In this document: positions 1-64,000 of the stretch, piece after piece
How the letters are laid out: every line of letters begins with the position of its first letter
Position numbering within the stretch: the first letter of the stretch is position 1
Source of the DNA: Saccharothrix carnea
Lineage (GTDB): Bacteria > Actinomycetota > Actinomycetes > Mycobacteriales > Pseudonocardiaceae
Reading direction: 5' to 3'
Assembly (NCBI RefSeq): GCF_003014735.1
Contig: NZ_PYAX01000008.1
Location: 186,001 to 250,000, forward strand
DNA length: 64,000 nt
Notes under the pieces: model-generated
The model's database searches: none
What the model was told of the DNA's origin: nothing
What the model saw: only the letters and a program-made list of their open reading frames with translations
Position numbers and translations under genes: made by a program

Positions 1-1737
1 CGCGCGCTCGCCGACGGCATCGACGGGCCCAACGGCGTGTACCGGTACGGCAGCGGTGGCTTCGCCCCGACCTCGTCGTACAACGCGACGAACTACTGGG
101 TCGACGTCGTCTTCCGCAACGGCCTCAACGGCGACACCACCCCGCCGACGCTGACCAACCGCGCCCCGGCGGTCGACGCCACCGACGTCGTCGCCACCAC
201 GCCGGTGTCCGCGACGTTCAGCGAGCCGGTCGACCCGGCCAGCGCGCAGTTCTGGCTGACCGACCCGCGCGGCGCGCAGCTGACCGGCTCGGTGTCGCTG
301 TCCGGTGACCAGCGGACCGTCACCTGGACGCCCTCGGGCAAGCTGGCGCCGAACACCCGCTACACCGCGAGCGCGCTGATCGCCGACGTCAACGGCAACC
401 CGATGCCGGACCCGGTGACGTGGTCGTTCACCACCGCCGCGGAGGTCATCTGCCCGTGCTCGCTGTTCAGCGCGGCGACCGTGCCGACGATCACCTCGGC
501 GGACGACACCGGCTCGTACGAGCTGGGCGTGCGGTTCACCCCGACGTCCGGCGGCCGGATCACCGGCGTGAAGTTCTACAAGGGCGCGGGCAACACCGGC
601 ACGCACACCGGCTCGCTGTGGTCGTCGAGCGGACAGCGGCTGGCCACCGGCACGTTCAGCGGCGAGACCGCGGGCGGCTGGCAGACGTTGACGTTCACCA
701 CGCCGGTCTTCGTGTCGGCGGGCCAGACCTACACCGCCTCGTACACCACGACCACCGGCCACTACTCCGTGGACGCCGGGTACTTCAACGGCTACGCGGT
801 GACCAGCGGGCCGTTGAGCGCGCCGTCCGGCCTGGACGGCGGCAACGGCGTCTACCGGGCCGGTGCGGGCCACCCGACGAACTCCTACGCGGGCGGCAAC
901 TACTGGGTCGACGTCGTCTTCCTGCCCAACGACGACAACGTGCCGCCGGTCGTCAACGGGCGCACACCGCTCGACGGCGCCAGTGAGGTGTCCCGCACGT
1001 CGCCGCTGACCGCGAGCTTCGACGAGCCGGTCGACCTCAGCACCGCCCAGTTCACGCTCGCCGACTCCGGCGGCGCGAAGGTCGCGGGCACGCTGTCGCT
1101 GTCGGCGAACCAGCAGCAGGTGACCTGGACACCGGCCGCCCCGCTGGGCGGCGGCATGACCTACACCGCGAGCCTGCGCGTCGCCGACGTCTACGGCAAC
1201 CTGATGACCGCTCCCACCACCTGGTCGTTCACCACGACCACCGAGGGCGAATGCCCGTGCTCGCTGTTCAGCGCGGCGACCGTGCCGACGGTGGCATCGG
1301 CCGACGACACCGGCTCGTACGAGCTGGGCGTCCGGTTCGTGCCTTCGGTGGCCGGGTCCGTCGCCGGGGTGAGGTTCTACAAGGGCGCGGGCAACACCGG
1401 CACGCACACCGGCACCCTGTGGGACGCCGCGGGCAACCCGCTGGCCACCGGCACGTTCACCGACGAGACGGCCACCGGCTGGCAGACGCTCACCTTCACC
1501 ACCCCCGTGACCGTCCTCGCGGGCACGACCTACGTAGCCTCCTACACCGCGCCGAACGGCCGGTACTCCGTGGACACCGGGTACTTCATGGGCAACGCCG
1601 TGACCAGCCCGCCACTGAGCGCCCCGGCCACCGCCGAGGGCGCCCGCAACGGCGTCTACCGGTCCGGTCCCGGCTTCCCCGAGTCGTCCTACGCGGGCAG
1701 CAACTACTGGGTCGACGTCCTCTTCACCACCGACTGA
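1..1737 (+). CDS. Secreted multidomain protein, DUF4082 and Ig-like (Big_5) repeats; 5' end outside window
   Basis: The frame is open from base 1, so the start and any signal peptide or catalytic domain lie upstream; 578 residues are visible. Modules alternate: the tail of a DUF4082 domain (residues 1-40), a Big_5 Ig-like domain (about 45-145, ending WSFTT), a full DUF4082 (about 150-310), a second Big_5 (315-410) and a last DUF4082 (415-578). The DUF4082 copies share CPCSLFSAATVPT, FYKGAGNTGTHTG and NYWVDV. Such modules are usually carbohydrate-binding or spacer units of extracellular enzymes; that role here is inferred. The copies are very similar at DNA level (448-490 against 1252-1293), suggesting recent duplication. 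The gene converges on the O-antigen ligase with repeat A copy 1 between. Confidence 0.85.
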   Translation, partial: RALADGIDGPNGVYRYGSGGFAPTSSYNATNYWVDVVFRNGLNGDTTPPTLTNRAPAVDATDVVATTPVSATFSEPVDPASAQFWLTDPRGAQLTGSVSLSGDQRTVTWTPSGKLAPNTRYTASALIADVNGNPMPDPVTWSFTTAAEVICPCSLFSAATVPTITSADDTGSYELGVRFTPTSGGRITGVKFYKGAGNTGTHTGSLWSSSGQRLATGTFSGETAGGWQTLTFTTPVFVSAGQTYTASYTTTTGHYSVDAGYFNGYAVTSGPLSAPSGLDGGNGVYRAGAGHPTNSYAGGNYWVDVVFLPNDDNVPPVVNGRTPLDGASEVSRTSPLTASFDEPVDLSTAQFTLADSGGAKVAGTLSLSANQQQVTWTPAAPLGGGMTYTASLRVADVYGNLMTAPTTWSFTTTTEGECPCSLFSAATVPTVASADDTGSYELGVRFVPSVAGSVAGVRFYKGAGNTGTHTGTLWDAAGNPLATGTFTDETATGWQTLTFTTPVTVLAGTTYVASYTAPNGRYSVDTGYFMGNAVTSPPLSAPATAEGARNGVYRSGPGFPESSYAGSNYWVDVLFTTD

Positions 1738-2189
1738 CCACGCGTCTCGAAAGCTCAAGAGCTCGAAAAGATCAAAAGCGTCCTCGCCGGACGGGCAGAT
1801 CAGCAGGATGACCCCAACTACCCCTGGATGTCCCGACCCGGCGTGGTCCCGGGCTTCGTGTCATCCCACCGACCCCCGCGCCGTGCCACTGGCACGTCCT
1901 TCTTCCCTGGAAGGAGGGCTTCGTGTCATCCCGCCGACCTGGCGCAGCCTTACCGCACGTGTCAAGGGCGGCGCGTCCACCTCTGCCCGCGGCGTCAACT
2001 GTGGGCTCGCGCCGCCCTTGACACGTGCGGTAACCCGGAGGGAGGTCGGTGGGATGACACGGAGTCCGGACCACCAACCCAACAGGACATGACGGAGGCA
2101 GTTGAGGTCATCCTGCTGATCTGCCCGTCCGGCGAGGACGCTTTTGATCTTTCAAAGCTCTTCAAAGCCTTCCAAAGCTTCAAGGCCTC
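1738..2189. other. 452-bp convergent intergenic region holding repeat A copy 1
   Basis: The gap lies between two convergent stop codons. I see no credible gene. It holds the inverted-repeat element described separately (1770-2149), followed on the right by a short AT-rich run of degenerate 9-10-bp TTCAAAGC-like units (about 2150-2190) that resembles the flank left of the element (1745-1769) in inverted orientation. Confidence 0.7.
1770..2149. repeat. Repeat A copy 1: 380-bp inverted-repeat element with perfect 44-bp terminal arms
   Basis: Bases 1770-1813 and 2106-2149 are perfect 44-bp reverse complements. A second perfect 25-bp pair (1951-1975 with 2008-2032, loop 32 nt) sits at the centre, so the whole segment can fold into one long cruciform or RNA hairpin. 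The part from about 1887 to 2149 is repeated at 14124-14384. There is no ORF for a transposase and no obvious target duplication. It is placed like a bidirectional terminator or a MITE-like non-autonomous element; the sequence does not decide between these. Confidence 0.85.
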
Positions 2190-3551
2190 TCAAGCCCTTG
2201 GCACCGCCGCCGTCGCACGTCGGCGCTCCTCGCTGGCCACCCGCAGCAACGCACCGGTCACGCCGATCATGGTGAACACCAGACCAGTAGCCACGCCGAA
2301 GCCCAGCAGGTCGAACGTCACCGACGCGATCCCGCCCGCCACCACACCCGCCACCAGCGCGCTGGCCAGGCTCCGCAACTGCTCGTCCTGGCTGATCATC
2401 CGCACCCGGATCGCCGCGAACGCCGCTGCCAGGAACATCCCGATCAACGCGAACAGCCCCAGGTAGCCGTTCTCGATCAACGTCAGCAGGAACTGGTTGT
2501 CCAGGATCGTGTACTTCGTCGGCAGGTACGTGCCGAACCCGCGCCCCAGCAACGGGTTCAGGTCGATCTGCTCCCACGCCGCCTCGTAGTCGGCCGTGCG
2601 CGCCTTCACGCTCGGGTCGTCCTCGATGTTGGAGAACATCCCCCGCAACGTCCCGAACAGCCCCGGCACCACCAGGCTCGCCCCGAGGAACGACCCCCCG
2701 CCCACCACCGCCGTGGCGATCTTCCGCCGCCGCGGCAACGTGATGATCATGATCACCGCGCCCACCGCCATACCCAGCAGCGCCGTCCGCGACAACGACG
2801 TCAGCGCGCCCAACCCCACCAGCGCCAGGCACACCACCCACCGCTTGTACGGCGTCCCGTCGTCCCGGGCCTTGAACACGTAGTGCACACCCAGCGGCAC
2901 GGCCATCGCGCACACCAGCCCGTATTCGATCGGGTGGTTCGTGGTGCCGGTCGGCCGCCGGAAGATCGACCGCGACTCCATCGCCGAGTACCCGTTGTCC
3001 TGCACCCGCAGCCCGGGCAGCGACACGTACGACGCCAGGTCGACCCCCAGCCCGAACTGCACCAGCCCCACGAACGCGATCACCGCCGCGCAGCTCAGCA
3101 GCAGCCTGAGCACCCGGTCCAGCCGCTCCTTGGTGCGCACGGCGTCGCACACGAACACCGCCACCGCGATCATCGACGTGATCCGGATGATGCTGCTGTC
3201 GGCCACGGTCAGCTCGTCGGTGGGCAGCCACCGCCGGGTCGCCACGCCGTAGGTCGCCAGCTGCGACGCCAGGTACAGCGCCACGGCGGTGCGCACGACG
3301 TTGCGCCCCTTGCCCATGCCGACGTTGTCGACCATCTGCCCGGACACCCACAGCACGCCCAGCAGCAACGCCACCACCAGCGCGGGCGGCAGCGTCATCG
3401 GCACGAACGACAGCACCAGCCGCGCCGGGATGATCAGCAGCGCCAACAGGAACAGGCTCACCAGCGTGGCGCCGTCCGCCCGCCGCCGCACGGGCTGGTC
3501 CCGCAGGAACCGCTCGGTCACGGTCAGGGTCTGTCGTCGTTGGTCGGCCAC
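2190..3551 (-). CDS. O-antigen ligase family membrane protein (Wzy_C/WaaL-like)
   Basis: A 453-aa polytopic protein with about ten to eleven hydrophobic helices separated by short Arg/Lys-rich loops. The large extracytoplasmic loop (roughly residues 310-370, DPSVKARTADYEAAWEQI... LLGRGFGTYLPT) and the preceding LTSLSRTALLGM segment match the Wzy_C/O-antigen ligase family, which transfers or polymerises lipid-linked glycans on the outer face of the membrane. The GTG start at 3551 lies inside the 3' end of the Wzz-like gene (28-bp overlap), so the two are translationally coupled. Whether it acts as polymerase or ligase cannot be told from sequence. Confidence 0.88.
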   Translation of the reverse strand: MADQRRQTLTVTERFLRDQPVRRRADGATLVSLFLLALLIIPARLVLSFVPMTLPPALVVALLLGVLWVSGQMVDNVGMGKGRNVVRTAVALYLASQLATYGVATRRWLPTDELTVADSSIIRITSMIAVAVFVCDAVRTKERLDRVLRLLLSCAAVIAFVGLVQFGLGVDLASYVSLPGLRVQDNGYSAMESRSIFRRPTGTTNHPIEYGLVCAMAVPLGVHYVFKARDDGTPYKRWVVCLALVGLGALTSLSRTALLGMAVGAVIMIITLPRRRKIATAVVGGGSFLGASLVVPGLFGTLRGMFSNIEDDPSVKARTADYEAAWEQIDLNPLLGRGFGTYLPTKYTILDNQFLLTLIENGYLGLFALIGMFLAAAFAAIRVRMISQDEQLRSLASALVAGVVAGGIASVTFDLLGFGVATGLVFTMIGVTGALLRVASEERRRATAAVPRA

Positions 3552-4483
3552 GCCGGGCCGGGCCTGCCGTCCGCGTCACGCGGGCCGGGTGCGGCGATCT
3601 TCACCGTCTGCTCGCTGGCCGTGGGCTGCGGTCGGCGGACCGGCGGGCCGGGCGGACGGCGCGGTACCCCGTTGGGCGGCGTGTGCGTCGGCGTCGGCGG
3701 CGCGGCTCGCGGGGGCGTGGCCTGCGGGGGAGCGGCCTGCGGGGAAGCGCTCTGCGGTGCACCGGCGCCCGGTTTCGGTGCGGGAGCGGCCTGTGGCGCG
3801 CTCTCCCGCTCCGCGGTCCCGTCCGTGCCCTCCCGCGCCTCACGACGGCGCCGCAGGTGGTTCAGCACGCTGTCACCGCCGAACGTGGCCGCCGTCGTCA
3901 ACAGCATCAGCAGCACGAACGCCGCGCCCGCGTACCGGACCTTGCCGCCGATCTGCGCCTCCGCCGTGGTCGGGTTCACGATCACCTGCGAGGTGATGAA
4001 CGTCGACGCCGGCGCCTTCAGCTCGGTCTGCTGCTTGTCCAGCTCCTTGGTGGCGAACTCCATCACCGTGGTGACCAGCCGCTCGGCCGACTCGGGCGTG
4101 CTGCCGTCCGCGGTCACGAACAGGAACGGGCCGCTCATGCCGCCACCGGCCGCGGTGAAGTTCTCCGTCGAGTCCTTGTCCAGGCCCAGCGACTCCTTGC
4201 GGGTCTTCGGGTCGGCCAGGATCTGCGCCAGGATCTGCGCGGTGGTGGTGAGGCTGCCGTCGAACGCGAGCAGCGGGTTGACCTGGACCGCGTCCTCGGG
4301 CGAGAGCTTCTCCGAGAACGTGCCGCCCGCCGCCGGTGACGTGAGCACCATGACACCCGAGGACTGGTAGCGCGTCGGGATGGACAGGAACACTCCGGCG
4401 GCCACGGCGACAGCCGTGATCGCCGCCGGCAGGGCGATGTACCACCGCCTGCGCAGCGTTCGCACGGCGCCCCAGAAGTCCAT
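3524..4483 (-). CDS. Wzz/YveK-like polysaccharide chain-length protein
   Basis: 319 aa. The N-terminus MDFWGAVRTLRRRWYIALP followed by a hydrophobic helix (about residues 17-35) is the typical opening of Wzz/YveK co-polymerases. A 150-residue extracytoplasmic part follows, then a second helix (about 183-205). The C-terminal 100 residues are a Pro/Ala-rich cytoplasmic tail. No Walker motifs are fused, so any BY-kinase partner would be encoded elsewhere. It is first in a two-gene unit with the O-antigen ligase, which fits control of glycan length. Divergent from the TolB-like gene across an 87-bp gap with a short hairpin. Confidence 0.8.
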   Translation of the reverse strand: MDFWGAVRTLRRRWYIALPAAITAVAVAAGVFLSIPTRYQSSGVMVLTSPAAGGTFSEKLSPEDAVQVNPLLAFDGSLTTTAQILAQILADPKTRKESLGLDKDSTENFTAAGGGMSGPFLFVTADGSTPESAERLVTTVMEFATKELDKQQTELKAPASTFITSQVIVNPTTAEAQIGGKVRYAGAAFVLLMLLTTAATFGGDSVLNHLRRRREAREGTDGTAERESAPQAAPAPKPGAGAPQSASPQAAPPQATPPRAAPPTPTHTPPNGVPRRPPGPPVRRPQPTASEQTVKIAAPGPRDADGRPGPAWPTNDDRP

Positions 4484-4503
4484 CCGCTCCCCGATCCACG
4501 TTT

Positions 4504-4527
4504 ACCCCGCGTGTGTGCCCGCGGGGT
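4504..4527. promoter_or_regulatory. Dyad in divergent promoter region (ACCCCGC...GCGGGGT)
   Basis: A perfect 7-bp inverted repeat with a 10-nt loop lies between the divergent wzz-like and TolB-like genes. A TACTCT box (4533-4538) follows on the plus strand, which would put the dyad near the -35 position. It could be an operator for both glycan transcripts; no regulator is encoded next to it. Confidence 0.35.
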
Positions 4528-4570
4528 GTTGCTACTCTGAAATCGGCTGACTCGCGCCTAGTCGTTACAG

Positions 4571-5536
4571 GTGGTGATGGACTTGGGCCACCGGCGCGTG
4601 GTGTTCGCCGTCGCGGCCATCGTACTGGTCGTGGGTGCCTCGGCGGCGTATGTGACGTCCGTCGTGCGCGACACCTCACCCGTGGCGGTGACCTCGGTCG
4701 GCGGTGACCTGATGTTCGTGGCGCTGGCGGACGGGCGTGCCCGGGTCGAGCAGGTCCGCCTGGCCGATCCCGGCGCCCGCGGCGCCACGCCGATGACGTG
4801 CCAGCGGGTGTACCGGGCCGGCGGCACGACGGTGTGCCTGAAGCTGGCCGGTCCGGGTCCGACGTACGCGGCCGAGGTGTCGCGGGACGGCGCGGTCGCC
4901 CACCGCGTGCCGCTGCCGGGCGTGCCGAGCCGGGCGAAGGTGTCGGCGTCGGGGCAGGTGGTCACGTGGACGTCGTTCGTGACCGGTGACTCCTACGCCG
5001 TGCCCGGCGGGTTCTCCACCCGGACCGGGTACCTCGACCTGCGGACCGGCGAGGCGGTGGAGTCGCTGGAGGGGTTCGCCGCCGTGGTCGAGGGGCGGCC
5101 CCACACCGCGCAGGACGTGAACTACTGGGGCTTGACCGTGGGCGCCGACGACCGCACGTTCTACGCGACCCTGGCCTCGGGCGGGTACACGTGGCTGGTG
5201 AAGGGCGACCTGGTGGAGCGTCGCCTGGAGTCGCTGCGCCGTGACGCCGAGTGCCCGTCCCTGTCGCCGGACGGCACGAAGGTGGCGTACAAGAAGCGCA
5301 TCGGCCGGCTGGGGCCGTGGGAGCTGGCCGTGCTGGACCTGGAGACCGGCGAGGAGCGCAGGCTGCCGGGCACGGCCGGGGTGGACGACCAGGCCACCTG
5401 GCTGGACGACGGGCGGCTCGCGTTCGCCGCCGTGCCGAAGGACGCCAAGCTCGCGTCGATCCACGTCGTGCCCGCCGACGGCTCCGCGCCGGCGGCGCTG
5501 CTGATCACGGACGCCGCCTCGCCGTCCCCGATCTGA
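4571..5536 (+). CDS. Membrane-anchored TolB/PD40-like beta-propeller protein
   Basis: 321 aa. One N-terminal helix (about residues 8-29, VVFAVAAIVLVVGASAAYV) acts as signal anchor; the rest is a predicted beta-propeller ending in repeats of the form LSPDGTKVAYKK, LAVLDLETGEERRLPG and TWLDDGRLAFAAV, as in WD40-like PD40/TolB proteins. Three in-frame starts lie in a row (GTG 4571, GTG 4574, ATG 4577), so the true start may be 6 nt downstream. Its place between the Wzz/ligase pair and the acyltransferase suggests a role in assembly or sensing of surface glycan; this is inference. Confidence 0.72.
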   Translation: MVMDLGHRRVVFAVAAIVLVVGASAAYVTSVVRDTSPVAVTSVGGDLMFVALADGRARVEQVRLADPGARGATPMTCQRVYRAGGTTVCLKLAGPGPTYAAEVSRDGAVAHRVPLPGVPSRAKVSASGQVVTWTSFVTGDSYAVPGGFSTRTGYLDLRTGEAVESLEGFAAVVEGRPHTAQDVNYWGLTVGADDRTFYATLASGGYTWLVKGDLVERRLESLRRDAECPSLSPDGTKVAYKKRIGRLGPWELAVLDLETGEERRLPGTAGVDDQATWLDDGRLAFAAVPKDAKLASIHVVPADGSAPAALLITDAASPSPI

Positions 5537-5707
5537 CCTTTCGGCTAACGCCCTTCGCAGCACCACGATTTCCCGGTGGTCAAAGGAAATCTTGCTGCTT
5601 CGGAGGCAAAAGTTGTTATTCCTGACGGAGAACGAATACCTGACCGCAAGAATAGTATTGCGGCGCAACGGTTGTAGCCCTCGTTCCGCCGGTCGGGCCA
5701 CGCGACG
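5537..5707 (+). promoter_or_regulatory. AT-rich, structured leader upstream of the acyltransferase
   Basis: This 171-bp gap is strikingly poorer in GC than its surroundings. It holds three dyads: an imperfect stem-loop GCAGCA...GATTTCC / GGAAATC...TGCTGC (5557-5598), TATTC/GAATA (5617-5638) and a perfect CCGCAA/TTGCGG hairpin with an 8-nt loop (5644-5663). It may combine a terminator for the propeller gene with a regulated 5' leader for the acyltransferase. No known riboswitch consensus was recognised. Confidence 0.45.
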
Positions 5708-6805
5708 ATGACGAACGCGCCGGCTCCGGCACCGGTCCCGTCATCCGCGCAGGCGATCCCGCCGCTGCCACCGGTCCTGTTGCCGTCACTGACCGGGTTG
5801 CGCTTCCTCGCCGCGTTCCTCGTCTTCGGGTTCCACCTGCACGCGGGCGGCCTGTTCACCGGTACGGGCGCGGAAGGCGTCCTGGAGGTGGTGTTCGGGC
5901 AGGGCGCGACCGGGGTCGGGTTCTTCTTCCTGCTGTCCGGTTTCGTGCTCACGTGGTCCGCGCGCGAAGGGGTGCCGGCGCGCGTCAGCCTGCGGCGGAG
6001 GGCGGCGAAGGTCCTGCCCAACCACCTGGTGGTCTGGGTCGCGGTGTTCGCCGGGCTGGCCTGGCTGGGCGGCGTGTCCGTGCTCGCCGGCGTGGCGGGC
6101 CTGTTCCTGCTCCAGGCGTGGATCCCGGTCCAGTCGATCTACTTCGGCGTCAACACACCGGCGTGGTCGCTGTCCTGCGAGGCGGCGTTCTACGCGGCGT
6201 TCTCGCCCCTGCTGGCCCTGGTGGACCGCGTGCCACGACGACGGCTCCGGGTGCTCGCCGTCGTCCTCATGGGCTCGGTGGTCCTGGTCCCGGTGCTCGC
6301 CCTGCCGCTGCCCGCCGGGCTGGAGTACTGGTTCGTCTACGTCTTCCCGGTGACGCGGGCGCTGGAGTTCGTGCTGGGCATCGTGCTGGCCCGGCTCGTG
6401 CGTGCCGGGCTCTGGCCCCGGCTCCGGCTGTGGCAGGCGGGCGCGCTGGCCGCCGCCGGGTACGTCGCCTCCGGTCACCTGCCCGGCACGTTCGGCTACG
6501 TCGCCGGCACCGTCGTCCCGCTCGCGCTGCTCATCCCGGCCGCCGCCATGGCGGACATCACCGGCGCGCGGTCGCCGTGGCGCAACCGCGTGGCGGTGTT
6601 CCTCGGCGAGCTGTCGTTCGCCTTCTACCTGGTCCACCAAGCGGTGATGCGGGTCGCGGAAGGTCGGCACGGCGTCGGCCTGCCCACCGCGATCGGGATC
6701 TCGGTCGCACTCCTGGTCGGTTCGCTGGTGCCGGCGTGGCTGCTGCACCGGCTCGTCGAACGGCCGGCGCAGCGGCTGCTGCTCAGGCCGAGAGCTCCCG
6801 CCTGA
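5708..6805 (+). CDS. OafA-like acyltransferase family 3 membrane protein
   Basis: 365 aa with about ten transmembrane helices. The N-terminal LPSLTGLRFLAAFLVFGFHLH carries the R-x(10)-H arrangement of the Acyl_transf_3 family, and VGFFFLLSGFVLTWS and NTPAWSLSCEAAFYAAFSPL are the other family signatures. These enzymes O-acylate sugars of surface glycans or secreted metabolites, using acyl groups moved across the membrane. The glycan neighbourhood favours polysaccharide decoration. Its 3' end overlaps the convergent WsaF-like gene by 23 bp. Confidence 0.9.
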   Translation: MTNAPAPAPVPSSAQAIPPLPPVLLPSLTGLRFLAAFLVFGFHLHAGGLFTGTGAEGVLEVVFGQGATGVGFFFLLSGFVLTWSAREGVPARVSLRRRAAKVLPNHLVVWVAVFAGLAWLGGVSVLAGVAGLFLLQAWIPVQSIYFGVNTPAWSLSCEAAFYAAFSPLLALVDRVPRRRLRVLAVVLMGSVVLVPVLALPLPAGLEYWFVYVFPVTRALEFVLGIVLARLVRAGLWPRLRLWQAGALAAAGYVASGHLPGTFGYVAGTVVPLALLIPAAAMADITGARSPWRNRVAVFLGELSFAFYLVHQAVMRVAEGRHGVGLPTAIGISVALLVGSLVPAWLLHRLVERPAQRLLLRPRAPA

Positions 6806-8000
6806 GCACCTTCTCCAGCTCGTGCCCGGCCGCGTCCCACGACCGGCCGGACACGCCGGCGGACGCGGCCTGCGCCACCGCGCCGAAATCGGGCAAGGTG
6901 ACCACCTCGGACAGCGCGCGGGCCAGGTCGTGCGGTGTCGCGGGCGCGTAGCGGACGTGGTCGTTGTCCAGCACGACCCGGTTGTGCTCGGCGTCGTTGA
7001 CGACCGGCAGGCAGCCCGCGGCCAGCATCTCGTGCGGCACCAGCGAGACGTTCGTCATGGACAGCGTGAGGCCCGCGTAGCACCGGTTGTAGATCTCGTT
7101 GAGCCGGTCGGGTGTCACCAGGCCGTGGTCGACGTGCCGCGGCCCCAGCGACCCGATCTTCTCGCCGTACGTGTGGATGGCGATCTCCGGGTGCCGTTCG
7201 GCGAAGATCTCCAGCGCCAGCAACCCGATCTCGATCGCCCGCCGGGGTGCCAGCCGCCGCGCGTAGAACACCACGCCGTCGCGCGGCACGCCCTCGCGCA
7301 GGTGGTAGCGGTCGGCATCGCAGCCGAAGTCGAACGAGTCCGCCGCCATCCGCGTCTCGGCCCGCAGCTTCTCGGCCAGGAACCGGCCGGCGGTGAAGCC
7401 GTGGAACCCCATCCGGTAGGTGTTCTCCGCCAACGCCGACAACCCGCCCACCGGGAAGAACCACGGCTCGTAGTCCTGCACGAGGTAGAACCGCCTGCCC
7501 GCGCACGGGTCGTTGAACACCGGGTAGGCGGTCATCCACGCGGTGGCGAACACGGCGTGCGCGTCGGCCATCCCGTCCGCCACGTCGTGCACCGGACCGC
7601 GGAACCGGGGGAACGCCGCCCTGATCACCGGCTCGTGGTCCGCCGCACGGCTGCCGTACACGTCGTACAAGTACAGCCGGCACGTGTGCCCCAACGACTC
7701 CAGGTGCTCGATCAGCCGGAACATCGTGGTGTGCCCGCCCGATCCGGGGGACGGCGGCGTGCTGACCCAGTTCACGGTCATCCGCCCGTCCGCCGGCAGG
7801 GGCGGCACGACCACCGGCCGCGGCGCGCCGATGTCCGCCGCGCGCACGTCCTCCAAGCGCACCGGGAACACCTCGGCCTCGGCACCGAACCGCCGTGCCG
7901 CACGGCCGAGCGCACGCGCGCCCACCTGACGCACACCCTGGTCGCGCACGATGCGCGTGACCTGATGCGCCCGACGCCGCAACTGCTGGACGACCCTCAC
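6783..8000 (-). CDS. WsaF-like glycosyltransferase (GT4-type, rhamnosyltransferase family)
   Basis: 405 aa. The start is taken as GTG 8000: it overlaps the flippase stop as GTGA, and GAGGAG lies 7-12 nt upstream. The motif MTVNWVSTPPSPGSGGHTTM at about residues 70-90, then RLIEHLESLGH, YLVQDYEPWFFP and the nucleotide-sugar region SLVPHEMLAAGCLPVVND match the WsaF/RfbU-type retaining rhamnosyltransferases that act on surface glycan. It is the last gene of the coupled unit GT2, flippase, GT4. The frame runs open for 500 bp upstream of 8000, but that part is out-of-frame reading of the flippase. Confidence 0.82.
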   Translation of the reverse strand: MRVVQQLRRRAHQVTRIVRDQGVRQVGARALGRAARRFGAEAEVFPVRLEDVRAADIGAPRPVVVPPLPADGRMTVNWVSTPPSPGSGGHTTMFRLIEHLESLGHTCRLYLYDVYGSRAADHEPVIRAAFPRFRGPVHDVADGMADAHAVFATAWMTAYPVFNDPCAGRRFYLVQDYEPWFFPVGGLSALAENTYRMGFHGFTAGRFLAEKLRAETRMAADSFDFGCDADRYHLREGVPRDGVVFYARRLAPRRAIEIGLLALEIFAERHPEIAIHTYGEKIGSLGPRHVDHGLVTPDRLNEIYNRCYAGLTLSMTNVSLVPHEMLAAGCLPVVNDAEHNRVVLDNDHVRYAPATPHDLARALSEVVTLPDFGAVAQAASAGVSGRSWDAAGHELEKVLRRELSA

Positions 8001-9472
8001 GCGCCACTCCTCCGCAACAGACCCAGCACCTCGTGGCGCAGGGGGAACACCACGGCCGCGTACGCCAGCGACGCCGCCGCGCCACCGACCAGCAGCCGCC
8101 ACAGGGCGCCGTCGACCAGCCACTGCGCGCCCGTCGCCACCAAGACCATGACCACACCGCCGACCACCGGCCGCGCGACCGCCGCACCGAGCGCGCGTGC
8201 CCGCAGCCCGTAAGGCCGGAACGCGATCAGATAAGCGGGCACGATCACCACCAGCACCACCACGCTCTGCGCCAGCGCCACGCCCCGGATGCCGTCCAGG
8301 TGCGCGCCCAGCGCGAGCAGCGGCACGAGCGCCACCAGCCACACCAGGTGGATGACCAGGATCGCGCGCGACCGCCCGGCGCTGGCCAGGTAGTCGTACC
8401 CGAGCTCCAACGCCACCCGCAGCGCGCCCAGCAGCACCAGCAGCGCCAGCGCCTGCGCGGCCGGTGCCCACCGGTCGCCGTAGACCGTGCGCACGAGCGG
8501 ATCCGCCAACGCCGCCAGCAGCACGCACGCCGGCACCGTCACCAGCGCGAGCAGCCGCAACGCACGGGCGAACGTCCGCGTGAACAACTCCGGATCATCC
8601 CTGACCTGCGAGAACGCCGCCAGTGAGACACTGCGGACCGGTTGCGAGAACGCGCCGACCGGCCAGTTCGCCAGGTTGAACGCGAGCAGGTAGAAGCCGA
8701 GCGGCACGGTCCCGAGCACGCTGCCCACGAGGATGTAGTCGACGTTGAGCACCCCGAACACCAGCAGGCTCGCGCCCGCCAGCGGCAGCCCGAACGCCAG
8801 CAGCCCGCGCGCCTCGCCCGCGTCGAACCCCGGCCGGTAGCGCCGCGGCGTGTAGGCGAACATCACCACGGCCGCGACCAGGTTCGTGGCGATCCGCGAC
8901 CACGCCAGGCTCCACGCGCCGAAGCCCATCAGCGCCAGCACCACCACCACAGCCGTGCCGACGACGAACGCCGACGTGTCCGCGACGAACTTGTGGTCCT
9001 GCCGGAACTCCCGTTGCAGCAACGCACCCGGCACCGCCGACGCGCCCGCGATCACCAGCGACAGCGACATCAGCTGGATCACGCCCGTCGCCTGCGGTGT
9101 GTCCATCGCCTGGGCGAACCACGGCGCGCCGAGCACGCACAGCAGCGCCAGCAGGGCACCGGACGCGATCGACAGCGTCGTCACCGTGGGCGCGAGATCC
9201 TCGACCGGCCGCTCGGTGCGCACCAGGGCGACGCTCACGCCCATCTCGCTGACGCTCATCACGATGTTGAGCACCACCAGCGCGACCGCGAACACGCCGA
9301 ACTGCTCGGGCGCGATCAGGCGGGCCAGCAGGACACCGACACCCACCTGGCTGAACCGCTGCACCAGGCTGTTGACCGCGCTCCACCGGATCGCCGAACC
9401 GACCTTGCGCCGCAGCTCCGGCCGCTCGGTCCCGGTCGGCTCCACCCCGGTGGGCTCTACCCCGGCGGTCAC
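7997..9472 (-). CDS. Polysaccharide/oligosaccharide flippase (Wzx-like, MOP superfamily)
   Basis: 491 aa with about 12-14 hydrophobic helices. The N-terminus (SAIRWSAVNSLVQRFSQVGVGVLLARLIAPEQFGVFAVALV) and the ALLQREFRQDHKFVA stretch are characteristic of Wzx/polysaccharide-synthase flippases that move undecaprenyl-linked oligosaccharide outward. GTG 9472 is chosen because it overlaps the stop of the upstream GT2 as GTGA, and the downstream gene is joined in the same way at 7997-8000. The three genes must be expressed together. Confidence 0.9.
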   Translation of the reverse strand: MTAGVEPTGVEPTGTERPELRRKVGSAIRWSAVNSLVQRFSQVGVGVLLARLIAPEQFGVFAVALVVLNIVMSVSEMGVSVALVRTERPVEDLAPTVTTLSIASGALLALLCVLGAPWFAQAMDTPQATGVIQLMSLSLVIAGASAVPGALLQREFRQDHKFVADTSAFVVGTAVVVVLALMGFGAWSLAWSRIATNLVAAVVMFAYTPRRYRPGFDAGEARGLLAFGLPLAGASLLVFGVLNVDYILVGSVLGTVPLGFYLLAFNLANWPVGAFSQPVRSVSLAAFSQVRDDPELFTRTFARALRLLALVTVPACVLLAALADPLVRTVYGDRWAPAAQALALLVLLGALRVALELGYDYLASAGRSRAILVIHLVWLVALVPLLALGAHLDGIRGVALAQSVVVLVVIVPAYLIAFRPYGLRARALGAAVARPVVGGVVMVLVATGAQWLVDGALWRLLVGGAAASLAYAAVVFPLRHEVLGLLRRSGA

Positions 9473-10518
9473 TGGCCGCGCCACTTCCAGACCTGCCTGC
9501 CCACCAGACCCGCGCCGCGCTTGGCCAGGTGGCTGCCCACGAACAGCTGCGTGCGGCTGCACACCTTCGGCCCGAACGCCCGCCGTCGCCGCAACGCCCG
9601 GTACTCGGGCAGTCGCCCGGCGTCCGGGAACACCCGCCGCGCGAACGCCTCCAGCTCGTCCACCGGGATCTCGGCCAGCTTGTCCCGGTCGTACGCGCGC
9701 ACCGCCCGCCACAACGCGTCCTTGGCGATCGACCGGTCGGCCAGCGACCGCAGCCGCGGCGGCAGGTCGGGGTGCTCGGCGAAGAACCGCTCGAACACCG
9801 CCTGCCGCTGCTCCAGGTCGGCGAACAGCGACGAGAACCGCGTGCGCATCATGCTCTGCTGGTGCACGCGGTAGTACGCGGCGGGCTTGCCGCGCACGTA
9901 CCCGATGTCCGACACGGCGGCGATGCGCAGCCACATCTCCAGGTCGCCCGCGTGCGGCAGGTCCGGCCGGTAGCCGCCGACCCGCTGCTGCACCGACGTG
10001 CGCACCACGGCCTCCGGCGACGACAGCACGTTCTGCCCCGTGCGGCAGCGCGCCTCGATCCAGTCCACACCGGACCAGACCGTGCGACCGGCCGGCGGCG
10101 TCACCACGGACGGCAAGTTGTCGTGATCGGTGTAATAAACAACACGTCCGTACACCATGCCGACGTTCGGGTGAGCCTCGAACACCTCGGCGGCACGGGC
10201 GAGAGCACCCGGCGCCAGCAGGTCGTCGGCGGACAGCAGGACGGTGTAGTCGGCCTTGGCCCACTCCAGCAGGCCCTCGTTGTACGTCGCGATGTGCCCC
10301 TGGTTGACCTCGTGCCTGCGGCCCTCGACCCGGGGGTCCCGCGTCAGCTCGGCCACCACCTCGGGCGTCTCGTCGCTCGACGTGTCGTCGATGATCAGCA
10401 CCCGCACGTCGACACCGGGTTGGTCGAGCACGCTGTTCACACAGGCCCGCAGGAACCGCGCGTAGTTGTAACAGGGGATGACGACGTCGACGGTCGGACG
10501 TGTCGGGGGATCGGTCAC
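9469..10518 (-). CDS. Glycosyltransferase family 2
   Basis: 349 aa, GTG start. The GT-A fold begins at residue 9 with VDVVIPCYNYARFLRACVNSVLDQ; DDTSSD and the metal-binding LSADDLLAPGAL follow near residues 45 and 95. It probably adds one sugar to the lipid-linked repeat unit exported by the flippase encoded next. Divergent from the rhamnosyltransferase gene across 81 bp. Confidence 0.9.
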   Translation of the reverse strand: MTDPPTRPTVDVVIPCYNYARFLRACVNSVLDQPGVDVRVLIIDDTSSDETPEVVAELTRDPRVEGRRHEVNQGHIATYNEGLLEWAKADYTVLLSADDLLAPGALARAAEVFEAHPNVGMVYGRVVYYTDHDNLPSVVTPPAGRTVWSGVDWIEARCRTGQNVLSSPEAVVRTSVQQRVGGYRPDLPHAGDLEMWLRIAAVSDIGYVRGKPAAYYRVHQQSMMRTRFSSLFADLEQRQAVFERFFAEHPDLPPRLRSLADRSIAKDALWRAVRAYDRDKLAEIPVDELEAFARRVFPDAGRLPEYRALRRRRAFGPKVCSRTQLFVGSHLAKRGAGLVGRQVWKWRGQ

Positions 10519-10599
10519 GCCTTACTCATCGTGTTCGACCGCGGATCGTTAACGGCGGCGGCCCGATCCCGATGTACGGGTCATACGGGAAGGGGTTCC

Positions 10600-11457
10600 A
10601 TGGACCACGTCGTGCTGACGCGTTTCAACCTGCCGTCCGTGGGCGCGGAAAGCGTCGTGCGGGCGCGGGAGGGGTGGTTGACCGAACGCGTCGGGCTGTT
10701 CGAGCGGTACTGCCTGCCCTCGGTGGCGGCGCAGACCTCGTCGGACTTCCGGTGGCTCATCTACTTCGACCCGGAGAGCCCCCAGTGGCTCAAGGACCGC
10801 ATCGAGGCGCACGGCGACGCCTACACGCCGGTGTTCCGCACCCAGGTCAGCCGCGACGAGCTGGTCGAGGACATCTCGAAGCTCTTCCCGGTCAAGGGCG
10901 ACGCGCTGATCACCACCAACCTGGACAACGACGACGGCCTCGCCGCCGATTTCGTGGCCCGGCTCCAGGCCGAGCGCCCCACCGGTCGCCGCACCGCCCT
11001 CTACCTGGCGAACGGCCTGGTCAAGAGCCCGACCGGGCTGTTCGCCCACCACGACCGCGACAACGCGTTCGCGTCGATGCGGGAGAGCTGGGACGCGCCG
11101 GTGACGTGCTGGGCCGGGCACAACCGGCTGCACCGGCACGCCGAGGTGGTGTCGCTCGGCGGCCCGCCCGGCTGGCTGCAGGTCGTGCACGGCGGGAACG
11201 TGAGCAATCGCACGCGCGGCAGGCTGGTCTCGCCCGCGGCGTACCGGCCGCTGTTCGGCGCCGCGCTGGACGACGTGCCGGAGCCGGCCGGCGGCGTGCT
11301 GGCCCGTGACCGGTTCGTCGGCCACCCGCTGCGCACGGCCCGTGACGGCGCCAGGTACCTGGCCAAGACCACGGCCCAGCGCCTGCTCGGACCGGGCGGC
11401 TTCGAGAAGGCGAAGCGGGTGCTGGCCGCCCGCGGGCGGGTCCGGACGTCGAAGTGA
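10600..11457 (+). CDS. Putative rhamnosyltransferase (Rhamno_transf, GT-A type)
   Basis: 285 aa, ATG start with GGGAAGGGG just upstream. MDHVVLTRFNLPSVGAESVVRAREGWLTERV, RWLIYFDPESPQWLK and ALITTNLDNDDGLAADFV are typical of the putative rhamnosyltransferase family; DNDD is the likely nucleotide-sugar/metal site. The stop overlaps the next gene's GTG (GTGA, 11454-11457), tying this enzyme to a secreted glycosidase-like lipoprotein. Confidence 0.82.
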   Translation: MDHVVLTRFNLPSVGAESVVRAREGWLTERVGLFERYCLPSVAAQTSSDFRWLIYFDPESPQWLKDRIEAHGDAYTPVFRTQVSRDELVEDISKLFPVKGDALITTNLDNDDGLAADFVARLQAERPTGRRTALYLANGLVKSPTGLFAHHDRDNAFASMRESWDAPVTCWAGHNRLHRHAEVVSLGGPPGWLQVVHGGNVSNRTRGRLVSPAAYRPLFGAALDDVPEPAGGVLARDRFVGHPLRTARDGARYLAKTTAQRLLGPGGFEKAKRVLAARGRVRTSK

Positions 11458-12689
11458 CCAGGACGGCGGCGCTCGCCGCCCTCGTCCTCGCGCTGACCGC
11501 GTGCACGGCCGAGGCGAAGCGAACGGACCCCGCACCCACCCCTCCCGGCCCGTCCGTCGACTACTACAAGAAGTGGGCCAACGGGCCGAACCCCACCGGC
11601 GACCCGACCGTGTTCCCGATCACCGTGTGGATGCAGGACCCCTCGGGCATCGAGCACGGCGAGAAGCTCGGCCGGGCCTTCCCGAAGATCGGCATCGACA
11701 CCGGCATCGGGCTGTGGGAGGACGAGTGGTGGTACCTCCGCCAGGAAGGCCTGCACGAGACCGACTGGCGCGTGTACGTCGACGGCACGCGCGTCGACGC
11801 GGTCCTGGCCGACACCGCGCACGCCCGCAACTACGTCGGCTACCTGATCGCCGACGAGCCGGACATGACCAAGGTCTACGGCGACGTCTTCCACCCGGAC
11901 ATGCAGCCGTCCGCGATCCTCAAGGCCGCCGACACCGTGCGCGCCAAGGACCCCACACGGCCGACCTACCTCAACTTCAGCCCGTGGATGGGCACCCCCA
12001 CCGGCGAGGTCGGCTACGGCTACATCGAGAAGTCCTACGAAGAGGACATGCGGACCTACTGCTCGGCCGCGGACATCGCCTCGGCCGACTACTACGGCTG
12101 GACCCACCCCGACCGCAACCACACGGTCGGCGCGTACAGCTACGGGCAGGTCATCGACACCATGCGCAAGTGGTGCGGGCCGGACAAGCCGCTGTACGGG
12201 TTCGTGGAGACCGGCCACCCGCACGACCGAGGTGAGACGATCACGCCCGACCAGCTGGAAGCAGCGGTCTGGAACACCATCCTGCACGGCGCCACCGGCA
12301 TCAACTACTTCGCGCACAGCTTCCACACCGACGGCACCGGCGAGTACTCCAGCATCCTGACCCGCCCCGACATCAAGGCCCGCGTCACCGCCGTCAACGC
12401 GCGCCTGAAGTCCCTCGCCCCGGTCCTCAACTCGCCCAACCTCCCCGGCGCGACCGCCACGAGCGACAACGGCATCCCGGTGTCGGTCCTGCACAAGCAA
12501 GGCTGGCTGCTGGCCCAAACGGACGGCACCAAGGACCACCCCCGCAGCCTCTCCGCCCGCGTCACGCTCACCGTCCCCGTCTCCTCGGGCACGGCCACCG
12601 TCGTCGACGAGAACAGGACCGTGCCGATCGTGGACGGCCGGATCGTGGACGACTTCGGCCCGTACCAAGTGCACGTGTACCGATTTTAA
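11454..12689 (+). CDS. Secreted lipoprotein with glycoside-hydrolase-like (TIM-barrel) domain
   Basis: 411 aa. A short signal peptide ends in a lipobox, LALTAC (Cys about residue 17), so it should be lipid-anchored. The body has features of GH42/GH-A-like barrels: GIGLWEDEWW, YLIADEPDM (possible acid/base Glu), YLNFSPWM, SADYYGWTHP and YGFVETGHP (possible nucleophile region), followed by a C-terminal beta domain. I could not assign a GH family or substrate. Coupled to the rhamnosyltransferase, so processing of the same glycan is a reasonable guess. Confidence 0.65.
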   Translation: MTRTAALAALVLALTACTAEAKRTDPAPTPPGPSVDYYKKWANGPNPTGDPTVFPITVWMQDPSGIEHGEKLGRAFPKIGIDTGIGLWEDEWWYLRQEGLHETDWRVYVDGTRVDAVLADTAHARNYVGYLIADEPDMTKVYGDVFHPDMQPSAILKAADTVRAKDPTRPTYLNFSPWMGTPTGEVGYGYIEKSYEEDMRTYCSAADIASADYYGWTHPDRNHTVGAYSYGQVIDTMRKWCGPDKPLYGFVETGHPHDRGETITPDQLEAAVWNTILHGATGINYFAHSFHTDGTGEYSSILTRPDIKARVTAVNARLKSLAPVLNSPNLPGATATSDNGIPVSVLHKQGWLLAQTDGTKDHPRSLSARVTLTVPVSSGTATVVDENRTVPIVDGRIVDDFGPYQVHVYRF

Positions 12690-12701
12690 CCTGCTAACGG
12701 C

Positions 12702-12730
12702 GCAGTGCTCCAGGTCGATTGGAGCACTGC
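12702..12730. terminator. Stem-loop terminator candidate (11-bp perfect stem)
   Basis: GCAGTGCTCCA (12702-12712) and TGGAGCACTGC (12720-12730) pair perfectly around a 7-nt loop, 12 bp after the lipoprotein stop. No T-tract follows. The hairpin covers the first in-frame GTG (12705) of the next gene, which supports the downstream GTG 12756 as that gene's start. Confidence 0.65.
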
Positions 12731-12755
12731 GGGACTCAACCCCTGGAGGCCGACA

Positions 12756-14075
12756 GTGCTGCTCAGACAGATCCGCAAGGCGCCGGCAGCGGGTGGCGCG
12801 CTCGCGTTGGGAGCGGCGTTGCTGCTCGCGCCGTCCGGAACGGCCGCCGCCCAAGACCCGGTGCGCGTGCTCGGCTACGTCGCCAACAACGGCGGCGGGG
12901 TGTCGGTGCTCGACACCGCCACGAACTCCGTCACCACCACCCTCATCGACTCCACCGGTGATTCGCCCTACGGCGTCGGCGTCGCCTTCGACGGCACCCG
13001 CGCATACGTGACCAACGTCCGTGACGACACGCTGACCGTCATCGACACACCGACCAACACCGTGGACGCGGCCGTACCGGTCGGCGACGGCCCCGCGGGC
13101 GTCGTCGTCTCACCGTCCGGCGGCCACGTGTACGTGTCCAACTACCTCGCGGGCACGGTGTCGGTGGTGGACGCGGCAACCCTGGCCACCACCGAAACCA
13201 TCCCGGTCGGCCCGAACGCCGATGGAATCGCGATCACCCCGGACGGCAAACGGCTCTACGTGGCACACGACGTCGTCGGCGCCGGCACCGTCTCCGTCGT
13301 GGACACGACCACCAACACGGAGATCGCCGACCTCCCGACCGGCAACACCCCGACCGCCGTGGCCGTGACGCCGGACGGCACGAAACTGGTCGTGGTCAAC
13401 AAGTTCTCGAACAACGTGGCCATCGTCGACACCACTTCCAACGCCATCACCGGCACGATCCCGGTGAGCTTCATCCCGCACGGCGTCGCCATCTCCCCGG
13501 ACGGCCAACGCGCCTACGTGACCAACAGCGAAGGCCACAGCCTCTCCGTCGTGGACCTCGACGCCCTGACGTCGATCGCCCAGATCGCCGTGGGCAGCAG
13601 GCCGATCAGCGTCGCCCTCACCCCTGACGGCCACCAGGCCTACGTGACCAACTTCAACAGCGGCACCCTGTCCATCGTGGACACCACCACCCTCACCGTC
13701 ACCAGCACCGTCCCGGTCGGCGTGAACCCGGTGGGCATCGCAATCCACGCCGTCCCCCCGGCCCCGACCGAACTCACCGCGGGTCATGCCCAACTACAAC
13801 TCCGCCTCCTCGGCTTCACCGCCCGAGGCCTGGACGCCACACTCACCGAGTCCCACACCGGCAAACCGGTAGCAGGCAAACGAATCACCTTCCGCACCAT
13901 CAAGGGACACCCCCTCTGCACCGCCACCACCAACGCCTACGGCAAAGCCCAATGTGACGCCAACATTCCCCTCCTCGTAGGCCTCTCCACCCTGCTCCAG
14001 GGCTACACCGCCAGCCACCCCGGCGACCTGACCCACGGTCGTTCAGTCGCCCACGGCCCGATCGGCCTCCTCTGA
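12756..14075 (+). CDS. Secreted YVTN-family beta-propeller protein with C-terminal Ig-like domain
   Basis: 439 aa from GTG 12756, preceded by GGAGG and opening with a signal peptide (LRQIRKAPAAGGALALGAALLLAPSGTAAA). About seven propeller blades follow, each of the form VSVVDTTTNTE... PTAVAVTPDGTKLVVVN, as in YncE/YVTN and lactonase-like propellers. Residues from about 345 form a Big-type Ig domain with two cysteines (HPLCTATTNAYGKAQCD). No catalytic residues can be assigned; such proteins are often surface or matrix components. Ends in the convergent gap with repeats A and B. Confidence 0.82.
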   Translation: MLLRQIRKAPAAGGALALGAALLLAPSGTAAAQDPVRVLGYVANNGGGVSVLDTATNSVTTTLIDSTGDSPYGVGVAFDGTRAYVTNVRDDTLTVIDTPTNTVDAAVPVGDGPAGVVVSPSGGHVYVSNYLAGTVSVVDAATLATTETIPVGPNADGIAITPDGKRLYVAHDVVGAGTVSVVDTTTNTEIADLPTGNTPTAVAVTPDGTKLVVVNKFSNNVAIVDTTSNAITGTIPVSFIPHGVAISPDGQRAYVTNSEGHSLSVVDLDALTSIAQIAVGSRPISVALTPDGHQAYVTNFNSGTLSIVDTTTLTVTSTVPVGVNPVGIAIHAVPPAPTELTAGHAQLQLRLLGFTARGLDATLTESHTGKPVAGKRITFRTIKGHPLCTATTNAYGKAQCDANIPLLVGLSTLLQGYTASHPGDLTHGRSVAHGPIGLL

Positions 14076-14123
14076 CCAACCACCGACCACGCCTCCCATC
14101 CCCTCTGGCACGCCCTTCACGCC

Positions 14124-14384
14124 AACTGGCTCGTCCTTCTTCCCTAGAAGGAGGGCTTCGTGTCATCCCGCCGACCTGGCGCAGCCTTACCGCACGTGTC
14201 AAGGGCGGCGCGTCCAGCTTTGCCTACAACTTCACTGGGACCGCGCGCCGCCCTTGACACGTGTGGTAACCCGGAGGGAGGTCGGTGGGATGACACGGAG
14301 TCCGGACCCACAACCCAACAGGACATCCAGGCGCAGTTGGGGTCATCCTGCTGATCTGCCCGTCCGGCGAGGACGCTTTTGATC
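14124..14384. repeat. Repeat A copy 2, lacking the left 44-bp arm
   Basis: It is collinear and almost identical with 1887-2149, including the right 44-bp terminal arm (14341-14384, identical to 2106-2149) and the inner inverted pair (ACCGCACGTGTCAAGGG at about 14190 with CCCTTGACACGTGTGGT at about 14250, one mismatch). The loop sequence (14212-14241) has diverged from copy 1. The outer left arm is absent, so this copy is truncated, or copy 1 has been extended. Confidence 0.85.
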
Positions 14385-14453
14385 TTTTGCTCTTGGGTTT
14401 TTGATCTTTGCGGGTTCTTGCACTCAGAGCCATCACTGCACCACTCGAGTCCC

Positions 14454-14589
14454 GGCCCGATTTGACATGGGGCCCCTTACGGGTACTCCAGGCAGGCCAA
14501 AGCCGGGCAGGCCTGGCGGATAAAGCGCCCGCCAAGCCTGCCCGGCTTCGACCAGCCTAAAGCACCCGAACCCCATGTAAAATCGGGCC
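14454..14589. repeat. Repeat B copy 1: 136-bp palindromic element
   Basis: The outer arms GGCCCGATTTGACATGGGG (14454-14472) and its complement at 14571-14589 differ at one position. Inside, AAGCCGGGCAGGC (14500-14512) pairs perfectly with 14536-14548 and TGGCGG with CCGCCA (14514-14534). A second copy in opposite orientation is at 53056-53190. It lies between convergent genes and could act as a bidirectional terminator. Confidence 0.85.
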
Positions 14590-14616
14590 TCCGAGGTTGG
14601 GCGGCGGGTCCGTTTT

Positions 14617-15855
14617 TCAGCTGTTAGTGGTGTTGGTGTTGGTGTTGGTGTTGGTGATGTTGAGTCGCCAGGCGATGGCGACCGCTATGACGAGTGAGCC
14701 GATGGCGGTGTAGACGGCGGTTCCGAAGGCGGCGAACTGGAGTAGCAGGCCGAACGCGACCGACGACACCAGTCGGGCGAGGGCCTGTCCCGTCTGCACC
14801 ACCGAGAGACCCGACGCCCGCAACGACTCCGGCACCAGTGCGCTGACCCGTGCCGAAAGCACGCCATCCGTTGCGGCGTAGAACAAGCCGTGCATGATCA
14901 GCGCTGCGGCGACCCCGACGTACCCCGTCCCTCCAACTAGGAGGAGCACGTACACCGCCAACAGCAGCACATGCCCACCGAGGAACACCGGCCACCGGCC
15001 GACCCGGTCCGCCAACCGTCCCACCGGCGCCGCCGCGACCAGGAACACCAGAGCCGTCCCCAACGGCAGCAACGGCAACAGGTGGATCGGCGCGTTCGTC
15101 GCCTTCTGCACCAAGATGAACACGAACGCGTCGGACAACGTCGCCAACCCCAGCACCGCCGCCCCGACCGTCAACCTCCGGTACCCGGCCTCCCGCAGCA
15201 ACGCCACCCCGGCCCGCGCAGACGGACGCGGCCCTGCCACCACCGACCGGCGGTCCTCCCGCACGAACGCCACCAGCACGATCAGTCCCACCACGGCGAA
15301 GCACGCGCTCACCACGAACACGGGCCCGGCCACCGTCCCCACCCAGTACATCAGCAGGAACGTCATCAACGGCCCGAGCAGGGCACCCACCGTGTCCATG
15401 CTCCGGTGCAGCCCGAAAGCCGCGCCCAACCGCTCCGGCGGCGTCGCCAACGAGATCAACGCGTCACGCGGCGCGGTCCGCAACCCCTTGCCCGCACGGT
15501 CCGCCGCCATCGCCGCCCCGATCCCGAACGCCGACGCGCCCACGACCGGGAAGATGAGCTTCGTCACCGCCGACAGCCCGTAACCGACTGCGGCGACGGC
15601 CTTGTGCCGGTGCGTGCGGTCCGAGACGTGGCCGCCGACGAGTCGAAGCACAGCAGTCGCACCCGTGTACAGCCCGTCCAGCAGCCCGAACTGCGCGTAG
15701 CCCATGTTGAGCGTGAACAGCAGGTAGACCGGCATGAACGCGGTGACCATCTCGGCCGACACGTCGGTCAGCAGGCTCACCGCACCCAGTGCGACCACCG
15801 TGCCCGGCACCTTGCCCTTGATCCGCTCGCCTGGCCGGACGGACGCTACGTACAT
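14617..15855 (-). CDS. MFS transporter
   Basis: 412 aa with twelve predicted helices. The loop GGHVSDRTHRHKAVAA after helix 2 matches the MFS motif (GxxxDRxxR/K), and AADRAGKGLRTAPRDALIS is the loop seen in MFS families resembling drug or sugar-phosphate exporters. Substrate unknown. The C-terminus ends in an odd Asn-Thr run encoded by four perfect GGTGTT hexamers (14629-14652 in plus orientation). Only 23 bp separate its ATG from the divergent WecG-like GTG, so the two promoters must overlap. Confidence 0.85.
   Translation of the reverse strand: MYVASVRPGERIKGKVPGTVVALGAVSLLTDVSAEMVTAFMPVYLLFTLNMGYAQFGLLDGLYTGATAVLRLVGGHVSDRTHRHKAVAAVGYGLSAVTKLIFPVVGASAFGIGAAMAADRAGKGLRTAPRDALISLATPPERLGAAFGLHRSMDTVGALLGPLMTFLLMYWVGTVAGPVFVVSACFAVVGLIVLVAFVREDRRSVVAGPRPSARAGVALLREAGYRRLTVGAAVLGLATLSDAFVFILVQKATNAPIHLLPLLPLGTALVFLVAAAPVGRLADRVGRWPVFLGGHVLLLAVYVLLLVGGTGYVGVAAALIMHGLFYAATDGVLSARVSALVPESLRASGLSVVQTGQALARLVSSVAFGLLLQFAAFGTAVYTAIGSLVIAVAIAWRLNITNTNTNTNTTNS
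14629..14652. repeat. Hexanucleotide microsatellite (GGTGTT x4) in MFS C-terminus
   Basis: Four perfect direct hexamers lie just before the MFS stop codon and encode alternating Asn-Thr. Expansion or contraction would keep the frame, so length variation between strains would be tolerated. Confidence 0.8.
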
Positions 15856-15878
15856 GCACCCGATATCGGTTACCGCAC

Positions 15879-16751
15879 GTGACCGTTACCGCCATCCGGA
15901 CCCGTCGTAACGGGGACCACCCCGAACCCGATGACGCGGGTATGCCGGACATACCGCAGCCCCGCGTCCGCGTGGGCGCCGTCGACGTGTGGTCCGTCCA
16001 CGAGTCCGGTGTCGCCGACCACGTCGCCGAAGCCTGGCGACGGGCCGAGGGCGGCGCGATCGTCACGGCCAACGTGGACATCGTGCGCGCCGCCACCCGC
16101 CGCCCCGAGCTGGCCGCGTTGATCGCCGAGTCCGAACTCGTCGTCGCGGACGGCATGCCGGTCGTGTGGGCGGGCAGGCTCGCGGGCGTTCCGCTGCCCG
16201 AACGCGTCACGGGCTCGTCGCTGGTGTTCACCCTCGCCGAGGCCGCCGCGCGCGCCGACCGCTCGATCTACCTGCTCGGCGGCGACCCCGGCGTGCCGGA
16301 GAAGGCCGCCGACGTGCTGCGCGCCCGCTACCCCGGCCTGCGCGTCGCGGGCACGGACTCGCCGCCGTTCGGGTTCGACGCCTCCGCCGACGCCACCGCC
16401 GAGACCGTGGCCAAGGTGGTGCAGGCCAAACCGGACCTGGTCCTGGTCGGTCTCGGCTTCCCCAAGCAGGAACGCCTGATCCGGCTCCTGCGCACGCAGC
16501 TGCCGCAAGCCTGGTTCCTCGGTTGCGGCGCGGGCATCCCGATGGCCGCGGGCGAGTTCCGCCGCGCCTCGGGCGTGGTGCAGAAGCTGGGCGCCGAGTG
16601 GCTGCACCGCCTCGCGCTCGAACCGCGCCGCCTGGCCAAGCGCTACCTGCGCGACGACCTGCCGTTCGCGTTCCTCTTGCTCGGGGGCGCGCTGCGCACC
16701 CGGTTCCGCCGCTCGACCGCCGACGGCGTCGGCACCCAGACCGGGGAGTAG
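15879..16751 (+). CDS. WecG/TagA/CpsF family glycosyltransferase (GT26)
   Basis: 290 aa, GTG start. After about 30 residues of leader come VGAVDVWSV, GAIVTANVDIVRAATRRPEL, VADGMPVVWAGRLAG, RVTGSSLVFTLAE, IYLLGGDPGVPEKAA, VGLGFPKQE and WFLGCGAGIPMAAGE; these are the ordered signatures of GT26, with T/N-x-D as catalytic region. Family members transfer ManNAc(A)-type sugars onto undecaprenyl-linked GlcNAc in wall polymer synthesis. Its stop is 3 bp before the next GTG, so it is probably cotranscribed with the GT2-GT4 fusion. Confidence 0.9.
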   Translation: MTVTAIRTRRNGDHPEPDDAGMPDIPQPRVRVGAVDVWSVHESGVADHVAEAWRRAEGGAIVTANVDIVRAATRRPELAALIAESELVVADGMPVVWAGRLAGVPLPERVTGSSLVFTLAEAAARADRSIYLLGGDPGVPEKAADVLRARYPGLRVAGTDSPPFGFDASADATAETVAKVVQAKPDLVLVGLGFPKQERLIRLLRTQLPQAWFLGCGAGIPMAAGEFRRASGVVQKLGAEWLHRLALEPRRLAKRYLRDDLPFAFLLLGGALRTRFRRSTADGVGTQTGE

Positions 16752-16753
16752 AA

Positions 16754-18802
16754 GTGCCGCTTGCCGTCGTCGTCGTGACCTACCACAGCGCCGAGGTCGT
16801 CGAAGACTGCCTGACGTCCGTCACCACGGCCCTGGAGTCCATTCCGGACAGTCGGATCATCGTGGTGGACAACGCCTCCGCAGACAACACGCTGGAGATA
16901 GTCGCCCGCGTCGCACCCCACGCCCAGATCGTCGCCCGTGCCTCCAACGACGGCTTCGCCGCGGGCGTGAACGCCGGTTTCGCCGCCGCGCCGGACTGCG
17001 ACGTGCTGGTGCTCAACCCGGACGTCCGGCTCCACCGCGACGCCGTCACGCTGCTGCGCGCCGCCCTGGCGATGCCCGGCACCGGTATCGCCGTGCCACG
17101 CCTGGCCGGTCTCGACGGCGCACCCCAGCTCTCCCTGCGCCGCGCCCCGAACCCGTTGCGCGCCTTGGGCGAAGCCGTCCTCGGCGGCACCCGCGCCGGA
17201 CGTTCCGAGGCGCTCGGCGAACTGGTCGTCGACCCCCTCCGCTACGAGACGGCCGGCACCGCCGACTGGGCGACCGGCGCGGCGTGGTTGATCTCGCGCG
17301 AGGCGCGTGCGGCGACCGGCGTGCTGGAGGAGCGGTACTTCCTGTACTCGGAGGAGACCGAGTACATGCTGCGCGCGGGCAAGCGAGGTTACGTCGTCCG
17401 CTACGAACCGCGGGCACGCGCCGTGCACATCGGCGGCGAGCAGTCGACGTCTCCGGTGCTGTGGTCGATGGCCACCACGAACCGGGTCCGGATGGTCCGC
17501 GAGCGGCACGGCCGGGCGGCCGCGTTCGCGATGTGGTGTGCCGTGCTGCTGAACGAGCTCCTGCGCGCTCCTCGCGGCGCCAAGCACCGCAAGGCCGCCG
17601 GCGACCTGCTCCGCTGGCGGCGCTGGCCGGTACGCCCCGGCGCGAGCACCGGCGGGGCCGCCGAGCCCGGCTGGGTGTGCTTCTCCGCGCAGGACTGGTG
17701 GTACCACAACCGCGCGCACTCGGACTTCCAGCTGATGCGGTCGATGTCCGCGCACCGCCGGGTGCTGGTGGTCAACAGCATCGGCATGCGGATGCCGACC
17801 CGCGGCAACAGCACGCACGTGTCCCGGCGCATCCTGCGCAAGCTGCGCAGCGTGGCCAAGTTCGTGCGCCGCCCGATGCCCGACTTCTACGTGATGTCAC
17901 CGCTGCCGCTGCCGTTCTACGGCTCGCCGTTCCTGCGCAAGGTCAACGCCGTCCTGGTGCGCCTCCAGGTCCGGGCGGTCGCCCTCGCGCTCGGCCTGCG
18001 CACCCCGGTGATCATGGTCACGATCCCGACCGCGTGGGACGTGGTGGCCCCGATGCGCCGGCACCGCCTGGTGTTCAACCGCTCGGACCGGCACTCCGAC
18101 TTCCCCGAGGCCGACCGGGCGTCCATCGAGGCCTTGGAGAACCAGCTCCTGGCCAACGCCGACCACGTCGTCTACGTCAGCCACGCGCTGATGGACGAGG
18201 AACGGCCGCGCACCGGCCACCGCGCCCACTTCCTCGACCACGGCGTCGACATCCTCCACTTCACCGCGCGCCCGGTGCACGAGTGGCCGGACGACGTGCG
18301 CGCCATCCCCGGCCCGCGCATCGGCTTCTTCGGCGCCCTGGACGACTTCGTGGTCGACTTCGACCTGCTGGAACGCGTCGCCGTCGAGCTGCCGCACGCC
18401 TCCCTGGTGCTGATCGGTGACGCCACGCACCCGATGGGGCGCTTCGACAAGTACCCCAACGTGCACTGGCTGGGTTTCCGCCCCTACAGCACGATCCCGG
18501 CCTACGGCTCGGCGTTCGACGTGGCGATCATGCCGTGGCAGGACAACGACTGGATCAAGCGGTCCAACCCCATCAAGCTGAAGGAGTACCTGGCGCTGGG
18601 CCTCCCGGTCGTCAGCACCGACTTCGCCGAGCTGGCCGGCTACACCGACCGCGTCCGCGCCGCCCGCACCCACGCCGATTTCGTCGACGCCCTCCGCACC
18701 ACCCTGGCCACCGGCCCCCTCCTGCCTCCGCGCACCCTCCGCGCCTCCGTGGAACCCCACTCCTGGCAGGCCCGCGCCCAAACCCTCCTCTCCCTCACCT
18801 GA
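16754..18802 (+). CDS. Bifunctional glycosyltransferase: N-terminal GT2 fused to C-terminal GT4/TuaH-like domain
   Basis: 682 aa. GTG 16754 starts directly with the GT2 fold (PLAVVVVTYHSAEVVEDCL, VVDNASADNT, VLNPDVRLHRDA, TGAAWLISREA; residues 1-280). After a linker near 295 a second module starts (WVCFSAQDWWYHNRAHSDFQ; 305-682) with VFNRSDRHSDF, IGFFGALDDFVVDFDLL, HWLGFRPYSTIPAYG, and NPIKLKEYLALGLPVVSTDF, the EX7E-like part of GT4 enzymes. One chain thus carries an inverting and a retaining transferase, likely adding two consecutive sugars. The frame is open for about 760 bp upstream, but that is an out-of-frame reading of the WecG gene. Confidence 0.88.
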   Translation: MPLAVVVVTYHSAEVVEDCLTSVTTALESIPDSRIIVVDNASADNTLEIVARVAPHAQIVARASNDGFAAGVNAGFAAAPDCDVLVLNPDVRLHRDAVTLLRAALAMPGTGIAVPRLAGLDGAPQLSLRRAPNPLRALGEAVLGGTRAGRSEALGELVVDPLRYETAGTADWATGAAWLISREARAATGVLEERYFLYSEETEYMLRAGKRGYVVRYEPRARAVHIGGEQSTSPVLWSMATTNRVRMVRERHGRAAAFAMWCAVLLNELLRAPRGAKHRKAAGDLLRWRRWPVRPGASTGGAAEPGWVCFSAQDWWYHNRAHSDFQLMRSMSAHRRVLVVNSIGMRMPTRGNSTHVSRRILRKLRSVAKFVRRPMPDFYVMSPLPLPFYGSPFLRKVNAVLVRLQVRAVALALGLRTPVIMVTIPTAWDVVAPMRRHRLVFNRSDRHSDFPEADRASIEALENQLLANADHVVYVSHALMDEERPRTGHRAHFLDHGVDILHFTARPVHEWPDDVRAIPGPRIGFFGALDDFVVDFDLLERVAVELPHASLVLIGDATHPMGRFDKYPNVHWLGFRPYSTIPAYGSAFDVAIMPWQDNDWIKRSNPIKLKEYLALGLPVVSTDFAELAGYTDRVRAARTHADFVDALRTTLATGPLLPPRTLRASVEPHSWQARAQTLLSLT

Positions 18803-18905
18803 CCCCGCGTGTCCTACGTCCAGAACGGCCGTGTCCTACGTCCAGGACCCCCGAGTTGAACACTCGGAACACGCCCGGCCGGTCCTGAGGCACCCTCGAC
18901 TCCGC
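18803..18905. repeat. Repeat C copy 1 (degenerate modular repeat)
   Basis: Units of about 21 bp of the form CGTGTCCTACGTCCAGAAC occur twice in direct order right after the glycosyltransferase stop, followed by GAGTTGAACACTCGGAACA and a degenerate inverted unit containing GGTCCTGAGG. It is the weakest of three copies; the better ones are at 27887-28031 and 59936-60125. The promoter of the kinase gene follows. Confidence 0.6.
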
Positions 18906-18982
18906 GACCTCACCCGAGGTTGCGCGGCTGTGGGCTGCGCCGCGAACCTCGCCGTCTTGCCCGAACGGGTGGCCGGCGCATC

Positions 18983-18988
18983 TAGGGT
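18983..18988 (+). promoter_or_regulatory. -10-like TAGGGT box for leaderless kinase mRNA
   Basis: TAGGGT ends 7 nt before GTG 18996, the spacing expected when transcription begins at the start codon. It supports GTG 18996 rather than the far upstream in-frame start at 18831, which would read through repeat C. Confidence 0.5.
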
Positions 18989-18995
18989 GGGTGTC

Positions 18996-20522
18996 GTGCA
19001 GCCACTGCCCCCGAACGCCCCGTCGCGGATCGGCGACTACACGCTGCTCGCCGCCCTCGGCCGCGGCGCGATGGGGTCGGTCTACCTGGCGCGGTCACGC
19101 GGCGGGCGGCCGATCGCGGTCAAGGTCGCGCGCGCCGAGCTGGCCGACAACCCGGAGTTCCGCGAGCGCTTCCGCCGCGAGGTCGAGATGGCACGCGCGG
19201 TCGGCGGCTTCTGGACCGCCACCGTCGTGGACGCCGACCCCGACGCCGACCGGCCCTGGATGGCCACCGAGTACATCCCCGGCCCGAGCCTCCAGCAGGT
19301 CGTCCAGGACCACGGCCCCCTGCCCGAACGCGCCGTGCGCCGCCTCGCCGGCGGCCTGGCCGAAGCGCTGGTCGCGATCCACGGCGCGGGCCTGGTGCAC
19401 CGCGACCTCAAGCCGTCGAACGTGCTGCTGGCCGACGACGGCCCCCGCGTGATCGACTTCGGCATCGCCCGCGCCCTGGAGCACTCCGCGCTCACCGAAG
19501 CGGGCATCGTGTTCGGCACCCCCGGCTACCTGTCACCGGAGCAAGTGATCGGTGGCAAGATCACCACCCAGAGCGACGTGTTCGCGCTCGGCTCGGTGCT
19601 CGTCTACGCCGCCACCGGCGGCGGCCCGTTCGGCGAGGGTGCCACGTCCGCGCTGGTCTACCGCGTGGTCCACCAGGAACCGGACCTGTCCCGCGTGCCG
19701 CCGGGCCTGGTGCCGCTGATCGTGCCGTGCCTGGTCCGCGAACCGGTGAACCGGCCCACGCCCGCACGCCTGCTGGAGGCGATCGGCCCGCCGTCCGCCG
19801 AACCGTCGTGGCTGCCCGCCCAGGTCCGCACCATGGTCGAGCAGCGGCACACCGAGCTGAGCAAGCTGCCCGCCAAGCCGCCGACGCGCGTCCTGGTGGA
19901 GGACCCGCCGCCCAAATCGCCGACCCTCGTCGCACCGTCCCCGACCAACACCCCCGCACCCGCACCGACCCGCACCCCCGCCCGGACGGACCCCGAACGC
20001 AAGGAGGTCCGCCCCACCGGCGTCCGGTTCAAGACCTCCCGCGCCGTGGGCCTGAGCTGGGCCGGGGCGCACCTGGTGGCGTCCCTCGTGACGGCCTCCA
20101 TCCTCGACCCCGTCGTCGGTGCGCCCGGTGCCGTGCGGCTGGCCGCGGGCATCGCGTTCCTGGCGTTCGCGGTCGCCGCGATCCGGCTGCTGATCGGCGC
20201 CGCACGCGCACCGCTCACCCTGGACGTCGGCCCTGACGGCATCACGCTCTCCAACGGCACGCACACCCGCCGCCTGCCCTGGTACGCCATCTCCCGCGTC
20301 AAGGTCGAGGCACACCACGCCCGCCCGTGGCTCATGGTCTGGCTGGTCAGCGCCGCCAAGACACCGGACACCCTGGGCCGCGGCAGCTTCACCCGGCACA
20401 AGGGCGGCGTGCGCGTGTACCCGATCTCGCACGAGCGCTACCGCAAGCGCCGCGACCGGGACGTGGTCGAGCTGCGTTCCGCCCTGGCCTGGTACGGCTC
20501 CGCCGCCTACGACCCCCGATAG
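18996..20522 (+). CDS. Hanks-type Ser/Thr protein kinase with two TM helices and PH-like tail
   Basis: 508 aa. Residues 14-270 are a eukaryotic-like kinase domain: GRGAMG loop at 22-27, catalytic Lys about 43, HRDLKPSN with H135 and D137, DFG with D154, and GTPGYLSPEQ. All catalytic residues are present. A Pro-rich linker (about 300-340) leads to two helices (about 350-390) and a C-terminal domain (LDVGPDGITLSNGTHTRRLPW) resembling a bacterial PH domain. The usual PASTA repeats are missing, so it is not PknB. Immediately followed by a SLATT-like protein gene; a regulatory link is possible. Confidence 0.9.
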   Translation: MQPLPPNAPSRIGDYTLLAALGRGAMGSVYLARSRGGRPIAVKVARAELADNPEFRERFRREVEMARAVGGFWTATVVDADPDADRPWMATEYIPGPSLQQVVQDHGPLPERAVRRLAGGLAEALVAIHGAGLVHRDLKPSNVLLADDGPRVIDFGIARALEHSALTEAGIVFGTPGYLSPEQVIGGKITTQSDVFALGSVLVYAATGGGPFGEGATSALVYRVVHQEPDLSRVPPGLVPLIVPCLVREPVNRPTPARLLEAIGPPSAEPSWLPAQVRTMVEQRHTELSKLPAKPPTRVLVEDPPPKSPTLVAPSPTNTPAPAPTRTPARTDPERKEVRPTGVRFKTSRAVGLSWAGAHLVASLVTASILDPVVGAPGAVRLAAGIAFLAFAVAAIRLLIGAARAPLTLDVGPDGITLSNGTHTRRLPWYAISRVKVEAHHARPWLMVWLVSAAKTPDTLGRGSFTRHKGGVRVYPISHERYRKRRDRDVVELRSALAWYGSAAYDPR

Positions 20523-20532
20523 GGTGCCCGCC

Positions 20533-21009
20533 GTGGAAGAGCCCGAAGAGCAGCCGGTGAAGACGGGCCTGAGCCCGCACGAACTGGCGCTGGACCTGTT
20601 GGCCCGCATCGACCGCGCCCGCGAGTACGGCCGGGTGCGGTCGGTCCGGTTCGCCCGCCGGGCGACCGCGCTCAAGGTCGGCCTGCTCGCGATGTCCGCC
20701 ACCGCGACGATCATCCTGGGCTGGCAGGACCTCGACTTCTGGACCGGCCTGGCGTTCTCGCTGGTGGCGTTGAGCACGGTGTTCGCCGTGCTGGAGCCGT
20801 ACTTCGCGTGGCGGCCCCTGTGGGTGCTGATGGAGGAGTCGCTGTCCCGGTTCCACCGGCTGCGCGACGACGTCAGCCACTACCTCGCGGCCACGCCCAC
20901 CGACCGGGTCGACCCGGCCAAGGTCGCCGAGATGTTCGCCGAGTACCAGGAGATCTGGGACCGGCAGAGCACCCGGTGGACGGAGTTCCGGCGGATCAGC
21001 GACCGCTGA
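20533..21009 (+). CDS. SLATT/DUF4231-like two-TM protein
   Basis: 158 aa. Basic helix, two adjacent hydrophobic helices (about 46-60 and 68-84), then a long amphipathic helix beginning FAWRPLWVLMEESLSRFHRL; this is the outline of SLATT-domain proteins, proposed pore-forming effectors in nucleotide-signalled conflict systems. GTG 20533 is preferred over 20524: a TAGGGT box overlapping the kinase stop (20520-20525) lies 7 nt upstream. It ends in a convergent junction with the enoyl-CoA hydratase gene. Assignment to SLATT is by pattern only. Confidence 0.55.
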   Translation: MEEPEEQPVKTGLSPHELALDLLARIDRAREYGRVRSVRFARRATALKVGLLAMSATATIILGWQDLDFWTGLAFSLVALSTVFAVLEPYFAWRPLWVLMEESLSRFHRLRDDVSHYLAATPTDRVDPAKVAEMFAEYQEIWDRQSTRWTEFRRISDR

Positions 21010-21046
21010 ACGGATCAGCGACCGGCCTCAGCGACGCCGAGCGGCC

Positions 21047-21832
21047 TCAGCGACCGCTGAACGTCGCCTTGCCCGGACCGTCTGCCAGGAACGACCGCAC
21101 CGCGCCACGCAGGTCCTCGCTGTCGAACAGCTCCGCCGCGATCGCCGTGACGTGCTCGTCCGCCTCGGCCACGCCGCCGCTCTCGAAGTGCGCCAGCACC
21201 CGCTTGGTCGCCGCGTGCGCCAACGTCGGCCCGGTCGCCAACGCCAGCGTGAACCCCAGCGCCGCGTCGTCGAACCCCTCGTCCGGCAGCACCCGGTTGA
21301 CCACGCCCCACCGCTCCAGCGTGGCCGCGTCGTAGCGCTCGCCGGTCATCACGAGCTCCTTGGCCCGCCCCACGCCCGCCCGCGCGGCCAGCCGCTGCGT
21401 GCCGCCCATGGTCGGGGTCAGCCCGACGACCTTCTCCACCAGCCCGAACGTCGCCCGCTCGGCGGCCAGCAGGAGGTCGCACGCCACCGCGACCTCGAAC
21501 GCCCACGTCAGGCACAGCCCGTGCGCGGCGAACACGGTCGGGAACGGCAGCGCGGCCACCCGCTCCGGCAGCTCCAGCATCCGGTCGAGCAGGGACTTGG
21601 CCCGCGCCGACGTCTCCTGCTCGGCGAACAGCGCCACGTCGACACCGCCGCTGACGACCTTGCCCTCGAAGCGGACGAGCAGTGCCCGCGCGGGCCGCTC
21701 CTCCAGGTCCTCGACCGCTGCCTCCAGCAGGTCCTGCAACTCGGCGGTGTAGAGGTTCAGCGGGGGAGCGTCCACGGTGAGCACGGCGAGCCCCGCGGGT
21801 TCCCGCTCCAGCCGGACCTGTTGCGCTGCCAC
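21047..21832 (-). CDS. Enoyl-CoA hydratase/isomerase family protein
   Basis: 261 aa, GTG start. The crotonase fold is seen in LAVLTVDAPPLNLYTAELQ, EGKVVSGGVDVALF (oxyanion-hole Gly near residue 62), PTVFAAHGLCLTWAFEVAVACD, and FGLVEKVVGLTPTMGGTQRLAARAG. The second oxyanion motif is altered (GLCLTWAFE rather than GxxxGGGxE), so the reaction may differ from hydration. No pathway genes adjoin it. Confidence 0.85.
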   Translation of the reverse strand: MAAQQVRLEREPAGLAVLTVDAPPLNLYTAELQDLLEAAVEDLEERPARALLVRFEGKVVSGGVDVALFAEQETSARAKSLLDRMLELPERVAALPFPTVFAAHGLCLTWAFEVAVACDLLLAAERATFGLVEKVVGLTPTMGGTQRLAARAGVGRAKELVMTGERYDAATLERWGVVNRVLPDEGFDDAALGFTLALATGPTLAHAATKRVLAHFESGGVAEADEHVTAIAAELFDSEDLRGAVRSFLADGPGKATFSGR

Positions 21833-21908
21833 GGGCGTGGACTTTACACGCGTCCGGAGTGCCGAAAACCACGTGTCCGAATGGCCCAGCGCGGGTGAAA
21901 ATCTGCCA

Positions 21909-22376
21909 ATGAGTTCCTGGACCGTTCAGCCCGAACCGGTTGACAGCCCGACCGCTGTCGCCGTGATCCGCACCTACTTGGCCGACATCATCGCCCGCTA
22001 CTACGGGCGCCCGGCCACGTCGGGTGAGGTCGACCAGGCGATCGCCGACGACCCGACCGACGACTTGGCGCGGTTCTTCGTCGGCCGCCGTGACGGTGTG
22101 GTGCGAGGGTGTGTCGGGTTCCGCATGGTCGACCGCGAAACTGCGGAGATGAAGCGGATGTTCGTCGATCCGGCGGCTCGCGGCACCGGCGGGGGAGCGG
22201 CGCTGCTCGCCGCGGTCGAGGAGGGCGCCGTCTCATTTGGTGCCGCGGCCATTCGCCTCGACACCCGTACTGACCTGGTCGAAGCGCGGGCGTTGTACGC
22301 GCGGCACGGCTACCGTGAGGTGCCCGCGTTCAACGACGACCGCTATGCGGAGCACTGGTTCGAAAAGCGGCTATAG
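21909..22376 (+). CDS. GNAT family N-acetyltransferase
   Basis: 155 aa from ATG 21909. The acetyl-CoA site is MKRMFVDPAARGTGGGAALLAAVEE (R/Q-x-x-G-x-G/A near residue 100), followed by RLDTRTDLVEARALYARHGYREV. Typical GNAT length. It is divergent from the enoyl-CoA hydratase across 76 bp; substrate unknown. Confidence 0.87.
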   Translation: MSSWTVQPEPVDSPTAVAVIRTYLADIIARYYGRPATSGEVDQAIADDPTDDLARFFVGRRDGVVRGCVGFRMVDRETAEMKRMFVDPAARGTGGGAALLAAVEEGAVSFGAAAIRLDTRTDLVEARALYARHGYREVPAFNDDRYAEHWFEKRL

Positions 22377-22394
22377 GGGCCATTGGGTTCCCAT

Positions 22395-22448
22395 ATCACT
22401 GTTGTGATGTGTCTCACTTGACACTGAATAAACGCCCCAGTTGAGTAT
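22395..22448 (+). promoter_or_regulatory. Promoter/operator region of the YCII-LuxR gene
   Basis: The 98-bp gap is AT-richer than its flanks. A perfect TTGACA (22418-22423) and a GAGTAT box 19 bp downstream (22443-22448) form a plausible sigma-70-type promoter. A dyad ATCAC-TGTT-GTGAT (22395-22408) lies just upstream of the -35 element, where an activator or repressor could bind. Confidence 0.45.
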
Positions 22449-22474
22449 GTGGCGAAAGTCGGCCGCGGAATGAA

Positions 22475-23023
22475 ATGGGGATCAGTCCAGTGGCTTTCGC
22501 CGTTGAGTTGACATTTCGTGATGCGCGCCAGGTGCGGAGATCCATTCATCTCGCACACCGGGAATATTGGCGTCCGTTAGCCGAGCAGGGAGTGCTCGTC
22601 GGAACCGGCCCCTGGGCCGATGGTTCCGGCGTGCTGCTCATCGTGCAGGTGCCCGACGACGCCGCGGCCCGGGACCTGGTGCGTGGTGACCCGTACGTGC
22701 GATCGCAGTCGATCGCGGAGGTGCGCATACGCCAGTGGCACGTGCTGCTGGGTGTGCCGGAAGGTGAGCGCGTGCCGGGCATCGTCCGGCCGCGCGACGG
22801 GCAGAGCGCCGAGGCGCGCTCGCGCGAGCCGTTGACGCCGCACGAGCACCGGATCGCGCTGATGATGTTGGAGGGGATGACGAACCGGCAGATCGCCGAG
22901 CACTTCTCGGTGTCGACCCGGGCCGTCGAACTCCACATCACCCGCATCTACCGCAAGCTCGACATCGGCAGGCGGGCCCAGCTCGCCGCGGCGATGCCGT
23001 GGGGCCAGCGCTCGTACCTCTAG
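22475..23023 (+). CDS. YCII-related domain fused to LuxR-type HTH
   Basis: 182 aa. Residues 6-90 form a YCII/dimeric alpha-beta barrel domain (FAVELTFRDARQVRRSIHLAHREYWRPLAEQGVLVGTGPWAD). Residues 118-182 are a GerE/LuxR HTH (LTPHEHRIALMMLEGMTNRQIAEHFSVSTRAVELHITRIYRKLDI). GTG 22490 is an alternative start, preceded by GGGG at 9-10 nt. Codon 35 is TTA (22577-22579), rare at this GC content and a mark of bldA-type control in related bacteria. The domain order suggests a small-molecule-sensing regulator; no target gene is evident. Confidence 0.8.
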   Translation: MGISPVAFAVELTFRDARQVRRSIHLAHREYWRPLAEQGVLVGTGPWADGSGVLLIVQVPDDAAARDLVRGDPYVRSQSIAEVRIRQWHVLLGVPEGERVPGIVRPRDGQSAEARSREPLTPHEHRIALMMLEGMTNRQIAEHFSVSTRAVELHITRIYRKLDIGRRAQLAAAMPWGQRSYL

Positions 23024-23049
23024 GCGCACGTACCGGTCATGAGCAGTGC

Positions 23050-23085
23050 CGCGAGGACCGACGGGCAACCCCGCCGGTCCTCGCG
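23050..23085. terminator. Bidirectional hairpin terminator (11-bp perfect stem)
   Basis: CGCGAGGACCG (23050-23060) pairs perfectly with CGGTCCTCGCG (23075-23085). It lies in the 93-bp gap between two convergent regulator genes and would serve both. Confidence 0.7.
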
Positions 23086-23116
23086 ACTTCTGCACGGCTC
23101 ACGGCTTCCGCACGCC

Positions 23117-25927
23117 TCACGCCAGCAGGTCGACCCGCGACGCCGCACCGAGCTTGCGTAGCACCCGCGCCACGTGCTGCTCCACCGTGCGCGGCGACAG
23201 GAACAGCACCTCCGCGATCTCCCGGTTCGTCCGCCCCCGCGCCAACAGCCGGGCCACGTCCCGCTCCCGCGGCGACAACGCGTTGCCGTACCCGCGCCGA
23301 CCGCGCCGTGACGGCGTCGCCACGCCCGCCCCGCGCACCAGGTGCCGGCACCGTGCAGCGTCACGGCTCGCGCCCAGCGCGTCGAACCTCGCGGCCACCT
23401 CGCCCAGCGCGGCCACCGCCTCGTCGTCCCCGCGCTCCAACGCCACCCGCGCGATCCGCTCCGACAACGTCGCCGAGTAGTACCGCAACCCCAGCTCGTC
23501 GGCCGCACGTCGGGCTTCCTCCAGCAGGAACGCGGCCTCGTCCCGCTCCGCCAGCAACGCCCGGCACACCTTCAGCGCCACCTGCGCCAACGGCGCGTCC
23601 CGACCCACCAGCCCCGCGTCGAACTCCGCCACCAGCCGGGCCGCGTCCTCGACCCGCCCGGCCGCGCGGAACGCGTCCACCGCGGCGGGCGCCAGCTCGC
23701 CCAGCCACGCCCACACGCCCTTGCGCCGCGCCAGGTCCAGCCCCCGGTCCGCCTCGGCGCACGCCCGTGCCGGGTCACCGCGTTCCGACCACAGCCTGGT
23801 CAACGCCGCGAACCCGCCCAGCGCCACCGGCGTGATCGAGTTCTCCACCGACCGCACGCCGCAGTCGGCCAGGTGCCGCTCGGCCGCGTCCCAGTCGCCC
23901 CGCGCCACCGCCAGGCACCCCAGCACCAGGTTGATCTCCCCGGCGACCGGCAGCATCTCCCGGTACTCCTCCAGCAGCCGCGCGGCCCGGTCGGCGAGCG
24001 TGCCCCAGTCGCCGCGGTACCAGTCGAGGTGCAGGCGGGTGGACTGGCCGGTGCCCTCGGTGAACGGCACGCCCGCGCCGACGGTGAGCCGCAGCCCCCG
24101 GTCGAGGAAGTCGCGGGCCAGGTCGAAGTGGCCGACCAGGGCGAACGCGTCGGCCAGGTTGCAGTGCGCCCGCGCGAGGTGCCGGCGGACCGCCACGTCG
24201 GCCGCCGTGCCGGGCAACCGGTCCAGCTCCTCCATCACGGTGTGGTCGCCGATGCTCATCCGCGAGCCGAGCTGGTTGGCCAGCAGTGCGAACCGCACCT
24301 CGTCGTCCGCGCGGGACGCGATGAACGCCTCCACCTCGCGCAGCCACCGCAGGTGCTCGGCCAACGGCGTGGCGCCGACGAACGGCTGGGCGAGCACGGC
24401 CCGTGCCCGCATGGCCAGGTCCGGGCGCGCGGACAGCTCCTCGATGGCGTGCTCCAGGACGACCCGGCTGTGCCGCGGGCCGTCGAACTGGCGGATCAGC
24501 AGGAAACCGAGGTTCAGCCGCACCTGGCCGCGGGCGGCGGTGGACAGCCGGTGGTCGTCCAGCAGCCGTTCCAGCGTGGCGCGGGGGTCGTGCTGGTCGA
24601 GCCCGCCGCGGGCGACCTGGCCGAGCTTGACGGCGAGCCGGTCCACGTCGGCGGGCGTGAGCGAGGCCTCGTCCAGCAACCGCTGGTAGAGGTGGGTGGC
24701 GGTGGACGGGTCGCCGACCTCCAGCGCCCGGTCGGCGGCGGCCTCACCGTGCCGCAGCCAGTCGTCCCGCAGCCCGGCGCGACGGCTGTGCTCGGCCAGC
24801 TGCATGAACGGGCGCGGCGTGGCGTGGTCGAGGGCCCGCAGCGCGCGCAGGTGCAGGCGTTGCCGTTCGGGACCGGTGAGCGTGTCGTAGACGGCCTGCT
24901 GGGCGAGGGCGTGGCGGAAGCCGTAGCGGACGTCGGCCGTCTCGTGCAGCACACCGCTGTGCAGCGCGTGCGTGAGCGCGACGCGGGCCCGGTCGGGTGC
25001 GACGGCGCCGACCTCGGCGAGCAGATCTTCGGTGGCGGGCACGCCGAGCACGGCGGCGGCCTCCGCGATGCGCCTGCCCGTGGCGGGCAGCCCGGCCAGG
25101 CGTTCGGCCATCGCGTCCCGCAGCAGCGCGGGCACCTCGACCGCGTCCAGCAGCCGCCAGTCCGGGTCGCGCAGGGCCCGCAGCACCTCCTCGACCACGA
25201 ACGGGAGGCCTGCCGTGCGCTCGTGCAGCCGGGCGGCGAACTCGGCGGGCACGGCGTCCACGCCGAGGATCGCGGCGGCGAGGTCGTGCACCTGGTCGAC
25301 GTCCAGCGGACCCAGTTCCACCAGCACGGACGCCACCCCGGCGGGCGGGCGGTAGGCACTGCCCAGCGGCATTCCGCCCGGTGCGTCCTCACGGCGGTAG
25401 GTGACCAGCGTGGTCAGGTTCGGCGGCGGGTCGGCCATCAGGAAGCGCAGCAGGTGGCGGCACCCGTCGTCGGCCCAGTGCAGGTCCTCGACCACCAGCA
25501 GGACCGGCCCGAGCGCGGACAGCAGCTCGCGCACCGCGCGGAACAGGTGGTGGCGCTCGTGCCGGGGGTCGTCGGGGCGTTCGGGCGGGTCGGGCAGGTG
25601 CCCGGCCAGCTCCGGCACCAGCGGTCTCAGCACGCCCGTCACCGGGCTCAGTGACACCCGACCCAGGTAGCCGCCCACGGTGCGCAACGCGTCGAGCACC
25701 GCGCCGTACGGGAACGGCTCGCGCAGCGGCTGGCAGAACCCGGTGAGCACGCGCAGCGGTCCCAGCTCGGGCCGGCCGAGCAGCTCGCGCACCAGCCGGC
25801 TCTTGCCGACCCCGGCCTCGCCGGCCACCAGCACCACGGACGGCTGGGACGCCACGGCGCCGGTCAGCGCGGCCAGCTCGTCGCCCCGGCCCACCAGGAC
25901 CGGGGAGCTGGTTCGCGGTGGCGTCAT
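23117..25927 (-). CDS. Large ATP-binding LuxR (LAL/MalT-like) transcriptional regulator
   Basis: 936 aa from ATG 25927, chosen over the far upstream in-frame codon at 26008 because GGAG lies 8 nt before it and the AAA module starts at once (SSPVLVGRGDELAALTGAV). Walker A is GEAGVGKSR (about residues 38-46), Walker B LLVVEDLHWADD (about 140-151). A long TPR-like helical middle follows, and the C-terminus is a LuxR HTH (ALSPRERDVARLLARGRTNREIAEVLFLSPRTVEQHV). LAL proteins activate secondary-metabolite or catabolic operons. Divergent from the substrate-binding protein gene, a possible target. Confidence 0.92.
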   Translation of the reverse strand: MTPPRTSSPVLVGRGDELAALTGAVASQPSVVLVAGEAGVGKSRLVRELLGRPELGPLRVLTGFCQPLREPFPYGAVLDALRTVGGYLGRVSLSPVTGVLRPLVPELAGHLPDPPERPDDPRHERHHLFRAVRELLSALGPVLLVVEDLHWADDGCRHLLRFLMADPPPNLTTLVTYRREDAPGGMPLGSAYRPPAGVASVLVELGPLDVDQVHDLAAAILGVDAVPAEFAARLHERTAGLPFVVEEVLRALRDPDWRLLDAVEVPALLRDAMAERLAGLPATGRRIAEAAAVLGVPATEDLLAEVGAVAPDRARVALTHALHSGVLHETADVRYGFRHALAQQAVYDTLTGPERQRLHLRALRALDHATPRPFMQLAEHSRRAGLRDDWLRHGEAAADRALEVGDPSTATHLYQRLLDEASLTPADVDRLAVKLGQVARGGLDQHDPRATLERLLDDHRLSTAARGQVRLNLGFLLIRQFDGPRHSRVVLEHAIEELSARPDLAMRARAVLAQPFVGATPLAEHLRWLREVEAFIASRADDEVRFALLANQLGSRMSIGDHTVMEELDRLPGTAADVAVRRHLARAHCNLADAFALVGHFDLARDFLDRGLRLTVGAGVPFTEGTGQSTRLHLDWYRGDWGTLADRAARLLEEYREMLPVAGEINLVLGCLAVARGDWDAAERHLADCGVRSVENSITPVALGGFAALTRLWSERGDPARACAEADRGLDLARRKGVWAWLGELAPAAVDAFRAAGRVEDAARLVAEFDAGLVGRDAPLAQVALKVCRALLAERDEAAFLLEEARRAADELGLRYYSATLSERIARVALERGDDEAVAALGEVAARFDALGASRDAARCRHLVRGAGVATPSRRGRRGYGNALSPRERDVARLLARGRTNREIAEVLFLSPRTVEQHVARVLRKLGAASRVDLLA

Positions 25928-26127
25928 GGGCGCTCCGGGCACTGGCGGAGGAGGTCGACCGGACCCCTGTATTAGAACCCGAATCGTTCGGCCGGAGCAC
26001 CCCCTCACCGTGCGGTGACGATATAGGGCTGATCGGGTGGCAATCGGGTCGCGAACGGGTACGGAACCGAGGCGGAAAAGTCACCGACCGTGCGGTATGT
26101 CACATGATTAGGCGATTCGGGTGACTT

Positions 26128-26157
26128 CTGTCAATACTCCTTACCCGTCGGTAACGT
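26128..26157 (+). promoter_or_regulatory. Promoter with TTACC/GGTAA dyad upstream of the substrate-binding protein
   Basis: CTGTCA (26128-26133) and TAACGT (26152-26157) are 18 bp apart and end just before the candidate start codons, so the mRNA would be nearly leaderless. The dyad TTACC-CGTC-GGTAA (26141-26154) covers the spacer and -10 box, where a repressor would block RNA polymerase. Confidence 0.45.
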
Positions 26158-26159
26158 GA

Positions 26160-27398
26160 GTGGTGGGAGTCCCGTTGGTTCGCAACCTCGTCATCGGATC
26201 CACCGTGCTCGCCGTGCTGCTCGCGGGGTGCGGCGCGGAGGAGGAGGCGCCGATCAAGACCGGCCCTGGCGTCACCGACGACACCATCTCGCTGGGCGTG
26301 CTCACCGACATGACGGGACCGTTCTCGGCCACGTCGCTCATCCGGATCAAGGGCTACGAGCTGTTCCTGAGCCAGCTGAACGAACGCGGCGGCATCTGCG
26401 GGCGCAAGGTCGAGCTCGAGCAGGCCGACCACGGCTACGACGTCGACCGCGCGTTGAACGCGTACTTCGACCTGGAGCCGCAGGTGCTCGGGTTCATGGA
26501 CATCACCGGCGCGCCGATGACCGAGGCCATCGAGCCGGACCTGATGCAGACCAGGGCGATCGCCGCGCCCGCGTCGTGGTCGGCGAGCCTGCTCGGCAAC
26601 CCGCACATGATGGTCGTCGGCACGACCTACGACCTCGACGTGATCAACGGGCTGGACCACGTGAAGCGGTCCGGCGCGATCGGCGCGGGCGACACCATCG
26701 GGCACGTCTACGTCGACAGCGACTACGGGCGCAACGCCGTGGAAGGCAGCACGTTCGCCGCCGAGCAGTGGGGCATGGAGCTGGTCGCGAAGGCCGTGCC
26801 GGAGACCGCGGACGTGGCCGCGCAGGTCGGGGAGCTGCGTGCGGCGGGGGCGAAGGTGGTGTTCCTGAGCACGTCGCCGCAGCAGACCGCGACCGCCGTG
26901 GCCACCGCCGAGCGGCTCGGCTGGGACGTGCCGTTCCTGGTCAACGCCGCCGGGTACGACCCGCTGATCCTGGAGTCGCCAGCGGCGGCGGCCGTGGTGA
27001 AGCGGGTGCTGGTGGTGTCGCCGATCGCGCCGTTCGCCACCGACCTGCCGGGGCCGCGCGCGGTGGCGGAGGCGTTCACCCGCAAGTACCCGGACCTGGA
27101 GCCGACCGGGTCGGTGGACCACGGGTACGTGATCGGGGTGGCGTTCGCGGCGATCCTGCAGAAGGCGTGCGACGAGCGTGACCTGACCCGTGACGGCGTG
27201 CTGCGCGCGTTCCAGGACACCAACAACGTGGACACCCAGAGCCTGACCGGGCAGCTCCGGTTCTCCCTGGTGGGCCGGCCGTCCGCGACGCAGTCCTACG
27301 TCGCGCGGCCCGATCCGGCGACACCCGGTGGGCTGGCCGTGATCGCCAACCTGTTCGAGTCCGACCTCGTCAAGCTCAAGGGCACCCGCGCGAAGTAG
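26160..27398 (+). CDS. Branched-chain-amino-acid-type ABC substrate-binding lipoprotein (Peripla_BP_6)
   Basis: 412 aa. Signal peptide with lipobox VLLAGCG, then ISLGVLTDMTGPFSATS, GYELFLSQLNERGGICGRKVEL, IGHVYVDSDYGRNAVEGS, and VFLSTSPQQTATAVATAERLGWDVPFLVNAAGYDP: the LivJ-like type I binding fold. There are no permease or ATPase genes beside it, so it is an orphan receptor or serves a distant transporter. The start is uncertain: GTG 26160, GTG 26163, or TTG 26175, which has GGGAG at the proper distance. Confidence 0.87.
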   Translation: MVGVPLVRNLVIGSTVLAVLLAGCGAEEEAPIKTGPGVTDDTISLGVLTDMTGPFSATSLIRIKGYELFLSQLNERGGICGRKVELEQADHGYDVDRALNAYFDLEPQVLGFMDITGAPMTEAIEPDLMQTRAIAAPASWSASLLGNPHMMVVGTTYDLDVINGLDHVKRSGAIGAGDTIGHVYVDSDYGRNAVEGSTFAAEQWGMELVAKAVPETADVAAQVGELRAAGAKVVFLSTSPQQTATAVATAERLGWDVPFLVNAAGYDPLILESPAAAAVVKRVLVVSPIAPFATDLPGPRAVAEAFTRKYPDLEPTGSVDHGYVIGVAFAAILQKACDERDLTRDGVLRAFQDTNNVDTQSLTGQLRFSLVGRPSATQSYVARPDPATPGGLAVIANLFESDLVKLKGTRAK

Positions 27399-27400
27399 CC

Positions 27401-27421
27401 CCGGCGGGTAGTTTCCGCCGG
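27401..27421 (+). terminator. Rho-independent-type terminator (7-bp stem plus T-run)
   Basis: CCGGCGG, a 7-nt loop GTAGTTT and CCGCCGG followed by TTT start 3 bp after the substrate-binding-protein stop codon. Confidence 0.65.
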
Positions 27422-27444
27422 TTTACGCGGGGAATCCGAGGCGC

Positions 27445-27885
27445 ATGATCGAGGTGCGCTTGGTGGTGCCGGCGTCGGTGGAGCAGGTGTTCGCGGTGCT
27501 GGCCGATGGTTGGTCCTACGCGGGCTGGGTCGTGGGCGCCGCGCACATCCGGGAGGTCGACGCCGGCTGGCCGGGTACCGGTACGCGGATCCACCACAGC
27601 GTCGGCGCGTGGCCGGTGGCGGTGCAGGACGTGACCACGGTGCTGGACGTCGACCCGCCCCGGATGCTCGAACTGGAGGCCCGCCTGTGGCCGCTGGGCG
27701 CCGCGCGCATCCGCTTCACCCTCGCCCCGGCCTCCGAAGGCTGCGAGATCACCATGGCCGAAGAGGCGATCAAGGGCCCGCTCTCCCTCCTCCCCACCCC
27801 GGCCCAATCGCTCTTCCTGATCCCCCGCAACCGCGAATCCCTGACCCGCCTCGCCGCCCAATCCACCCGCAAACACACCCCCTGA
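27445..27885 (+). CDS. SRPBCC (polyketide cyclase/START-like) family protein
   Basis: 146 aa. MIEVRLVVPASVEQVFAVLADGWSYAGWVVGAAHIREVD is the standard SRPBCC opening; LDVDPPRMLELEARL and GCEITMAEEAIKGP complete the helix-grip fold. These proteins bind hydrophobic ligands; no ligand can be named. It converges on the phytoene-desaturase-like gene with repeat C between, which may suggest a lipid or isoprenoid context. Confidence 0.8.
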   Translation: MIEVRLVVPASVEQVFAVLADGWSYAGWVVGAAHIREVDAGWPGTGTRIHHSVGAWPVAVQDVTTVLDVDPPRMLELEARLWPLGAARIRFTLAPASEGCEITMAEEAIKGPLSLLPTPAQSLFLIPRNRESLTRLAAQSTRKHTP

Positions 27886-27886
27886 C

Positions 27887-28031
27887 CCCGCGTGTCGAAC
27901 CTCCAGGTCCCGCGTGTCGAGCGCTCGGGACCCCCGAACTCCACATTCAGGTCCCCGCCGGCGTGACGCGACTGTAGAACTCGCGGGTCCTGGAGGTTCG
28001 ACACGCGGGACCTGAGCGTTCGACACGCGGG
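27887..28031. repeat. Repeat C copy 2: modular inverted repeat between convergent genes
   Basis: Two direct units (CGCGTGTCGAACCTCCAGGT, then CGCGTGTCGAGCGCTCGGGA) start 2-4 bp after the SRPBCC stop. Two inverted units (GTCCTGGAGGTTCGACACGCG, ACCTGAGCGTTCGACACGCG) end at the opposing stop codon. Left and right halves can pair along about 45 bp. The unit is shared with 18803-18905 and 59936-60125. Confidence 0.8.
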
Positions 28032-29609
28032 CTAGTAGAGGGTTTGGTGGAGGGTGCGGAGGAGGAGGTGGTAGGCGTCGCCGGCCAGGGCGTTGCGGGT
28101 CAGGGCGGCGCGGGCGGCGTTGGCGCCGGGAGCGCCGTGGACGCCGCCGCCCGGGTGGGCCGACGCGGAGGTCAGGTAGAGGCGGTCGATCGGGGTGTCG
28201 GCACGGCCCAGGCCCGGCACCGGGCGGAAGACCAGCTGCTGGTGGATGGCGGCGGTCCCGGAGTTGATCGAACCTCTCACCAGGCTGCGGTTGCGGGTCT
28301 CCAAGTCCTCCGGGCCGTGCACGACCCGGGCACGGATCAGGTCGCGGAACCCCGGCGCGTGCTGCTCGATCAGCTGCTCCACCCGGTCGGCACGGCGACG
28401 CAGGCGATCCGACGCCCAACGCTCACCCCGCGGCACGTGCGTGTACGCCCACGCCGTCTCCGTACCCGCCGGTGACCGCGTCGGGTCGGTCGTCGTCATC
28501 TGCCCCATGATCACGAACGGCAGGCGCGGCACGCGCCCGCACGCGATCTCCGCGCTCGACATGGCCAACCCGTTGAAGTCCCCTCCCAAGTGGACGGTTC
28601 CCGCCCCGCGCACCTCCGGCGCCGTCCACGGCACCGGCCCGTTCAACGCCCAGTCCACCTTGATCGTCGCGTCGTCCCACTCGAACGACGCCAGGTCCGA
28701 CACCAACCGCCCCGGCAGGTGCTCCGGCCCCACCAACCCGAGGTACAGCACCGGCGCCGGCACGTCCGCCAGCACCGCCTTCCGCGCCCGCACGTACCCA
28801 CCCCCGGCGTCACGCACCCCCAGCGCACGCCCGCCGGCCACCACCACCCGCTCCACCGCCCGCCCGCACTGCACCACACCGCCGAGCCGCCGCACCATCG
28901 CCCGCGTCAACGCACCGGCACCACCCTCCGGCACCGGGTACCCCACGTCCTGCCCGAGCATCGACAGCAACCACCCGAACGCCGCTCCACCGGCCTGATC
29001 CGGTCCCAGGTCGGTGTGCATCGCGTTGCCCGCCAACAACAACGACGCGCCCTCACCCGAGAACCGCTCGTCCCCGAACGCCCGCACCGACTGCAGGAAC
29101 GACCGCGCGAACCGCAACGCACCACCCGGCCCCAACGAGCCCGCCAACCCGACCCCGGCCCGCACCGGCGGGAACGGCCGCATCAACGCCTCGACCAGCT
29201 CCGACCGGACCCGCTGCCACAAGGCGAACTCCGCCCGCCACGCGTCACCGTCACCCGCGCCGAACGCCTCGACCGACGCCGCCGTCCGGTCCAAGTCCTG
29301 CGACAGCACCACCGCCCGGTCGTCCGGCAGCACGTGCGCCAGCACCTCCGGCGCCCGCCGCCACCGCAACCCGTGCCGCTCCAGACCCAACCCGGAGATC
29401 ACCGGCGACGCGGCGCCCAACGGGTAGAACCCGCTGAACAGGTCGTGCCGGAACCCTGGCTCGGTCAACTCGGCCGTGCGCACCGCCCCACCGGGCTCCT
29501 CGGCGGCTTCCAGCACCAGTACGTCCCACCCGGCGTCGGCCAGCAGGTTCGCCGCCACCAGCCCGTTCGGGCCGGATCCGATGACCACCGCGTCCACGAC
29601 TTCGCTCAA
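28032..29609 (-). CDS. FAD-dependent phytoene desaturase/amine oxidase-like oxidoreductase
   Basis: 525 aa from TTG 29609, which overlaps the epimerase stop as TTGA and has GGGAG 7 nt upstream; GTG 29597 is an alternative. The Rossmann dinucleotide site is VVDAVVIGSGPNGLVAANLLADAGWDVLVLEAAEEPGG (GxGxxG, then Glu). TSASAHPGGGVHGAPGANAA near the C-terminus is the FAD-binding end of the phytoene dehydrogenase (CrtI-like) family. No phytoene synthase is near, so a carotenoid role is unproven. Confidence 0.85.
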   Translation of the reverse strand: MSEVVDAVVIGSGPNGLVAANLLADAGWDVLVLEAAEEPGGAVRTAELTEPGFRHDLFSGFYPLGAASPVISGLGLERHGLRWRRAPEVLAHVLPDDRAVVLSQDLDRTAASVEAFGAGDGDAWRAEFALWQRVRSELVEALMRPFPPVRAGVGLAGSLGPGGALRFARSFLQSVRAFGDERFSGEGASLLLAGNAMHTDLGPDQAGGAAFGWLLSMLGQDVGYPVPEGGAGALTRAMVRRLGGVVQCGRAVERVVVAGGRALGVRDAGGGYVRARKAVLADVPAPVLYLGLVGPEHLPGRLVSDLASFEWDDATIKVDWALNGPVPWTAPEVRGAGTVHLGGDFNGLAMSSAEIACGRVPRLPFVIMGQMTTTDPTRSPAGTETAWAYTHVPRGERWASDRLRRRADRVEQLIEQHAPGFRDLIRARVVHGPEDLETRNRSLVRGSINSGTAAIHQQLVFRPVPGLGRADTPIDRLYLTSASAHPGGGVHGAPGANAARAALTRNALAGDAYHLLLRTLHQTLY

Positions 29610-30631
29610 CGCACGTCTCCCTGGCTCTGATGCACCGGCCGGCCGAACCCGAACCGGTGCCACCGTCCCACTTCACGCGGCGCGAGCGGACCCCACGTGC
29701 CGCGCCCCTCCGCGACCGCCGCCACGAACTCGGCCAACGCCTCCCGCGGCGCGTGCCGTGGTTCCCACCCCAACGCCCTGATCCGCGAGCAGTCCACAAG
29801 GGACGCCTGATCCGCCAGCCGCAGCCACCCGGGGTGTACGGGCTGCACGCCCAGCCGCCACGTCGGCCACGCCACCGCCTGCAGCACCGGCAACGGCACC
29901 GGCACCAGGAACCCGCCGAACACCGACGCCAGCTCACCCGCGCCCATCGGCGGGTCGCCGGCCACGTTGAACGCACCACCGGCCCGATGCGCCAGGACCA
30001 CCCGGATCGCCCGCGCCACGTCCTCCGCGTGCACGACCTGCGCCCGCAACCTCCGCCACAACGGCACCGGCAGCCACCGCCGCCCCAGCACCCGGGCCGG
30101 CAGCACAGGGCTCAGCACCCACCGGGCCACCTCGCCCCCCGCGTCCGGCTGCACGATCGCGCAGGGCCGCACCACCGCCACCCCGGCCCGGCCGGTGACC
30201 ATCCGCTCCAGCTCGGCCTTCTGCGCGCTGTACGCACTACCCGGCACCCCGCCGCACGGCCACTCCTCGTCCACCGGACCGGCCGAGGGCGTGTACGCCG
30301 CCACCGACGACGTCACCACGACGTGCGGCACACCGGCGCGTTCCGCCGCACGCAGCACGTGCGCGCTACCGGTGATGTTGGTCCGCCGCATGTCGGGCTC
30401 ACCCGGCGTGGGCTGCACCGCCCACGCCAGGTGCACCACCGCGTCCGCACCGGCGAACGCCCTGCTCAACACCACCTCGGCGGCCGGCGCACCCACATCG
30501 CACGTCACCCAACCAGGTGAACGCACGGGGATCCGTCGGGCGATTCCGACCACCGAGTCGCCCGCATCCGCGAGCACCCGGCGCAGGGCCGTCCCCACGT
30601 TGCCGCTGGCACCCGTGACGACGACCCTCAT
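29606..30631 (-). CDS. NAD-dependent epimerase/dehydratase (extended SDR)
   Basis: 341 aa. GASGNVGTALRRVL at residues 7-20 is the TGxxGxxG nucleotide motif; VVTSSVAAYT holds the catalytic Ser and SAYSAQKAELER the YxxxK pair (Y about 167, K about 171). DPPMGAGELASVFGGF is typical of the extended family. It is coupled by a 4-bp overlap to the desaturase-like enzyme, so the two probably act on one substrate. Confidence 0.87.
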   Translation of the reverse strand: MRVVVTGASGNVGTALRRVLADAGDSVVGIARRIPVRSPGWVTCDVGAPAAEVVLSRAFAGADAVVHLAWAVQPTPGEPDMRRTNITGSAHVLRAAERAGVPHVVVTSSVAAYTPSAGPVDEEWPCGGVPGSAYSAQKAELERMVTGRAGVAVVRPCAIVQPDAGGEVARWVLSPVLPARVLGRRWLPVPLWRRLRAQVVHAEDVARAIRVVLAHRAGGAFNVAGDPPMGAGELASVFGGFLVPVPLPVLQAVAWPTWRLGVQPVHPGWLRLADQASLVDCSRIRALGWEPRHAPREALAEFVAAVAEGRGTWGPLAPREVGRWHRFGFGRPVHQSQGDVR

Positions 30632-30646
30632 GGCCGCCGGGTACCC

Positions 30647-32965
30647 CTACCGGGCCCCGCCAAGCCCCGCGCGCCGCAGCGCCTCGGCCATCGCGCCGTT
30701 CGCCGGCGGACGCTCCTGCTGGCGCGGCTTGCCACCGCCGCCACCGCGCTGCCCGCCACCACGCTGCCCACGCTGACCGTCACGCTGCTGCTCCCGCGGC
30801 GGCTTGCGGCCCGGCTCGTCCTCCAGCCGCAACGTCAACCCGATCCGCTTGCGCGGGATGTCGACCTCCAGCACCTTCACCCGCACCACGTCACCGGACT
30901 TCACCACGTCCCGCGGGTCCTTGACGTAGGTGTTGGACAGCGCCGAGATGTGCACCAGACCGTCCTGGTGCACGCCGACGTCCACGAACGCGCCGAACGC
31001 GGCCACGTTCGTCACCACGCCCTCCAGCACCATGCCGGGCTTGAGGTCGGCGATCTTCTCGACGCCCTCGGCGAACGCCGCGGTCTTGAACGCGGGCCGC
31101 GGGTCGCGCCCCGGCTTCTCCAGCTCGCGCAGGATGTCGGTGACGGTCGGCAGGCCGAACGTGTCGTCCACGAAGTCGTCCGGCCGCAACGACTTCAGCA
31201 CCGCGGTGTTGCCGATCAGCTGCTCCGAGCCCGCGCGCTCCTGCATCCGGCGCACCACCGGGTACGCCTCGGGGTGCACGGCGGAGGCGTCCAGCGGGTC
31301 GTCGCCGTTGGGGATGCGCAGGAAGCCCGCGCACTGCTCGAACGCCTTCGGGCCCAGCCGCGCCACGTCCTTCAACGCCCGCCGCGAGCGGAACGGGCCG
31401 TTGCTGTCGCGGTGCTGCACGATGTTCTCGGCCAACCCGGCGGTGATGCCGGAGACCCTGGTCAGCAGCGGCACGGACGCCGTGTTCAGGTCGACGCCGA
31501 CAGCGTTCACGCAGTCCTCGACCACCGCGTCCAGCGATTTCGACAGCTTCGACTCGGCCAGGTCGTGCTGGTACTGGCCGACGCCGATCGACTTCGGGTC
31601 GATCTTCACCAGCTCGGCCAGCGGGTCCTGCAACCGGCGCGCGATGGACACCGCGCCGCGCAGCGACACGTCCATCCCGGGCAGCTCGGCCGACGCGAAC
31701 GCCGACGCCGAGTACACCGACGCGCCCGCCTCCGACACCACGGCCTTGGTCAGCTTCAGCTCGGGGTGCCGCTTGAGCAGGTCGCCCGCCAGCTTGTCGG
31801 TCTCCCGCGACGCGGTGCCGTTGCCGATGGCGATCAGGTCCACGGCGTGCTTCTTCGCCAGCACGGCCAGCTTGGCGATCGACTCGTCCCACCGGTTCGC
31901 GGGCACGTGCGGGTAGATCACGTCGGTGTCGACGACCTTGCCGGTCGCGTCGACCACGGCCACCTTCACGCCGGTGCGGAAACCGGGGTCCAGGCCCATC
32001 GTGGCCCGGGTGCCCGCGGGCGCGGCCAGCAGCAGGTCGCGCAGGTTCGACGCGAACACCTTCACGGCCTCGTCCTCGGCGAACGCCCGCAGCCGGGACC
32101 GCAGGTCGATGCCCAGGTGCACCAGGATCCGGGTCCGCCACGCCCAGCGGACCGTGTCACCCAGCCAGCGGTCGGCCGGGCGGCCCTGGTTGTCGACCCC
32201 GAACCGGGACGCGATGCGCGCCTCGTAGCCGGTCGGCTCGTCCTCGTCGGCCGGGTCGAACTGGAGCTCCAGCACCTCTTCCTTCTCGCCGCGCAGCAGC
32301 GCGAGGATGCGGTGCGAGGGCAGCTTGGTGAACGGCTCGGAGAAGTCGAAGTAGTCGGCGAACTTCGCGCCGTCCTCCTCCTTGCCCTCCCGGACCTTGG
32401 AGGCGAGCCGGCCGCGGGTCCACATGCGTTCGCGCAGCTCACCGATGAGGTCGCCGTCCTCGCCGAACCGCTCGACCAGGATGGCCCGCGCGCCCAGCAA
32501 CGCGGCGGCGACGTCGGCGACCTCTTCGGTCACGTACGCCTTCGCCACCTCCTGCGGGTCCTGCGTCGGGTCGGCCAGCAGGCCGTCGGCGAGCGGTTCC
32601 AGGCCCTGCTCGCGGGCGATCTGCGCCTTGGTCCGCCGCTTCGGCTTGAACGGCAGGTAGAGGTCCTCCAGCCGGGCCTTGGAGTCGGCGGCCAGGATCG
32701 AGGCCTCCAGCGCGTCGTCCAGCTTGCCCTGCGACCGGATGGACTCCAGCACAGCCGCCCGGCGTTCCTCCAGCTCACGCAGGTAGCCCAGGCGCTCCTC
32801 CAGAGTGCGCAGCTGGGTGTCGTCGAGCGCGCCGGTCGCTTCCTTGCGGTAGCGGGCGATGAAGGGAACGGTGGAACCACCGTCGAGCAGGTCGACGGCG
32901 GCGCTGACCTGCCCGGCCCGCACCCCGAGCTCGTCGGCGATCCTCTGGTGAATGGCTGTGGTCAC
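30647..32965 (-). CDS. tex: Tex family RNA-binding transcription accessory protein
   Basis: 772 aa, full Tex length, from GTG 32965 ([20 protein letters not shown]). In order: N-terminal helical domain with [19 protein letters not shown], a YqgF/RNase H-like domain ([22 protein letters not shown]), helix-hairpin-helix repeats ([22 protein letters not shown]), and a C-terminal S1 domain ([31 protein letters not shown]). A Gly/Arg/Gln-rich basic tail ([20 protein letters not shown]) adds to RNA affinity. Housekeeping gene; no operon partner apparent. Confidence 0.95.
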
Positions 32966-33068
32966 AGCGAGCCATTGTGCCCTGCCCGCCGGGCCACGTT
33001 CGGGCACCCCGACCCGGTCGGCCCGCCGCGGCGCTGCTCCGACCGGATCAACCCCCGTCACCGCGCCG

Positions 33069-33845
33069 TCACATCAGGGTGGTGAGGACGGCGACGTCCG
33101 ACTCGTCGCCCGGCAGGTACTTCACCCGGACCACCATGCCGCGCTGCACCTGCCGCACCGACATCGGCGGCAGCTTCTTGTCCTGCGTCACGTCGAACGC
33201 GGTGCCGTCCGGGCGGGTCACGCGCAGGCTCAGCCGCAGGGCCGACCGCCCGTCCGGGGTCTGGCCGGTGGGGGTCATGTCCAGCACGACGGCGGTGGCG
33301 TCCACGCCCTCCTCGGTGATGCGCAGCTGGTGCGGCGTCAGGAAACCCTTGGCCACGTAAACGCGGTCGAGGGCGGCCTGCAGCTCGTGCGGCGGCGCGT
33401 CGGTGGCGAGCACCGCCCGGCCGTCCGACAGGTAGCGGACCGGCAGGATCGCCCCCGGCTGCACCAGGGACAGCTCGGTGATGTCCACGACCTGCCGCGC
33501 GGTGGTCGGGAACGTGCGGCCGTCCGCCGTGTCGACCTCCAGCCGGATGTCCAGCTGCGGCTGGTCGTTGACCGACAGGCCGGTCCGCGCGACGCCGACC
33601 ACCGTGCCCATGCCGATCGGCGCGCCGCGGAACTCCTTCGGCACCCCGCCGGTCAGGGCCGCGAGGCCGCCACCGAGGACGTTGCCCAGCGAGAACAGCG
33701 TCGGCACCACGGACAGCAGGATGATCGGGCCCACCAGCCAGCCGTTCAGCCAGGCGGACACGTCGTCACCCGCCAGCCCGCCCGCGACCCAGGTCGCGGT
33801 GAGGGCGAGTCCGGCGGTGAGGCCGAGCCAGGGGAGCACCTTCAC
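33069..33845 (-). CDS. Uncharacterised membrane protein, two N-terminal TM helices
   Basis: 258 aa from GTG 33845, with AAAGGA upstream; the longer reading frame before it is the shadow of the neighbouring gene. Two hydrophobic helices (about 4-26 and 35-63) are followed by two beta-rich segments of similar layout ([23 protein letters not shown] and [22 protein letters not shown]), suggesting a duplicated extracytoplasmic domain that recalls DUF3592-like proteins. It lies 37 bp after the PA2928-like gene and is probably cotranscribed. Confidence 0.6.
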
Positions 33846-33882
33846 GGTCTTGTCCTTTCGGAAGAGGTCAGCTGGGAAGAGG

Positions 33883-34980
33883 TCAGCGGTGGGAGCCGAA
33901 GAAGTCGGCCAGGCCGACGCCGAGAGGCACGACCCGGCCGTCACCGCGGGCCGCGGCGAGCACCTCGCCCGCCGCGAGGGCGGTGACGCCGTCCGGGCCG
34001 ACGAGGGCGCGGTCCACCCGGGCGTCCACCGCCAACGTGGCCGTGACCTGCCCGGTGGCCAGCGAGACCAGGCTGAGCGCGACACCGGGGTCGTTCACCG
34101 AGCGCTGGTGCTCGACCAGCACGTGCCCGGTGGCGGCGGCGACCGCGGTCACGCCGTCGACCACCAGCCGGGCGCCGTGGAACGCGGTGTGGCCCACCGG
34201 GATCTCGCGGCCGTCCGCCGTGACGCGGACCAGCACGCTGCCCGGCGTGCCGTTCGGCGCCTGCCGCAGCGCGATCCGCTCGGTCCCGGCGTTCAGCGCC
34301 GCTTCCACACCGGTCGCGGAGGTCGGCGCGCCGGGGCCGCGCTGCACGGAGAGCCGACCCGACCAGGCCGCGGCGGTGGCCGGGTCGACCGGGACGGCCA
34401 TCACCTCGTCCAGCGCGATCGCCAACACCTCTCCGCCTGCGTTCATGGCCATCACGTGGCGGCTCTCGGGGTCGTACGCATAGGCGGTCCGGACTGCGGC
34501 GAACGCGTCACCGAGCCCCGGCACCTCCGAGCCCTCGGCGACCACCGCACCGTCCGCCAACGCGACGATCACGAGCCCCGAGTCGGTGGCGAGGTAGGCG
34601 TGCCGCTGCCCGGCGGCCAGCACCGACGCCTCCCAGATCAGCTGGTCGGACAGCTGCGTGTCCCACAGCACGTCGCCGGTGGCCGGATCGGTCGCCGCCA
34701 GCCGCACCTGGAACAGGTCCTGCGTCAGCAGCTGGAACATGCCCCGCGCGCCGTGCCGCGAGTAGGGCGCCAGCACCACGTCCCGCCCGTCGACCTCGGC
34801 GAACGCGAACCCGGCCTGCACCTCGACATCCGGCTCGGGCGAGGCCGCGTAGGAGCCGCCGAAGAACAGCAGCCCGAACAGCACCAGCGGCAGCAGCGCC
34901 AGCGGCAGGACGCGGCGGCGAGCGGGCGACGGCGTCGCGTAGGGCAGCACCGGCGGGTACTGCGGCGGTGTCTCGTACAT
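33883..34980 (-). CDS. PA2928-family-like membrane-anchored protein
   Basis: 365 aa from ATG 34980, preceded by GGGGGAA. A cytoplasmic Pro/Tyr-rich segment (YETPPQYPPVLPYAT), one helix (about 23-45, LPLALLPLVLFGLLFFGGSYAA), then an extracytoplasmic domain with propeller-like repeats (VRLAATDPATGDVLWDTQL, YLATDSGLVIVALADG, LVSLATGQVTATL). The layout agrees with actinobacterial PA2928-family proteins; function unknown. Divergent from the TPR-CHAT operon across 286 bp. Confidence 0.6.
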   Translation of the reverse strand: MYETPPQYPPVLPYATPSPARRRVLPLALLPLVLFGLLFFGGSYAASPEPDVEVQAGFAFAEVDGRDVVLAPYSRHGARGMFQLLTQDLFQVRLAATDPATGDVLWDTQLSDQLIWEASVLAAGQRHAYLATDSGLVIVALADGAVVAEGSEVPGLGDAFAAVRTAYAYDPESRHVMAMNAGGEVLAIALDEVMAVPVDPATAAAWSGRLSVQRGPGAPTSATGVEAALNAGTERIALRQAPNGTPGSVLVRVTADGREIPVGHTAFHGARLVVDGVTAVAAATGHVLVEHQRSVNDPGVALSLVSLATGQVTATLAVDARVDRALVGPDGVTALAAGEVLAAARGDGRVVPLGVGLADFFGSHR

Positions 34981-35253
34981 CGGTTCCCCCGTGGGTGTCG
35001 TAGGTGGGGGAAGCTTCGGCCGCGCACGTCGCCTACCGGTCCCAGGAACCGGGTTCACGAGTCCGCCACCAGCGGTGATCCGGTTCGGCTGGTGCAGTGA
35101 CCGGGAACCTTTGCCCCGTGTTCCGGCGTTCGGACGGGTGCGTCGGGGTGCCGGCCCCGCGTCCTCATCCTGGTTGGCTGTGGGCGCGGGGCCGGTGCCG
35201 CGAGGCGCCCTGCCGGGCGTCGGAAGACACGGTGAGGTTCCCGATCACTGCAC

Positions 35254-35259
35254 TAGGCT
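35254..35259 (+). promoter_or_regulatory. -10-like TAGGCT box for the leaderless TPR-CHAT operon mRNA
   Basis: TAGGCT ends 7 nt before GTG 35267. The spacing fits the actinobacterial leaderless promoter pattern and fixes the start of the first operon gene. No other promoter is apparent before 41074, because the four genes overlap. Confidence 0.5.
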
Positions 35260-35266
35260 CGGGCCG

Positions 35267-36511
35267 GTGACCATCGCCCGAGCCGCGACGCTGCCGCGCG
35301 GCGCGCTGGTCGCCCGGGCGTGGGCCGGGCTGGGTGACGCGGTCGCGCCGCTGAGCAACGCCGCGGGCCGCCCGCTGACCCGCACGGTGAAGCTGATCCT
35401 CGACCCCCTGGTGCTGCGGCCCGTGCTCAACCCGGAGTTCGCGGCGGGCGCGATCGCCGCCGCGCACGCCGACGCCCTGACGTCCCGCATCGCTGACGCC
35501 GGTCCGGTGCTGGCCGCCACCGCGAGCTGGTTCGTGGTGCTGAAGAAGGAACGCCGCCGCCGGTGGATCACCGAGGGCAACCCGCAGGACCTCTACTTCC
35601 AGCGCTGCTTCGAACTCGCCACCGGGCACGGCGAACCGGGCCCGGACGCCGCCGCCGTCGCCGCGACCGTGCTGGAGGAGGTGCACGGTCGGGAAGGGCC
35701 GACCGTCGCCGCGCTGCGCGATTTCGTGACCGACCCGGCCAACGTCGACGGGCTGACCCGACTGCTGGACACGGCGTGGGCGGACCGCGTCGCACCCGCT
35801 CCGGGGCCGGTGGCGACGTCCTCGTTCCTGGCCACCTGTGCCGTCACCCCCGACCGCGAGGCGTTCCGCGCCCTGGTCACGGGCTTGGCGGGCAGTGCGG
35901 GCGCCGTCGACCTCGACCTGCCCGGCGTGGCGCGGGCCCACGGGCTGACCGACCGCGACCGGCCCGTGCGACCCGGGCTGGGGCGTGGCGCGTCGAAGGC
36001 GAACCTGCCCAAGCCGTTCGACCGGTCGATCCTGGAACGGCTCTTCGCGCCGCTGACCAACGCGTTCCAGCGGGCCGGGCTGGCGGACGTCCCGACGTTG
36101 GTGCGGCGGGAGATCGCCCGGTCGGCCGGGCCGTGGCAGCTCGCCGACGAGGAGAGCCGGCTCGTGGTCGTGCTGGGCCGGGACGCGTCCGCCTCCCTCG
36201 CCGGTGACGCGCCGGTGGGCGGACCGGGCTCCGCCGCGGCCAGGTTGCGGTCGAGGTGGGAACGCGAGGCGTACGTGCACCGGGTGCTGCGGATGCCGTC
36301 GGCCGTGCCGCCGGAGGTCCGCGCGGACGTGCGCGGCGTGCGGGAGGCGTACCTGCGGCGGCTGTGGGTCCGCGTGCACGGCCGGGAGCTGCGCCACGAC
36401 ACCGTGACCGCCGACCAGGTGTGGGACGTGCTGGACGGCGTGCTGCGGTCGGTGATCCTGGACCAGCGCGACCGGTTGCGCTCGGTGCTGGAGCGGGAGG
36501 CCGTGGCGTGA
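35267..36511 (+). CDS. Unrecognised protein A, first gene of the TPR-CHAT operon
   Basis: 414 aa; I do not recognise the family. The sequence is soluble and mostly helical, without signal peptide or TM helix. It includes a basic patch (FVVLKKERRRRWITEG, about residues 90-105), a central GRGASKANLPKPFDRSILERLF and a C-terminal Arg-rich helical part ending RDRLRSVLEREAVA. No Walker, nuclease or protease motif is visible. The stop overlaps the next gene's GTG (GTGA, 36508-36511). Its fixed position ahead of TPR and CHAT genes suggests an adaptor or sensor role; that is inference from context alone. The longer open frame upstream of 35267 is not supported. Confidence 0.6.
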   Translation: MTIARAATLPRGALVARAWAGLGDAVAPLSNAAGRPLTRTVKLILDPLVLRPVLNPEFAAGAIAAAHADALTSRIADAGPVLAATASWFVVLKKERRRRWITEGNPQDLYFQRCFELATGHGEPGPDAAAVAATVLEEVHGREGPTVAALRDFVTDPANVDGLTRLLDTAWADRVAPAPGPVATSSFLATCAVTPDREAFRALVTGLAGSAGAVDLDLPGVARAHGLTDRDRPVRPGLGRGASKANLPKPFDRSILERLFAPLTNAFQRAGLADVPTLVRREIARSAGPWQLADEESRLVVVLGRDASASLAGDAPVGGPGSAAARLRSRWEREAYVHRVLRMPSAVPPEVRADVRGVREAYLRRLWVRVHGRELRHDTVTADQVWDVLDGVLRSVILDQRDRLRSVLEREAVA

Positions 36512-37497
36512 GGGTGACGCGCGGTGCGGACATCGTGGTCGGCGACTGGCCCTCGTCGCCCGAGGTGGTGGCGTTGTTGGAAGGGGCGGGCGCGTCGCTC
36601 GCGTGGGACGTTCTCACCGACGCCGCCGTGCCCGCCGCGCGCGTGCACGATCCGGTGCGTGCGTCCGAGTGGCTGTGGGAGGTCTACGGCGACGCGGCCG
36701 ACGCGATCCTCGGCGGTGCGGAGGAGGTGGACGTGCCGGTGGTCGACTCGCCGATCCGTGACGCGTGCCGCCGGGTGGCGCAGTTGACCTGGGCGCGCGC
36801 GTGGTGGCCGGCGTCGGTGACGGCCGGTGTGCCCGCGTTGGATCCCGTTGTGTTGAACGCGGAACTCGCCGTCGCGGTGTCTACTGTGGAGCATTTGCTG
36901 GACGATCCGGAGGCGGTGGAGCGCGCGCTGGCGGTCGTGTCGCCACCGCTGTCCCAGCCTGGGCTGGCCGAGCAGGTCGCCGCACTCGCCGAGGACTACG
37001 GGGTGGAACTCGCCCCGGCCGAGGCGCCGACCCGGTCCGGCTTCGCCTTGGCCGCCGGAGGTGGTGACGGCGTCTCGGGCGTCGCAGCCCTGTCCGGTTC
37101 GTCCAGTGTGGACTGGTCGTTGGTGCCGCACGGCGTGGTCGACGCCGCCGCTCCCGCGCGGTGGGCCGTCGTGCGTCGACAGGGGCGTACGGCCTTGGAG
37201 GTGTCCGTCGTGCCCGGACCGACTCCTCTCGCACGTCTGGCGGCACGGTTCGGTGAGGTCGAGGTGGCGCTGGACGGCCGTGACGCGGCGGGCCGCATCA
37301 CCGGCTCCGCACCGGTGTCGGCGGCGGTGCTGTTGCTGCCACCGGACCGGCGCGTGCTGACCGTGTACGCGCCGGACTTCGCCGAACCCACCCCGCCGGA
37401 CCCGGCCGCCGAGGCACGTCGCGCGGCGATCGTCTCCTACGCCCGGTCGCGGCTCGACTCCCCGACCGCGACCGTGACCGAGCGGACGGCGCGATGA
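36508..37497 (+). CDS. Unrecognised protein B, second gene of the TPR-CHAT operon
   Basis: 329 aa, GTG start overlapping the previous stop. No family recognised. Residues 1-190 look helical and acidic (DIVVGDWPSSPEVVALLEGAG, SEWLWEVYGDAADAILGGAEE); residues 195-300 look beta-rich (SVDWSLVPHGVVDAAAPARWAVVRRQGRTALEVSV, LLPPDRRVLTVYAPDF), which could be a binding domain. No membrane segment or catalytic signature. The stop overlaps the TPR gene start as ATGA (37494-37497). Confidence 0.6.
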   Translation: MRVTRGADIVVGDWPSSPEVVALLEGAGASLAWDVLTDAAVPAARVHDPVRASEWLWEVYGDAADAILGGAEEVDVPVVDSPIRDACRRVAQLTWARAWWPASVTAGVPALDPVVLNAELAVAVSTVEHLLDDPEAVERALAVVSPPLSQPGLAEQVAALAEDYGVELAPAEAPTRSGFALAAGGGDGVSGVAALSGSSSVDWSLVPHGVVDAAAPARWAVVRRQGRTALEVSVVPGPTPLARLAARFGEVEVALDGRDAAGRITGSAPVSAAVLLLPPDRRVLTVYAPDFAEPTPPDPAAEARRAAIVSYARSRLDSPTATVTERTAR

Positions 37498-39899
37498 ACG
37501 ACTGGGCCGAGGCACTCGCCACGTCACCGCCGAGTGATCGCGCGCGGGTCCTGCTGAACCTGGCCCACCTGTCCGATGATCGGCAGCACGCCGTGGACCT
37601 GTTGACCGAGGCGATAGCGGTGGGTGAGGGCCGAACCAGGGTGATCGCCATCGCGTCCCGCGCCGACCTGCTGCCGTGGCTCGACCGGTGGGAGGAGGCG
37701 TGGCAGGACGTCGACCTGGCCTTGGCGGACGCCGACCCGCCCGGTCAGGTGGTGCTGCGCAACACCCGCGTGGGCCTGCTGATGATGGCCGGTCGCCTGG
37801 CGGAGGCGGAGGCGGACGCCCTCGACCTGGTCGACTTGGCGGCCTCGCACGCGCCCGAGTACCTGGAGAACATCTACACCAACCTGGCGCTCCTCGCCGA
37901 CGAGGCCGGTGACCAGCAGCAGGCGTCGACCTACCGGATGCTGTCCGACAATCCCGGCAGACACCCCCTCGGCCCCCGGTGGCTGCGGTTCGTGGAGCTG
38001 AACACCCAGGGCGCGGCACTGCTGGCCTCCGGCAACCGCACCGCCGCCAAAGCCACCTTCACCGCCGCCTACCACGAAGTCATCACAACGTCAGACCCTT
38101 CGGGCACAATAAAAACAGGGGTCCCCTTGGCGGGGACCTCTGCGCAGCAACCGCCAGCCCCGACTGCCGTGCGGCAGGTCGAACTCGCTGCGCAGCAACC
38201 GCCAGCCCCGACTGCCGTGCTGCAGGCTGAGGTCGCTTCGCACCAGCCGCCGGTCGAGACCGCCGTGCAACCGACCGAAACCTCCGGACAGCGCACCCCG
38301 GCGGAGACTGCCGCGCCGCCGGCGGGAACCGCAGCGCAGTGGTCGCCGGCAGAGAACCCAGCGCCACAGCCTGCCGAACCCCCTGCGAGTCGATCACCGG
38401 CCGGAAACCCAACGCCGCAGCCAAGCGGGACCTCGGCCCAGCAGCACCCGCCCGGCGACTCCACGGAACCGACCACTGACATCGAAGCCCTGGTCTGCCG
38501 CGCCGGAGTCGCGGGCAACCTCGCCGGAGTCGCCGATCACCCCGAAGAAGCCGTGCGGTGGAGTACCGAGGCGGTGGAGGCGGCGCGTGGTGCGTTGGCG
38601 CTGGTCGGTGACGCCTACGGGTCGGCCACGGTGCTCGTGAACGCGTTGATCTCCCGCGCCGCCGCACGCCACGCCCAGACCCGGCACCCCGAAGCCCTGA
38701 CCGACCTGGACGGAGCACTCGAAGTGGTGGCTGCCTCGGCCGAAGGCGGTGAGTCGTTAGAAGCCACCATCCGCGCCACCCGCGCCCGCGTGCTCGCGAC
38801 CGGCGGGTGGTTCGCCGAAGCGGCGGAAGAGGGGAGGGTCGCGCTGGACCTCGCCTACACCGCCGCACCCGAGCTGGCCGCGTCCGTCCACCTGACCCTG
38901 GCGGAGGTCACCAGCGCCACCGGTGACCTGCCCGGTGCCGCAGAACACCTCGGCCTGGCCCGCGACCTGAGCGCCGCCACCGGTGACGTCGACGGCGAGA
39001 CCACCGCCCTGCTCAGCTCCGCCCGCCTGGCCTACCTCGCCTCGGACGTCGACCGCGCGGACGCCCTGTACGACGAAGCCGAAGCGCTGATCACCGATGA
39101 CCCGAACCGGCTCCTGGCCTGCCTGAACGGTCGGGCGGCCGTCGAAGTCCTGCGCGGTCGGCCGCACGAGGCGTTGCGGTGCTCGGACCGGGCACTCGCG
39201 CTCCTCACCACCACCACATCCCCCTTGGCGACGCTGGCAGTGCACCAAGTGCGCGGCTCGGCGTTCGAGTCGGCCGGACGGTTCGCCGAGGCCGAGGCCT
39301 GTTACGCCGAGGCGTCGGCGAGGTGCGAGGAGGCCGGGCTGTGGCACGTCGCCCTGGGCATGGCGTGGTGGCGCGCGGACGCCTTGGTGCGCCGGGCCGC
39401 CGCCACGACCGGAAACGAACGACGACAGCTCGGCCGCAAGGCGCTGGACCTGGCACTGCCCGCCGCGTTGGCGTCGGAAGCCGTGCGGCAACGCTTCCCG
39501 CACGGACCCCTCCGCGAACGCTGGGTCGCCCTGGCCTCCGCACCCGCCACCAGGTCGGCGTTCCTGGCCATCCGCGCGGTGGAGGACACGGCGTTGGCGG
39601 CGCAGTACATCGACCACATCGCGGGCGCGGTGTCCCTGCGCGCCGAAAGCACCGCCCCCGTCGAACGCGGTGAGCTGATCGGCCTGCCCGCGCCACCACC
39701 CACCACGACCCACCTGCCCTACGCCGCCGCCGGGTTCGCCACCGGCACCGACCTGTCCTTCCCCGCCGCCGGGTTCGAGCTGCCGCCGAGGGTCAGGCCC
39801 GACCCGGCCGTGCGGACCGCGCTGGACGACTGGATCGACGTGGCCGAACAGCGCTACGGGCTCCCGGTCCGGTCGGAACGGGCGGTGCCGTCGTGGTGA
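37494..39899 (+). CDS. Tetratricopeptide repeat protein with a tandem-repeat linker (third gene, TPR-CHAT operon)
   Basis: 801 aa. Two TPR arrays (about 15-200 and 325-680) show helix pairs such as GRLAEAEADALDLVDLAASH, HPEALTDLDGALEVV, GDLPGAAEHLGLARDLS, ASDVDRADALYDEAEALI and GRFAEAEACYAEASARCEE. Between them lies a Pro/Ala/Thr-rich linker (about 215-315) of about six 16-residue repeats. Codon 422 is TTA (38757-38759). TPR-CHAT pairs in other bacteria form sensor-protease units in which the TPR protein holds and activates the peptidase. It overlaps the CHAT gene by 4 bp. Confidence 0.85.
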   Translation: MNDWAEALATSPPSDRARVLLNLAHLSDDRQHAVDLLTEAIAVGEGRTRVIAIASRADLLPWLDRWEEAWQDVDLALADADPPGQVVLRNTRVGLLMMAGRLAEAEADALDLVDLAASHAPEYLENIYTNLALLADEAGDQQQASTYRMLSDNPGRHPLGPRWLRFVELNTQGAALLASGNRTAAKATFTAAYHEVITTSDPSGTIKTGVPLAGTSAQQPPAPTAVRQVELAAQQPPAPTAVLQAEVASHQPPVETAVQPTETSGQRTPAETAAPPAGTAAQWSPAENPAPQPAEPPASRSPAGNPTPQPSGTSAQQHPPGDSTEPTTDIEALVCRAGVAGNLAGVADHPEEAVRWSTEAVEAARGALALVGDAYGSATVLVNALISRAAARHAQTRHPEALTDLDGALEVVAASAEGGESLEATIRATRARVLATGGWFAEAAEEGRVALDLAYTAAPELAASVHLTLAEVTSATGDLPGAAEHLGLARDLSAATGDVDGETTALLSSARLAYLASDVDRADALYDEAEALITDDPNRLLACLNGRAAVEVLRGRPHEALRCSDRALALLTTTTSPLATLAVHQVRGSAFESAGRFAEAEACYAEASARCEEAGLWHVALGMAWWRADALVRRAAATTGNERRQLGRKALDLALPAALASEAVRQRFPHGPLRERWVALASAPATRSAFLAIRAVEDTALAAQYIDHIAGAVSLRAESTAPVERGELIGLPAPPPTTTHLPYAAAGFATGTDLSFPAAGFELPPRVRPDPAVRTALDDWIDVAEQRYGLPVRSERAVPSW
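38120..38430 (+). repeat. In-frame 48-bp (16-residue) tandem repeats preceded by a hairpin, inside the TPR gene
   Basis: TGCGCAGCAACCGCCAGCCC... recurs at 38141 and 38189 with 32 identical bases (period 48 bp), then decays over four further units to about 38430. Just before it, AATAAAAACA and the hairpin GGTCCCC-TTGGC-GGGGACC (38120-38138) form a low-GC, terminator-like island inside the coding frame. Confidence 0.75.
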
Positions 39900-41074
39900 C
39901 CGTCCAGCTCAAGTTCGTGGACGCGGGCGACCTGTACGTGTCGTGGCGGTGGGAGCACGAACCGGCCGAACCGCGCGTCGTCGTCGTGCCGCGCGAAGTC
40001 GTGCACGACACGCTGGGCGAGTGGGCACGGGCGGTGCCGTTACCGCTGCTGGGGGAGAGCGCCGACGACGCCCTGCGGCGCTCGCTCACACACGGCCCAC
40101 TCGTGGACCACGCCCGTGAACTCGACCTGGCCACCCGGATGGCACGGGCGGTGGTCCCGCACCGGCTGGCGGTCGAGCTGAACTCCTGGCTGGCCCAGGG
40201 CATCCGGCCGCACCTGCGCGTCCAGCCGTCACCGTCGACCGCCCTGGTGCCGTGGGAAGCGCTCCGGATCGACGACGGCCTGCGCGCGGTGCACGACACC
40301 ACCATCTCCGTGCTGCCGCCCGCCACCGTCGCCAACGCCGCGTCACGTCGGCCGACCCCGTTCGATCCGCAAGGGACGGTCGTCGGCGTGCTGGACCCCG
40401 TGGTGCCCGGGTTCGCCGACCACTCCGGCCTGGGCTCGGTGCTCGGCGACCCGCCACCGGAACTGGCCGCGCTGGGCGGCACCCGCCGCGCCGACATCGA
40501 CCGCGACCACCTCGAACGCGCCCTCGCCACCGCCTCGCGCCTGCTCTACGTCGGTCACGTCACCACCGGCGGGCACGGCCTGGACGCCCGGCTGCACCTG
40601 TCCTGCACGGCGGACACCACCGGCCGGGCCGCACCGCTGGGCGCACACCGCCCCCTGACCGCCGCCGACATCGTGCTGGGCCACCGCCCCGGCCCCGTGC
40701 GACCGTGGCGGATACCGTCCCGCGTCGCCCTGGTGGCCTGCGAGAGCGGCGGCGACGTCCGGTTCGCCGAACCGTCCGGCCTGGTGACGGCCATGGTGCA
40801 CGGCGGAGCGGAGCACGTGACGGCGACCAGGTGGACCCTGCCGACCGACGAAGGGCTGCGCCGCCTCGTCCCCGGCTTCCCGCCGACCCCCGTCCTCGCG
40901 CCGACCGTGCTGGCCGTCGACACCGCGCACCGCGCTCCCGACCCGGTGACCGCGCTCAACGACTGGCAACGCGCCACCGCCACCCGGTGGGAGGAAACGG
41001 GCGACCCCACCTGCTCGCCGCTCGTGTGGGCCGCGTTCACCACCACCTGGGCGCCGCGGAGTTGGGACCGGTAG
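39896..41074 (+). CDS. CHAT-domain (caspase-like) peptidase, fourth gene of the TPR-CHAT operon
   Basis: 392 aa from GTG 39896 (GTGA overlap with the TPR stop; GTG 39893 is also possible). Residues 1-120 are a beta-rich lead-in; TALVPWEALRIDDG (about 115-128) is the usual CHAT entry. The catalytic pair is visible: His221 in RLLYVGHVTTGG and Cys282 in VALVACESGGDVRF, in the spacing of caspase/CHAT clan CD peptidases. VTAMVHGGAEHVTATRWTLP is the conserved segment after the Cys. Codon 49 is TTA (40040-40042). The likely activity is cleavage of a host or regulator protein on activation by the TPR partner; this is inferred from the family. Confidence 0.88.
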   Translation: MTVQLKFVDAGDLYVSWRWEHEPAEPRVVVVPREVVHDTLGEWARAVPLPLLGESADDALRRSLTHGPLVDHARELDLATRMARAVVPHRLAVELNSWLAQGIRPHLRVQPSPSTALVPWEALRIDDGLRAVHDTTISVLPPATVANAASRRPTPFDPQGTVVGVLDPVVPGFADHSGLGSVLGDPPPELAALGGTRRADIDRDHLERALATASRLLYVGHVTTGGHGLDARLHLSCTADTTGRAAPLGAHRPLTAADIVLGHRPGPVRPWRIPSRVALVACESGGDVRFAEPSGLVTAMVHGGAEHVTATRWTLPTDEGLRRLVPGFPPTPVLAPTVLAVDTAHRAPDPVTALNDWQRATATRWEETGDPTCSPLVWAAFTTTWAPRSWDR

Positions 41075-41119
41075 GGGCCGCGCGACTCGTAGCGTCCCGC
41101 CCGGAAACGGGGTGAGGAC

Positions 41120-41584
41120 ATGTTCGGGACGAGGGATGAAGCGCTGTACGCGAGGGTCCTGGAGCTGGAAGGCCGCGTCGAGCGGCTGACCGGCCTGCTG
41201 GGCAAGCTGTCCGACGACGAGGAGCGGTACGCGCGGCTGCACGAGCTGGCCGAGCGCGCGGACGGCGCCCTGCTGTCGTTGGAGGGACGGGCCGCCGCGG
41301 CGGGCATCGGCGAGCCGCGTTTCCAGGCGACACTGGACACGATCTACCGGGCCAGGACGTTCGGTTACGTGGCCGTGTACTTCGTCGGCGGGCGGACGGC
41401 ACGCGTGCGGTTGCTGGTCGGGCCCGAGAGCCCACCTACCGTGAGCGTCGGCTGCGCCGACTCCAGCAGCGACCTCAACTCCTACATCGGCGGCGTCGTG
41501 CGCCCCGGCGAGTTCTGGACGGCCTCCACCCCGCGACCAGGTCAGAAGACCGGCTTCGAGTGCGTCTTCACACCCCTGTTCTGA
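41120..41584 (+). CDS. Small protein with N-terminal coiled coil, downstream of the CHAT gene
   Basis: 154 aa, ATG with GGTGAGG upstream. Residues 5-65 are a heptad-rich coiled coil (LYARVLELEGRVERLTGLLGKLSDDEERY); the C-terminal half is beta-rich (FGYVAVYFVGGRTARVRLLVG, TPRPGQKTGFECVFTPLF). No family recognised. It starts 45 bp after the CHAT stop on the same strand and could be a fifth member or a substrate of the system, or unrelated. Confidence 0.6.
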   Translation: MFGTRDEALYARVLELEGRVERLTGLLGKLSDDEERYARLHELAERADGALLSLEGRAAAAGIGEPRFQATLDTIYRARTFGYVAVYFVGGRTARVRLLVGPESPPTVSVGCADSSSDLNSYIGGVVRPGEFWTASTPRPGQKTGFECVFTPLF

Positions 41585-41586
41585 GG

Positions 41587-41618
41587 TTGAAACCGGTACC
41601 GCGGTACGGGCTTACCGT
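41587..41618 (+). promoter_or_regulatory. MerR-type promoter/operator with long spacer
   Basis: TTGAAA (41587-41592) and TACCGT (41613-41618) are 20 bp apart, an overlong spacer typical of MerR-controlled promoters. The spacer is filled by the dyad CCGGTACCGCGGTACGGG (41593-41610), symmetric apart from one pair. ATG 41625 follows the -10 box by 6 nt, so the mRNA is probably leaderless. Confidence 0.7.
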
Positions 41619-41624
41619 GGGCAC

Positions 41625-41963
41625 ATGAGCACAGACGACCCTCTGATGACGTGGGCGCCGGCGGCGTGCACCCTGCCGACCGCAGAACGCCCGCTGCGGG
41701 AAGCGGAGTTCGACGAGCTGTTCGGCACGTCGTCGGCCGGCGTGGAGCGCCCGGACCCGACCCACCTGCGCATCGCCCTCGACCCGACGCCCGAGGTGGC
41801 GGCACGGGCGGCGGCGCTGGCCGTGCGGGAGACCCGGTGCTGCTCGTTCTTCACGTTCGCCGTCGTGGCGTCGGCGGGACAGGTGCGGCTCGACGTCACC
41901 GTCACGGACGCGCAGGTGGACGTGCTCGACGCACTGCAGCGGCGCGCGGGGGAGGCGGCGTGA
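41625..41963 (+). CDS. Small Cys-containing protein, partner of the MerR regulator
   Basis: 112 aa. Notable is the adjacent Cys pair in AVRETRCCSFFTFAVVAS (about residues 68-85) followed by a beta-strand and a DVLDAL helix. Small proteins with this CCxFF pattern often precede MerR genes in actinobacteria, in my recollection, and may bind metal or an electrophile. It is driven by the MerR-type promoter and coupled to merR-like gene by a GTGA overlap (41960-41963). Confidence 0.65.
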   Translation: MSTDDPLMTWAPAACTLPTAERPLREAEFDELFGTSSAGVERPDPTHLRIALDPTPEVAARAAALAVRETRCCSFFTFAVVASAGQVRLDVTVTDAQVDVLDALQRRAGEAA

Positions 41964-42379
41964 CCGGGCTGCGCAGCGGCAGGCTCGCCGAGGCCGCCGG
42001 GGTGAACCACCAGACGTTGCGCTACTACGAACGGCGTGGCCTGCTGGCCGAACCGGCGCGGACGCCCGGCGGCCACCGCCTCTACCCGCCGGAAGCGCTC
42101 ACCGTGCTGCGGATGATCAAGGCCGCGAAACGGCTCGGGTTCACGCTGGAGGAGATCGCCGACCTGCTCGACGCCCGCCGCCGGCGCCGCGAACCGGGTT
42201 TGGCCGCCCGGGTCGCGGTCAAGCTCACCGAGGTGGAGGCCAGGATCGCGGACCTGGAGACCGTTCGCGACACCCTGCTCAGCGCGCTCGACCTCGGCTG
42301 CGACGACCTGGCCGCCTGCGCGCACGCGCCGTCCTGCCCCATCGCGTTCAACGACGACGCGAGCTGCGGGACGTGCTGA
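41960..42379 (+). CDS. MerR family transcriptional regulator with C-terminal Cys cluster
   Basis: 139 aa, GTG start. HTH region SGRLAEAAGVNHQTLRYYERRGLLAEP, then RLYPPEALTVLRMIKAAKRLGFTLEEIADLL and a dimerisation helix. The C-terminus LGCDDLAACAHAPSCPIAF...CGTC has five cysteines, as in metal- or thiol-responsive MerR proteins (MerR/ZntR/SoxR-like), but the spacing does not let me name the inducer. It probably controls its own operon through the dyad at 41593-41610. Confidence 0.88.
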   Translation: MTGLRSGRLAEAAGVNHQTLRYYERRGLLAEPARTPGGHRLYPPEALTVLRMIKAAKRLGFTLEEIADLLDARRRRREPGLAARVAVKLTEVEARIADLETVRDTLLSALDLGCDDLAACAHAPSCPIAFNDDASCGTC

Positions 42380-42413
42380 GCCCGCGCGGCCGAGGTGTGG
42401 GACCCTGCCCGGC

Positions 42414-43214
42414 ATGCGTTGCGGGATCGTGCTGCCGTTCTTCGACGCGCCGGACGTGGCGTCGTGCGCGGCGTTGGCGGAGGAGTGCGGCTGGGACGGC
42501 GTGTTCCTGGCCGAGGCGGTGTGGGGTGTCGACGCGTGGGTGGCGTTGACGGCGGCGGCGATGCGCACGTCGTCGGTGCGGCTGGGCACGATGCTGACGC
42601 CGCTGCCCCGGTTCAAGCCGTGGGACGTGGCGTCCAAGGCGGCGACGCTGGACCGGTTGTCCGGCGGGCGCGTGCAGCTGTCGGTGGGGTTGGGCGCGCT
42701 GCACCCCGGCTGGACCGCGTTCGAGCGCGGGACCAGCCGGGCCGAGCGGGCGTTGCTGCTGGACGAGGGGCTGGCGGTGTACGACGGCCTGATGCGCGGC
42801 CGGCCCTTCTCGTTCCGCGGACAGCGCTACGACGTGCGGGAAACCGACTTCTTCCCACCTCCGCCGCCCGTTCAGCGGCCTCGCGTGCCGGTGTGGGTGG
42901 TGGGCGCGTTCGGCCGTGCCCGGTCGATGCGGCGTGCCGTGGCGTGGGACGGCCTCCTGCCGAACGTGATCGACGGCGGCGAGGCGCGCGGTGCGGCGGA
43001 CCCGGCCGAACTGGCGGCCGTCGTGGCGCAGGCACGGGAGTTCCGCACCTCGCTCGGGCTGCCGTGGGACGGCTTCGACGTGATCGCCGAGGGCAAGGCG
43101 ACCAGCGTCGACGAGTGGGCCGACGCGGGCGCGACCTGGTGGATCGAGTCCGACTGGGAGACCACGGTCGACGCCGTGCGCGCCCGGATCACGGCCGGAC
43201 CGCCGTCGTCCTAG
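42414..43214 (+). CDS. LLM class flavin-dependent oxidoreductase
   Basis: 266 aa. Luciferase-like monooxygenase fold: CGIVLPFFDAPDVASCAALAEECGWDGVFLAE, RLGTMLTPLPRFKPWDVASKAATLDRLSGGRVQLSVGLGALHPGW, and the terminal PVWVVGAFGRARSMRRAV. Substrate unknown. It is shorter than the usual 300-350 aa, as in the compact F420/FMN members. Its stop codon shares a CTAG with the stop of the convergent kinase-like gene (43211-43214). Confidence 0.87.
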   Translation: MRCGIVLPFFDAPDVASCAALAEECGWDGVFLAEAVWGVDAWVALTAAAMRTSSVRLGTMLTPLPRFKPWDVASKAATLDRLSGGRVQLSVGLGALHPGWTAFERGTSRAERALLLDEGLAVYDGLMRGRPFSFRGQRYDVRETDFFPPPPPVQRPRVPVWVVGAFGRARSMRRAVAWDGLLPNVIDGGEARGAADPAELAAVVAQAREFRTSLGLPWDGFDVIAEGKATSVDEWADAGATWWIESDWETTVDAVRARITAGPPSS

Positions 43215-43744
43215 AGCGCGGCCAGGACCTGGTCCGCCAGTTGCTCCGGGGTGTGCAGGTCGCCCCGGAGGACCAGCGTGTCGGCGGGCAGGGTGTTCCG
43301 TGCGGCGACGCAGCGGTCGACGTTGCGGAGGCGGAAGGCGCGGGCGTCGGCGTCGGCCTGGAGGTTGTGCGGGTCCAGGACCTGGGCGTTGATGCGGCGG
43401 CGCAGCTCGTCCGGCGGCACGTCGAGGAAGACGTGCAGCAGGGGGACGTCCGCGGCGGCGAGGAGCTTGAAGATCTCCTCCCGGTAGGCCGTCTCGACCA
43501 GGGTCATGGGTGTGATCAGGTGCTGCCCGTACTCCCGGTGCAGGGTCGCGGCGAACTCGGCGGTGAGCGTGCGCCACGGAGGCATGTCCTGGAAGTCGCC
43601 GCTCTCCGGCAGGGGAGCCCACTTCCGCAGCAGGTAGCCGACGTACTCGGGGTCGAACGACAGGGCGTCCGGCAGCCGCCGACCCAGTTCCTCGGCCAAC
43701 GTCGTCTTGCCCGCGCCGAACGCGCCGTTGATCCACACGATCAT
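43211..43744 (-). CDS. TmrB-like P-loop kinase/ATPase
   Basis: 177 aa from ATG 43744. MIVWINGAFGAGKTTLAEEL is a Walker A that follows the TmrB (tunicamycin resistance) opening almost word for word; FDPEYVGYLLR, DFQDMPPWRTLTAEF and ITPMTLVETAYREEIF also follow that family. TACTGT (43752-43757, minus strand) ends 7 nt upstream, suggesting a leaderless mRNA. TmrB-like proteins can give resistance to nucleoside inhibitors of UDP-HexNAc transferases, but most homologues are untested, so resistance is only possible here. Confidence 0.82.
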   Translation of the reverse strand: MIVWINGAFGAGKTTLAEELGRRLPDALSFDPEYVGYLLRKWAPLPESGDFQDMPPWRTLTAEFAATLHREYGQHLITPMTLVETAYREEIFKLLAAADVPLLHVFLDVPPDELRRRINAQVLDPHNLQADADARAFRLRNVDRCVAARNTLPADTLVLRGDLHTPEQLADQVLAAL

Positions 43745-43811
43745 GTTCACCACAGTAGGTGACTCCGGGCCCCCGTCCGGGCGGGGACGCGGCCGGCACA
43801 TACTGACCGGT

Positions 43812-44708
43812 ATGACCACACTCGACCACTGGGGCGGGACGAGCCGGCACGTCGACCTCGACGGCGCTCCGGTGCACTACGTCGACTTCGGCGGCGACGG
43901 CCCGCCGATGGTGCTCGTGCACGGCCTGGGCGGCTCGCACCTGAACTGGTGCCTGCTCGCGCCGCACCTGGTCGACCGGTACCGCGTGCTGGCCGTCGAC
44001 CTGGCCGGGTTCGGGCTCACCCACCCCGAGGGACGTGCCACGACGGTGCCCGCCAACGCGCGGCTGCTGGAACGGTTCCTCGCCGAGGTGGTCGGCGAGC
44101 CGGTGGTGCTCGTCGGCAACTCGATGGGCGGGATGATCGCGATCCTGCACGCCGCCCGCCGTCCCTCGACGGTGACCGCGCTGGCCCTGCTGGACCCGGC
44201 CGTGCCGCTGCCGTTCGGCGTCCGGCTGGACCCGCAGGTGACGGCCGCGTTCGCGATGTACGCCGTGCCGGGGCTGGGGCAGTGGTTCCTGGCGAAGTCG
44301 CGGGCCGGGGTGTCGACGCGACGGCAGGTGAAGCGGGTGCTCAACCTGGTGTGCGCGAACGCGAAGCTCGTGCCGGAGGAGATGGTCCTGGCCTCGATGA
44401 CGTTGCTGGAGCAGCGCGCCGAGATCCCGGGCCTGGACGAGGCGTTCCTGGCGGCGGCGCGGTCGGTCGTGTGGACGGGTGCGACCAAGCGCCGCTACTA
44501 CACGGCGATGAACCGGGTGCGCGTGCCGGTCTACCTGATGTCCGGCGACCAGGACCGCCTGGTCCCCGTGGCCTCTGCTCGCGAAGCCGCCCGCCGCAAC
44601 CCGTCGTGGCGCTTCGAGGTCCTGGACGGCGTCGGCCACGTGCCGCAGCTGGAGGTGCCGGAACTGGTGGCCGAGCGGATCAAGGGCTGGCTGGCGACCC
44701 AGGGCTGA
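43812..44708 (+). CDS. Alpha/beta hydrolase
   Basis: 298 aa from ATG 43812. Oxyanion region MVLVHGLGGSHLNW, nucleophile elbow GNSMGG (Ser104), acid in YLMSGDQDRLVP, catalytic His in GVGHVPQLE. All triad residues are present. Esterase, lipase or epoxide-hydrolase-like; substrate unknown. The 3' end overlaps the DUF397 gene by 29 bp on the opposite strand. Confidence 0.9.
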   Translation: MTTLDHWGGTSRHVDLDGAPVHYVDFGGDGPPMVLVHGLGGSHLNWCLLAPHLVDRYRVLAVDLAGFGLTHPEGRATTVPANARLLERFLAEVVGEPVVLVGNSMGGMIAILHAARRPSTVTALALLDPAVPLPFGVRLDPQVTAAFAMYAVPGLGQWFLAKSRAGVSTRRQVKRVLNLVCANAKLVPEEMVLASMTLLEQRAEIPGLDEAFLAAARSVVWTGATKRRYYTAMNRVRVPVYLMSGDQDRLVPVASAREAARRNPSWRFEVLDGVGHVPQLEVPELVAERIKGWLATQG

Positions 44709-44871
44709 CGAACTTCGCCCAAGCAGAGCGCGGAAAGGACAGCACAGGTCCCGCGGGGTGCTTCGAGTCGCGGACGTCGATCGCTTCGGGCACGAACCTG
44801 ACCTCGACGCAGGCCGGGTTCTCGGCGCTGCGACTGGACTTGAACCAGTCGGTGCGGTGGATCGGGCTCAC
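44680..44871 (-). CDS. DUF397 domain protein
   Basis: 63 aa: TDWFKSSRSAENPACVEVRFVPEAIDVRDSKHPAGPVLSF is the canonical DUF397 pattern (WxKSSxS, CVEV, RDSK). GTG start overlapping the XRE gene stop (GTGA, 44868-44871). Such proteins accompany WhiJ-like regulators in actinomycetes and modulate their DNA binding, often in development. Confidence 0.93.
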   Translation of the reverse strand: MSPIHRTDWFKSSRSAENPACVEVRFVPEAIDVRDSKHPAGPVLSFPRSAWAKFVSPGSPASP

Positions 44872-45731
44872 TCCAACTCCTTGCCGATCTGCTCGATCAG
44901 GCGGAGCGACTCACTCCGGTCGAGCGCGTGATCCATGGCCTGGCTGTGAGCCAGACTGTACTCGCGGATCCGCATGGGTTGATCGATCAGATCGGTGGTC
45001 GACACCGTTTCCTGCCACACCAGGTCGGGTAGCCGGCCGCCCGCGAAACCGAGGATGTAGAAGGTCGATCCGCCGATGGCGTTGTGGTAGTCGGCGCTGA
45101 ACGGCACGATCCGCACGTCGAGCGTGTCCGGGTGTTGGTCGATCTTGGCAGCCAGGTGCCTGAGCTGTGCCGCCATCACCTCCCGGCCCCCGACCATCTG
45201 CCGCAGGCCCGACTCGGCGATCACCGTGGTGAGCCGGATCGGGTCCCCGCCCTCGAGCCGCTGTTGCCGCTTCATCCTCACCTCGACCCGGCGGTTCGCC
45301 TCGGCCAGCCGGATGCTCGGCGCGCCACCGTTCATGATGGCCATGGCGTAGTCCTCGGTCTGGAGCAGGCTGGTGATCAGGCCTGCGCTGTAGGCGCGAA
45401 TGCTCTCGGCGCCCGCCTCGAAGCCGAAGTACCTCAACACCTCGGCGCTGAACATCGCGGAGTACGGGCTCCACCAGGCGCGTTTGCCCGCCGCCTCGCG
45501 GAGTTGCTGCAGTTCCCCGACTTCGTCCTCGTCGAAGTCCAGCACGGCGGCGAGTTCGGCCAGCTTGCGGGCGTTGATCTTGACGCGGCCGGTCTCGACA
45601 CCCGACACGAACGACTGGCCGGTGTGGATGGCTTTCGCCGCCGAAGCCGCCGTGATGTCCATGAGCTCGCGGCGCTCGCGCAGGCGCAATCCCAGTTCCC
45701 AGGCCGCGACGGTGGGTGAAGTGAAGGCCAT
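44868..45731 (-). CDS. XRE family regulator with DUF5753 (WhiJ-like)
   Basis: 287 aa. Residues 10-70 are an HTH_31-type domain (LGLRLRERRELMDITAASAAKAIHTGQSFVSGVETGRVKINARKLAELAAVL); residues 105-280 match DUF5753, including ESIRAYSAGLITSLLQTEDYA and VIAESGLRQMVGG. It is one of the many paralogous WhiJ/AbaA-type modules of actinomycetes. The 18-bp palindrome 24 bp upstream of its ATG is the likely autoregulatory operator, shared with the divergent small gene. Confidence 0.93.
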   Translation of the reverse strand: MAFTSPTVAAWELGLRLRERRELMDITAASAAKAIHTGQSFVSGVETGRVKINARKLAELAAVLDFDEDEVGELQQLREAAGKRAWWSPYSAMFSAEVLRYFGFEAGAESIRAYSAGLITSLLQTEDYAMAIMNGGAPSIRLAEANRRVEVRMKRQQRLEGGDPIRLTTVIAESGLRQMVGGREVMAAQLRHLAAKIDQHPDTLDVRIVPFSADYHNAIGGSTFYILGFAGGRLPDLVWQETVSTTDLIDQPMRIREYSLAHSQAMDHALDRSESLRLIEQIGKELE

Positions 45732-45754
45732 GCCGCCCCAATCGGGTGAAGTAG

Positions 45755-45772
45755 GTTGCTGATATCACCAAC
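45755..45772. promoter_or_regulatory. 18-bp operator candidate GTTGCTGATATCACCAAC
   Basis: Eight of nine base pairs are symmetric around TGATATCA. It lies between the ATG of the XRE gene (45731) and the start of the divergent small gene (45822), and so can control both. Confidence 0.6.
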
Positions 45773-45821
45773 TCTGGCCACCATGGTAGCAGGGGATGTT
45801 GACCGGGTGTGGGAGGCAGAG

Positions 45822-46043
45822 ATGGGTCGGGCGCAGATTCACCTGTGGGCGCAGGTGCCAGGGGATGTGTGGATCAACTACGAGGTGGAACCGGGAGGGG
45901 GTGCGGTGGTGTTCAAGATCGGTCAGGACGTGGAGCTGTACGTGGATCCCAAGGCCCTGACCAAGATCAGCGAGGCGGCGGCGGAGGCGGTCGAGCTGGC
46001 GGGCGCGGTTGCGGCCGATTCGCTCAGCCCGCGGTCGAGGTGA
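45822..46043 (+). CDS. Small acidic protein divergent from the XRE/DUF397 pair
   Basis: 73 aa from ATG 45822, chosen for GGGAGG 7 nt upstream; in-frame starts at 45756 and 45783 lack one. One beta-rich core (IHLWAQVPGDVWINYEVEPGGGAVVFKIGQDVELYVDPKAL) and a C-terminal Ala/Glu helix. No family recognised. It sits where WhiJ-type loci often have a third small gene. The last 20 bp overlap the convergent acyltransferase gene. Confidence 0.6.
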   Translation: MGRAQIHLWAQVPGDVWINYEVEPGGGAVVFKIGQDVELYVDPKALTKISEAAAEAVELAGAVAADSLSPRSR

Positions 46044-47412
46044 TCAGTTCGTCGAAACCCGCGCGGATGCCGTCTGCGAGCACTTGGACGTCCGGCACGC
46101 CGTCGAAGTCCGCGTTGATGCCGAAGGTGACCTGATCGAGATAGGAGAAGATGCCGACACTGACGCGCATGGTGCTGGCGATCGGCACGTACGGGTAGAT
46201 CTCGGACAGCCGCCTGCCCAGCATGAACAACGGGATGCGGGGGCCGGGAACGTTCGTCGTGACCGTCTGCAACAGCTGCTGGGGGAACCGCATGGCGGTG
46301 CGTGAACCCAGCGCCAGCAGGGTGGGGGCGGCGAAGTTGGAGAGGTTCGTGAGCACGTCCGCGCCCGCTGCCTGACGACTGCTCTTGAGGTCGTCCATCT
46401 GTTCCCGGATCGACGCCAGTCGCTCCAACGGGTCCGACTCACTGACAGGGAGGTTCACCAACACGGCACTGACCCGGTTGTTCAGCACACCGCGCTCGGC
46501 GGAGGAGCGCATCGACACCGGCACCATGCTGCGCACCACCTGACCCTCGGCCAGGTCGTCGCGCTTGGCGAGCAGGTCGCGGAACCCACGCGTCACCGCC
46601 GCGAGGATGACGTCGTTGACCGTGCCACCGGTGACCCGGCGAACGGTCTTGATCTCGGCGAGGTTCGCCCGGGCCCACACCCACCGCCGGTGCGGTCCGA
46701 TCGGCCCGTTCAAGGTCTTCGGGGTGCCGGCGGCGAGCCGGCGGGCGGTCGTCGGCAGGCTGCGCAGCACCGCGCGGCCGAAGTCGAGCACCTCCGTGCC
46801 GCTGCGCAATCGCTTGGCCAACGCCGGGAACTTGGCCAGGTGCGTGACGGGCGTCAACACCGCGTCACGGACGCCGTCCGCGACGAGGTCCAAGGTCGAC
46901 GGGCTGGTGGCGGGCTGCCACCGCACCGGCTCGGGCAGTGGCGAGTCCTCGCGCCAGTCCAGCAGCACCTGCATGAGGTCACTGCCCGCGATGCCGTCGA
47001 TCAGGCAGTGGTGGACCTTGGAGATGATCGCCCAGCGGCCGTCTTCGAGGCCCTCGACCAACCAGACCTCCCACAACGGCTTGGCCAGGTCGAGGCGTTG
47101 CGCGAAGAGCCGTCCGGCGAGGTTTCGGAGCTGGTCGTCCGCGCCCGGTGACGGGACGGCGGTGTGCCGGACGTGGTAGAGGATCTGGAAGTGCTCGTCG
47201 TCCACCCACACCGGGCGGCCGACGTGCAGCGGAAGCGCTCGCACCCGCTGCCGGTAACGCGGGACGGTGCCCAGCTTGGCCGCGAACAACCGCACCACGT
47301 CGCCGTACGACGGCGCCGGACCTTCGAACACCAGCACGGACCCGACGTGCATGGGCACGTTCTCGTCCTCGATGAAGAAGAAGCTCGCGTCCATGGCGCT
47401 CATCCGATCCAT
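46024..47412 (-). CDS. Wax ester synthase/diacylglycerol acyltransferase (WS/DGAT)
   Basis: 462 aa, the standard WS/DGAT length. Opens MDRMSAMDASFFFIEDENVPMHVGSVLVFEG; the catalytic HHxxxDG is KVHHCLIDGIAGSDLM (near residues 134-140), and TVNDVILAAVTRGFRDLL and the terminal NVPGPRIPLFMLGRRLSEIYPYVPI also match. It makes triacylglycerol or wax esters from acyl-CoA at the membrane. Divergent from a lipase-like gene over 166 bp, hinting at a storage-lipid pair. Confidence 0.93.
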   Translation of the reverse strand: MDRMSAMDASFFFIEDENVPMHVGSVLVFEGPAPSYGDVVRLFAAKLGTVPRYRQRVRALPLHVGRPVWVDDEHFQILYHVRHTAVPSPGADDQLRNLAGRLFAQRLDLAKPLWEVWLVEGLEDGRWAIISKVHHCLIDGIAGSDLMQVLLDWREDSPLPEPVRWQPATSPSTLDLVADGVRDAVLTPVTHLAKFPALAKRLRSGTEVLDFGRAVLRSLPTTARRLAAGTPKTLNGPIGPHRRWVWARANLAEIKTVRRVTGGTVNDVILAAVTRGFRDLLAKRDDLAEGQVVRSMVPVSMRSSAERGVLNNRVSAVLVNLPVSESDPLERLASIREQMDDLKSSRQAAGADVLTNLSNFAAPTLLALGSRTAMRFPQQLLQTVTTNVPGPRIPLFMLGRRLSEIYPYVPIASTMRVSVGIFSYLDQVTFGINADFDGVPDVQVLADGIRAGFDELITSTAG

Positions 47413-47578
47413 CGACCGACCGTAGGCCCGTGCCGTCCCAACGGTCCAGCGCGGCTCGGAAGCAGCCCTGATACGGCACCACGCAAGAATCGAGACTCAC
47501 GGGTACTGGCGGAATCAACCGGCACGAAACATCATGGTTACCTGGGGCTCGCGCTCGACGCGGAGCGGGGGAGGGGCC

Positions 47579-48538
47579 ATGTCAGCACTGCCGCACATCC
47601 CATCCGACCATCCTGACCTGCGCGGGCTGCCGGACCAGCGTGACCGGCGCGAGCCACCGACCGCCGAGCCTGGCGTCGGGCCGGTGGCCGAAACGGTGGT
47701 CGAGCCCGAGCCCGAGCCCGAGGCCGAGGCGCTAGCCGCCACCGTGGCGCGGCCTGGGGTCGAGGCAGCAGTCGCGACCGTGGCTGCGGAGCCGGGCCCG
47801 GCGCCCGGCCTGCTCTGGTACCTGACCGAACCGACGCGCACCGCAGTCGCCATCGGCCAGTTCGCGGCCACGCGTTCCCTGCTGCGCGCCGCTCCGAGCG
47901 GCGACGGGCACACCGTCCTGGTGTTGCCGGGTCTCGGCGCGACGGACGCGTCGACCGCGACGCTGCGCAAGTTCCTCACCGGCCTCGGATACGACGTGCA
48001 CGGCTGGGGCCTTGGCCTGAACATCGGTCCTTCGGTCGGGGTCGTGCGCGGTATGCGGGAGTTGCTGCGAGAGCTGGCAGTCGGCGGCAAGGTGAGCATC
48101 GTCGGCTGGTCGCTGGGCGGCATCTTCGCCCGTGAACTGGCGCGCGAACACCCCGGCATGGTGCGCCAGGTGATCACCCTGGGCAGCCCGTACGCCATGA
48201 CCGACCTGCGTCAGACCAGGGTCAACCCGGTGTACCGGCTGCTCGCGATGTTCTACGTCTCCGGCGCGGACCTGCCACCGCCGGAGCACACCCGCCCGCC
48301 GTTCCCGGTGCCGTCGACGTCGGTCTACTCGAAGTCGGACGGCATCGTGGCCTGGCAGACCTGCATCTCCACGCCCAACGCGCGCCAGCAGAACGTCGCG
48401 GTCAACTCCAGCCACCTGGGCTACGGCTACAACGCCACCGTCCTCTGGCTGATCGCCGACCGCCTGTCCCAGCGCCACCACCGCTGGCGTCCGTTCACCC
48501 CGCCACCGGGCATGACGCGGATGTTCCCCGACGCTTGA
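47579..48538 (+). CDS. Alpha/beta hydrolase (lipase/PGAP1-like)
   Basis: 319 aa from ATG 47579, with GAGGGG directly upstream. After a Pro/Glu-rich N-terminus of about 75 residues (EPEPEPEAE) comes HTVLVLPGLGATDASTATLRKFL, nucleophile elbow IVGWSLGGIFARELAREHP (Ser about 182), and the acid region SKSDGIVAWQT; NSSHLGYG carries a likely catalytic His. This form is common in hydrolases next to WS/DGAT genes, fitting lipid turnover. Confidence 0.85.
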   Translation: MSALPHIPSDHPDLRGLPDQRDRREPPTAEPGVGPVAETVVEPEPEPEAEALAATVARPGVEAAVATVAAEPGPAPGLLWYLTEPTRTAVAIGQFAATRSLLRAAPSGDGHTVLVLPGLGATDASTATLRKFLTGLGYDVHGWGLGLNIGPSVGVVRGMRELLRELAVGGKVSIVGWSLGGIFARELAREHPGMVRQVITLGSPYAMTDLRQTRVNPVYRLLAMFYVSGADLPPPEHTRPPFPVPSTSVYSKSDGIVAWQTCISTPNARQQNVAVNSSHLGYGYNATVLWLIADRLSQRHHRWRPFTPPPGMTRMFPDA

Positions 48539-48585
48539 CCTCCGGCGCCGCCGGATTGCAGGTGCCGGGGCGTGGTGTCCCGGTC

Positions 48586-48591
48586 TAGGGT
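48586..48591 (+). promoter_or_regulatory. -10-like TAGGGT box for HEAT-repeat gene
   Basis: TAGGGT ends 7 nt before GTG 48599, matching the leaderless pattern and fixing the start of the HEAT-repeat gene. Confidence 0.5.
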
Positions 48592-48598
48592 GCGGCGG

Positions 48599-49852
48599 GT
48601 GTGGGAGCAGCTTGAGCACGCCTACGGGCCGGCGACCGACGTGCCCGACCTGTTGGCGCAGGTCCACGACCCGGTGACGGCACCGGCCGCGATCGGCGAG
48701 CTGAACGCGAACGTCTACCACAACGGCGAGGTCGTGCACTCCGCCGCGCCCGCCCTCCTGCCCGCGCTGCTCGACCTGGCCGAGGACCCCACCGTCACGG
48801 TGCGCCGCGCGATCGTGGAAACCATCGGCGACCTCGCGCACGCCGCCCGCACCGCCGAACCGACCGCCGTGGACGAAGCCTGGCCACAGGCCTGGGCGGC
48901 GGCCGTGCCGCGCCTGCTCCACCTGCTCGCCGACCCGGACGTCGAGGTCCGGCGAGTGGTCACCTTCCCACTGGCGCACGCGGTCGGCCATGAGGTGTGG
49001 CCTCATCTGCGCGACCGCTTCAAGGCCGAACCCGACCACGCGGCCCGACTCGGCCTGGTCGTCGCGATCGGCCACCACGCGGAACCGGACGCACACGACT
49101 GGTTCACCGGCCTGCTCCCGGACCCGACCGTGCGGCTCGCTGCGTCCGTGGGGTTGCGGCGACTGGGGATCACGCCCGACGCACGGCTACTGCTGAACGG
49201 TTTCGCGGACGTGTCGGCCTGGGCGGACACGTGGTGCGTGGGCAGCCCACGCCCATCGGCCGTCGTCTGGTGGCTCAACCGCGAGCTGGCCGACGACCAC
49301 GCCGTCCGCCGCACCCTGGTGGCACACCTGCTGGATCACCCGGACCCCGACATCCGCACCGGAGCACTGTGGTCGTCCGCCCCACTGCTCGCCGACGACA
49401 CCAGCACCACCGACACGAACCTCTTGCCACTGATCGCCGACCGCCTACCCGACGACGAACCGGAAAACCGCCGCCTCGCCGCCACCCTCCTCGCCTCCAC
49501 CGGCGCACGATCCGCCGACACTCTCACCCCGTTCGCCGACGACCTCGCCCTCGCCGCCCGGGACCTCTACCTCCCCGCCGCCGACGCCGCCCTGGCCGCA
49601 CTCGCCCTCCTCGGTGACCAACGCGCCGTGCAACCGTTGCAGCAGAGGCTGACCGGCCCTCGCCTCGGCCTGCCGACCCGACCCCGCCACCGCCCGTGGA
49701 CCCCACCCCCGCTGGACGAAGTCCTCCTCGCCATGAGCGCCCACGCCGACGCCCTCCTCCCGGCCGTCCGAGCGCGTCTGTCCTCAACCTCCGACGACGC
49801 GGAACGCGCAGCGTGCCACCGAGCCCTCGATTCCTGGCACACCAACGCCTGA
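48599..49852 (+). CDS. HEAT-repeat protein
   Basis: 417 aa from GTG 48599. Repeated helix pairs of HEAT/PBS-lyase type: LLPALLDLAEDPTVTVRRAIVETIGDLA, PRLLHLLADPDVEVRRVVTFPLAHAV, WFTGLLPDPTVRLAASVGLRRLG, and ADAALAALALLGDQRAVQPLQQRL. Likely a protein-binding scaffold; partner unknown. It stands alone before the 518-bp gap. Confidence 0.8.
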   Translation: MWEQLEHAYGPATDVPDLLAQVHDPVTAPAAIGELNANVYHNGEVVHSAAPALLPALLDLAEDPTVTVRRAIVETIGDLAHAARTAEPTAVDEAWPQAWAAAVPRLLHLLADPDVEVRRVVTFPLAHAVGHEVWPHLRDRFKAEPDHAARLGLVVAIGHHAEPDAHDWFTGLLPDPTVRLAASVGLRRLGITPDARLLLNGFADVSAWADTWCVGSPRPSAVVWWLNRELADDHAVRRTLVAHLLDHPDPDIRTGALWSSAPLLADDTSTTDTNLLPLIADRLPDDEPENRRLAATLLASTGARSADTLTPFADDLALAARDLYLPAADAALAALALLGDQRAVQPLQQRLTGPRLGLPTRPRHRPWTPPPLDEVLLAMSAHADALLPAVRARLSSTSDDAERAACHRALDSWHTNA

Positions 49853-50370
49853 TCCGTCGGACCACGACATTCCTCAGTGGACCGACCATCACTCACTTCA
49901 GGTGACCAAGACGTTTTGTCAACCACCTGACCACAGCGTTCAGCACGTGGGCACCCTTGTTCGTGCGCCGGCGAAGTAGCTACGTTTCCGCCGCCCAAAA
50001 GGCACAGACCCACTGCCACTGAACCAACAGGGCAACCAACCCCCACCACAGCCGACCCGGCGCCGCCAACCCAACGCAGCCGCAGCCACCGGCCCGCCCT
50101 CCGCGACCCCGCCCCTCCGCACCAACCGCACCACCACACCCACACCAGCTGACCTGCACTTTCCCGCGCGGGCCCGCAACACCACGGGCCCGCTCCGCCC
50201 ACCGACCGGCCCCACACACCGGTCCAGCGGCCCACCACACCACCGGCTCACCGACCCGGTGACCGGCCTGCCTTCGCGCCCTCTGACCGCACCCCGAGTC
50301 CAGCCGACCGCACCCGAACCCAGCCGAACCCGGCCGACCTCAGTGACATTCACCCGGAAGGACTTCGCCA
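49853..50370. promoter_or_regulatory. 518-bp non-coding region upstream of the ABC uptake operon
   Basis: The left part holds a dyad TCAGGTG (49898-49904) / CACCTGA (49924-49930), overlapping a TTGTCA box (49916-49921), and a possible 19-codon leader (49963-50022: GTG, three Arg codons, one Cys codon near the end). From about 50030 to 50340 the plus strand is strongly C-rich and G-poor, with no credible gene on either strand. AAGGA at 50357-50361 is the Shine-Dalgarno site of the permease. Confidence 0.45.
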
Positions 50371-51264
50371 ATGAGCGTGTCCGCGCGACCACGCCCGCGT
50401 GCCCTCGACTCACCGGCGCCCAAGGTCGTCCCCGCCCGCCACCCGTGGCGGTGGGTGGGGATTGCCGTTGTGCTCGTGCTCCTGGCCCAGTTCGTCCACG
50501 GCCTGGTGACCAACCCTGGCTGGGACTGGGCCACGTTCGCCCGCTTCGTGACCGCGAAGTCCATCCTGAACGCCGTCGTGATCACCCTGGAGCTGACGCT
50601 CTACGGCACCGTCCTCGGCTTCGCCCTCGGCATCGTGCTGGCCCTGATGCGCCTGTCCCGCAGCCGCTTCCTGGAAACGGTGAGCTGGACCTACGTCTGG
50701 GCCTTCCGCTCGATCCCGCTGATCGTGCAACTGCTGTTCTGGTTCAACATCTCCTACCTCTACGAAGAGCTGAACTTCGGCATCCCGTTCGGTCCGACGT
50801 TCTTCGGCTTCCAGACCAAGGACCTGATCAGCCCGATGGGCGCCGCCGTGCTCGGCCTCGCGCTGCACCAAGCGGCCTACGCGGCGGAGATCGTGAGGTC
50901 CGGGGTGATCTCGGTCGACCACGGCCAGCTCGAAGCCGCCGCCGCGCTCGGCATCCCCCGGTCGCGCCAGCTGCGCCGGATCGTGCTGCCGCAGGCCATG
51001 CGCTCGATCCTGCCCAACGCGACCAACGAGGTGATCAGCCTGTTCAAAGGCACGTCCGTGGTCTCCGTCGTGGCCATCGGCGAGCTGTTCTACCAGGTCC
51101 AGGTGATCTACGGCCGCAACGCGCGGGTGGTCGCGCTGCTCATGGTCGCCACCGCCTGGTACATCGCGCTGACCACCTTGCTGTCCATCGTGCAGCACTA
51201 CGTCGAGAAGCACTACGCCAAGGGCGCGACCAGGAACGAGGACGGGTGGAAATGGGCGAGGTGA
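50371..51264 (+). CDS. Polar amino acid ABC transporter permease (HisM/TcyL-like)
   Basis: 297 aa, ATG with AAGGA upstream. An N-terminal basic tail is followed by about six helices. The EAA loop is LEAAAALGIPRSRQLRRIVLPQAMRSILPNATNE, and VWAFRSIPLIVQLLFWFN is the His/Glu/Gln-permease signature. It forms a complete uptake system with the next two genes. The ATPase gene begins inside its 3' end. Confidence 0.92.
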   Translation: MSVSARPRPRALDSPAPKVVPARHPWRWVGIAVVLVLLAQFVHGLVTNPGWDWATFARFVTAKSILNAVVITLELTLYGTVLGFALGIVLALMRLSRSRFLETVSWTYVWAFRSIPLIVQLLFWFNISYLYEELNFGIPFGPTFFGFQTKDLISPMGAAVLGLALHQAAYAAEIVRSGVISVDHGQLEAAAALGIPRSRQLRRIVLPQAMRSILPNATNEVISLFKGTSVVSVVAIGELFYQVQVIYGRNARVVALLMVATAWYIALTTLLSIVQHYVEKHYAKGATRNEDGWKWAR

Positions 51265-52022
51265 AGGTGATGGTGGACGTCCGCGGCGTCCACAAGAGCT
51301 TCGGCGACAACGAGGTGTTGCGCGGCGTCGACCTGCGGGTCGGCACGGGCGAGGTGGTGGTCGTGCTCGGGCCGTCCGGCTCGGGCAAGTCGACCCTGCT
51401 GCGCACGATCAACCACCTGGAGAAGACCGACCGGGGCCTGGTGAGCATCGACGGCGACCTGATCGGCTACCGCCGCCGCGGCGACAAGCTCTACGAGCTG
51501 CGCGAGCGCGAGATCCTCCGGCAACGCGCCCACGTCGGCTTCGTGTTCCAGAACTTCAACCTGTTCCCGCACCTCACCGTGGTGGAGAACATCGTGGAAG
51601 CCCCGATCTCGACCGGCCGGAAACCAAGGGCCGAGGCACACGCGCAGGCCCGTCGCCTGCTCGCCCGGGTCGGCCTGTCCGACAAGGAGAACGCCTACCC
51701 GCGTCACCTCTCCGGCGGTCAACAACAACGCGTGGCGATCGCCCGCGCCCTGGCCCTGGAACCGAAGGTCTTGCTGTTCGACGAGCCGACCTCCGCACTG
51801 GACCCGGAACTCGTCGGCGAGGTGCTGGACGTGATCCGGGACCTGGCCCGCAGCGGCACCACGATGATCGTCGTCACCCACGAGATCGGGTTCGCCCGGG
51901 ACGTGGCCGACTCCGTGGTCTTCATGGACGCCGGTGTCGTGGTCGAACAAGGCCCACCCGCACAAGTGCTGGACGACCCGCAACACCCCCGAACCCGCGC
52001 CTTCCTGTCCAAAGTGCTCTGA
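51252..52022 (+). CDS. Polar amino acid ABC transporter ATP-binding protein
   Basis: 256 aa. Walker A GPSGSGKST, Q-loop FVFQNFNLFPHLTVVENI, signature LSGGQQQR, Walker B KVLLFDEPTSALD, H-loop VTHE: all intact. ATG 51252 is used; GTG 51261 (GTGA overlap with the permease stop) and ATG 51270 are alternatives. It is the only ATPase in the island and probably powers both permeases (50371 and 55856). Confidence 0.93.
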   Translation: MGEVKVMVDVRGVHKSFGDNEVLRGVDLRVGTGEVVVVLGPSGSGKSTLLRTINHLEKTDRGLVSIDGDLIGYRRRGDKLYELREREILRQRAHVGFVFQNFNLFPHLTVVENIVEAPISTGRKPRAEAHAQARRLLARVGLSDKENAYPRHLSGGQQQRVAIARALALEPKVLLFDEPTSALDPELVGEVLDVIRDLARSGTTMIVVTHEIGFARDVADSVVFMDAGVVVEQGPPAQVLDDPQHPRTRAFLSKVL

Positions 52023-52038
52023 ACCAGAGGGAGAACCG

Positions 52039-52995
52039 TTGTCCGTCAGAAAGATCGCCGCCGCACTCACCGCCACCCTCTCTCTGGTGGCCTGCGGAGC
52101 CGGCGCAGACGACGGCACGACCGAGAACCAGGTCGTCGCCGCCGGCAAGACCGTGAACCTCGGCCCGGACCAGCAACGAATCACCGCCGCCAAGGTTGAC
52201 GCCATAGCCGCGAAGGTCCCCGAACAGTTCCGCGCCGACGGAAAGCTCGTCGTCGGCGGCGCGACCAACACCACGCCACCGCTGCGCTTCTACGCCACCG
52301 ACGACAAGACTCCGATCGGTGTCGAGACCGACCTGGCGGTGCTGATCGCCGGCGTGCTGGGCCTGGAGGCGCAGCTGGAGACCACGTCGTGGGAGAACCT
52401 GTTCATCGGCTTGGACAGCGGCGCGTACCCGGTGGGCCTGTCCAACATCACGGTGACCGAGGAGCGCAAGGAGAAGTACGACTTCGCCACGTACCGGCTG
52501 GACACGCTGGCGTTCGAGGCGAAGAAGGGCGGCACGTGGCGGGTGACCAAGCCCGAGGACGTGGCCGGAAAGGTCATCGGCGTCGGCTCGGGCACCAACC
52601 AGGAGAAGATCCTCCTCGAATGGAGCAGGTCCAACGAGGCCAGCGGCCTGCCCGCCACCGACATCAAGTACTTCCAGAACGCCGGCGACTACTACCTGGC
52701 GCTGGAGTCGGGCCGCCTCGACGCCTTCCTCGGCCCCAACCCCACCTCCGCCTACCACGTCGCCACCTCGGGCAAGACCGAAGTGATCGGCACGTTCTCC
52801 GGCGGCGGCACGACCGTCGGCAAGATCGCCGCAACCACCAAGAAGGGCAGCGGCCTGGCCGAACCGATCGCCGAAGCCATCAACCACCTGATCGCCACCG
52901 GCAAGTACACCGAAGTCCTCGACCGCTGGGGCCTGGCCGACGAAGCCGTCGAGCAAAGCGAGATCAACCCCCCAGGGCTGCCCAAGTCCGGCTGA
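52039..52995 (+). CDS. Polar amino acid ABC substrate-binding lipoprotein
   Basis: 318 aa from TTG 52039, with AGAGGGAG just upstream. Lipobox LSLVACG. SBP_bac_3 features: ADGKLVVGGATNTTPPLRFYATDDKTPIGVETDLAVLIAGVLG, SNITVTEERKEKYDFATYR, GSGTNQEKILLEW, and KYTEVLDRWGLADEAV. Ligand not evident; the neighbours suggest a sulfur-containing amino acid or an organosulfur compound. Confidence 0.9.
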   Translation: MSVRKIAAALTATLSLVACGAGADDGTTENQVVAAGKTVNLGPDQQRITAAKVDAIAAKVPEQFRADGKLVVGGATNTTPPLRFYATDDKTPIGVETDLAVLIAGVLGLEAQLETTSWENLFIGLDSGAYPVGLSNITVTEERKEKYDFATYRLDTLAFEAKKGGTWRVTKPEDVAGKVIGVGSGTNQEKILLEWSRSNEASGLPATDIKYFQNAGDYYLALESGRLDAFLGPNPTSAYHVATSGKTEVIGTFSGGGTTVGKIAATTKKGSGLAEPIAEAINHLIATGKYTEVLDRWGLADEAVEQSEINPPGLPKSG

Positions 52996-53055
52996 TCCTG
53001 CGGACCTCCGCCACATCCCCACGTGCCCACATCGGACCCGGAGCCAGCCCACAAA

Positions 53056-53190
53056 GGCCCGATTTCACATGGGGTTCGGGCACTTCAGGCTGCTCGAAGC
53101 CGGCAGGTCCGGCGGGACGCTCTTCCCCGCCGGGCCTGCCGGCTTCGGCCTGCCTGGAGTACCCGTAAGGGGCCCATGTCAAATCGAGCC
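53056..53190. repeat. Repeat B copy 2 (opposite orientation to copy 1)
   Basis: The outer arms GGCCCGATTTCACATGGGG (53056-53074) and its near-complement (53172-53190), with inner GAAGCCGGCAGG / CCTGCCGGCTTC (about 53096-53145), reproduce the element at 14454-14589 in reverse. Its right arm contains the TGA stop (53179-53181) of the convergent FAD/NAD(P)-binding protein gene. Confidence 0.85.
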
Positions 53191-55035
53191 GGACCGAACC
53201 ACCGACTTATCCGCCACCCCCACCCCTGCCCCCGCCAAAAAGCGCAACACCGCCCGCGCCACCTCATCACTCTGCCGAAAGTTCGGCGCATTCGTATTGG
53301 GCCGCGCAAAAGCCGCATACGCCTTGCGCGTCGTATAAGGCCCCACCGCAAACCGCCGCGCGTGCGGCACCCCAGTAACATCCACGATCCGACTATCGGA
53401 CGGATCAACCAGCACCAAGCCGTCGACATCCGTCACATCCCCACCCGCCACCATCGACTTCAACAACTCATCGGCCGTGTGCTCCAACGTGTGGACAGGC
53501 AAACGCGCCTCAACCAACCCCGTCGCACGCACGACGTGCGTCGGCACACTCCGACTCCCAGCCAGGAAAACCCCATCCCGCGCCCGAACCCACGTATCAG
53601 CCCCGAGGAACCGCACCACCCCCGCCCGCGACAACGCCAGCAACTCCTCCAACCGATCCGGCGGCGGCCCGCTCGCGATCGAGCTGAAGAACCCGTGCCA
53701 CCACCCGTCATCACCTCGCAGACGTCCCGACGCCGACAGCACCGCGAACTGCCCGTACACCCCCAACAACCCCAGGAACGCACCCAGGTCCGCGCTGTAC
53801 GCCGAATCCGAACGCCGAGCCACATCGTCCGTAACATGATCACGCAGAAATCCTTGGAACTCCTCACTCGACGCAAACGACACTCCGTCGATGGGTCGGT
53901 CCAGCCGCTCGAAGTCGATGCGATCGCCCACCAGAGGAACAGCCGCCCGCTCCAACGCCCGCATCTCTTCGCTGTACCAGTCCAACTGGGCGAACCGCGC
54001 CGAGAACTCCGCCCACGACTGCCGCACCCGCCCAGGGTGCCCGGTGAACAGCTCGCGGTAGTGCCCGTACGCGATCTCCTTGGCCATCAACGGCCACGCG
54101 TGCCGCCTGAAGTCGACGTCACCCGGACGCGCCAACACCTTCGACGCGACGAAGAACCGCGGCGGCTCCGGCGGCTCACCGCGCAACCGGTACCCGGTCT
54201 TCGAGTGGTACGGCGTGCCACGGCGGGAACCGACGTGCAGCCGCGGTTCCCGACCCGAAGGGACGTAGTGCAAGCAACCGTCGACCCGCACGAACCGCCC
54301 ACCCCGGCCTTCACCGAGCAGCACCGCGAGGTCGATGAACGCCAACCCCATGCCCCGCACGACGATGTCCTCACCACCCGGAACCACCGACAGGTCCGTG
54401 TCGGCCGTGTAGTCCGGCGGCAGGTACGTCAAGCCGTGCGCGGCCGCGTACTCGGCGAGTTCCCGATGTTCAGGCCCGACCACCGTGTCCAGGTGCCCCA
54501 ACACGAGCACGACCACGTCCGCCACCAACGGCTCGGCCCGGTCGGCGAGCCAGACCCGCTGCCGGACCCGCGCCGACCCGGAGATCCGCACGACCTTCGT
54601 CCGGTGCACCGACACCGAACTCCCGCCCGGCAACGACGACACCGCCCGCTCGTGGAACCACTTCAGGTACGCGCCCTGCACCCGCCTGCTCGGGAACGTC
54701 GTCGGCTCCACCGCCTCGACCTCCGCCCGCACGGACGGCTCAGCCTCCACATCGGACAGACCAGACGCGGCCCACTCCGCCAACGACGGCCCGGGCCGGA
54801 TCGGACCCTCGCACGTCACCGACGAGTCGGTGAACATCGTCACGTCCTCGGCCATCGAGTTCATCCGCAGCAACGGCGACTGCTCGTGCCGCCACACCCG
54901 CCCAGACCCGGCCGCGAACGGGTCGACCAGGTGCACCTCCAACGGCCCGTCGAACAGCTCGGGCGCGTTCGCACCGAGGCGTTCCAGGATCCCCGACGCA
55001 CGGGGACCCGCCCCCACCAGCACGACGACGCTCAT
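53179..55035 (-). CDS. FAD/NAD(P)-binding protein (NAD_binding_9, HpxO/ornithine-monooxygenase-like)
   Basis: 618 aa from ATG 55035 (ATGA overlap with the permease stop; the longer open frame upstream is a shadow). VVLVGAGPRASGILERLGA (residues 4-22) is the FAD GxGxxG site; VHLVDPFAAGSGRVWRHEQSPLLRMNSMAEDVTMF, VVLVLGHLDT and the central GEDIVVRGMGLAFIDLAVLLGEGRGG are typical of the NAD_binding_9 family. The Rossmann Gly motif is intact. Enzymatic reaction unknown; coupling to an amino acid permease suggests oxidation of the imported compound. The last codons (SGSI, stop) lie in repeat B. Confidence 0.8.
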   Translation of the reverse strand: MSVVVLVGAGPRASGILERLGANAPELFDGPLEVHLVDPFAAGSGRVWRHEQSPLLRMNSMAEDVTMFTDSSVTCEGPIRPGPSLAEWAASGLSDVEAEPSVRAEVEAVEPTTFPSRRVQGAYLKWFHERAVSSLPGGSSVSVHRTKVVRISGSARVRQRVWLADRAEPLVADVVVLVLGHLDTVVGPEHRELAEYAAAHGLTYLPPDYTADTDLSVVPGGEDIVVRGMGLAFIDLAVLLGEGRGGRFVRVDGCLHYVPSGREPRLHVGSRRGTPYHSKTGYRLRGEPPEPPRFFVASKVLARPGDVDFRRHAWPLMAKEIAYGHYRELFTGHPGRVRQSWAEFSARFAQLDWYSEEMRALERAAVPLVGDRIDFERLDRPIDGVSFASSEEFQGFLRDHVTDDVARRSDSAYSADLGAFLGLLGVYGQFAVLSASGRLRGDDGWWHGFFSSIASGPPPDRLEELLALSRAGVVRFLGADTWVRARDGVFLAGSRSVPTHVVRATGLVEARLPVHTLEHTADELLKSMVAGGDVTDVDGLVLVDPSDSRIVDVTGVPHARRFAVGPYTTRKAYAAFARPNTNAPNFRQSDEVARAVLRFLAGAGVGVADKSVVRSGSI

Positions 55036-55856
55036 CGCGCGCCGCGCCCGTAGTGGCGCTCGACGTAGTGCTGACCGACGCTGAGCAGGCTGGTGACGAT
55101 GACGTACCACAGGGTCGCGACCAGCAACAACGGGATGATCAGGTAGTTGCGGTTGTAGATGAGCTGCACCGAGTACAGCAGGTCCTGCACGGCCAGCACG
55201 CTCACGATCGACGTGCCCTTCAACGTGCCGATGAGCAGGTTGCCGCCGGCCGGGACGATCGACCGCATCGCCTGCGGCAGCACGATCCGGCGCAGCACCC
55301 GCCAACGGCGCAGACCCAGCGCCGCCGCCGCTTCACGCTGCCCGGAGTCCACCGACAGGATCCCGCCGCGCACGATCTCGGCGGCGTAAGCGGCCTCGTG
55401 CAGCACCAACCCGATGATCACCGACGTCATCGGGCCGATCACCGGGGTGGCGCCGGACAACGCCGGGTACAGCGCGCCGAAGTTGAACCAGAACAGCAGC
55501 TGCACCAAGAGCGGCACCGACCGGAACAGCCAGACGTAACCCCAGCTCACGCCCACCAGCACCGGGTTGCCGGACAGCCGCATGACGGCCAGCACCCCGC
55601 CGATCACGAAGCCGAGCACCACCGTCAGCGCGGTCAGCCACAACGTCAGCCCCAGACCGCGCAGCACGGCGTCCGTGGCGAAGTACCGGACGACCACGTG
55701 CCACTGGAACTGCTCGTTGGTCGCCGCCGACCACAGCACCACACCCAGCGCGGCGAGCACGAGCGCGGCGGAGACCAGGCGCCAGGGGCGGCGGAGCGGG
55801 ACGATCTCGACGGGGTCGTCGGACCGCGGCGGCGAGGAGAGGGTGGACGCGCTCAT
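55032..55856 (-). CDS. Polar amino acid ABC transporter permease (second set)
   Basis: 274 aa from ATG 55856, with GGAG 6 nt upstream (GTG 55883 is an alternative). VWLFRSVPLLVQLLFWFNFGALYP and EAAAALGLRRWRVLRRIVLPQAMRSIVPAGGN are closely similar to the permease at 50371, so the two are paralogues. No ATPase adjoins it; it probably pairs with the receptor at 57895 and borrows the ATPase at 51252. Divergent from the leader peptide and monooxygenase. Confidence 0.9.
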   Translation of the reverse strand: MSASTLSSPPRSDDPVEIVPLRRPWRLVSAALVLAALGVVLWSAATNEQFQWHVVVRYFATDAVLRGLGLTLWLTALTVVLGFVIGGVLAVMRLSGNPVLVGVSWGYVWLFRSVPLLVQLLFWFNFGALYPALSGATPVIGPMTSVIIGLVLHEAAYAAEIVRGGILSVDSGQREAAAALGLRRWRVLRRIVLPQAMRSIVPAGGNLLIGTLKGTSIVSVLAVQDLLYSVQLIYNRNYLIIPLLLVATLWYVIVTSLLSVGQHYVERHYGRGAR

Positions 55857-55985
55857 CGGCTGCTCCAGAGCAGGAGGGATCACGACAATCGGCCGCGTCC
55901 CTCAACGCCGCGCGCGGTGATCGTAAGCGCGCGTCGACGAGGCACGTCAAGGCATTCCGGTATCTGGACGCGCTTCGGACCGCCG

Positions 55986-56016
55986 TTGACGACGACCGGC
56001 GCCGCTGTTCCACTGT
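55986..56016 (+). promoter_or_regulatory. Promoter candidate for leader peptide and monooxygenase operon
   Basis: TTGACG (55986-55991) and CACTGT (56011-56016) are 19 bp apart; transcription would begin at or just before GTG 56021 of the leader peptide. Confidence 0.45.
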
Positions 56017-56020
56017 GATC

Positions 56021-56095
56021 GTGGAAACCACGCGGCTGGTCATCCGCGGCCACATCGACTTCGGTCGGGTGTGGTCCGCCTCCTGTCAACGCTGA
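56021..56095 (+). CDS. 24-aa leader peptide (actinobacterial HIDxxRV...C type)
   Basis: GTG start, 24 codons, stop TGA. The peptide has IRGHIDFGRVWSASCQR at its C-terminus. This follows the R-x-HIDLxRV-x-SA-x-C-R pattern of the short leader peptides that precede cysteine/sulfur assimilation genes in actinobacteria. The single Cys codon lies two codons before the final Arg, where ribosome stalling would sense cysteinyl-tRNA supply. The monooxygenase gene begins 174 nt downstream, and the stop falls within the first unit of a 19-bp repeat array. Confidence 0.75.
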   Translation: METTRLVIRGHIDFGRVWSASCQR

Positions 56096-56176
56096 CGCTT
56101 CCCGTCAACGCTGACACTTCCCGTCATCGCTGGCGCCTCCGCCAACGCCGACACCTCTCGTCAACGCCGACGCCGC
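56085..56176 (+). repeat. Array of five degenerate 17-19-bp repeats in the leader region
   Basis: Units start at 56085, 56104, 56123, 56141 and 56160 with the core GTCAACGCTGACACTTCCC. Each unit contains a small dyad (GTCA...TGAC), so the transcript could form alternative hairpins. There are no spacers, so it is not a CRISPR array. It lies between the leader-peptide Cys codon and the monooxygenase start, a suitable place for attenuation. Confidence 0.65.
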
Positions 56177-56269
56177 GTTCCGCTTTCCTCTCTTCACGTC
56201 GACCCCGCGCGTCTCCCTCAACGTCGTGTGCGCGTCGGCGTCTTCTCCCTCCTGACGGAAGGTACTGAC

Positions 56270-57406
56270 GTGCCTGTTGAGTTCCTGGGGATCGGCGGCA
56301 CCAACGACGGTTCCGAGACGCACCCGCGCAGCGGCCTGTCGTTCGACAAGGACTACACCCTGCGGCTGGCCCGTGCGCACGAAGAGCACGGCTGGGACCG
56401 AGTCCTGTTCGCCTACGGCTCGGCCTCGCCGGAGCCGGCGCAGGCCGCCGCGTACGTCGCCACCAAGCTGGACAAGCTCCAGATCCTGTTGGCGCACCGG
56501 CCGAACGTGTCGTACCCGACGTTCGCCGCCAAGACGTTCGCCACGCTGGACCAGATCAGCGACGGCAGGCTGACGGTGCACTTCATCACCGGCGGCACCG
56601 ACCACGAGCAGCAGCGCGAAGGCGACTACCTGACCAAGGACGAGCGGTACTCGCGCACCGAGGAGTACATCCGGATCGTCAAGAAGGCCTGGACGTCACG
56701 GGAACCGTTCGACCACGAGGGCGCGCACTACAGGTTCGCCGACTTCGTGAGCGACGTGTTCCCCGTGCAGCGACCCCGGCCGCGCGTGTCGTTCGGCGGC
56801 TCGTCGCCCGCCGCGTACCGGGCGGGTGGCGCGGTAGCGGACATCTTCTGCCTGTGGGGCGAGCCGCTGGCGGACACGGCCGCGCAGATCGAGTCGGTCA
56901 AGCAGGCCGCCCGGGAGGCGGGCCGCACGGACGTGCCGCGCATCCAGGTGGCGTTCCGCCCGATCCTCGGCGCGACGGAGGAACTGGCCTGGGAGAAGGC
57001 CTACCGGACGGTGGACGCGATCAAGTCCCGCACCGGGGGAGTGAACCCGTTGACGCTCAGGCACTCCCTGACCAACCCGGAGAACACGGGCTCGCAGCGC
57101 CTGCTGGAGATCGCCGACCGCGGCGAGCGCTTCGACCGCGCCCTGTGGACGCCGACCGCCGCCGCGACCGGTGGAGCGGGCAACTCCAACGCGCTGGTCG
57201 GCACGCCGGAGACCGTCGCGCAGGCGTTGCTGGACTACTACGACCTCGGCGTGGAGATCCTGTCCGCGCGCGGCTACGACATGGTCAACGACACCATCGA
57301 CTTCGGCCGCCACGTGATCCCGATCGTGCGCGAGGAAGTCGCCAAGCGCGACCGGGAACGTGCCGCCGCGGTGCCTGAGGCCCGTGAGATCACGGTGGAC
57401 GGCTGA
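56270..57406 (+). CDS. SsuD-like LLM class flavin-dependent monooxygenase
   Basis: 378 aa from GTG 56270, with GGAAGG upstream; the earlier in-frame start (56228) lacks one. VEFLGIGGTNDGSETHPRSG, LRLARAHEEHGWDRVLFAYGS, LQILLAHRPNVSYPTFAAKTFATLDQISDGRLTVHFITGG and VSFGGSSPAAYRAGG are signatures of the alkanesulfonate monooxygenase branch (SsuD/MsuD). It probably cleaves or oxidises a C-S bond using FMNH2 from a separate reductase. First structural gene after the leader peptide; the GNAT follows within 5 bp. Confidence 0.88.
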   Translation: MPVEFLGIGGTNDGSETHPRSGLSFDKDYTLRLARAHEEHGWDRVLFAYGSASPEPAQAAAYVATKLDKLQILLAHRPNVSYPTFAAKTFATLDQISDGRLTVHFITGGTDHEQQREGDYLTKDERYSRTEEYIRIVKKAWTSREPFDHEGAHYRFADFVSDVFPVQRPRPRVSFGGSSPAAYRAGGAVADIFCLWGEPLADTAAQIESVKQAAREAGRTDVPRIQVAFRPILGATEELAWEKAYRTVDAIKSRTGGVNPLTLRHSLTNPENTGSQRLLEIADRGERFDRALWTPTAAATGGAGNSNALVGTPETVAQALLDYYDLGVEILSARGYDMVNDTIDFGRHVIPIVREEVAKRDRERAAAVPEAREITVDG

Positions 57407-57410
57407 CCGC

Positions 57411-57890
57411 GTGACGACCTCGGAAACCCTCGTCGCCCGCCGGGTCCGCTGGGAGGACCCCGCCACGGCGCCGTTGAAGGACGAGCTGACGCACGAGTAC
57501 GTGTCCCGCTACGGTGAGGTGGCGCGCGGCGAGCTGACGCGGTACGACCCGGCTGTCTTCGCGCCGCCGCACGGCACGTTGGTGCTGCTGTTCGAGAGTG
57601 GTGCGGCGGTGGCGGGCGGTGCGTTCATGCGGTACGACGAGCGCACCGCGGAGCTGAAGCGGATCTGGACGCACTCGCGGCACCGGCGGCGCGGGCTGGC
57701 CCGGCGGGTGCTCGCCGAGCTCGAACGTGACGCCGTCGAGCTCGGCTACTCGCGCCTCTACCTGACCACCGGCCCGCGGCAGCCGGAGGCGCGGGCGCTG
57801 TACCTGGCCACGGGCTACACGCCGCTGTTCGACGTGACCGCCGACCCGCTCACCTACGCCCACCTGCCGTTCGAGAAGGACCTGGAGTAA
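57411..57890 (+). CDS. GNAT family N-acetyltransferase (organosulfur operon)
   Basis: 159 aa from GTG 57411. Acetyl-CoA motif LKRIWTHSRHRRRGLARRVLAELERDAVELGY (RRRG-x-A), then RLYLTTGPRQPEARALYLATGYTPLF. Acetyltransferases occur with flavin monooxygenases and cystine-type ABC systems in S-alkylcysteine salvage (Bacillus subtilis YxeL/SnaA context), where the amino group is acetylated before oxidation. The same role here is inference. Confidence 0.87.
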   Translation: MTTSETLVARRVRWEDPATAPLKDELTHEYVSRYGEVARGELTRYDPAVFAPPHGTLVLLFESGAAVAGGAFMRYDERTAELKRIWTHSRHRRRGLARRVLAELERDAVELGYSRLYLTTGPRQPEARALYLATGYTPLFDVTADPLTYAHLPFEKDLE

Positions 57891-57894
57891 CCCC

Positions 57895-58815
57895 GTGCGC
57901 GCACGATGCCTGTTGATGCTGACCGCCGTACTCGCGCTCGTGGTCTCGGGGTGCGCGGTGCCCGCGGACGCGGTCGACCCACCGGTGTCGGGGGTGCGGC
58001 CGGCGGTGGACGTGCTGTCGGGGTTGGCGAAGGACGATTCGATCGCCGCGCTGCTGCCACCCGAGGTGCGTGCGGCGGGGGTGGTGAAGTTCGGTTCGTC
58101 GGTGGGCGGGCAGCCGCCGTCGGCGTACTACGCGGACGACAACAGGACGGTGCTCGGCCTGGACGTCGACGTGTCCGAGGCGGTGGCGAAGCTCTTGGGG
58201 TTGCGCATCGAGCGGGAGGTCGCGAGCTTCGAGACGATCCTGCCGTCGTTGGCCGGCGGCAAGTACGACGTCGGCACCGGCAACTTCGGCGTGACCGAGG
58301 CGCGGAAGCAGACGATCGACTTCGTCACCTACATCAACGACGGTCAGGGTTTCGCGGTGCGCGCGGACGACACGCGCGTGCCGCGGGTGGACAGCCTGGT
58401 GGCGTTGTGCGGGTTGAAGGTCGGCACGGGCGCGGGCACGACGTTCGAGGCGACGTTGGAGCGGGAGAAGCACGTCTGCGGTGAGGCGGGGAAACCGGCG
58501 TACGAGGTGCTCAGCTTCTCCGAGAACGCGGCGATCTACCTCGGGTTGCAGCAACGTCACATCGACGTGGTGATGAGCACGATCAACGGGTTGCGGTACG
58601 CGGCGGCGAACCAGCCGAACCTGAGGTTCCTGGGCGAGTTCAAGCGCTTGGACGTCGGTTTCGCGTTGCCGAAGGGCTCGCCCCTGGCGCCCGCGTTCCA
58701 GGCGGCGGTGAACTCGCTCATCGGGTCCGGGACCTACGCGCGGATCCTGGACAAGTGGGGCACGAAGGACTCGGCCATCCCGGAGTCGCTGATCAGCCCT
58801 CCGGAACGCGCCTGA
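57895..58815 (+). CDS. Polar amino acid ABC substrate-binding lipoprotein (second set)
   Basis: 306 aa. Lipobox LVVSGCA. SBP_bac_3 features: GVVKFGSSVGGQPPSAYYADDNRTVLGLDVDVSEAVAKLLG, TGNFGVTEARKQTIDFVTY, and SGTYARILDKWGTKDSAI. The mature part has an extra pair of cysteines (LVALCGLKVG, EKHVCGEAG), likely a disulfide. Starts 4 bp after the GNAT stop. Related to the receptor at 52039 but clearly diverged, so a different ligand is likely. Confidence 0.9.
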   Translation: MRARCLLMLTAVLALVVSGCAVPADAVDPPVSGVRPAVDVLSGLAKDDSIAALLPPEVRAAGVVKFGSSVGGQPPSAYYADDNRTVLGLDVDVSEAVAKLLGLRIEREVASFETILPSLAGGKYDVGTGNFGVTEARKQTIDFVTYINDGQGFAVRADDTRVPRVDSLVALCGLKVGTGAGTTFEATLEREKHVCGEAGKPAYEVLSFSENAAIYLGLQQRHIDVVMSTINGLRYAAANQPNLRFLGEFKRLDVGFALPKGSPLAPAFQAAVNSLIGSGTYARILDKWGTKDSAIPESLISPPERA

Positions 58816-58820
58816 GGCCG

Positions 58821-58857
58821 GGGCGGACCGGGGCACTTCCACCACCCCGGTCCGCCC
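58821..58857 (+). terminator. Strong hairpin terminator (13-bp perfect stem)
   Basis: GGGCGGACCGGGG (58821-58833) and CCCCGGTCCGCCC (58845-58857), loop 11 nt, begin 5 bp after the stop of the binding-protein gene and close the monooxygenase operon. Confidence 0.8.
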
Positions 58858-59001
58858 TGCGGTGTTCCGAAGCTTTCCCGAGACCAAGCCACACCTCGCC
58901 GGTAATGATCACCTGATCCACCCCTTGTGTTGACCACCTCTTCACCCCAGGGTTCAGCGCGGCCCGTTGGCTCCGACGGGCAACCCTGACGGAGGTGGAG
59001 C

Positions 59002-59934
59002 ATGTCCCCTGCCCGCAAGATCGCTGCTTCTTTGTTCGCCGCGGTGTCGCTCTCTGTTCTCTTGACCACGCCCGCGCACGCGGTGACCGACGCCGAGCTC
59101 GCGTTCCACTGGGCGCCGGTGCACTACCAGGACACCGACTCGTCCGACTACGACGCCGACTACCTGTCCACTGTGGACTTCGACGGCGAGTGGAACACCC
59201 TGGACAACTGGGAGGCGCAGGACGACTCGTCGGCCCGGCTCACCGGTGCCGCGTACTACTCGGTGGTGGAGACCTCGACGCACTGGTTCCTGGTCTACAG
59301 CTTCTACCACCCGCGTGACTGGGAGGACTTCGCCGACCCGTTCGAGCAGTTCACGCACGAGAACGACATGGAGGGCCTGCTGGCGACCGTGCGCAAGGAC
59401 GGCTCGACGTTCGGCAAGCTCGAGGCCGTGATCACGGTGGCGCACAGCGACTTCTACTCGTACGTGCCCGCCGGGAGCACGTTCACGTCCGGGCGGGAGA
59501 GCATCGACGGGACGCTGCGGCTCCAGGGCACCCGGCCGACCACGCGCCAGGAGGCCAAGGGCCACGGGCTGTACGCGTGGAACGGCGCGGAGTTCCCCGG
59601 TGGCGACGGCGTGGTGTACGTGCCGAGCGCGACCGGTGAGGTGCCGTCCGGCGGGAACGACCGTTCGGTGGGCTACCGGCTGGTGGACACGTTCGCGGCG
59701 GGTGGGTTGTGGGCGCAGCGCAACAGCGCGGCGACGTTCGCGGGCTGGGGCACGTTCCTCGGCGACAACGGCAAGAACAACGCCGCAAACAGTGCCTGGG
59801 GCTGGGACGACGGCAACGACGGCGCCGACCTCCAGCGCGGCCTCCTCGCCACCGACCCGGCCTACCTCGTCTCCGCCTACTTCGCCAACCGCGGCACCTT
59901 CAGCCTGACCTACCTCCGCAACTCCTACCGCTAA
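59002..59934 (+). CDS. Secreted protein of unknown function (Vps62/NPP1-like features)
   Basis: 310 aa, ATG with GGAGG upstream. Sec signal peptide ending TTPAHA-VTDAELAFHWAP. The mature part begins HWAPVHYQDTDSSDYDADYLSTVDFDGEW and contains FLVYSFYHPRDWEDF and HENDMEGLLATV, an HPRDWE...HENDxE arrangement resembling the metal-binding GHRHDWE site of NPP1/necrosis-inducing-like proteins and Vps62-like domains. The resemblance is weak and no activity is claimed. No membrane anchor. Repeat C follows directly. Confidence 0.7.
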   Translation: MSPARKIAASLFAAVSLSVLLTTPAHAVTDAELAFHWAPVHYQDTDSSDYDADYLSTVDFDGEWNTLDNWEAQDDSSARLTGAAYYSVVETSTHWFLVYSFYHPRDWEDFADPFEQFTHENDMEGLLATVRKDGSTFGKLEAVITVAHSDFYSYVPAGSTFTSGRESIDGTLRLQGTRPTTRQEAKGHGLYAWNGAEFPGGDGVVYVPSATGEVPSGGNDRSVGYRLVDTFAAGGLWAQRNSAATFAGWGTFLGDNGKNNAANSAWGWDDGNDGADLQRGLLATDPAYLVSAYFANRGTFSLTYLRNSYR

Positions 59935-60265
59935 CCCCCCGCGAGTCGAACCTCCAGGTCCCGCGTGTCGAACCTCCAGGACCACCTTGTCGAACACTCA
60001 GGACACCCGAATTCAACACTCAGAACACGGCTCGCTGTCCTGAGCGTTGGATTCGGGGTACCTGAGCGTTCGACACGCGGGACCTGAGCGTTCGACACGC
60101 GCGGTCTGGAGGTAGGACACGCGGAGGTTGGGGCGGGGTGTGGATCTTGGGGTGGCGCGGGTGGTGACCGAGGTGTTGGCGTCGGCGGCACGGCGTTCTG
60201 GCTGCTCGGGTGAGTGTGAGGGCGGTTACGCCCGGCCACCGGCGGCGAGGATTTACCCTCCGGTA
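59935..60265. other. 331-bp intergenic region: repeat C copy 3 and promoter of the enoyl-CoA hydratase gene
   Basis: Repeat C copy 3 fills 59936-60125. From 60126 to 60253 I see no gene; TACCCT (60254-60259) lies 6 nt before ATG 60266 and is a likely -10 box of a leaderless transcript. Confidence 0.6.
59936..60125. repeat. Repeat C copy 3: four direct and four inverted units
   Basis: Direct units GCGAGTCGAACCTCCAGGT, CGCGTGTCGAACCTCCAGGA, CTTGTCGAACACTCAGGA and GAATTCAACACTCAGAACA are mirrored by GTCCTGAGCGTTGGATTCG, two ACCTGAGCGTTCGACACGCG-like units and GTCTGGAGGTAGGACACGCG. It is the longest and most symmetric of the three copies and could fold as one long hairpin. Confidence 0.8.
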
Positions 60266-61072
60266 ATGACGCTGAGGCTCGACACCGCAGGCCCGGTGGC
60301 CACGCTCACCATCGACCGCCCGGCCAAGCGCAACGCCATGAGCTACGACATGTGGTCGGCACTGCCCGGCCTCCTCGCCGCGGTGCGGGACGACGACGCG
60401 GTGCGCGTGCTGGTCGTCCGGGGTGGCGAGCACTTCTCCGCCGGCGCGGACATCAGCGAGTTCTCCACCCTCCGCAAGGGCGCGGACGGCGCGGCGAGGT
60501 ACGGCGAGGCCGTGCACAACGGCGAACGCGCCATCGCCACCCTCGGCAAGCCCACCATCGCCGCCATCACCGGCTTCTGCATCGGCGGCGGCTGCGAGAT
60601 CGCGCTGGCCTGCGACCTGCGGGTGGCGGCGGCCGACGCCCGGTTCGGCATCACGCCCGCCAAGCTCGGCATCGTCTACAACTTCACGTCCACCAAGCAG
60701 CTGGTCGACGTGGTCGGCCCCGCCTGGGCCAAGCAGATCCTGTTCAGCGGCGAGATCATCGACGCGGCCACCGCGCTGCGCATCGGCCTGGTCAACGAGG
60801 TGCACCCGGCCGACGCCCTGGAGGCCAGGGTCAAGCAGCTCTCGGAGACCATCGCGGCACGGGCGCAGGTCAGCGTCCGCGGCGCGAAGCAGATCGTCAA
60901 CCGGATCACCGACGGGCAGCACGACGAGGACGACGCGGTGCGCGCGCTGTACGACGAGGCCGTGCACAGCCCGGAGTACGCGGAGGGCGTGGCGGCGTTC
61001 CTGGAGAAGCGCACGCCGAGGTTCTCCAGCGCGGTTCAGCCGGACGCGTCGGCGGGTACCTCGACCACATGA
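60266..61072 (+). CDS. Enoyl-CoA hydratase/isomerase family protein
   Basis: 268 aa from ATG 60266. GGEHFSAGADISEF (oxyanion hole 1) and ITGFCIGGGCEIALACDLRVAA (GGG plus catalytic-type Glu) are complete crotonase motifs, followed by FGITPAKLGIVYNFTSTKQLVDVVGP and AQVSVRGAKQIVNRI. Unlike the paralogue at 21047, it keeps the GGGxE signature. The ATGA overlap (61069-61072) couples it to a small acidic protein. Confidence 0.9.
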   Translation: MTLRLDTAGPVATLTIDRPAKRNAMSYDMWSALPGLLAAVRDDDAVRVLVVRGGEHFSAGADISEFSTLRKGADGAARYGEAVHNGERAIATLGKPTIAAITGFCIGGGCEIALACDLRVAAADARFGITPAKLGIVYNFTSTKQLVDVVGPAWAKQILFSGEIIDAATALRIGLVNEVHPADALEARVKQLSETIAARAQVSVRGAKQIVNRITDGQHDEDDAVRALYDEAVHSPEYAEGVAAFLEKRTPRFSSAVQPDASAGTSTT

Positions 61073-61236
61073 CCGAACACCCGCTCGAAGGCGACCCGAA
61101 CGACCCGGACCAGCACATCAACCCGGACCCGCCGCACTCGCCCGGCACGCCCGAGCCGCCCGACCTCGACGTGGACGTGGAGCAGTTCCTCGACGAGGAC
61201 GAGCGGCGCGGGCGGGAGGACGAACCGCCGTCCTGA
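61069..61236 (+). CDS. Small acidic, proline-rich protein coupled to the hydratase
   Basis: 55 aa, ATG overlapping the preceding stop. Highly acidic and disordered-looking (EHPLEGDPNDPDQHINPDPP; then DLDVDVEQFLDEDERRGRE). No family recognised. Codon-start overlap and GC-rich wobble positions suggest it is a real gene. Confidence 0.55.
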   Translation: MTEHPLEGDPNDPDQHINPDPPHSPGTPEPPDLDVDVEQFLDEDERRGREDEPPS

Positions 61237-61254
61237 GGCGGCCGAGGCACCCGA

Positions 61255-61276
61255 GGCGCCCTTGAAGCAGGGCGCC
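61255..61276. terminator. Hairpin between convergent genes (GGCGCCC/GGGCGCC)
   Basis: A perfect 7-bp stem with an 8-nt loop TTGAAGCA lies in the 62-bp gap between the small acidic protein gene and the DUF4235 gene. Confidence 0.6.
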
Positions 61277-61298
61277 GGCGGGCCTGACCGGCAGGACG

Positions 61299-61589
61299 TC
61301 AGTCGCCGTCGTACTTGTTCGTGTCACCGGGCCATTCGCCGGTGAGCTTGTCGTAGCCGGTGGCGCCACCACGGTCGATCGCGGCCTTCACCAGGCCGAA
61401 GATCGCGCCCTGGACGGACGCCGCCAGCAGCACCTCACCCCAGCTGCGGTCCTTCTGGGTCGGGGTCGGCGCCTCCTTGGTGCCGGTGATCAGCTTCCAC
61501 ACCTGCCCGAACAACGCGCTGGCGGCCAGACCGCCGAGCACGCCGAACAGCATGCCGAGCGGCCGGTAGAGGAGCTTGTTCACGTTCAC
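61299..61589 (-). CDS. DUF4235 membrane protein
   Basis: 96 aa from GTG 61589 (GTGA overlap with the DUF3618 gene). KLLYRPLGMLFGVLGGLAASALFGQVWKLITG and WGEVLLAASVQGAIFGLVKAAIDRGGATGYDKLTGEWPGD are the two hydrophobic blocks of DUF4235. Last gene of a three-gene envelope unit. Function unknown; such units are often stress-regulated in actinomycetes. Confidence 0.88.
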   Translation of the reverse strand: MNVNKLLYRPLGMLFGVLGGLAASALFGQVWKLITGTKEAPTPTQKDRSWGEVLLAASVQGAIFGLVKAAIDRGGATGYDKLTGEWPGDTNKYDGD

Positions 61590-62248
61590 CGCCCCCTCCG
61601 CAGGAGCTTCCACAGCACCAGCACGACCGCCGCGACACCGGCCGCGACCGCCGCCGGGTGCTTGCGGGCCTGCTGCACGCCCTGCTCGACGCGCTCCTGC
61701 ACGGGCGGCGGCAGCGACTCGACCGCCTGCGCGGCCTTCGTGCCGACCTGCTCGGCGACCACGCCCGCCTTCTGGCTGACCTGCCCCGCGACCTCACCGG
61801 CCTTGTTGCTCACCTGCCCGGCGACCTCGCTCGCCTTGTGACCGACCTGTCCGGCCACCTCACCGGCCTTGTGCCCGACCTGGGTCGCCACGGCGCCCGC
61901 CTTCTCGCCGATCGCGCCCGCCTTCTCGCCGATCGCGGCGGCCTTCTCGCCGACCGCCGCACCGGCCGCGTTGGCCGCCGCGCCCGCCTTGCCGACCTGC
62001 TCGCCCGCCTTGTCGGTCACCTCGCTGATCTTGGCGGTGGTCTTGCCCGCAGCCGCCGACACCGCCGCGTTGGCCCGCGTAGCGGTCTCCTTCACCTGAT
62101 CCACTCCTTCGTGTGCCTTGTCCTTCACCCGTCCGGGCACATCGGTCTTGTGCACCAGCGCTTCCACGGTGTCACCGAGCTCACGCCTGGTCTGCTCCAC
62201 ATCGGCGCGCAGCTCGTCCGGGTCGGTGGGGCCGTCCTTGCCGCTCAT
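61586..62248 (-). CDS. DUF3618 protein with LEA/apolipoprotein-like 11-residue repeats
   Basis: 220 aa. DUF3618 at the N-terminus (DPDELRADVEQTRRELGDTVEALVHKTDVPGRVKDKA), then a central Ala/Gly/Lys-rich array (about residues 78-165) of 11-residue units such as GHKAGEVAGQV, GHKASEVAGQV, SNKAGEVAGQV and SQKAGVVAEQV, then one C-terminal TM helix (VAAGVAAVVLVLWKLL). The repeats should form an amphipathic helix on the membrane surface. Coupled on both sides by 4-bp overlaps. Confidence 0.88.
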   Translation of the reverse strand: MSGKDGPTDPDELRADVEQTRRELGDTVEALVHKTDVPGRVKDKAHEGVDQVKETATRANAAVSAAAGKTTAKISEVTDKAGEQVGKAGAAANAAGAAVGEKAAAIGEKAGAIGEKAGAVATQVGHKAGEVAGQVGHKASEVAGQVSNKAGEVAGQVSQKAGVVAEQVGTKAAQAVESLPPPVQERVEQGVQQARKHPAAVAAGVAAVVLVLWKLLRRGR

Positions 62249-62733
62249 CGGTGCGCCCTCTCACTCACGGTGGCGATGTCCTGCTTGACGCTCGCCATGG
62301 CCTCTTCCGGCACCGGCGGGGTGCCGCGTCGAATCTGCTTGCGGCCGACCAGCGCGAGCACGCCCGCGACGCCGAACACGGCCACCGCGACGACGAACGC
62401 CGCGATCCACGCCGGCATGACGGTGGCCAGCAGCAGCACCAGCCCCGCGAGCACCGTCATCAGGCCGAACCAGGCCAGCACGCCCGCGCCGCCGAGCAGC
62501 CCGGCGCCGGTGCCGACGCGCTTGCCCTTCGTGCGCATCTCGGCCACGGCCAGCCGGATCTCGTCCCTGGCCAGCCTGCTCACCTGGTCGGACAGCCTGT
62601 TCACCAGTTCCGCGGTGGACGGCTCCCGCTCGGTGACGCGGTCGGCACTGCGGTCGGTGACCCGGTCCGCGATGGGGCCGGTAACCCGATCGGTGCCCCG
62701 GTCAGCCGCGCGGGTGGCGGCGACGTGACTCAT
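62245..62733 (-). CDS. Phage_holin_3_6 family (YqjE-like) membrane protein
   Basis: 162 aa. A short degenerate N-terminal TDRVT repeat (TDRVTGPIADRVTDRSADRVTE) precedes LVNRLSDQVSRLARDEIRLAVAEM and two helices (about 78-100 and 106-128). Despite the family name this is a cellular envelope protein usually found with DUF3618/DUF4235 proteins, not a phage holin. First gene of the unit, divergent from the YihY gene over 59 bp. Confidence 0.88.
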   Translation of the reverse strand: MSHVAATRAADRGTDRVTGPIADRVTDRSADRVTEREPSTAELVNRLSDQVSRLARDEIRLAVAEMRTKGKRVGTGAGLLGGAGVLAWFGLMTVLAGLVLLLATVMPAWIAAFVVAVAVFGVAGVLALVGRKQIRRGTPPVPEEAMASVKQDIATVSERAHR

Positions 62734-62792
62734 GGCCGTCTCCTCTCTCCACTCGCCCTCCGACTACCCGAAAACGCGGTGGTGTACGCACG

Positions 62793-63743
62793 GTGTTCGG
62801 GGGAAACCCGTCGCCCATGGCGCACGCACCGCAGGCACCCACTCAACTGCCGAAGCGCTCCTGGTGGGCCGTGCTCAAGAGGACGGTCAAGGAATTCAAC
62901 GACGACAACCTCACCGACTGGGCGGCCGCCCTCACCTACTACGCGGTGCTGTCGCTGTTCCCCGGCCTGCTGCTGTTGACGGCGCTGCTGGGGCTGCTCG
63001 GCCCGGACGCGACGAAGTCCATTGTGGACAGCCTGGACGCCCTCGGGCCGGGCGAGGCGAAGGACACGATCGCGGGCGCGCTGGAGAACCTGCAGAAGTC
63101 GCAGGCCAGCGGCTTGCTGGCGATCGTCGGCCTGGTGACGGCGCTCTGGTCGGCCTCGGGGTACGTGGGCGCGTTCATGCGCGCGTCCAACTCGATCTAC
63201 GACGTCGAGGAGGGCAGGCCGTTCTGGAAGGTCATCCCGCTGCGGTTGGGCCTGACCATCGGCGTGGTGGTGCTGCTGGCGCTCACCGCGCTCGGCGTGA
63301 CGCTCACCGGGGGAGTGGCCGAGTGGCTGGGCGAGGTGCTCGGGCTGGGCTCGACCTTCGTGACGGTCTGGGACATCGCCAAGTGGCCGGTGCTGTTCGT
63401 GCTCGCGAGCCTGGCGATCGGCCTGTTGTTCTGGGCCTCGCCGAACGTGCGGCAGCCCAGCTTCCTGTGGATCACGCCGGGAGGCCTGCTGACCGTGGTG
63501 GTCTGGGTCGCCGCGTCGCTGGGCTTCGCGTTCTACGTGGCGAACTTCGGGTCCTACAACAAGACCTACGGCTCACTGGCCGGTGTGATCGTCTTCCTGG
63601 TGTGGCTGTGGATCTCGAACCTGGCCCTGCTGCTCGGCGCCGAGCTGGACGCGGAGCTGGAGCGGGGCAGGCGGATGGAACAGGGGCAGCCCGAGGGGCG
63701 GGACCCGGTGGCCCCGCCCCGCGACACGGCGGCGATGGACTGA
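62793..63743 (+). CDS. YihY/virulence factor BrkB family membrane protein
   Basis: 316 aa (308 if ATG 62817 is used). FNDDNLTDWAAALTYYAVLSLFPGLLLLTALLG, LWSASGYVGAFMRASNSIYDVEEGRPFWKVIPLRL and LAGVIVFLVWLWISNLALLLGAELDAELERGR are the family signatures; six helices. Function not firmly known (once wrongly named RNase BN). Divergent from the DUF3618/DUF4235 unit, a pairing seen in other actinomycetes. Confidence 0.92.
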   Translation: MFGGNPSPMAHAPQAPTQLPKRSWWAVLKRTVKEFNDDNLTDWAAALTYYAVLSLFPGLLLLTALLGLLGPDATKSIVDSLDALGPGEAKDTIAGALENLQKSQASGLLAIVGLVTALWSASGYVGAFMRASNSIYDVEEGRPFWKVIPLRLGLTIGVVVLLALTALGVTLTGGVAEWLGEVLGLGSTFVTVWDIAKWPVLFVLASLAIGLLFWASPNVRQPSFLWITPGGLLTVVVWVAASLGFAFYVANFGSYNKTYGSLAGVIVFLVWLWISNLALLLGAELDAELERGRRMEQGQPEGRDPVAPPRDTAAMD

Positions 63744-63765
63744 CCCGCGCGGGCCGGCCGCGGTG

Positions 63766-63999
63766 TCAGGCGTTCTGCTCGGCGACCTGCTTGCGCACCT
63801 CGTCCATGTCGACCTTGCGGGCCTGGTCGATCAGGTCTTCCAGCGCCGACTCGGGCAGTGCGCCCGGCTGCGCGTAGAGCACGACGCCGTCGCGCACGAT
63901 CATCAGGGTCGGGATCGACCGGATCTGGAACGCCGCGGCGAGCTGCTGCTGCGCCTCGGTGTCGACCTTGCCGAACACGATGTCCGTGTGCTTCTGGGC
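63766..63999 (-). CDS. Thioredoxin family protein, N-terminal part outside window
   Basis: The frame runs off the right edge; 77 C-terminal residues are visible (AQKHTDIVFGKVDTEAQQQLAAAFQIRSIPTLMIVRDGVVLYAQPGALPESAL). IRSIPTLM includes the cis-Pro of the thioredoxin fold, and GALPESALEDLIDQARKVD is the last strand and helix. The CxxC site would lie beyond 64000. Convergent with the YihY gene over a 22-bp gap. Confidence 0.85.
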   Translation of the reverse strand, partial: AQKHTDIVFGKVDTEAQQQLAAAFQIRSIPTLMIVRDGVVLYAQPGALPESALEDLIDQARKVDMDEVRKQVAEQNA

Positions 64000-64000
64000 G

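Follow-up and report, generated by a model that had tools for sequence, protein, structure and literature searches.

The DNA analysed here, a 64,000-nt stretch of the Saccharothrix carnea genome (the window), holds a four-gene operon whose products, two proteins without a family name (A and B), a TPR protein and a CHAT peptidase, form a conserved, dedicated unit. As judged from sequence comparisons, this unit probably works like a partner-gated TPR-CHAT protease, yet it appears to belong to neither the CATRA nor the Craspase family. A divergently transcribed membrane/surface arm accompanies it, and our tentative reading is that the whole is an envelope-linked module.

The features concerned are collected in Table 1. 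The four genes are joined by 4-bp overlaps at 36508 (A/B), 37494 (B/TPR) and 39896 (TPR/CHAT), as the first-pass annotation had described, and the TANNNT box that it had noticed ahead of the first start is a TAGGCT separated by 7 nt from the GTG of A. All 16 relatives inspected have a TA[CG]G[CG]T box with a GTG 6–7 nt further on; in mononucleotide shuffles of their 145-nt stretches the arrangement turned up in 0.8%. Gene A is thus probably leaderless.

Table 1. Location of the operon, the divergent arm and two CATRA loci of the same genome
Feature	Location	Strand	Description
Gene M	33069..33845	-	Divergent, 258 aa; DUF3592-type domains, with membrane segment(s) close to the N terminus
Gene P	33883..34980	-	Divergent, 365 aa; membrane helix at the N terminus and an exported part resembling a propeller (weak PQQ_2 match)
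TAGGCT box and GTG start of A	35254..35269	+	Likely leaderless promoter; arrangement common to 16/16 relatives inspected
Gene A	35267..36511	+	Basic (pI 9.9), all-helical protein of 414 aa, GTG start; unnamed family
Gene B	36508..37497	+	Acidic (pI 4.6) alpha/beta protein of 329 aa with a beta-sandwich at the C terminus (about 190-297); unnamed family
TPR protein gene	37494..39899	+	801 aa; Pro/Ala/Gln-rich linker built partly of 16-aa repeats
CHAT protease gene	39896..41074	+	GTG start (further GTG at 39893); His221, Cys282
CATRA locus L274 (outside the window)	C15:80585-81836		CATRA-C and CATASP over cut-off, beside a CHAT gene
CATRA locus L275 (outside the window)	C9:103299-104523		CATRA-C and CATASP over cut-off, beside a CHAT gene

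With one genome scanned per species, 256 relatives of A were obtained; the best 80 of these, all from Actinomycetota, serve as the named loci below. B, TPR and CHAT are all present in 72 of the 75 named loci that extend at least 4.5 kb past A; L114, L115 and L146 lack the full set. Across 249 genomes of the family, A was matched in 49 (one match, in G048, is marginal at 9e-4) and B in 47. Forty-six of the latter also carry A, and the 47th, G127, holds a remnant with stops. The CHAT subfamily, defined at E ≤ 1e-40, occurs in 45 of the 249 genomes. Every one of these also carries A, and in 41 the two genes are within 6 kb of each other. In G066 and G108 the two genes are on different contigs, one of them at a contig edge, and in G114 and G027 CHAT is found far from A, elsewhere in the genome. 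Four genomes with A have no CHAT at this threshold (G023, G031, G048 and G132, the last with A and B only). In the genomes sampled this CHAT subfamily never occurs without A, an obligate association that lets the relation between A, B and the protease be tested directly. The first-pass annotation had counted A and B homologues scattered without TPR-CHAT genes, or matching ordinary metabolic families, as evidence against its proposal; what the neighbourhood survey revealed instead were dedicated partners of TPR-CHAT, and Pfam scans of the members placed neither A nor B in a metabolic family.

The third protein, annotated from the start as an 801-aa TPR protein, matches Pfam TPR_12 (1.3e-14). 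The fourth matches the CHAT model (PF12770) at 2.2e-8 and 34.3 bits, exceeding the curated cut-off of 24, and 22 of 24 members of its subfamily match the same model at E ≤ 0.01. CHAT peptidases have a catalytic motif of histidine and cysteine. The two residues assigned to this role at first pass, His221 and Cys282, are conserved without exception in the 73 relatives, which makes 74 of 74 aligned sequences with the window included. A PDB search with the CHAT profile gave four chance-like matches (E 0.81-0.88), and a search with the single CHAT sequence gave none up to E = 10. TPR and CHAT are predicted, by an approximate gene caller, to form one protein in 11 loci (L100-L104, L158, L164, L168, L175, L180 and L185). 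Because they are fused in some genomes, we take the two proteins to work as a single TPR-CHAT protease.

The TPR gene varies in several respects. Three in-frame tandem 48-nt copies lie at 38140-38283, within the Pro/Ala/Gln-rich linker, and the protein is shorter in the three nearest relatives (669-735 aa compared with 801 in the window). Two consecutive TPR genes (835-948 aa and 568-574 aa) precede CHAT in the Streptomyces loci L134, L137 and L144. The whole genome (8.9 Mb) contains 23 CHAT matches, many in proteins of 800-2000 aa.

Proteins A and B had been described as lacking a recognizable domain, a description that agrees with the Pfam and NCBIfam scans and with comparisons to solved folds. 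Neither they nor the coiled-coil product of gene D, which follows the operon at 41120, had a Pfam match up to E = 1, and scans of all three with Pfam, NCBIfam and PADLOC returned nothing credible; the best stray matches were perm_prefix_2 (0.007) and PF17102 (0.026), each to one A member, and TraF_2 (0.038) to one B member. No PDB sequence matched the A and B profiles up to E = 1. Structure models of A (pLDDT 88.9, pTM 0.70) and B (pLDDT 90.6, pTM 0.85) gave nothing significant in a Foldseek comparison with solved structures (best E 0.26 and 0.13 respectively). VIA-align paired A at best with terpene synthase helices (Z 6.1, 61 residues) and B with an isoamylase N-terminal sandwich (Z 5.8, 92 residues), scores that we do not take as kinship because a common arrangement alone suffices to produce them; equally, missing fold matches prove nothing. 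Gene D was rejected as a member of the module, contrary to the first-pass proposal, since it is confined to close relatives (4 of the 80 named loci and 3 of 40 family loci, partly the same genomes).

In A, 36 positions are conserved in at least 95 of 97 sequences. Eight arginines and two lysines are among them, and these suggest that A binds an anionic partner. The median pI is 9.1 for A (77 named loci) and 4.5 for B (62 loci). However, mycobacterial A has a median pI of 7.0 (17 loci) and is not basic, so a charge pairing between A and B is not general.

The earlier account did not include the divergent genes P and M, which go with the operon. We counted the arm in the 78 named loci (from the best 80 of 256 relatives) that extend at least 3.5 kb before A, and M, P and/or a lipoprotein gene is divergent beside A in 61 of them. 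The arm consists of M and P in 30 loci, M and the lipoprotein in 15, M alone in eight, P alone in six, the lipoprotein alone in one, M with a 140-aa protein in one and the 140-aa protein alone in 12; five loci have none of these. P of the window matches PQQ_2 only at E = 0.057, whereas a Microbacterium relative reaches 2e-4. DUF3592 was matched in nine of 28 M members, the window's own M being without a match. The 140-aa protein may share a domain with M (E 4.8e-4, probability 32% against the second domain of M); no membrane helix was seen in it on inspection. The lipoprotein is of the 19-kDa type, LpqH family (Myco_19_kDa; 4.9e-23 in Nocardia and 5.2e-31 in a mycobacterium). Lipoproteins of this type are a well-known group of surface antigens whose role in the bacterium is unclear. 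Despite a differing gene order, the Myco_19_kDa gene adjoins the module both in Nocardia-type loci (L162, L166, L171 and others) and in the mycobacterial loci L240-L256.

Our preferred interpretation, to which we give a little less than an even chance, is that the operon and its arm constitute an envelope-linked, sensor-gated protease module. In this model A and B would sit together in a cytoplasmic complex, either keeping TPR-CHAT inactive or serving as its first substrate. A disturbance of the envelope would be sensed by M together with P or the lipoprotein, and the signal would reach TPR-CHAT via the TPR scaffold. The activated protease, by cleaving A, B, M or some other target, might then trigger a stress or altruistic-death response. 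The linkage of the four genes (72/75), the invariant dyad, the TPR-CHAT fusions, the membrane and exported neighbours and the charge contrast of A and B are consistent with such a model. Against it stand the five of 78 named loci without any M, P, lipoprotein or 140-aa partner upstream, the 12 loci whose only partner is the 140-aa protein without a membrane helix, the weak DUF3592 and propeller assignments of the window's own proteins, the distant CHAT genes of G027 and G114, and the mycobacterial A proteins that are not basic. The first-pass proposal that A and B are the sensor, inhibitor or substrate of a proteolytic module stands as far as dedicated TPR-CHAT partners and an invariant dyad go, but its CATRA kinship and the inclusion of D do not.

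A bolder version, which we consider unlikely, would be a surveillance system that spans the envelope and occurs across Actinomycetota, with A-B-TPR-CHAT as its cytoplasmic half. In such a system P or an LpqH-family antigen (the latter in Nocardia and mycobacteria) and M would inform the protease of the state of the envelope, and A and B, for which there is no known fold relative, would be its inhibitor or substrate. If this were true, LpqH-type lipoproteins would gain a signalling partner.

The distribution of the module bears on two other explanations. In a sample of 396 genomes of the phylum, A was found in 11, the window's own and ten others of the same order, and it is present in ten of 17 congeners. 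It also occurs on six plasmid records (five Streptomyces, one Nocardia). A tree of 97 A sequences was built from 78 of the 80 named loci (L174 and L176 were dropped for length), 13 of 20 mycobacterial loci, five of the genus g16 and the window. Genera are scattered in it: g16 appears at two positions far apart, Streptomyces and Microbacterium each fall into two groups, and Actinophytocola into four. Because some inner supports are near zero, only well-supported separations count. The spread of the module is patchy and, to judge from the tree, partly horizontal. The window's site lies between Tex and an alpha/beta hydrolase. Its congener G143 has about 125 bp there and carries the cassette elsewhere in the genome, G232 has about 850 bp, and the congener G127 (L260; window equivalent 33883-37497) retains broken remnants of B and P, a decayed copy.

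Patchy presence (A in 49 of the 249 family genomes), horizontal spread, an empty site and a decayed copy in sister species and the plasmid-borne copies would all suit a cytoplasmic anti-phage or abortive-infection system, in which TPR-CHAT is released when A and/or B detect a phage product, as happens in Craspase after RNA recognition, with the membrane genes as accessories or effectors. We regard this as possible, although doubtful. The role of TPR-CHAT (Csx29) with Cas7-11 in Craspase, as given in PMC9729208, PMC10028731 and PMC9935389, favours it, and the likeness extends to a TPR part joined to a CHAT protease, fused in the 11 related loci described above. In the window, however, TPR and CHAT are separate genes, and A and B take the place of sensor and substrate. 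The region 28000-48000 contains no CRISPR-like array, in agreement with the first-pass annotation; its sole three-copy family is the 48-nt repeat inside the TPR gene. No PADLOC model matches A, B, TPR, CHAT or D. Craspase is excluded by these two results, and the second also counts against the anti-phage reading. Among 90 flanking proteins from 32 loci, 19 PADLOC families were matched at E ≤ 1e-5, with at most five members each and mostly ATPase- or kinase-like names, so that no clear defence island emerges from this comparison, which has no control set. No copy of A was found in 50,697 phage records, and the 18 pattern matches of one viral-contig scan were not confirmed; a phage or provirus origin was rejected on these grounds.

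A further argument against mobile defence comes from the genus of G286. The ribosomal protein bL20 encoded beside its locus L240 is an almost exact match to chain 5o60_R, and 3zqj is the entry nearest to UvrA; from what we take to be the source organisms of these structures, we infer that the genus is Mycobacterium. A is carried by 97 of 148 sampled species' genomes of this genus (90 of 136 of high quality). Twenty mycobacterial loci were fetched, two of them picked for weak A matches. All four genes are present in 18, in the order TPR-CHAT-(M)-A-B, with M in 15 of the 20 loci and the lipoprotein in 17. Twelve loci share one site with a LysX-like neighbour (named by eye). The idea of a single mycobacterial site proved wrong, as the other eight fall in three other shared settings. 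Stable chromosomal sites shared in this way are no less compatible with a cellular function than with a mobile set of defence genes.

A cellular protease outside any conflict, with CHAT processing a surface or membrane protein or a regulator during envelope maintenance or development, is a reading to which we give slightly less weight than to phage defence. The shared mycobacterial sites and the tie to LpqH-family lipoproteins speak for it, as do the conserved leaderless-type start box and the presence of the module in the unicellular Microbacterium too. Against this, A is absent from 200 of the 249 family genomes and from 385 of the 396 genomes of the phylum sample, so that the module is not a general need, and horizontal transfer also sits poorly with such a role.

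CATRA ternary systems were reportedly described by Burroughs and Aravind in 2020, and they too combine a CHAT/caspase-superfamily protease, TPR-like parts and dedicated partners in multicellular bacteria. The partners here, however, are A and B, with the membrane/surface arm alongside. CATRA-C (PF20270) and the small protein CATASP (PF20271), which is presumably a component of the CATRA system, exceed their cut-offs beside CHAT genes at two other places in this genome and are absent from the locus on contig C8. The two CATRA loci, on C15 and C9, are systems in their own right and useful in-genome controls. No CATRA model matched 28 A and 30 B members up to E = 0.1, and comparison of the A and B profiles with the C15 CATRA protein gave a probability of 0.1%. 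The kinship of A and B with CATRA suggested at first pass therefore found no support, and with D lacking a Pfam match as well, membership was rejected. That A and B are CATRA-N and CATRA-C domains which have diverged too far to be recognized, as the similar company of CHAT with TPR and the two CATRA loci of the same genome might suggest, is very improbable given these searches and the missing CATASP.

The envelope-linked module that we prefer also resembles the EACC1/EACC2-caspase systems, which, according to PMC7159879 and PMC8195603 (the latter also names the CATRA systems), are membrane-associated, EACC1 being a single-helix partner beside a caspase with variable C-terminal domains. Both place a caspase-superfamily protease near the membrane with a conserved partner. 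The CHAT protein here, in contrast to the EACC systems, carries no variable effector, and its partners A and B are soluble proteins. No homology to EACC emerged when A, B and M were scanned with Pfam.

To our knowledge, few of the bacterial proteases characterized so far are TPR-CHAT proteases, and those that are known either belong with CRISPR or have been predicted from the order of genes. The present unit would add a separate, widespread TPR-CHAT protease with two orphan core families, A and B, carried by many actinobacteria; the tie to 19-kDa-type lipoproteins was unexpected. A literature search, with most subscription journals outside its scope, found no description of the A-B-TPR-CHAT module.

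Compared with three syntenic relatives, the system genes are 75-88% identical, whereas Tex and two further neighbours are 92-96% identical. Faster evolution was dropped as a sign of conflict because other neighbours (43211 and 44868) evolve just as fast. The first of these (43211-43753) encodes a small P-loop kinase-like protein (AAA_33, 9.1e-11) that is kept with the local flank only and not with the module.
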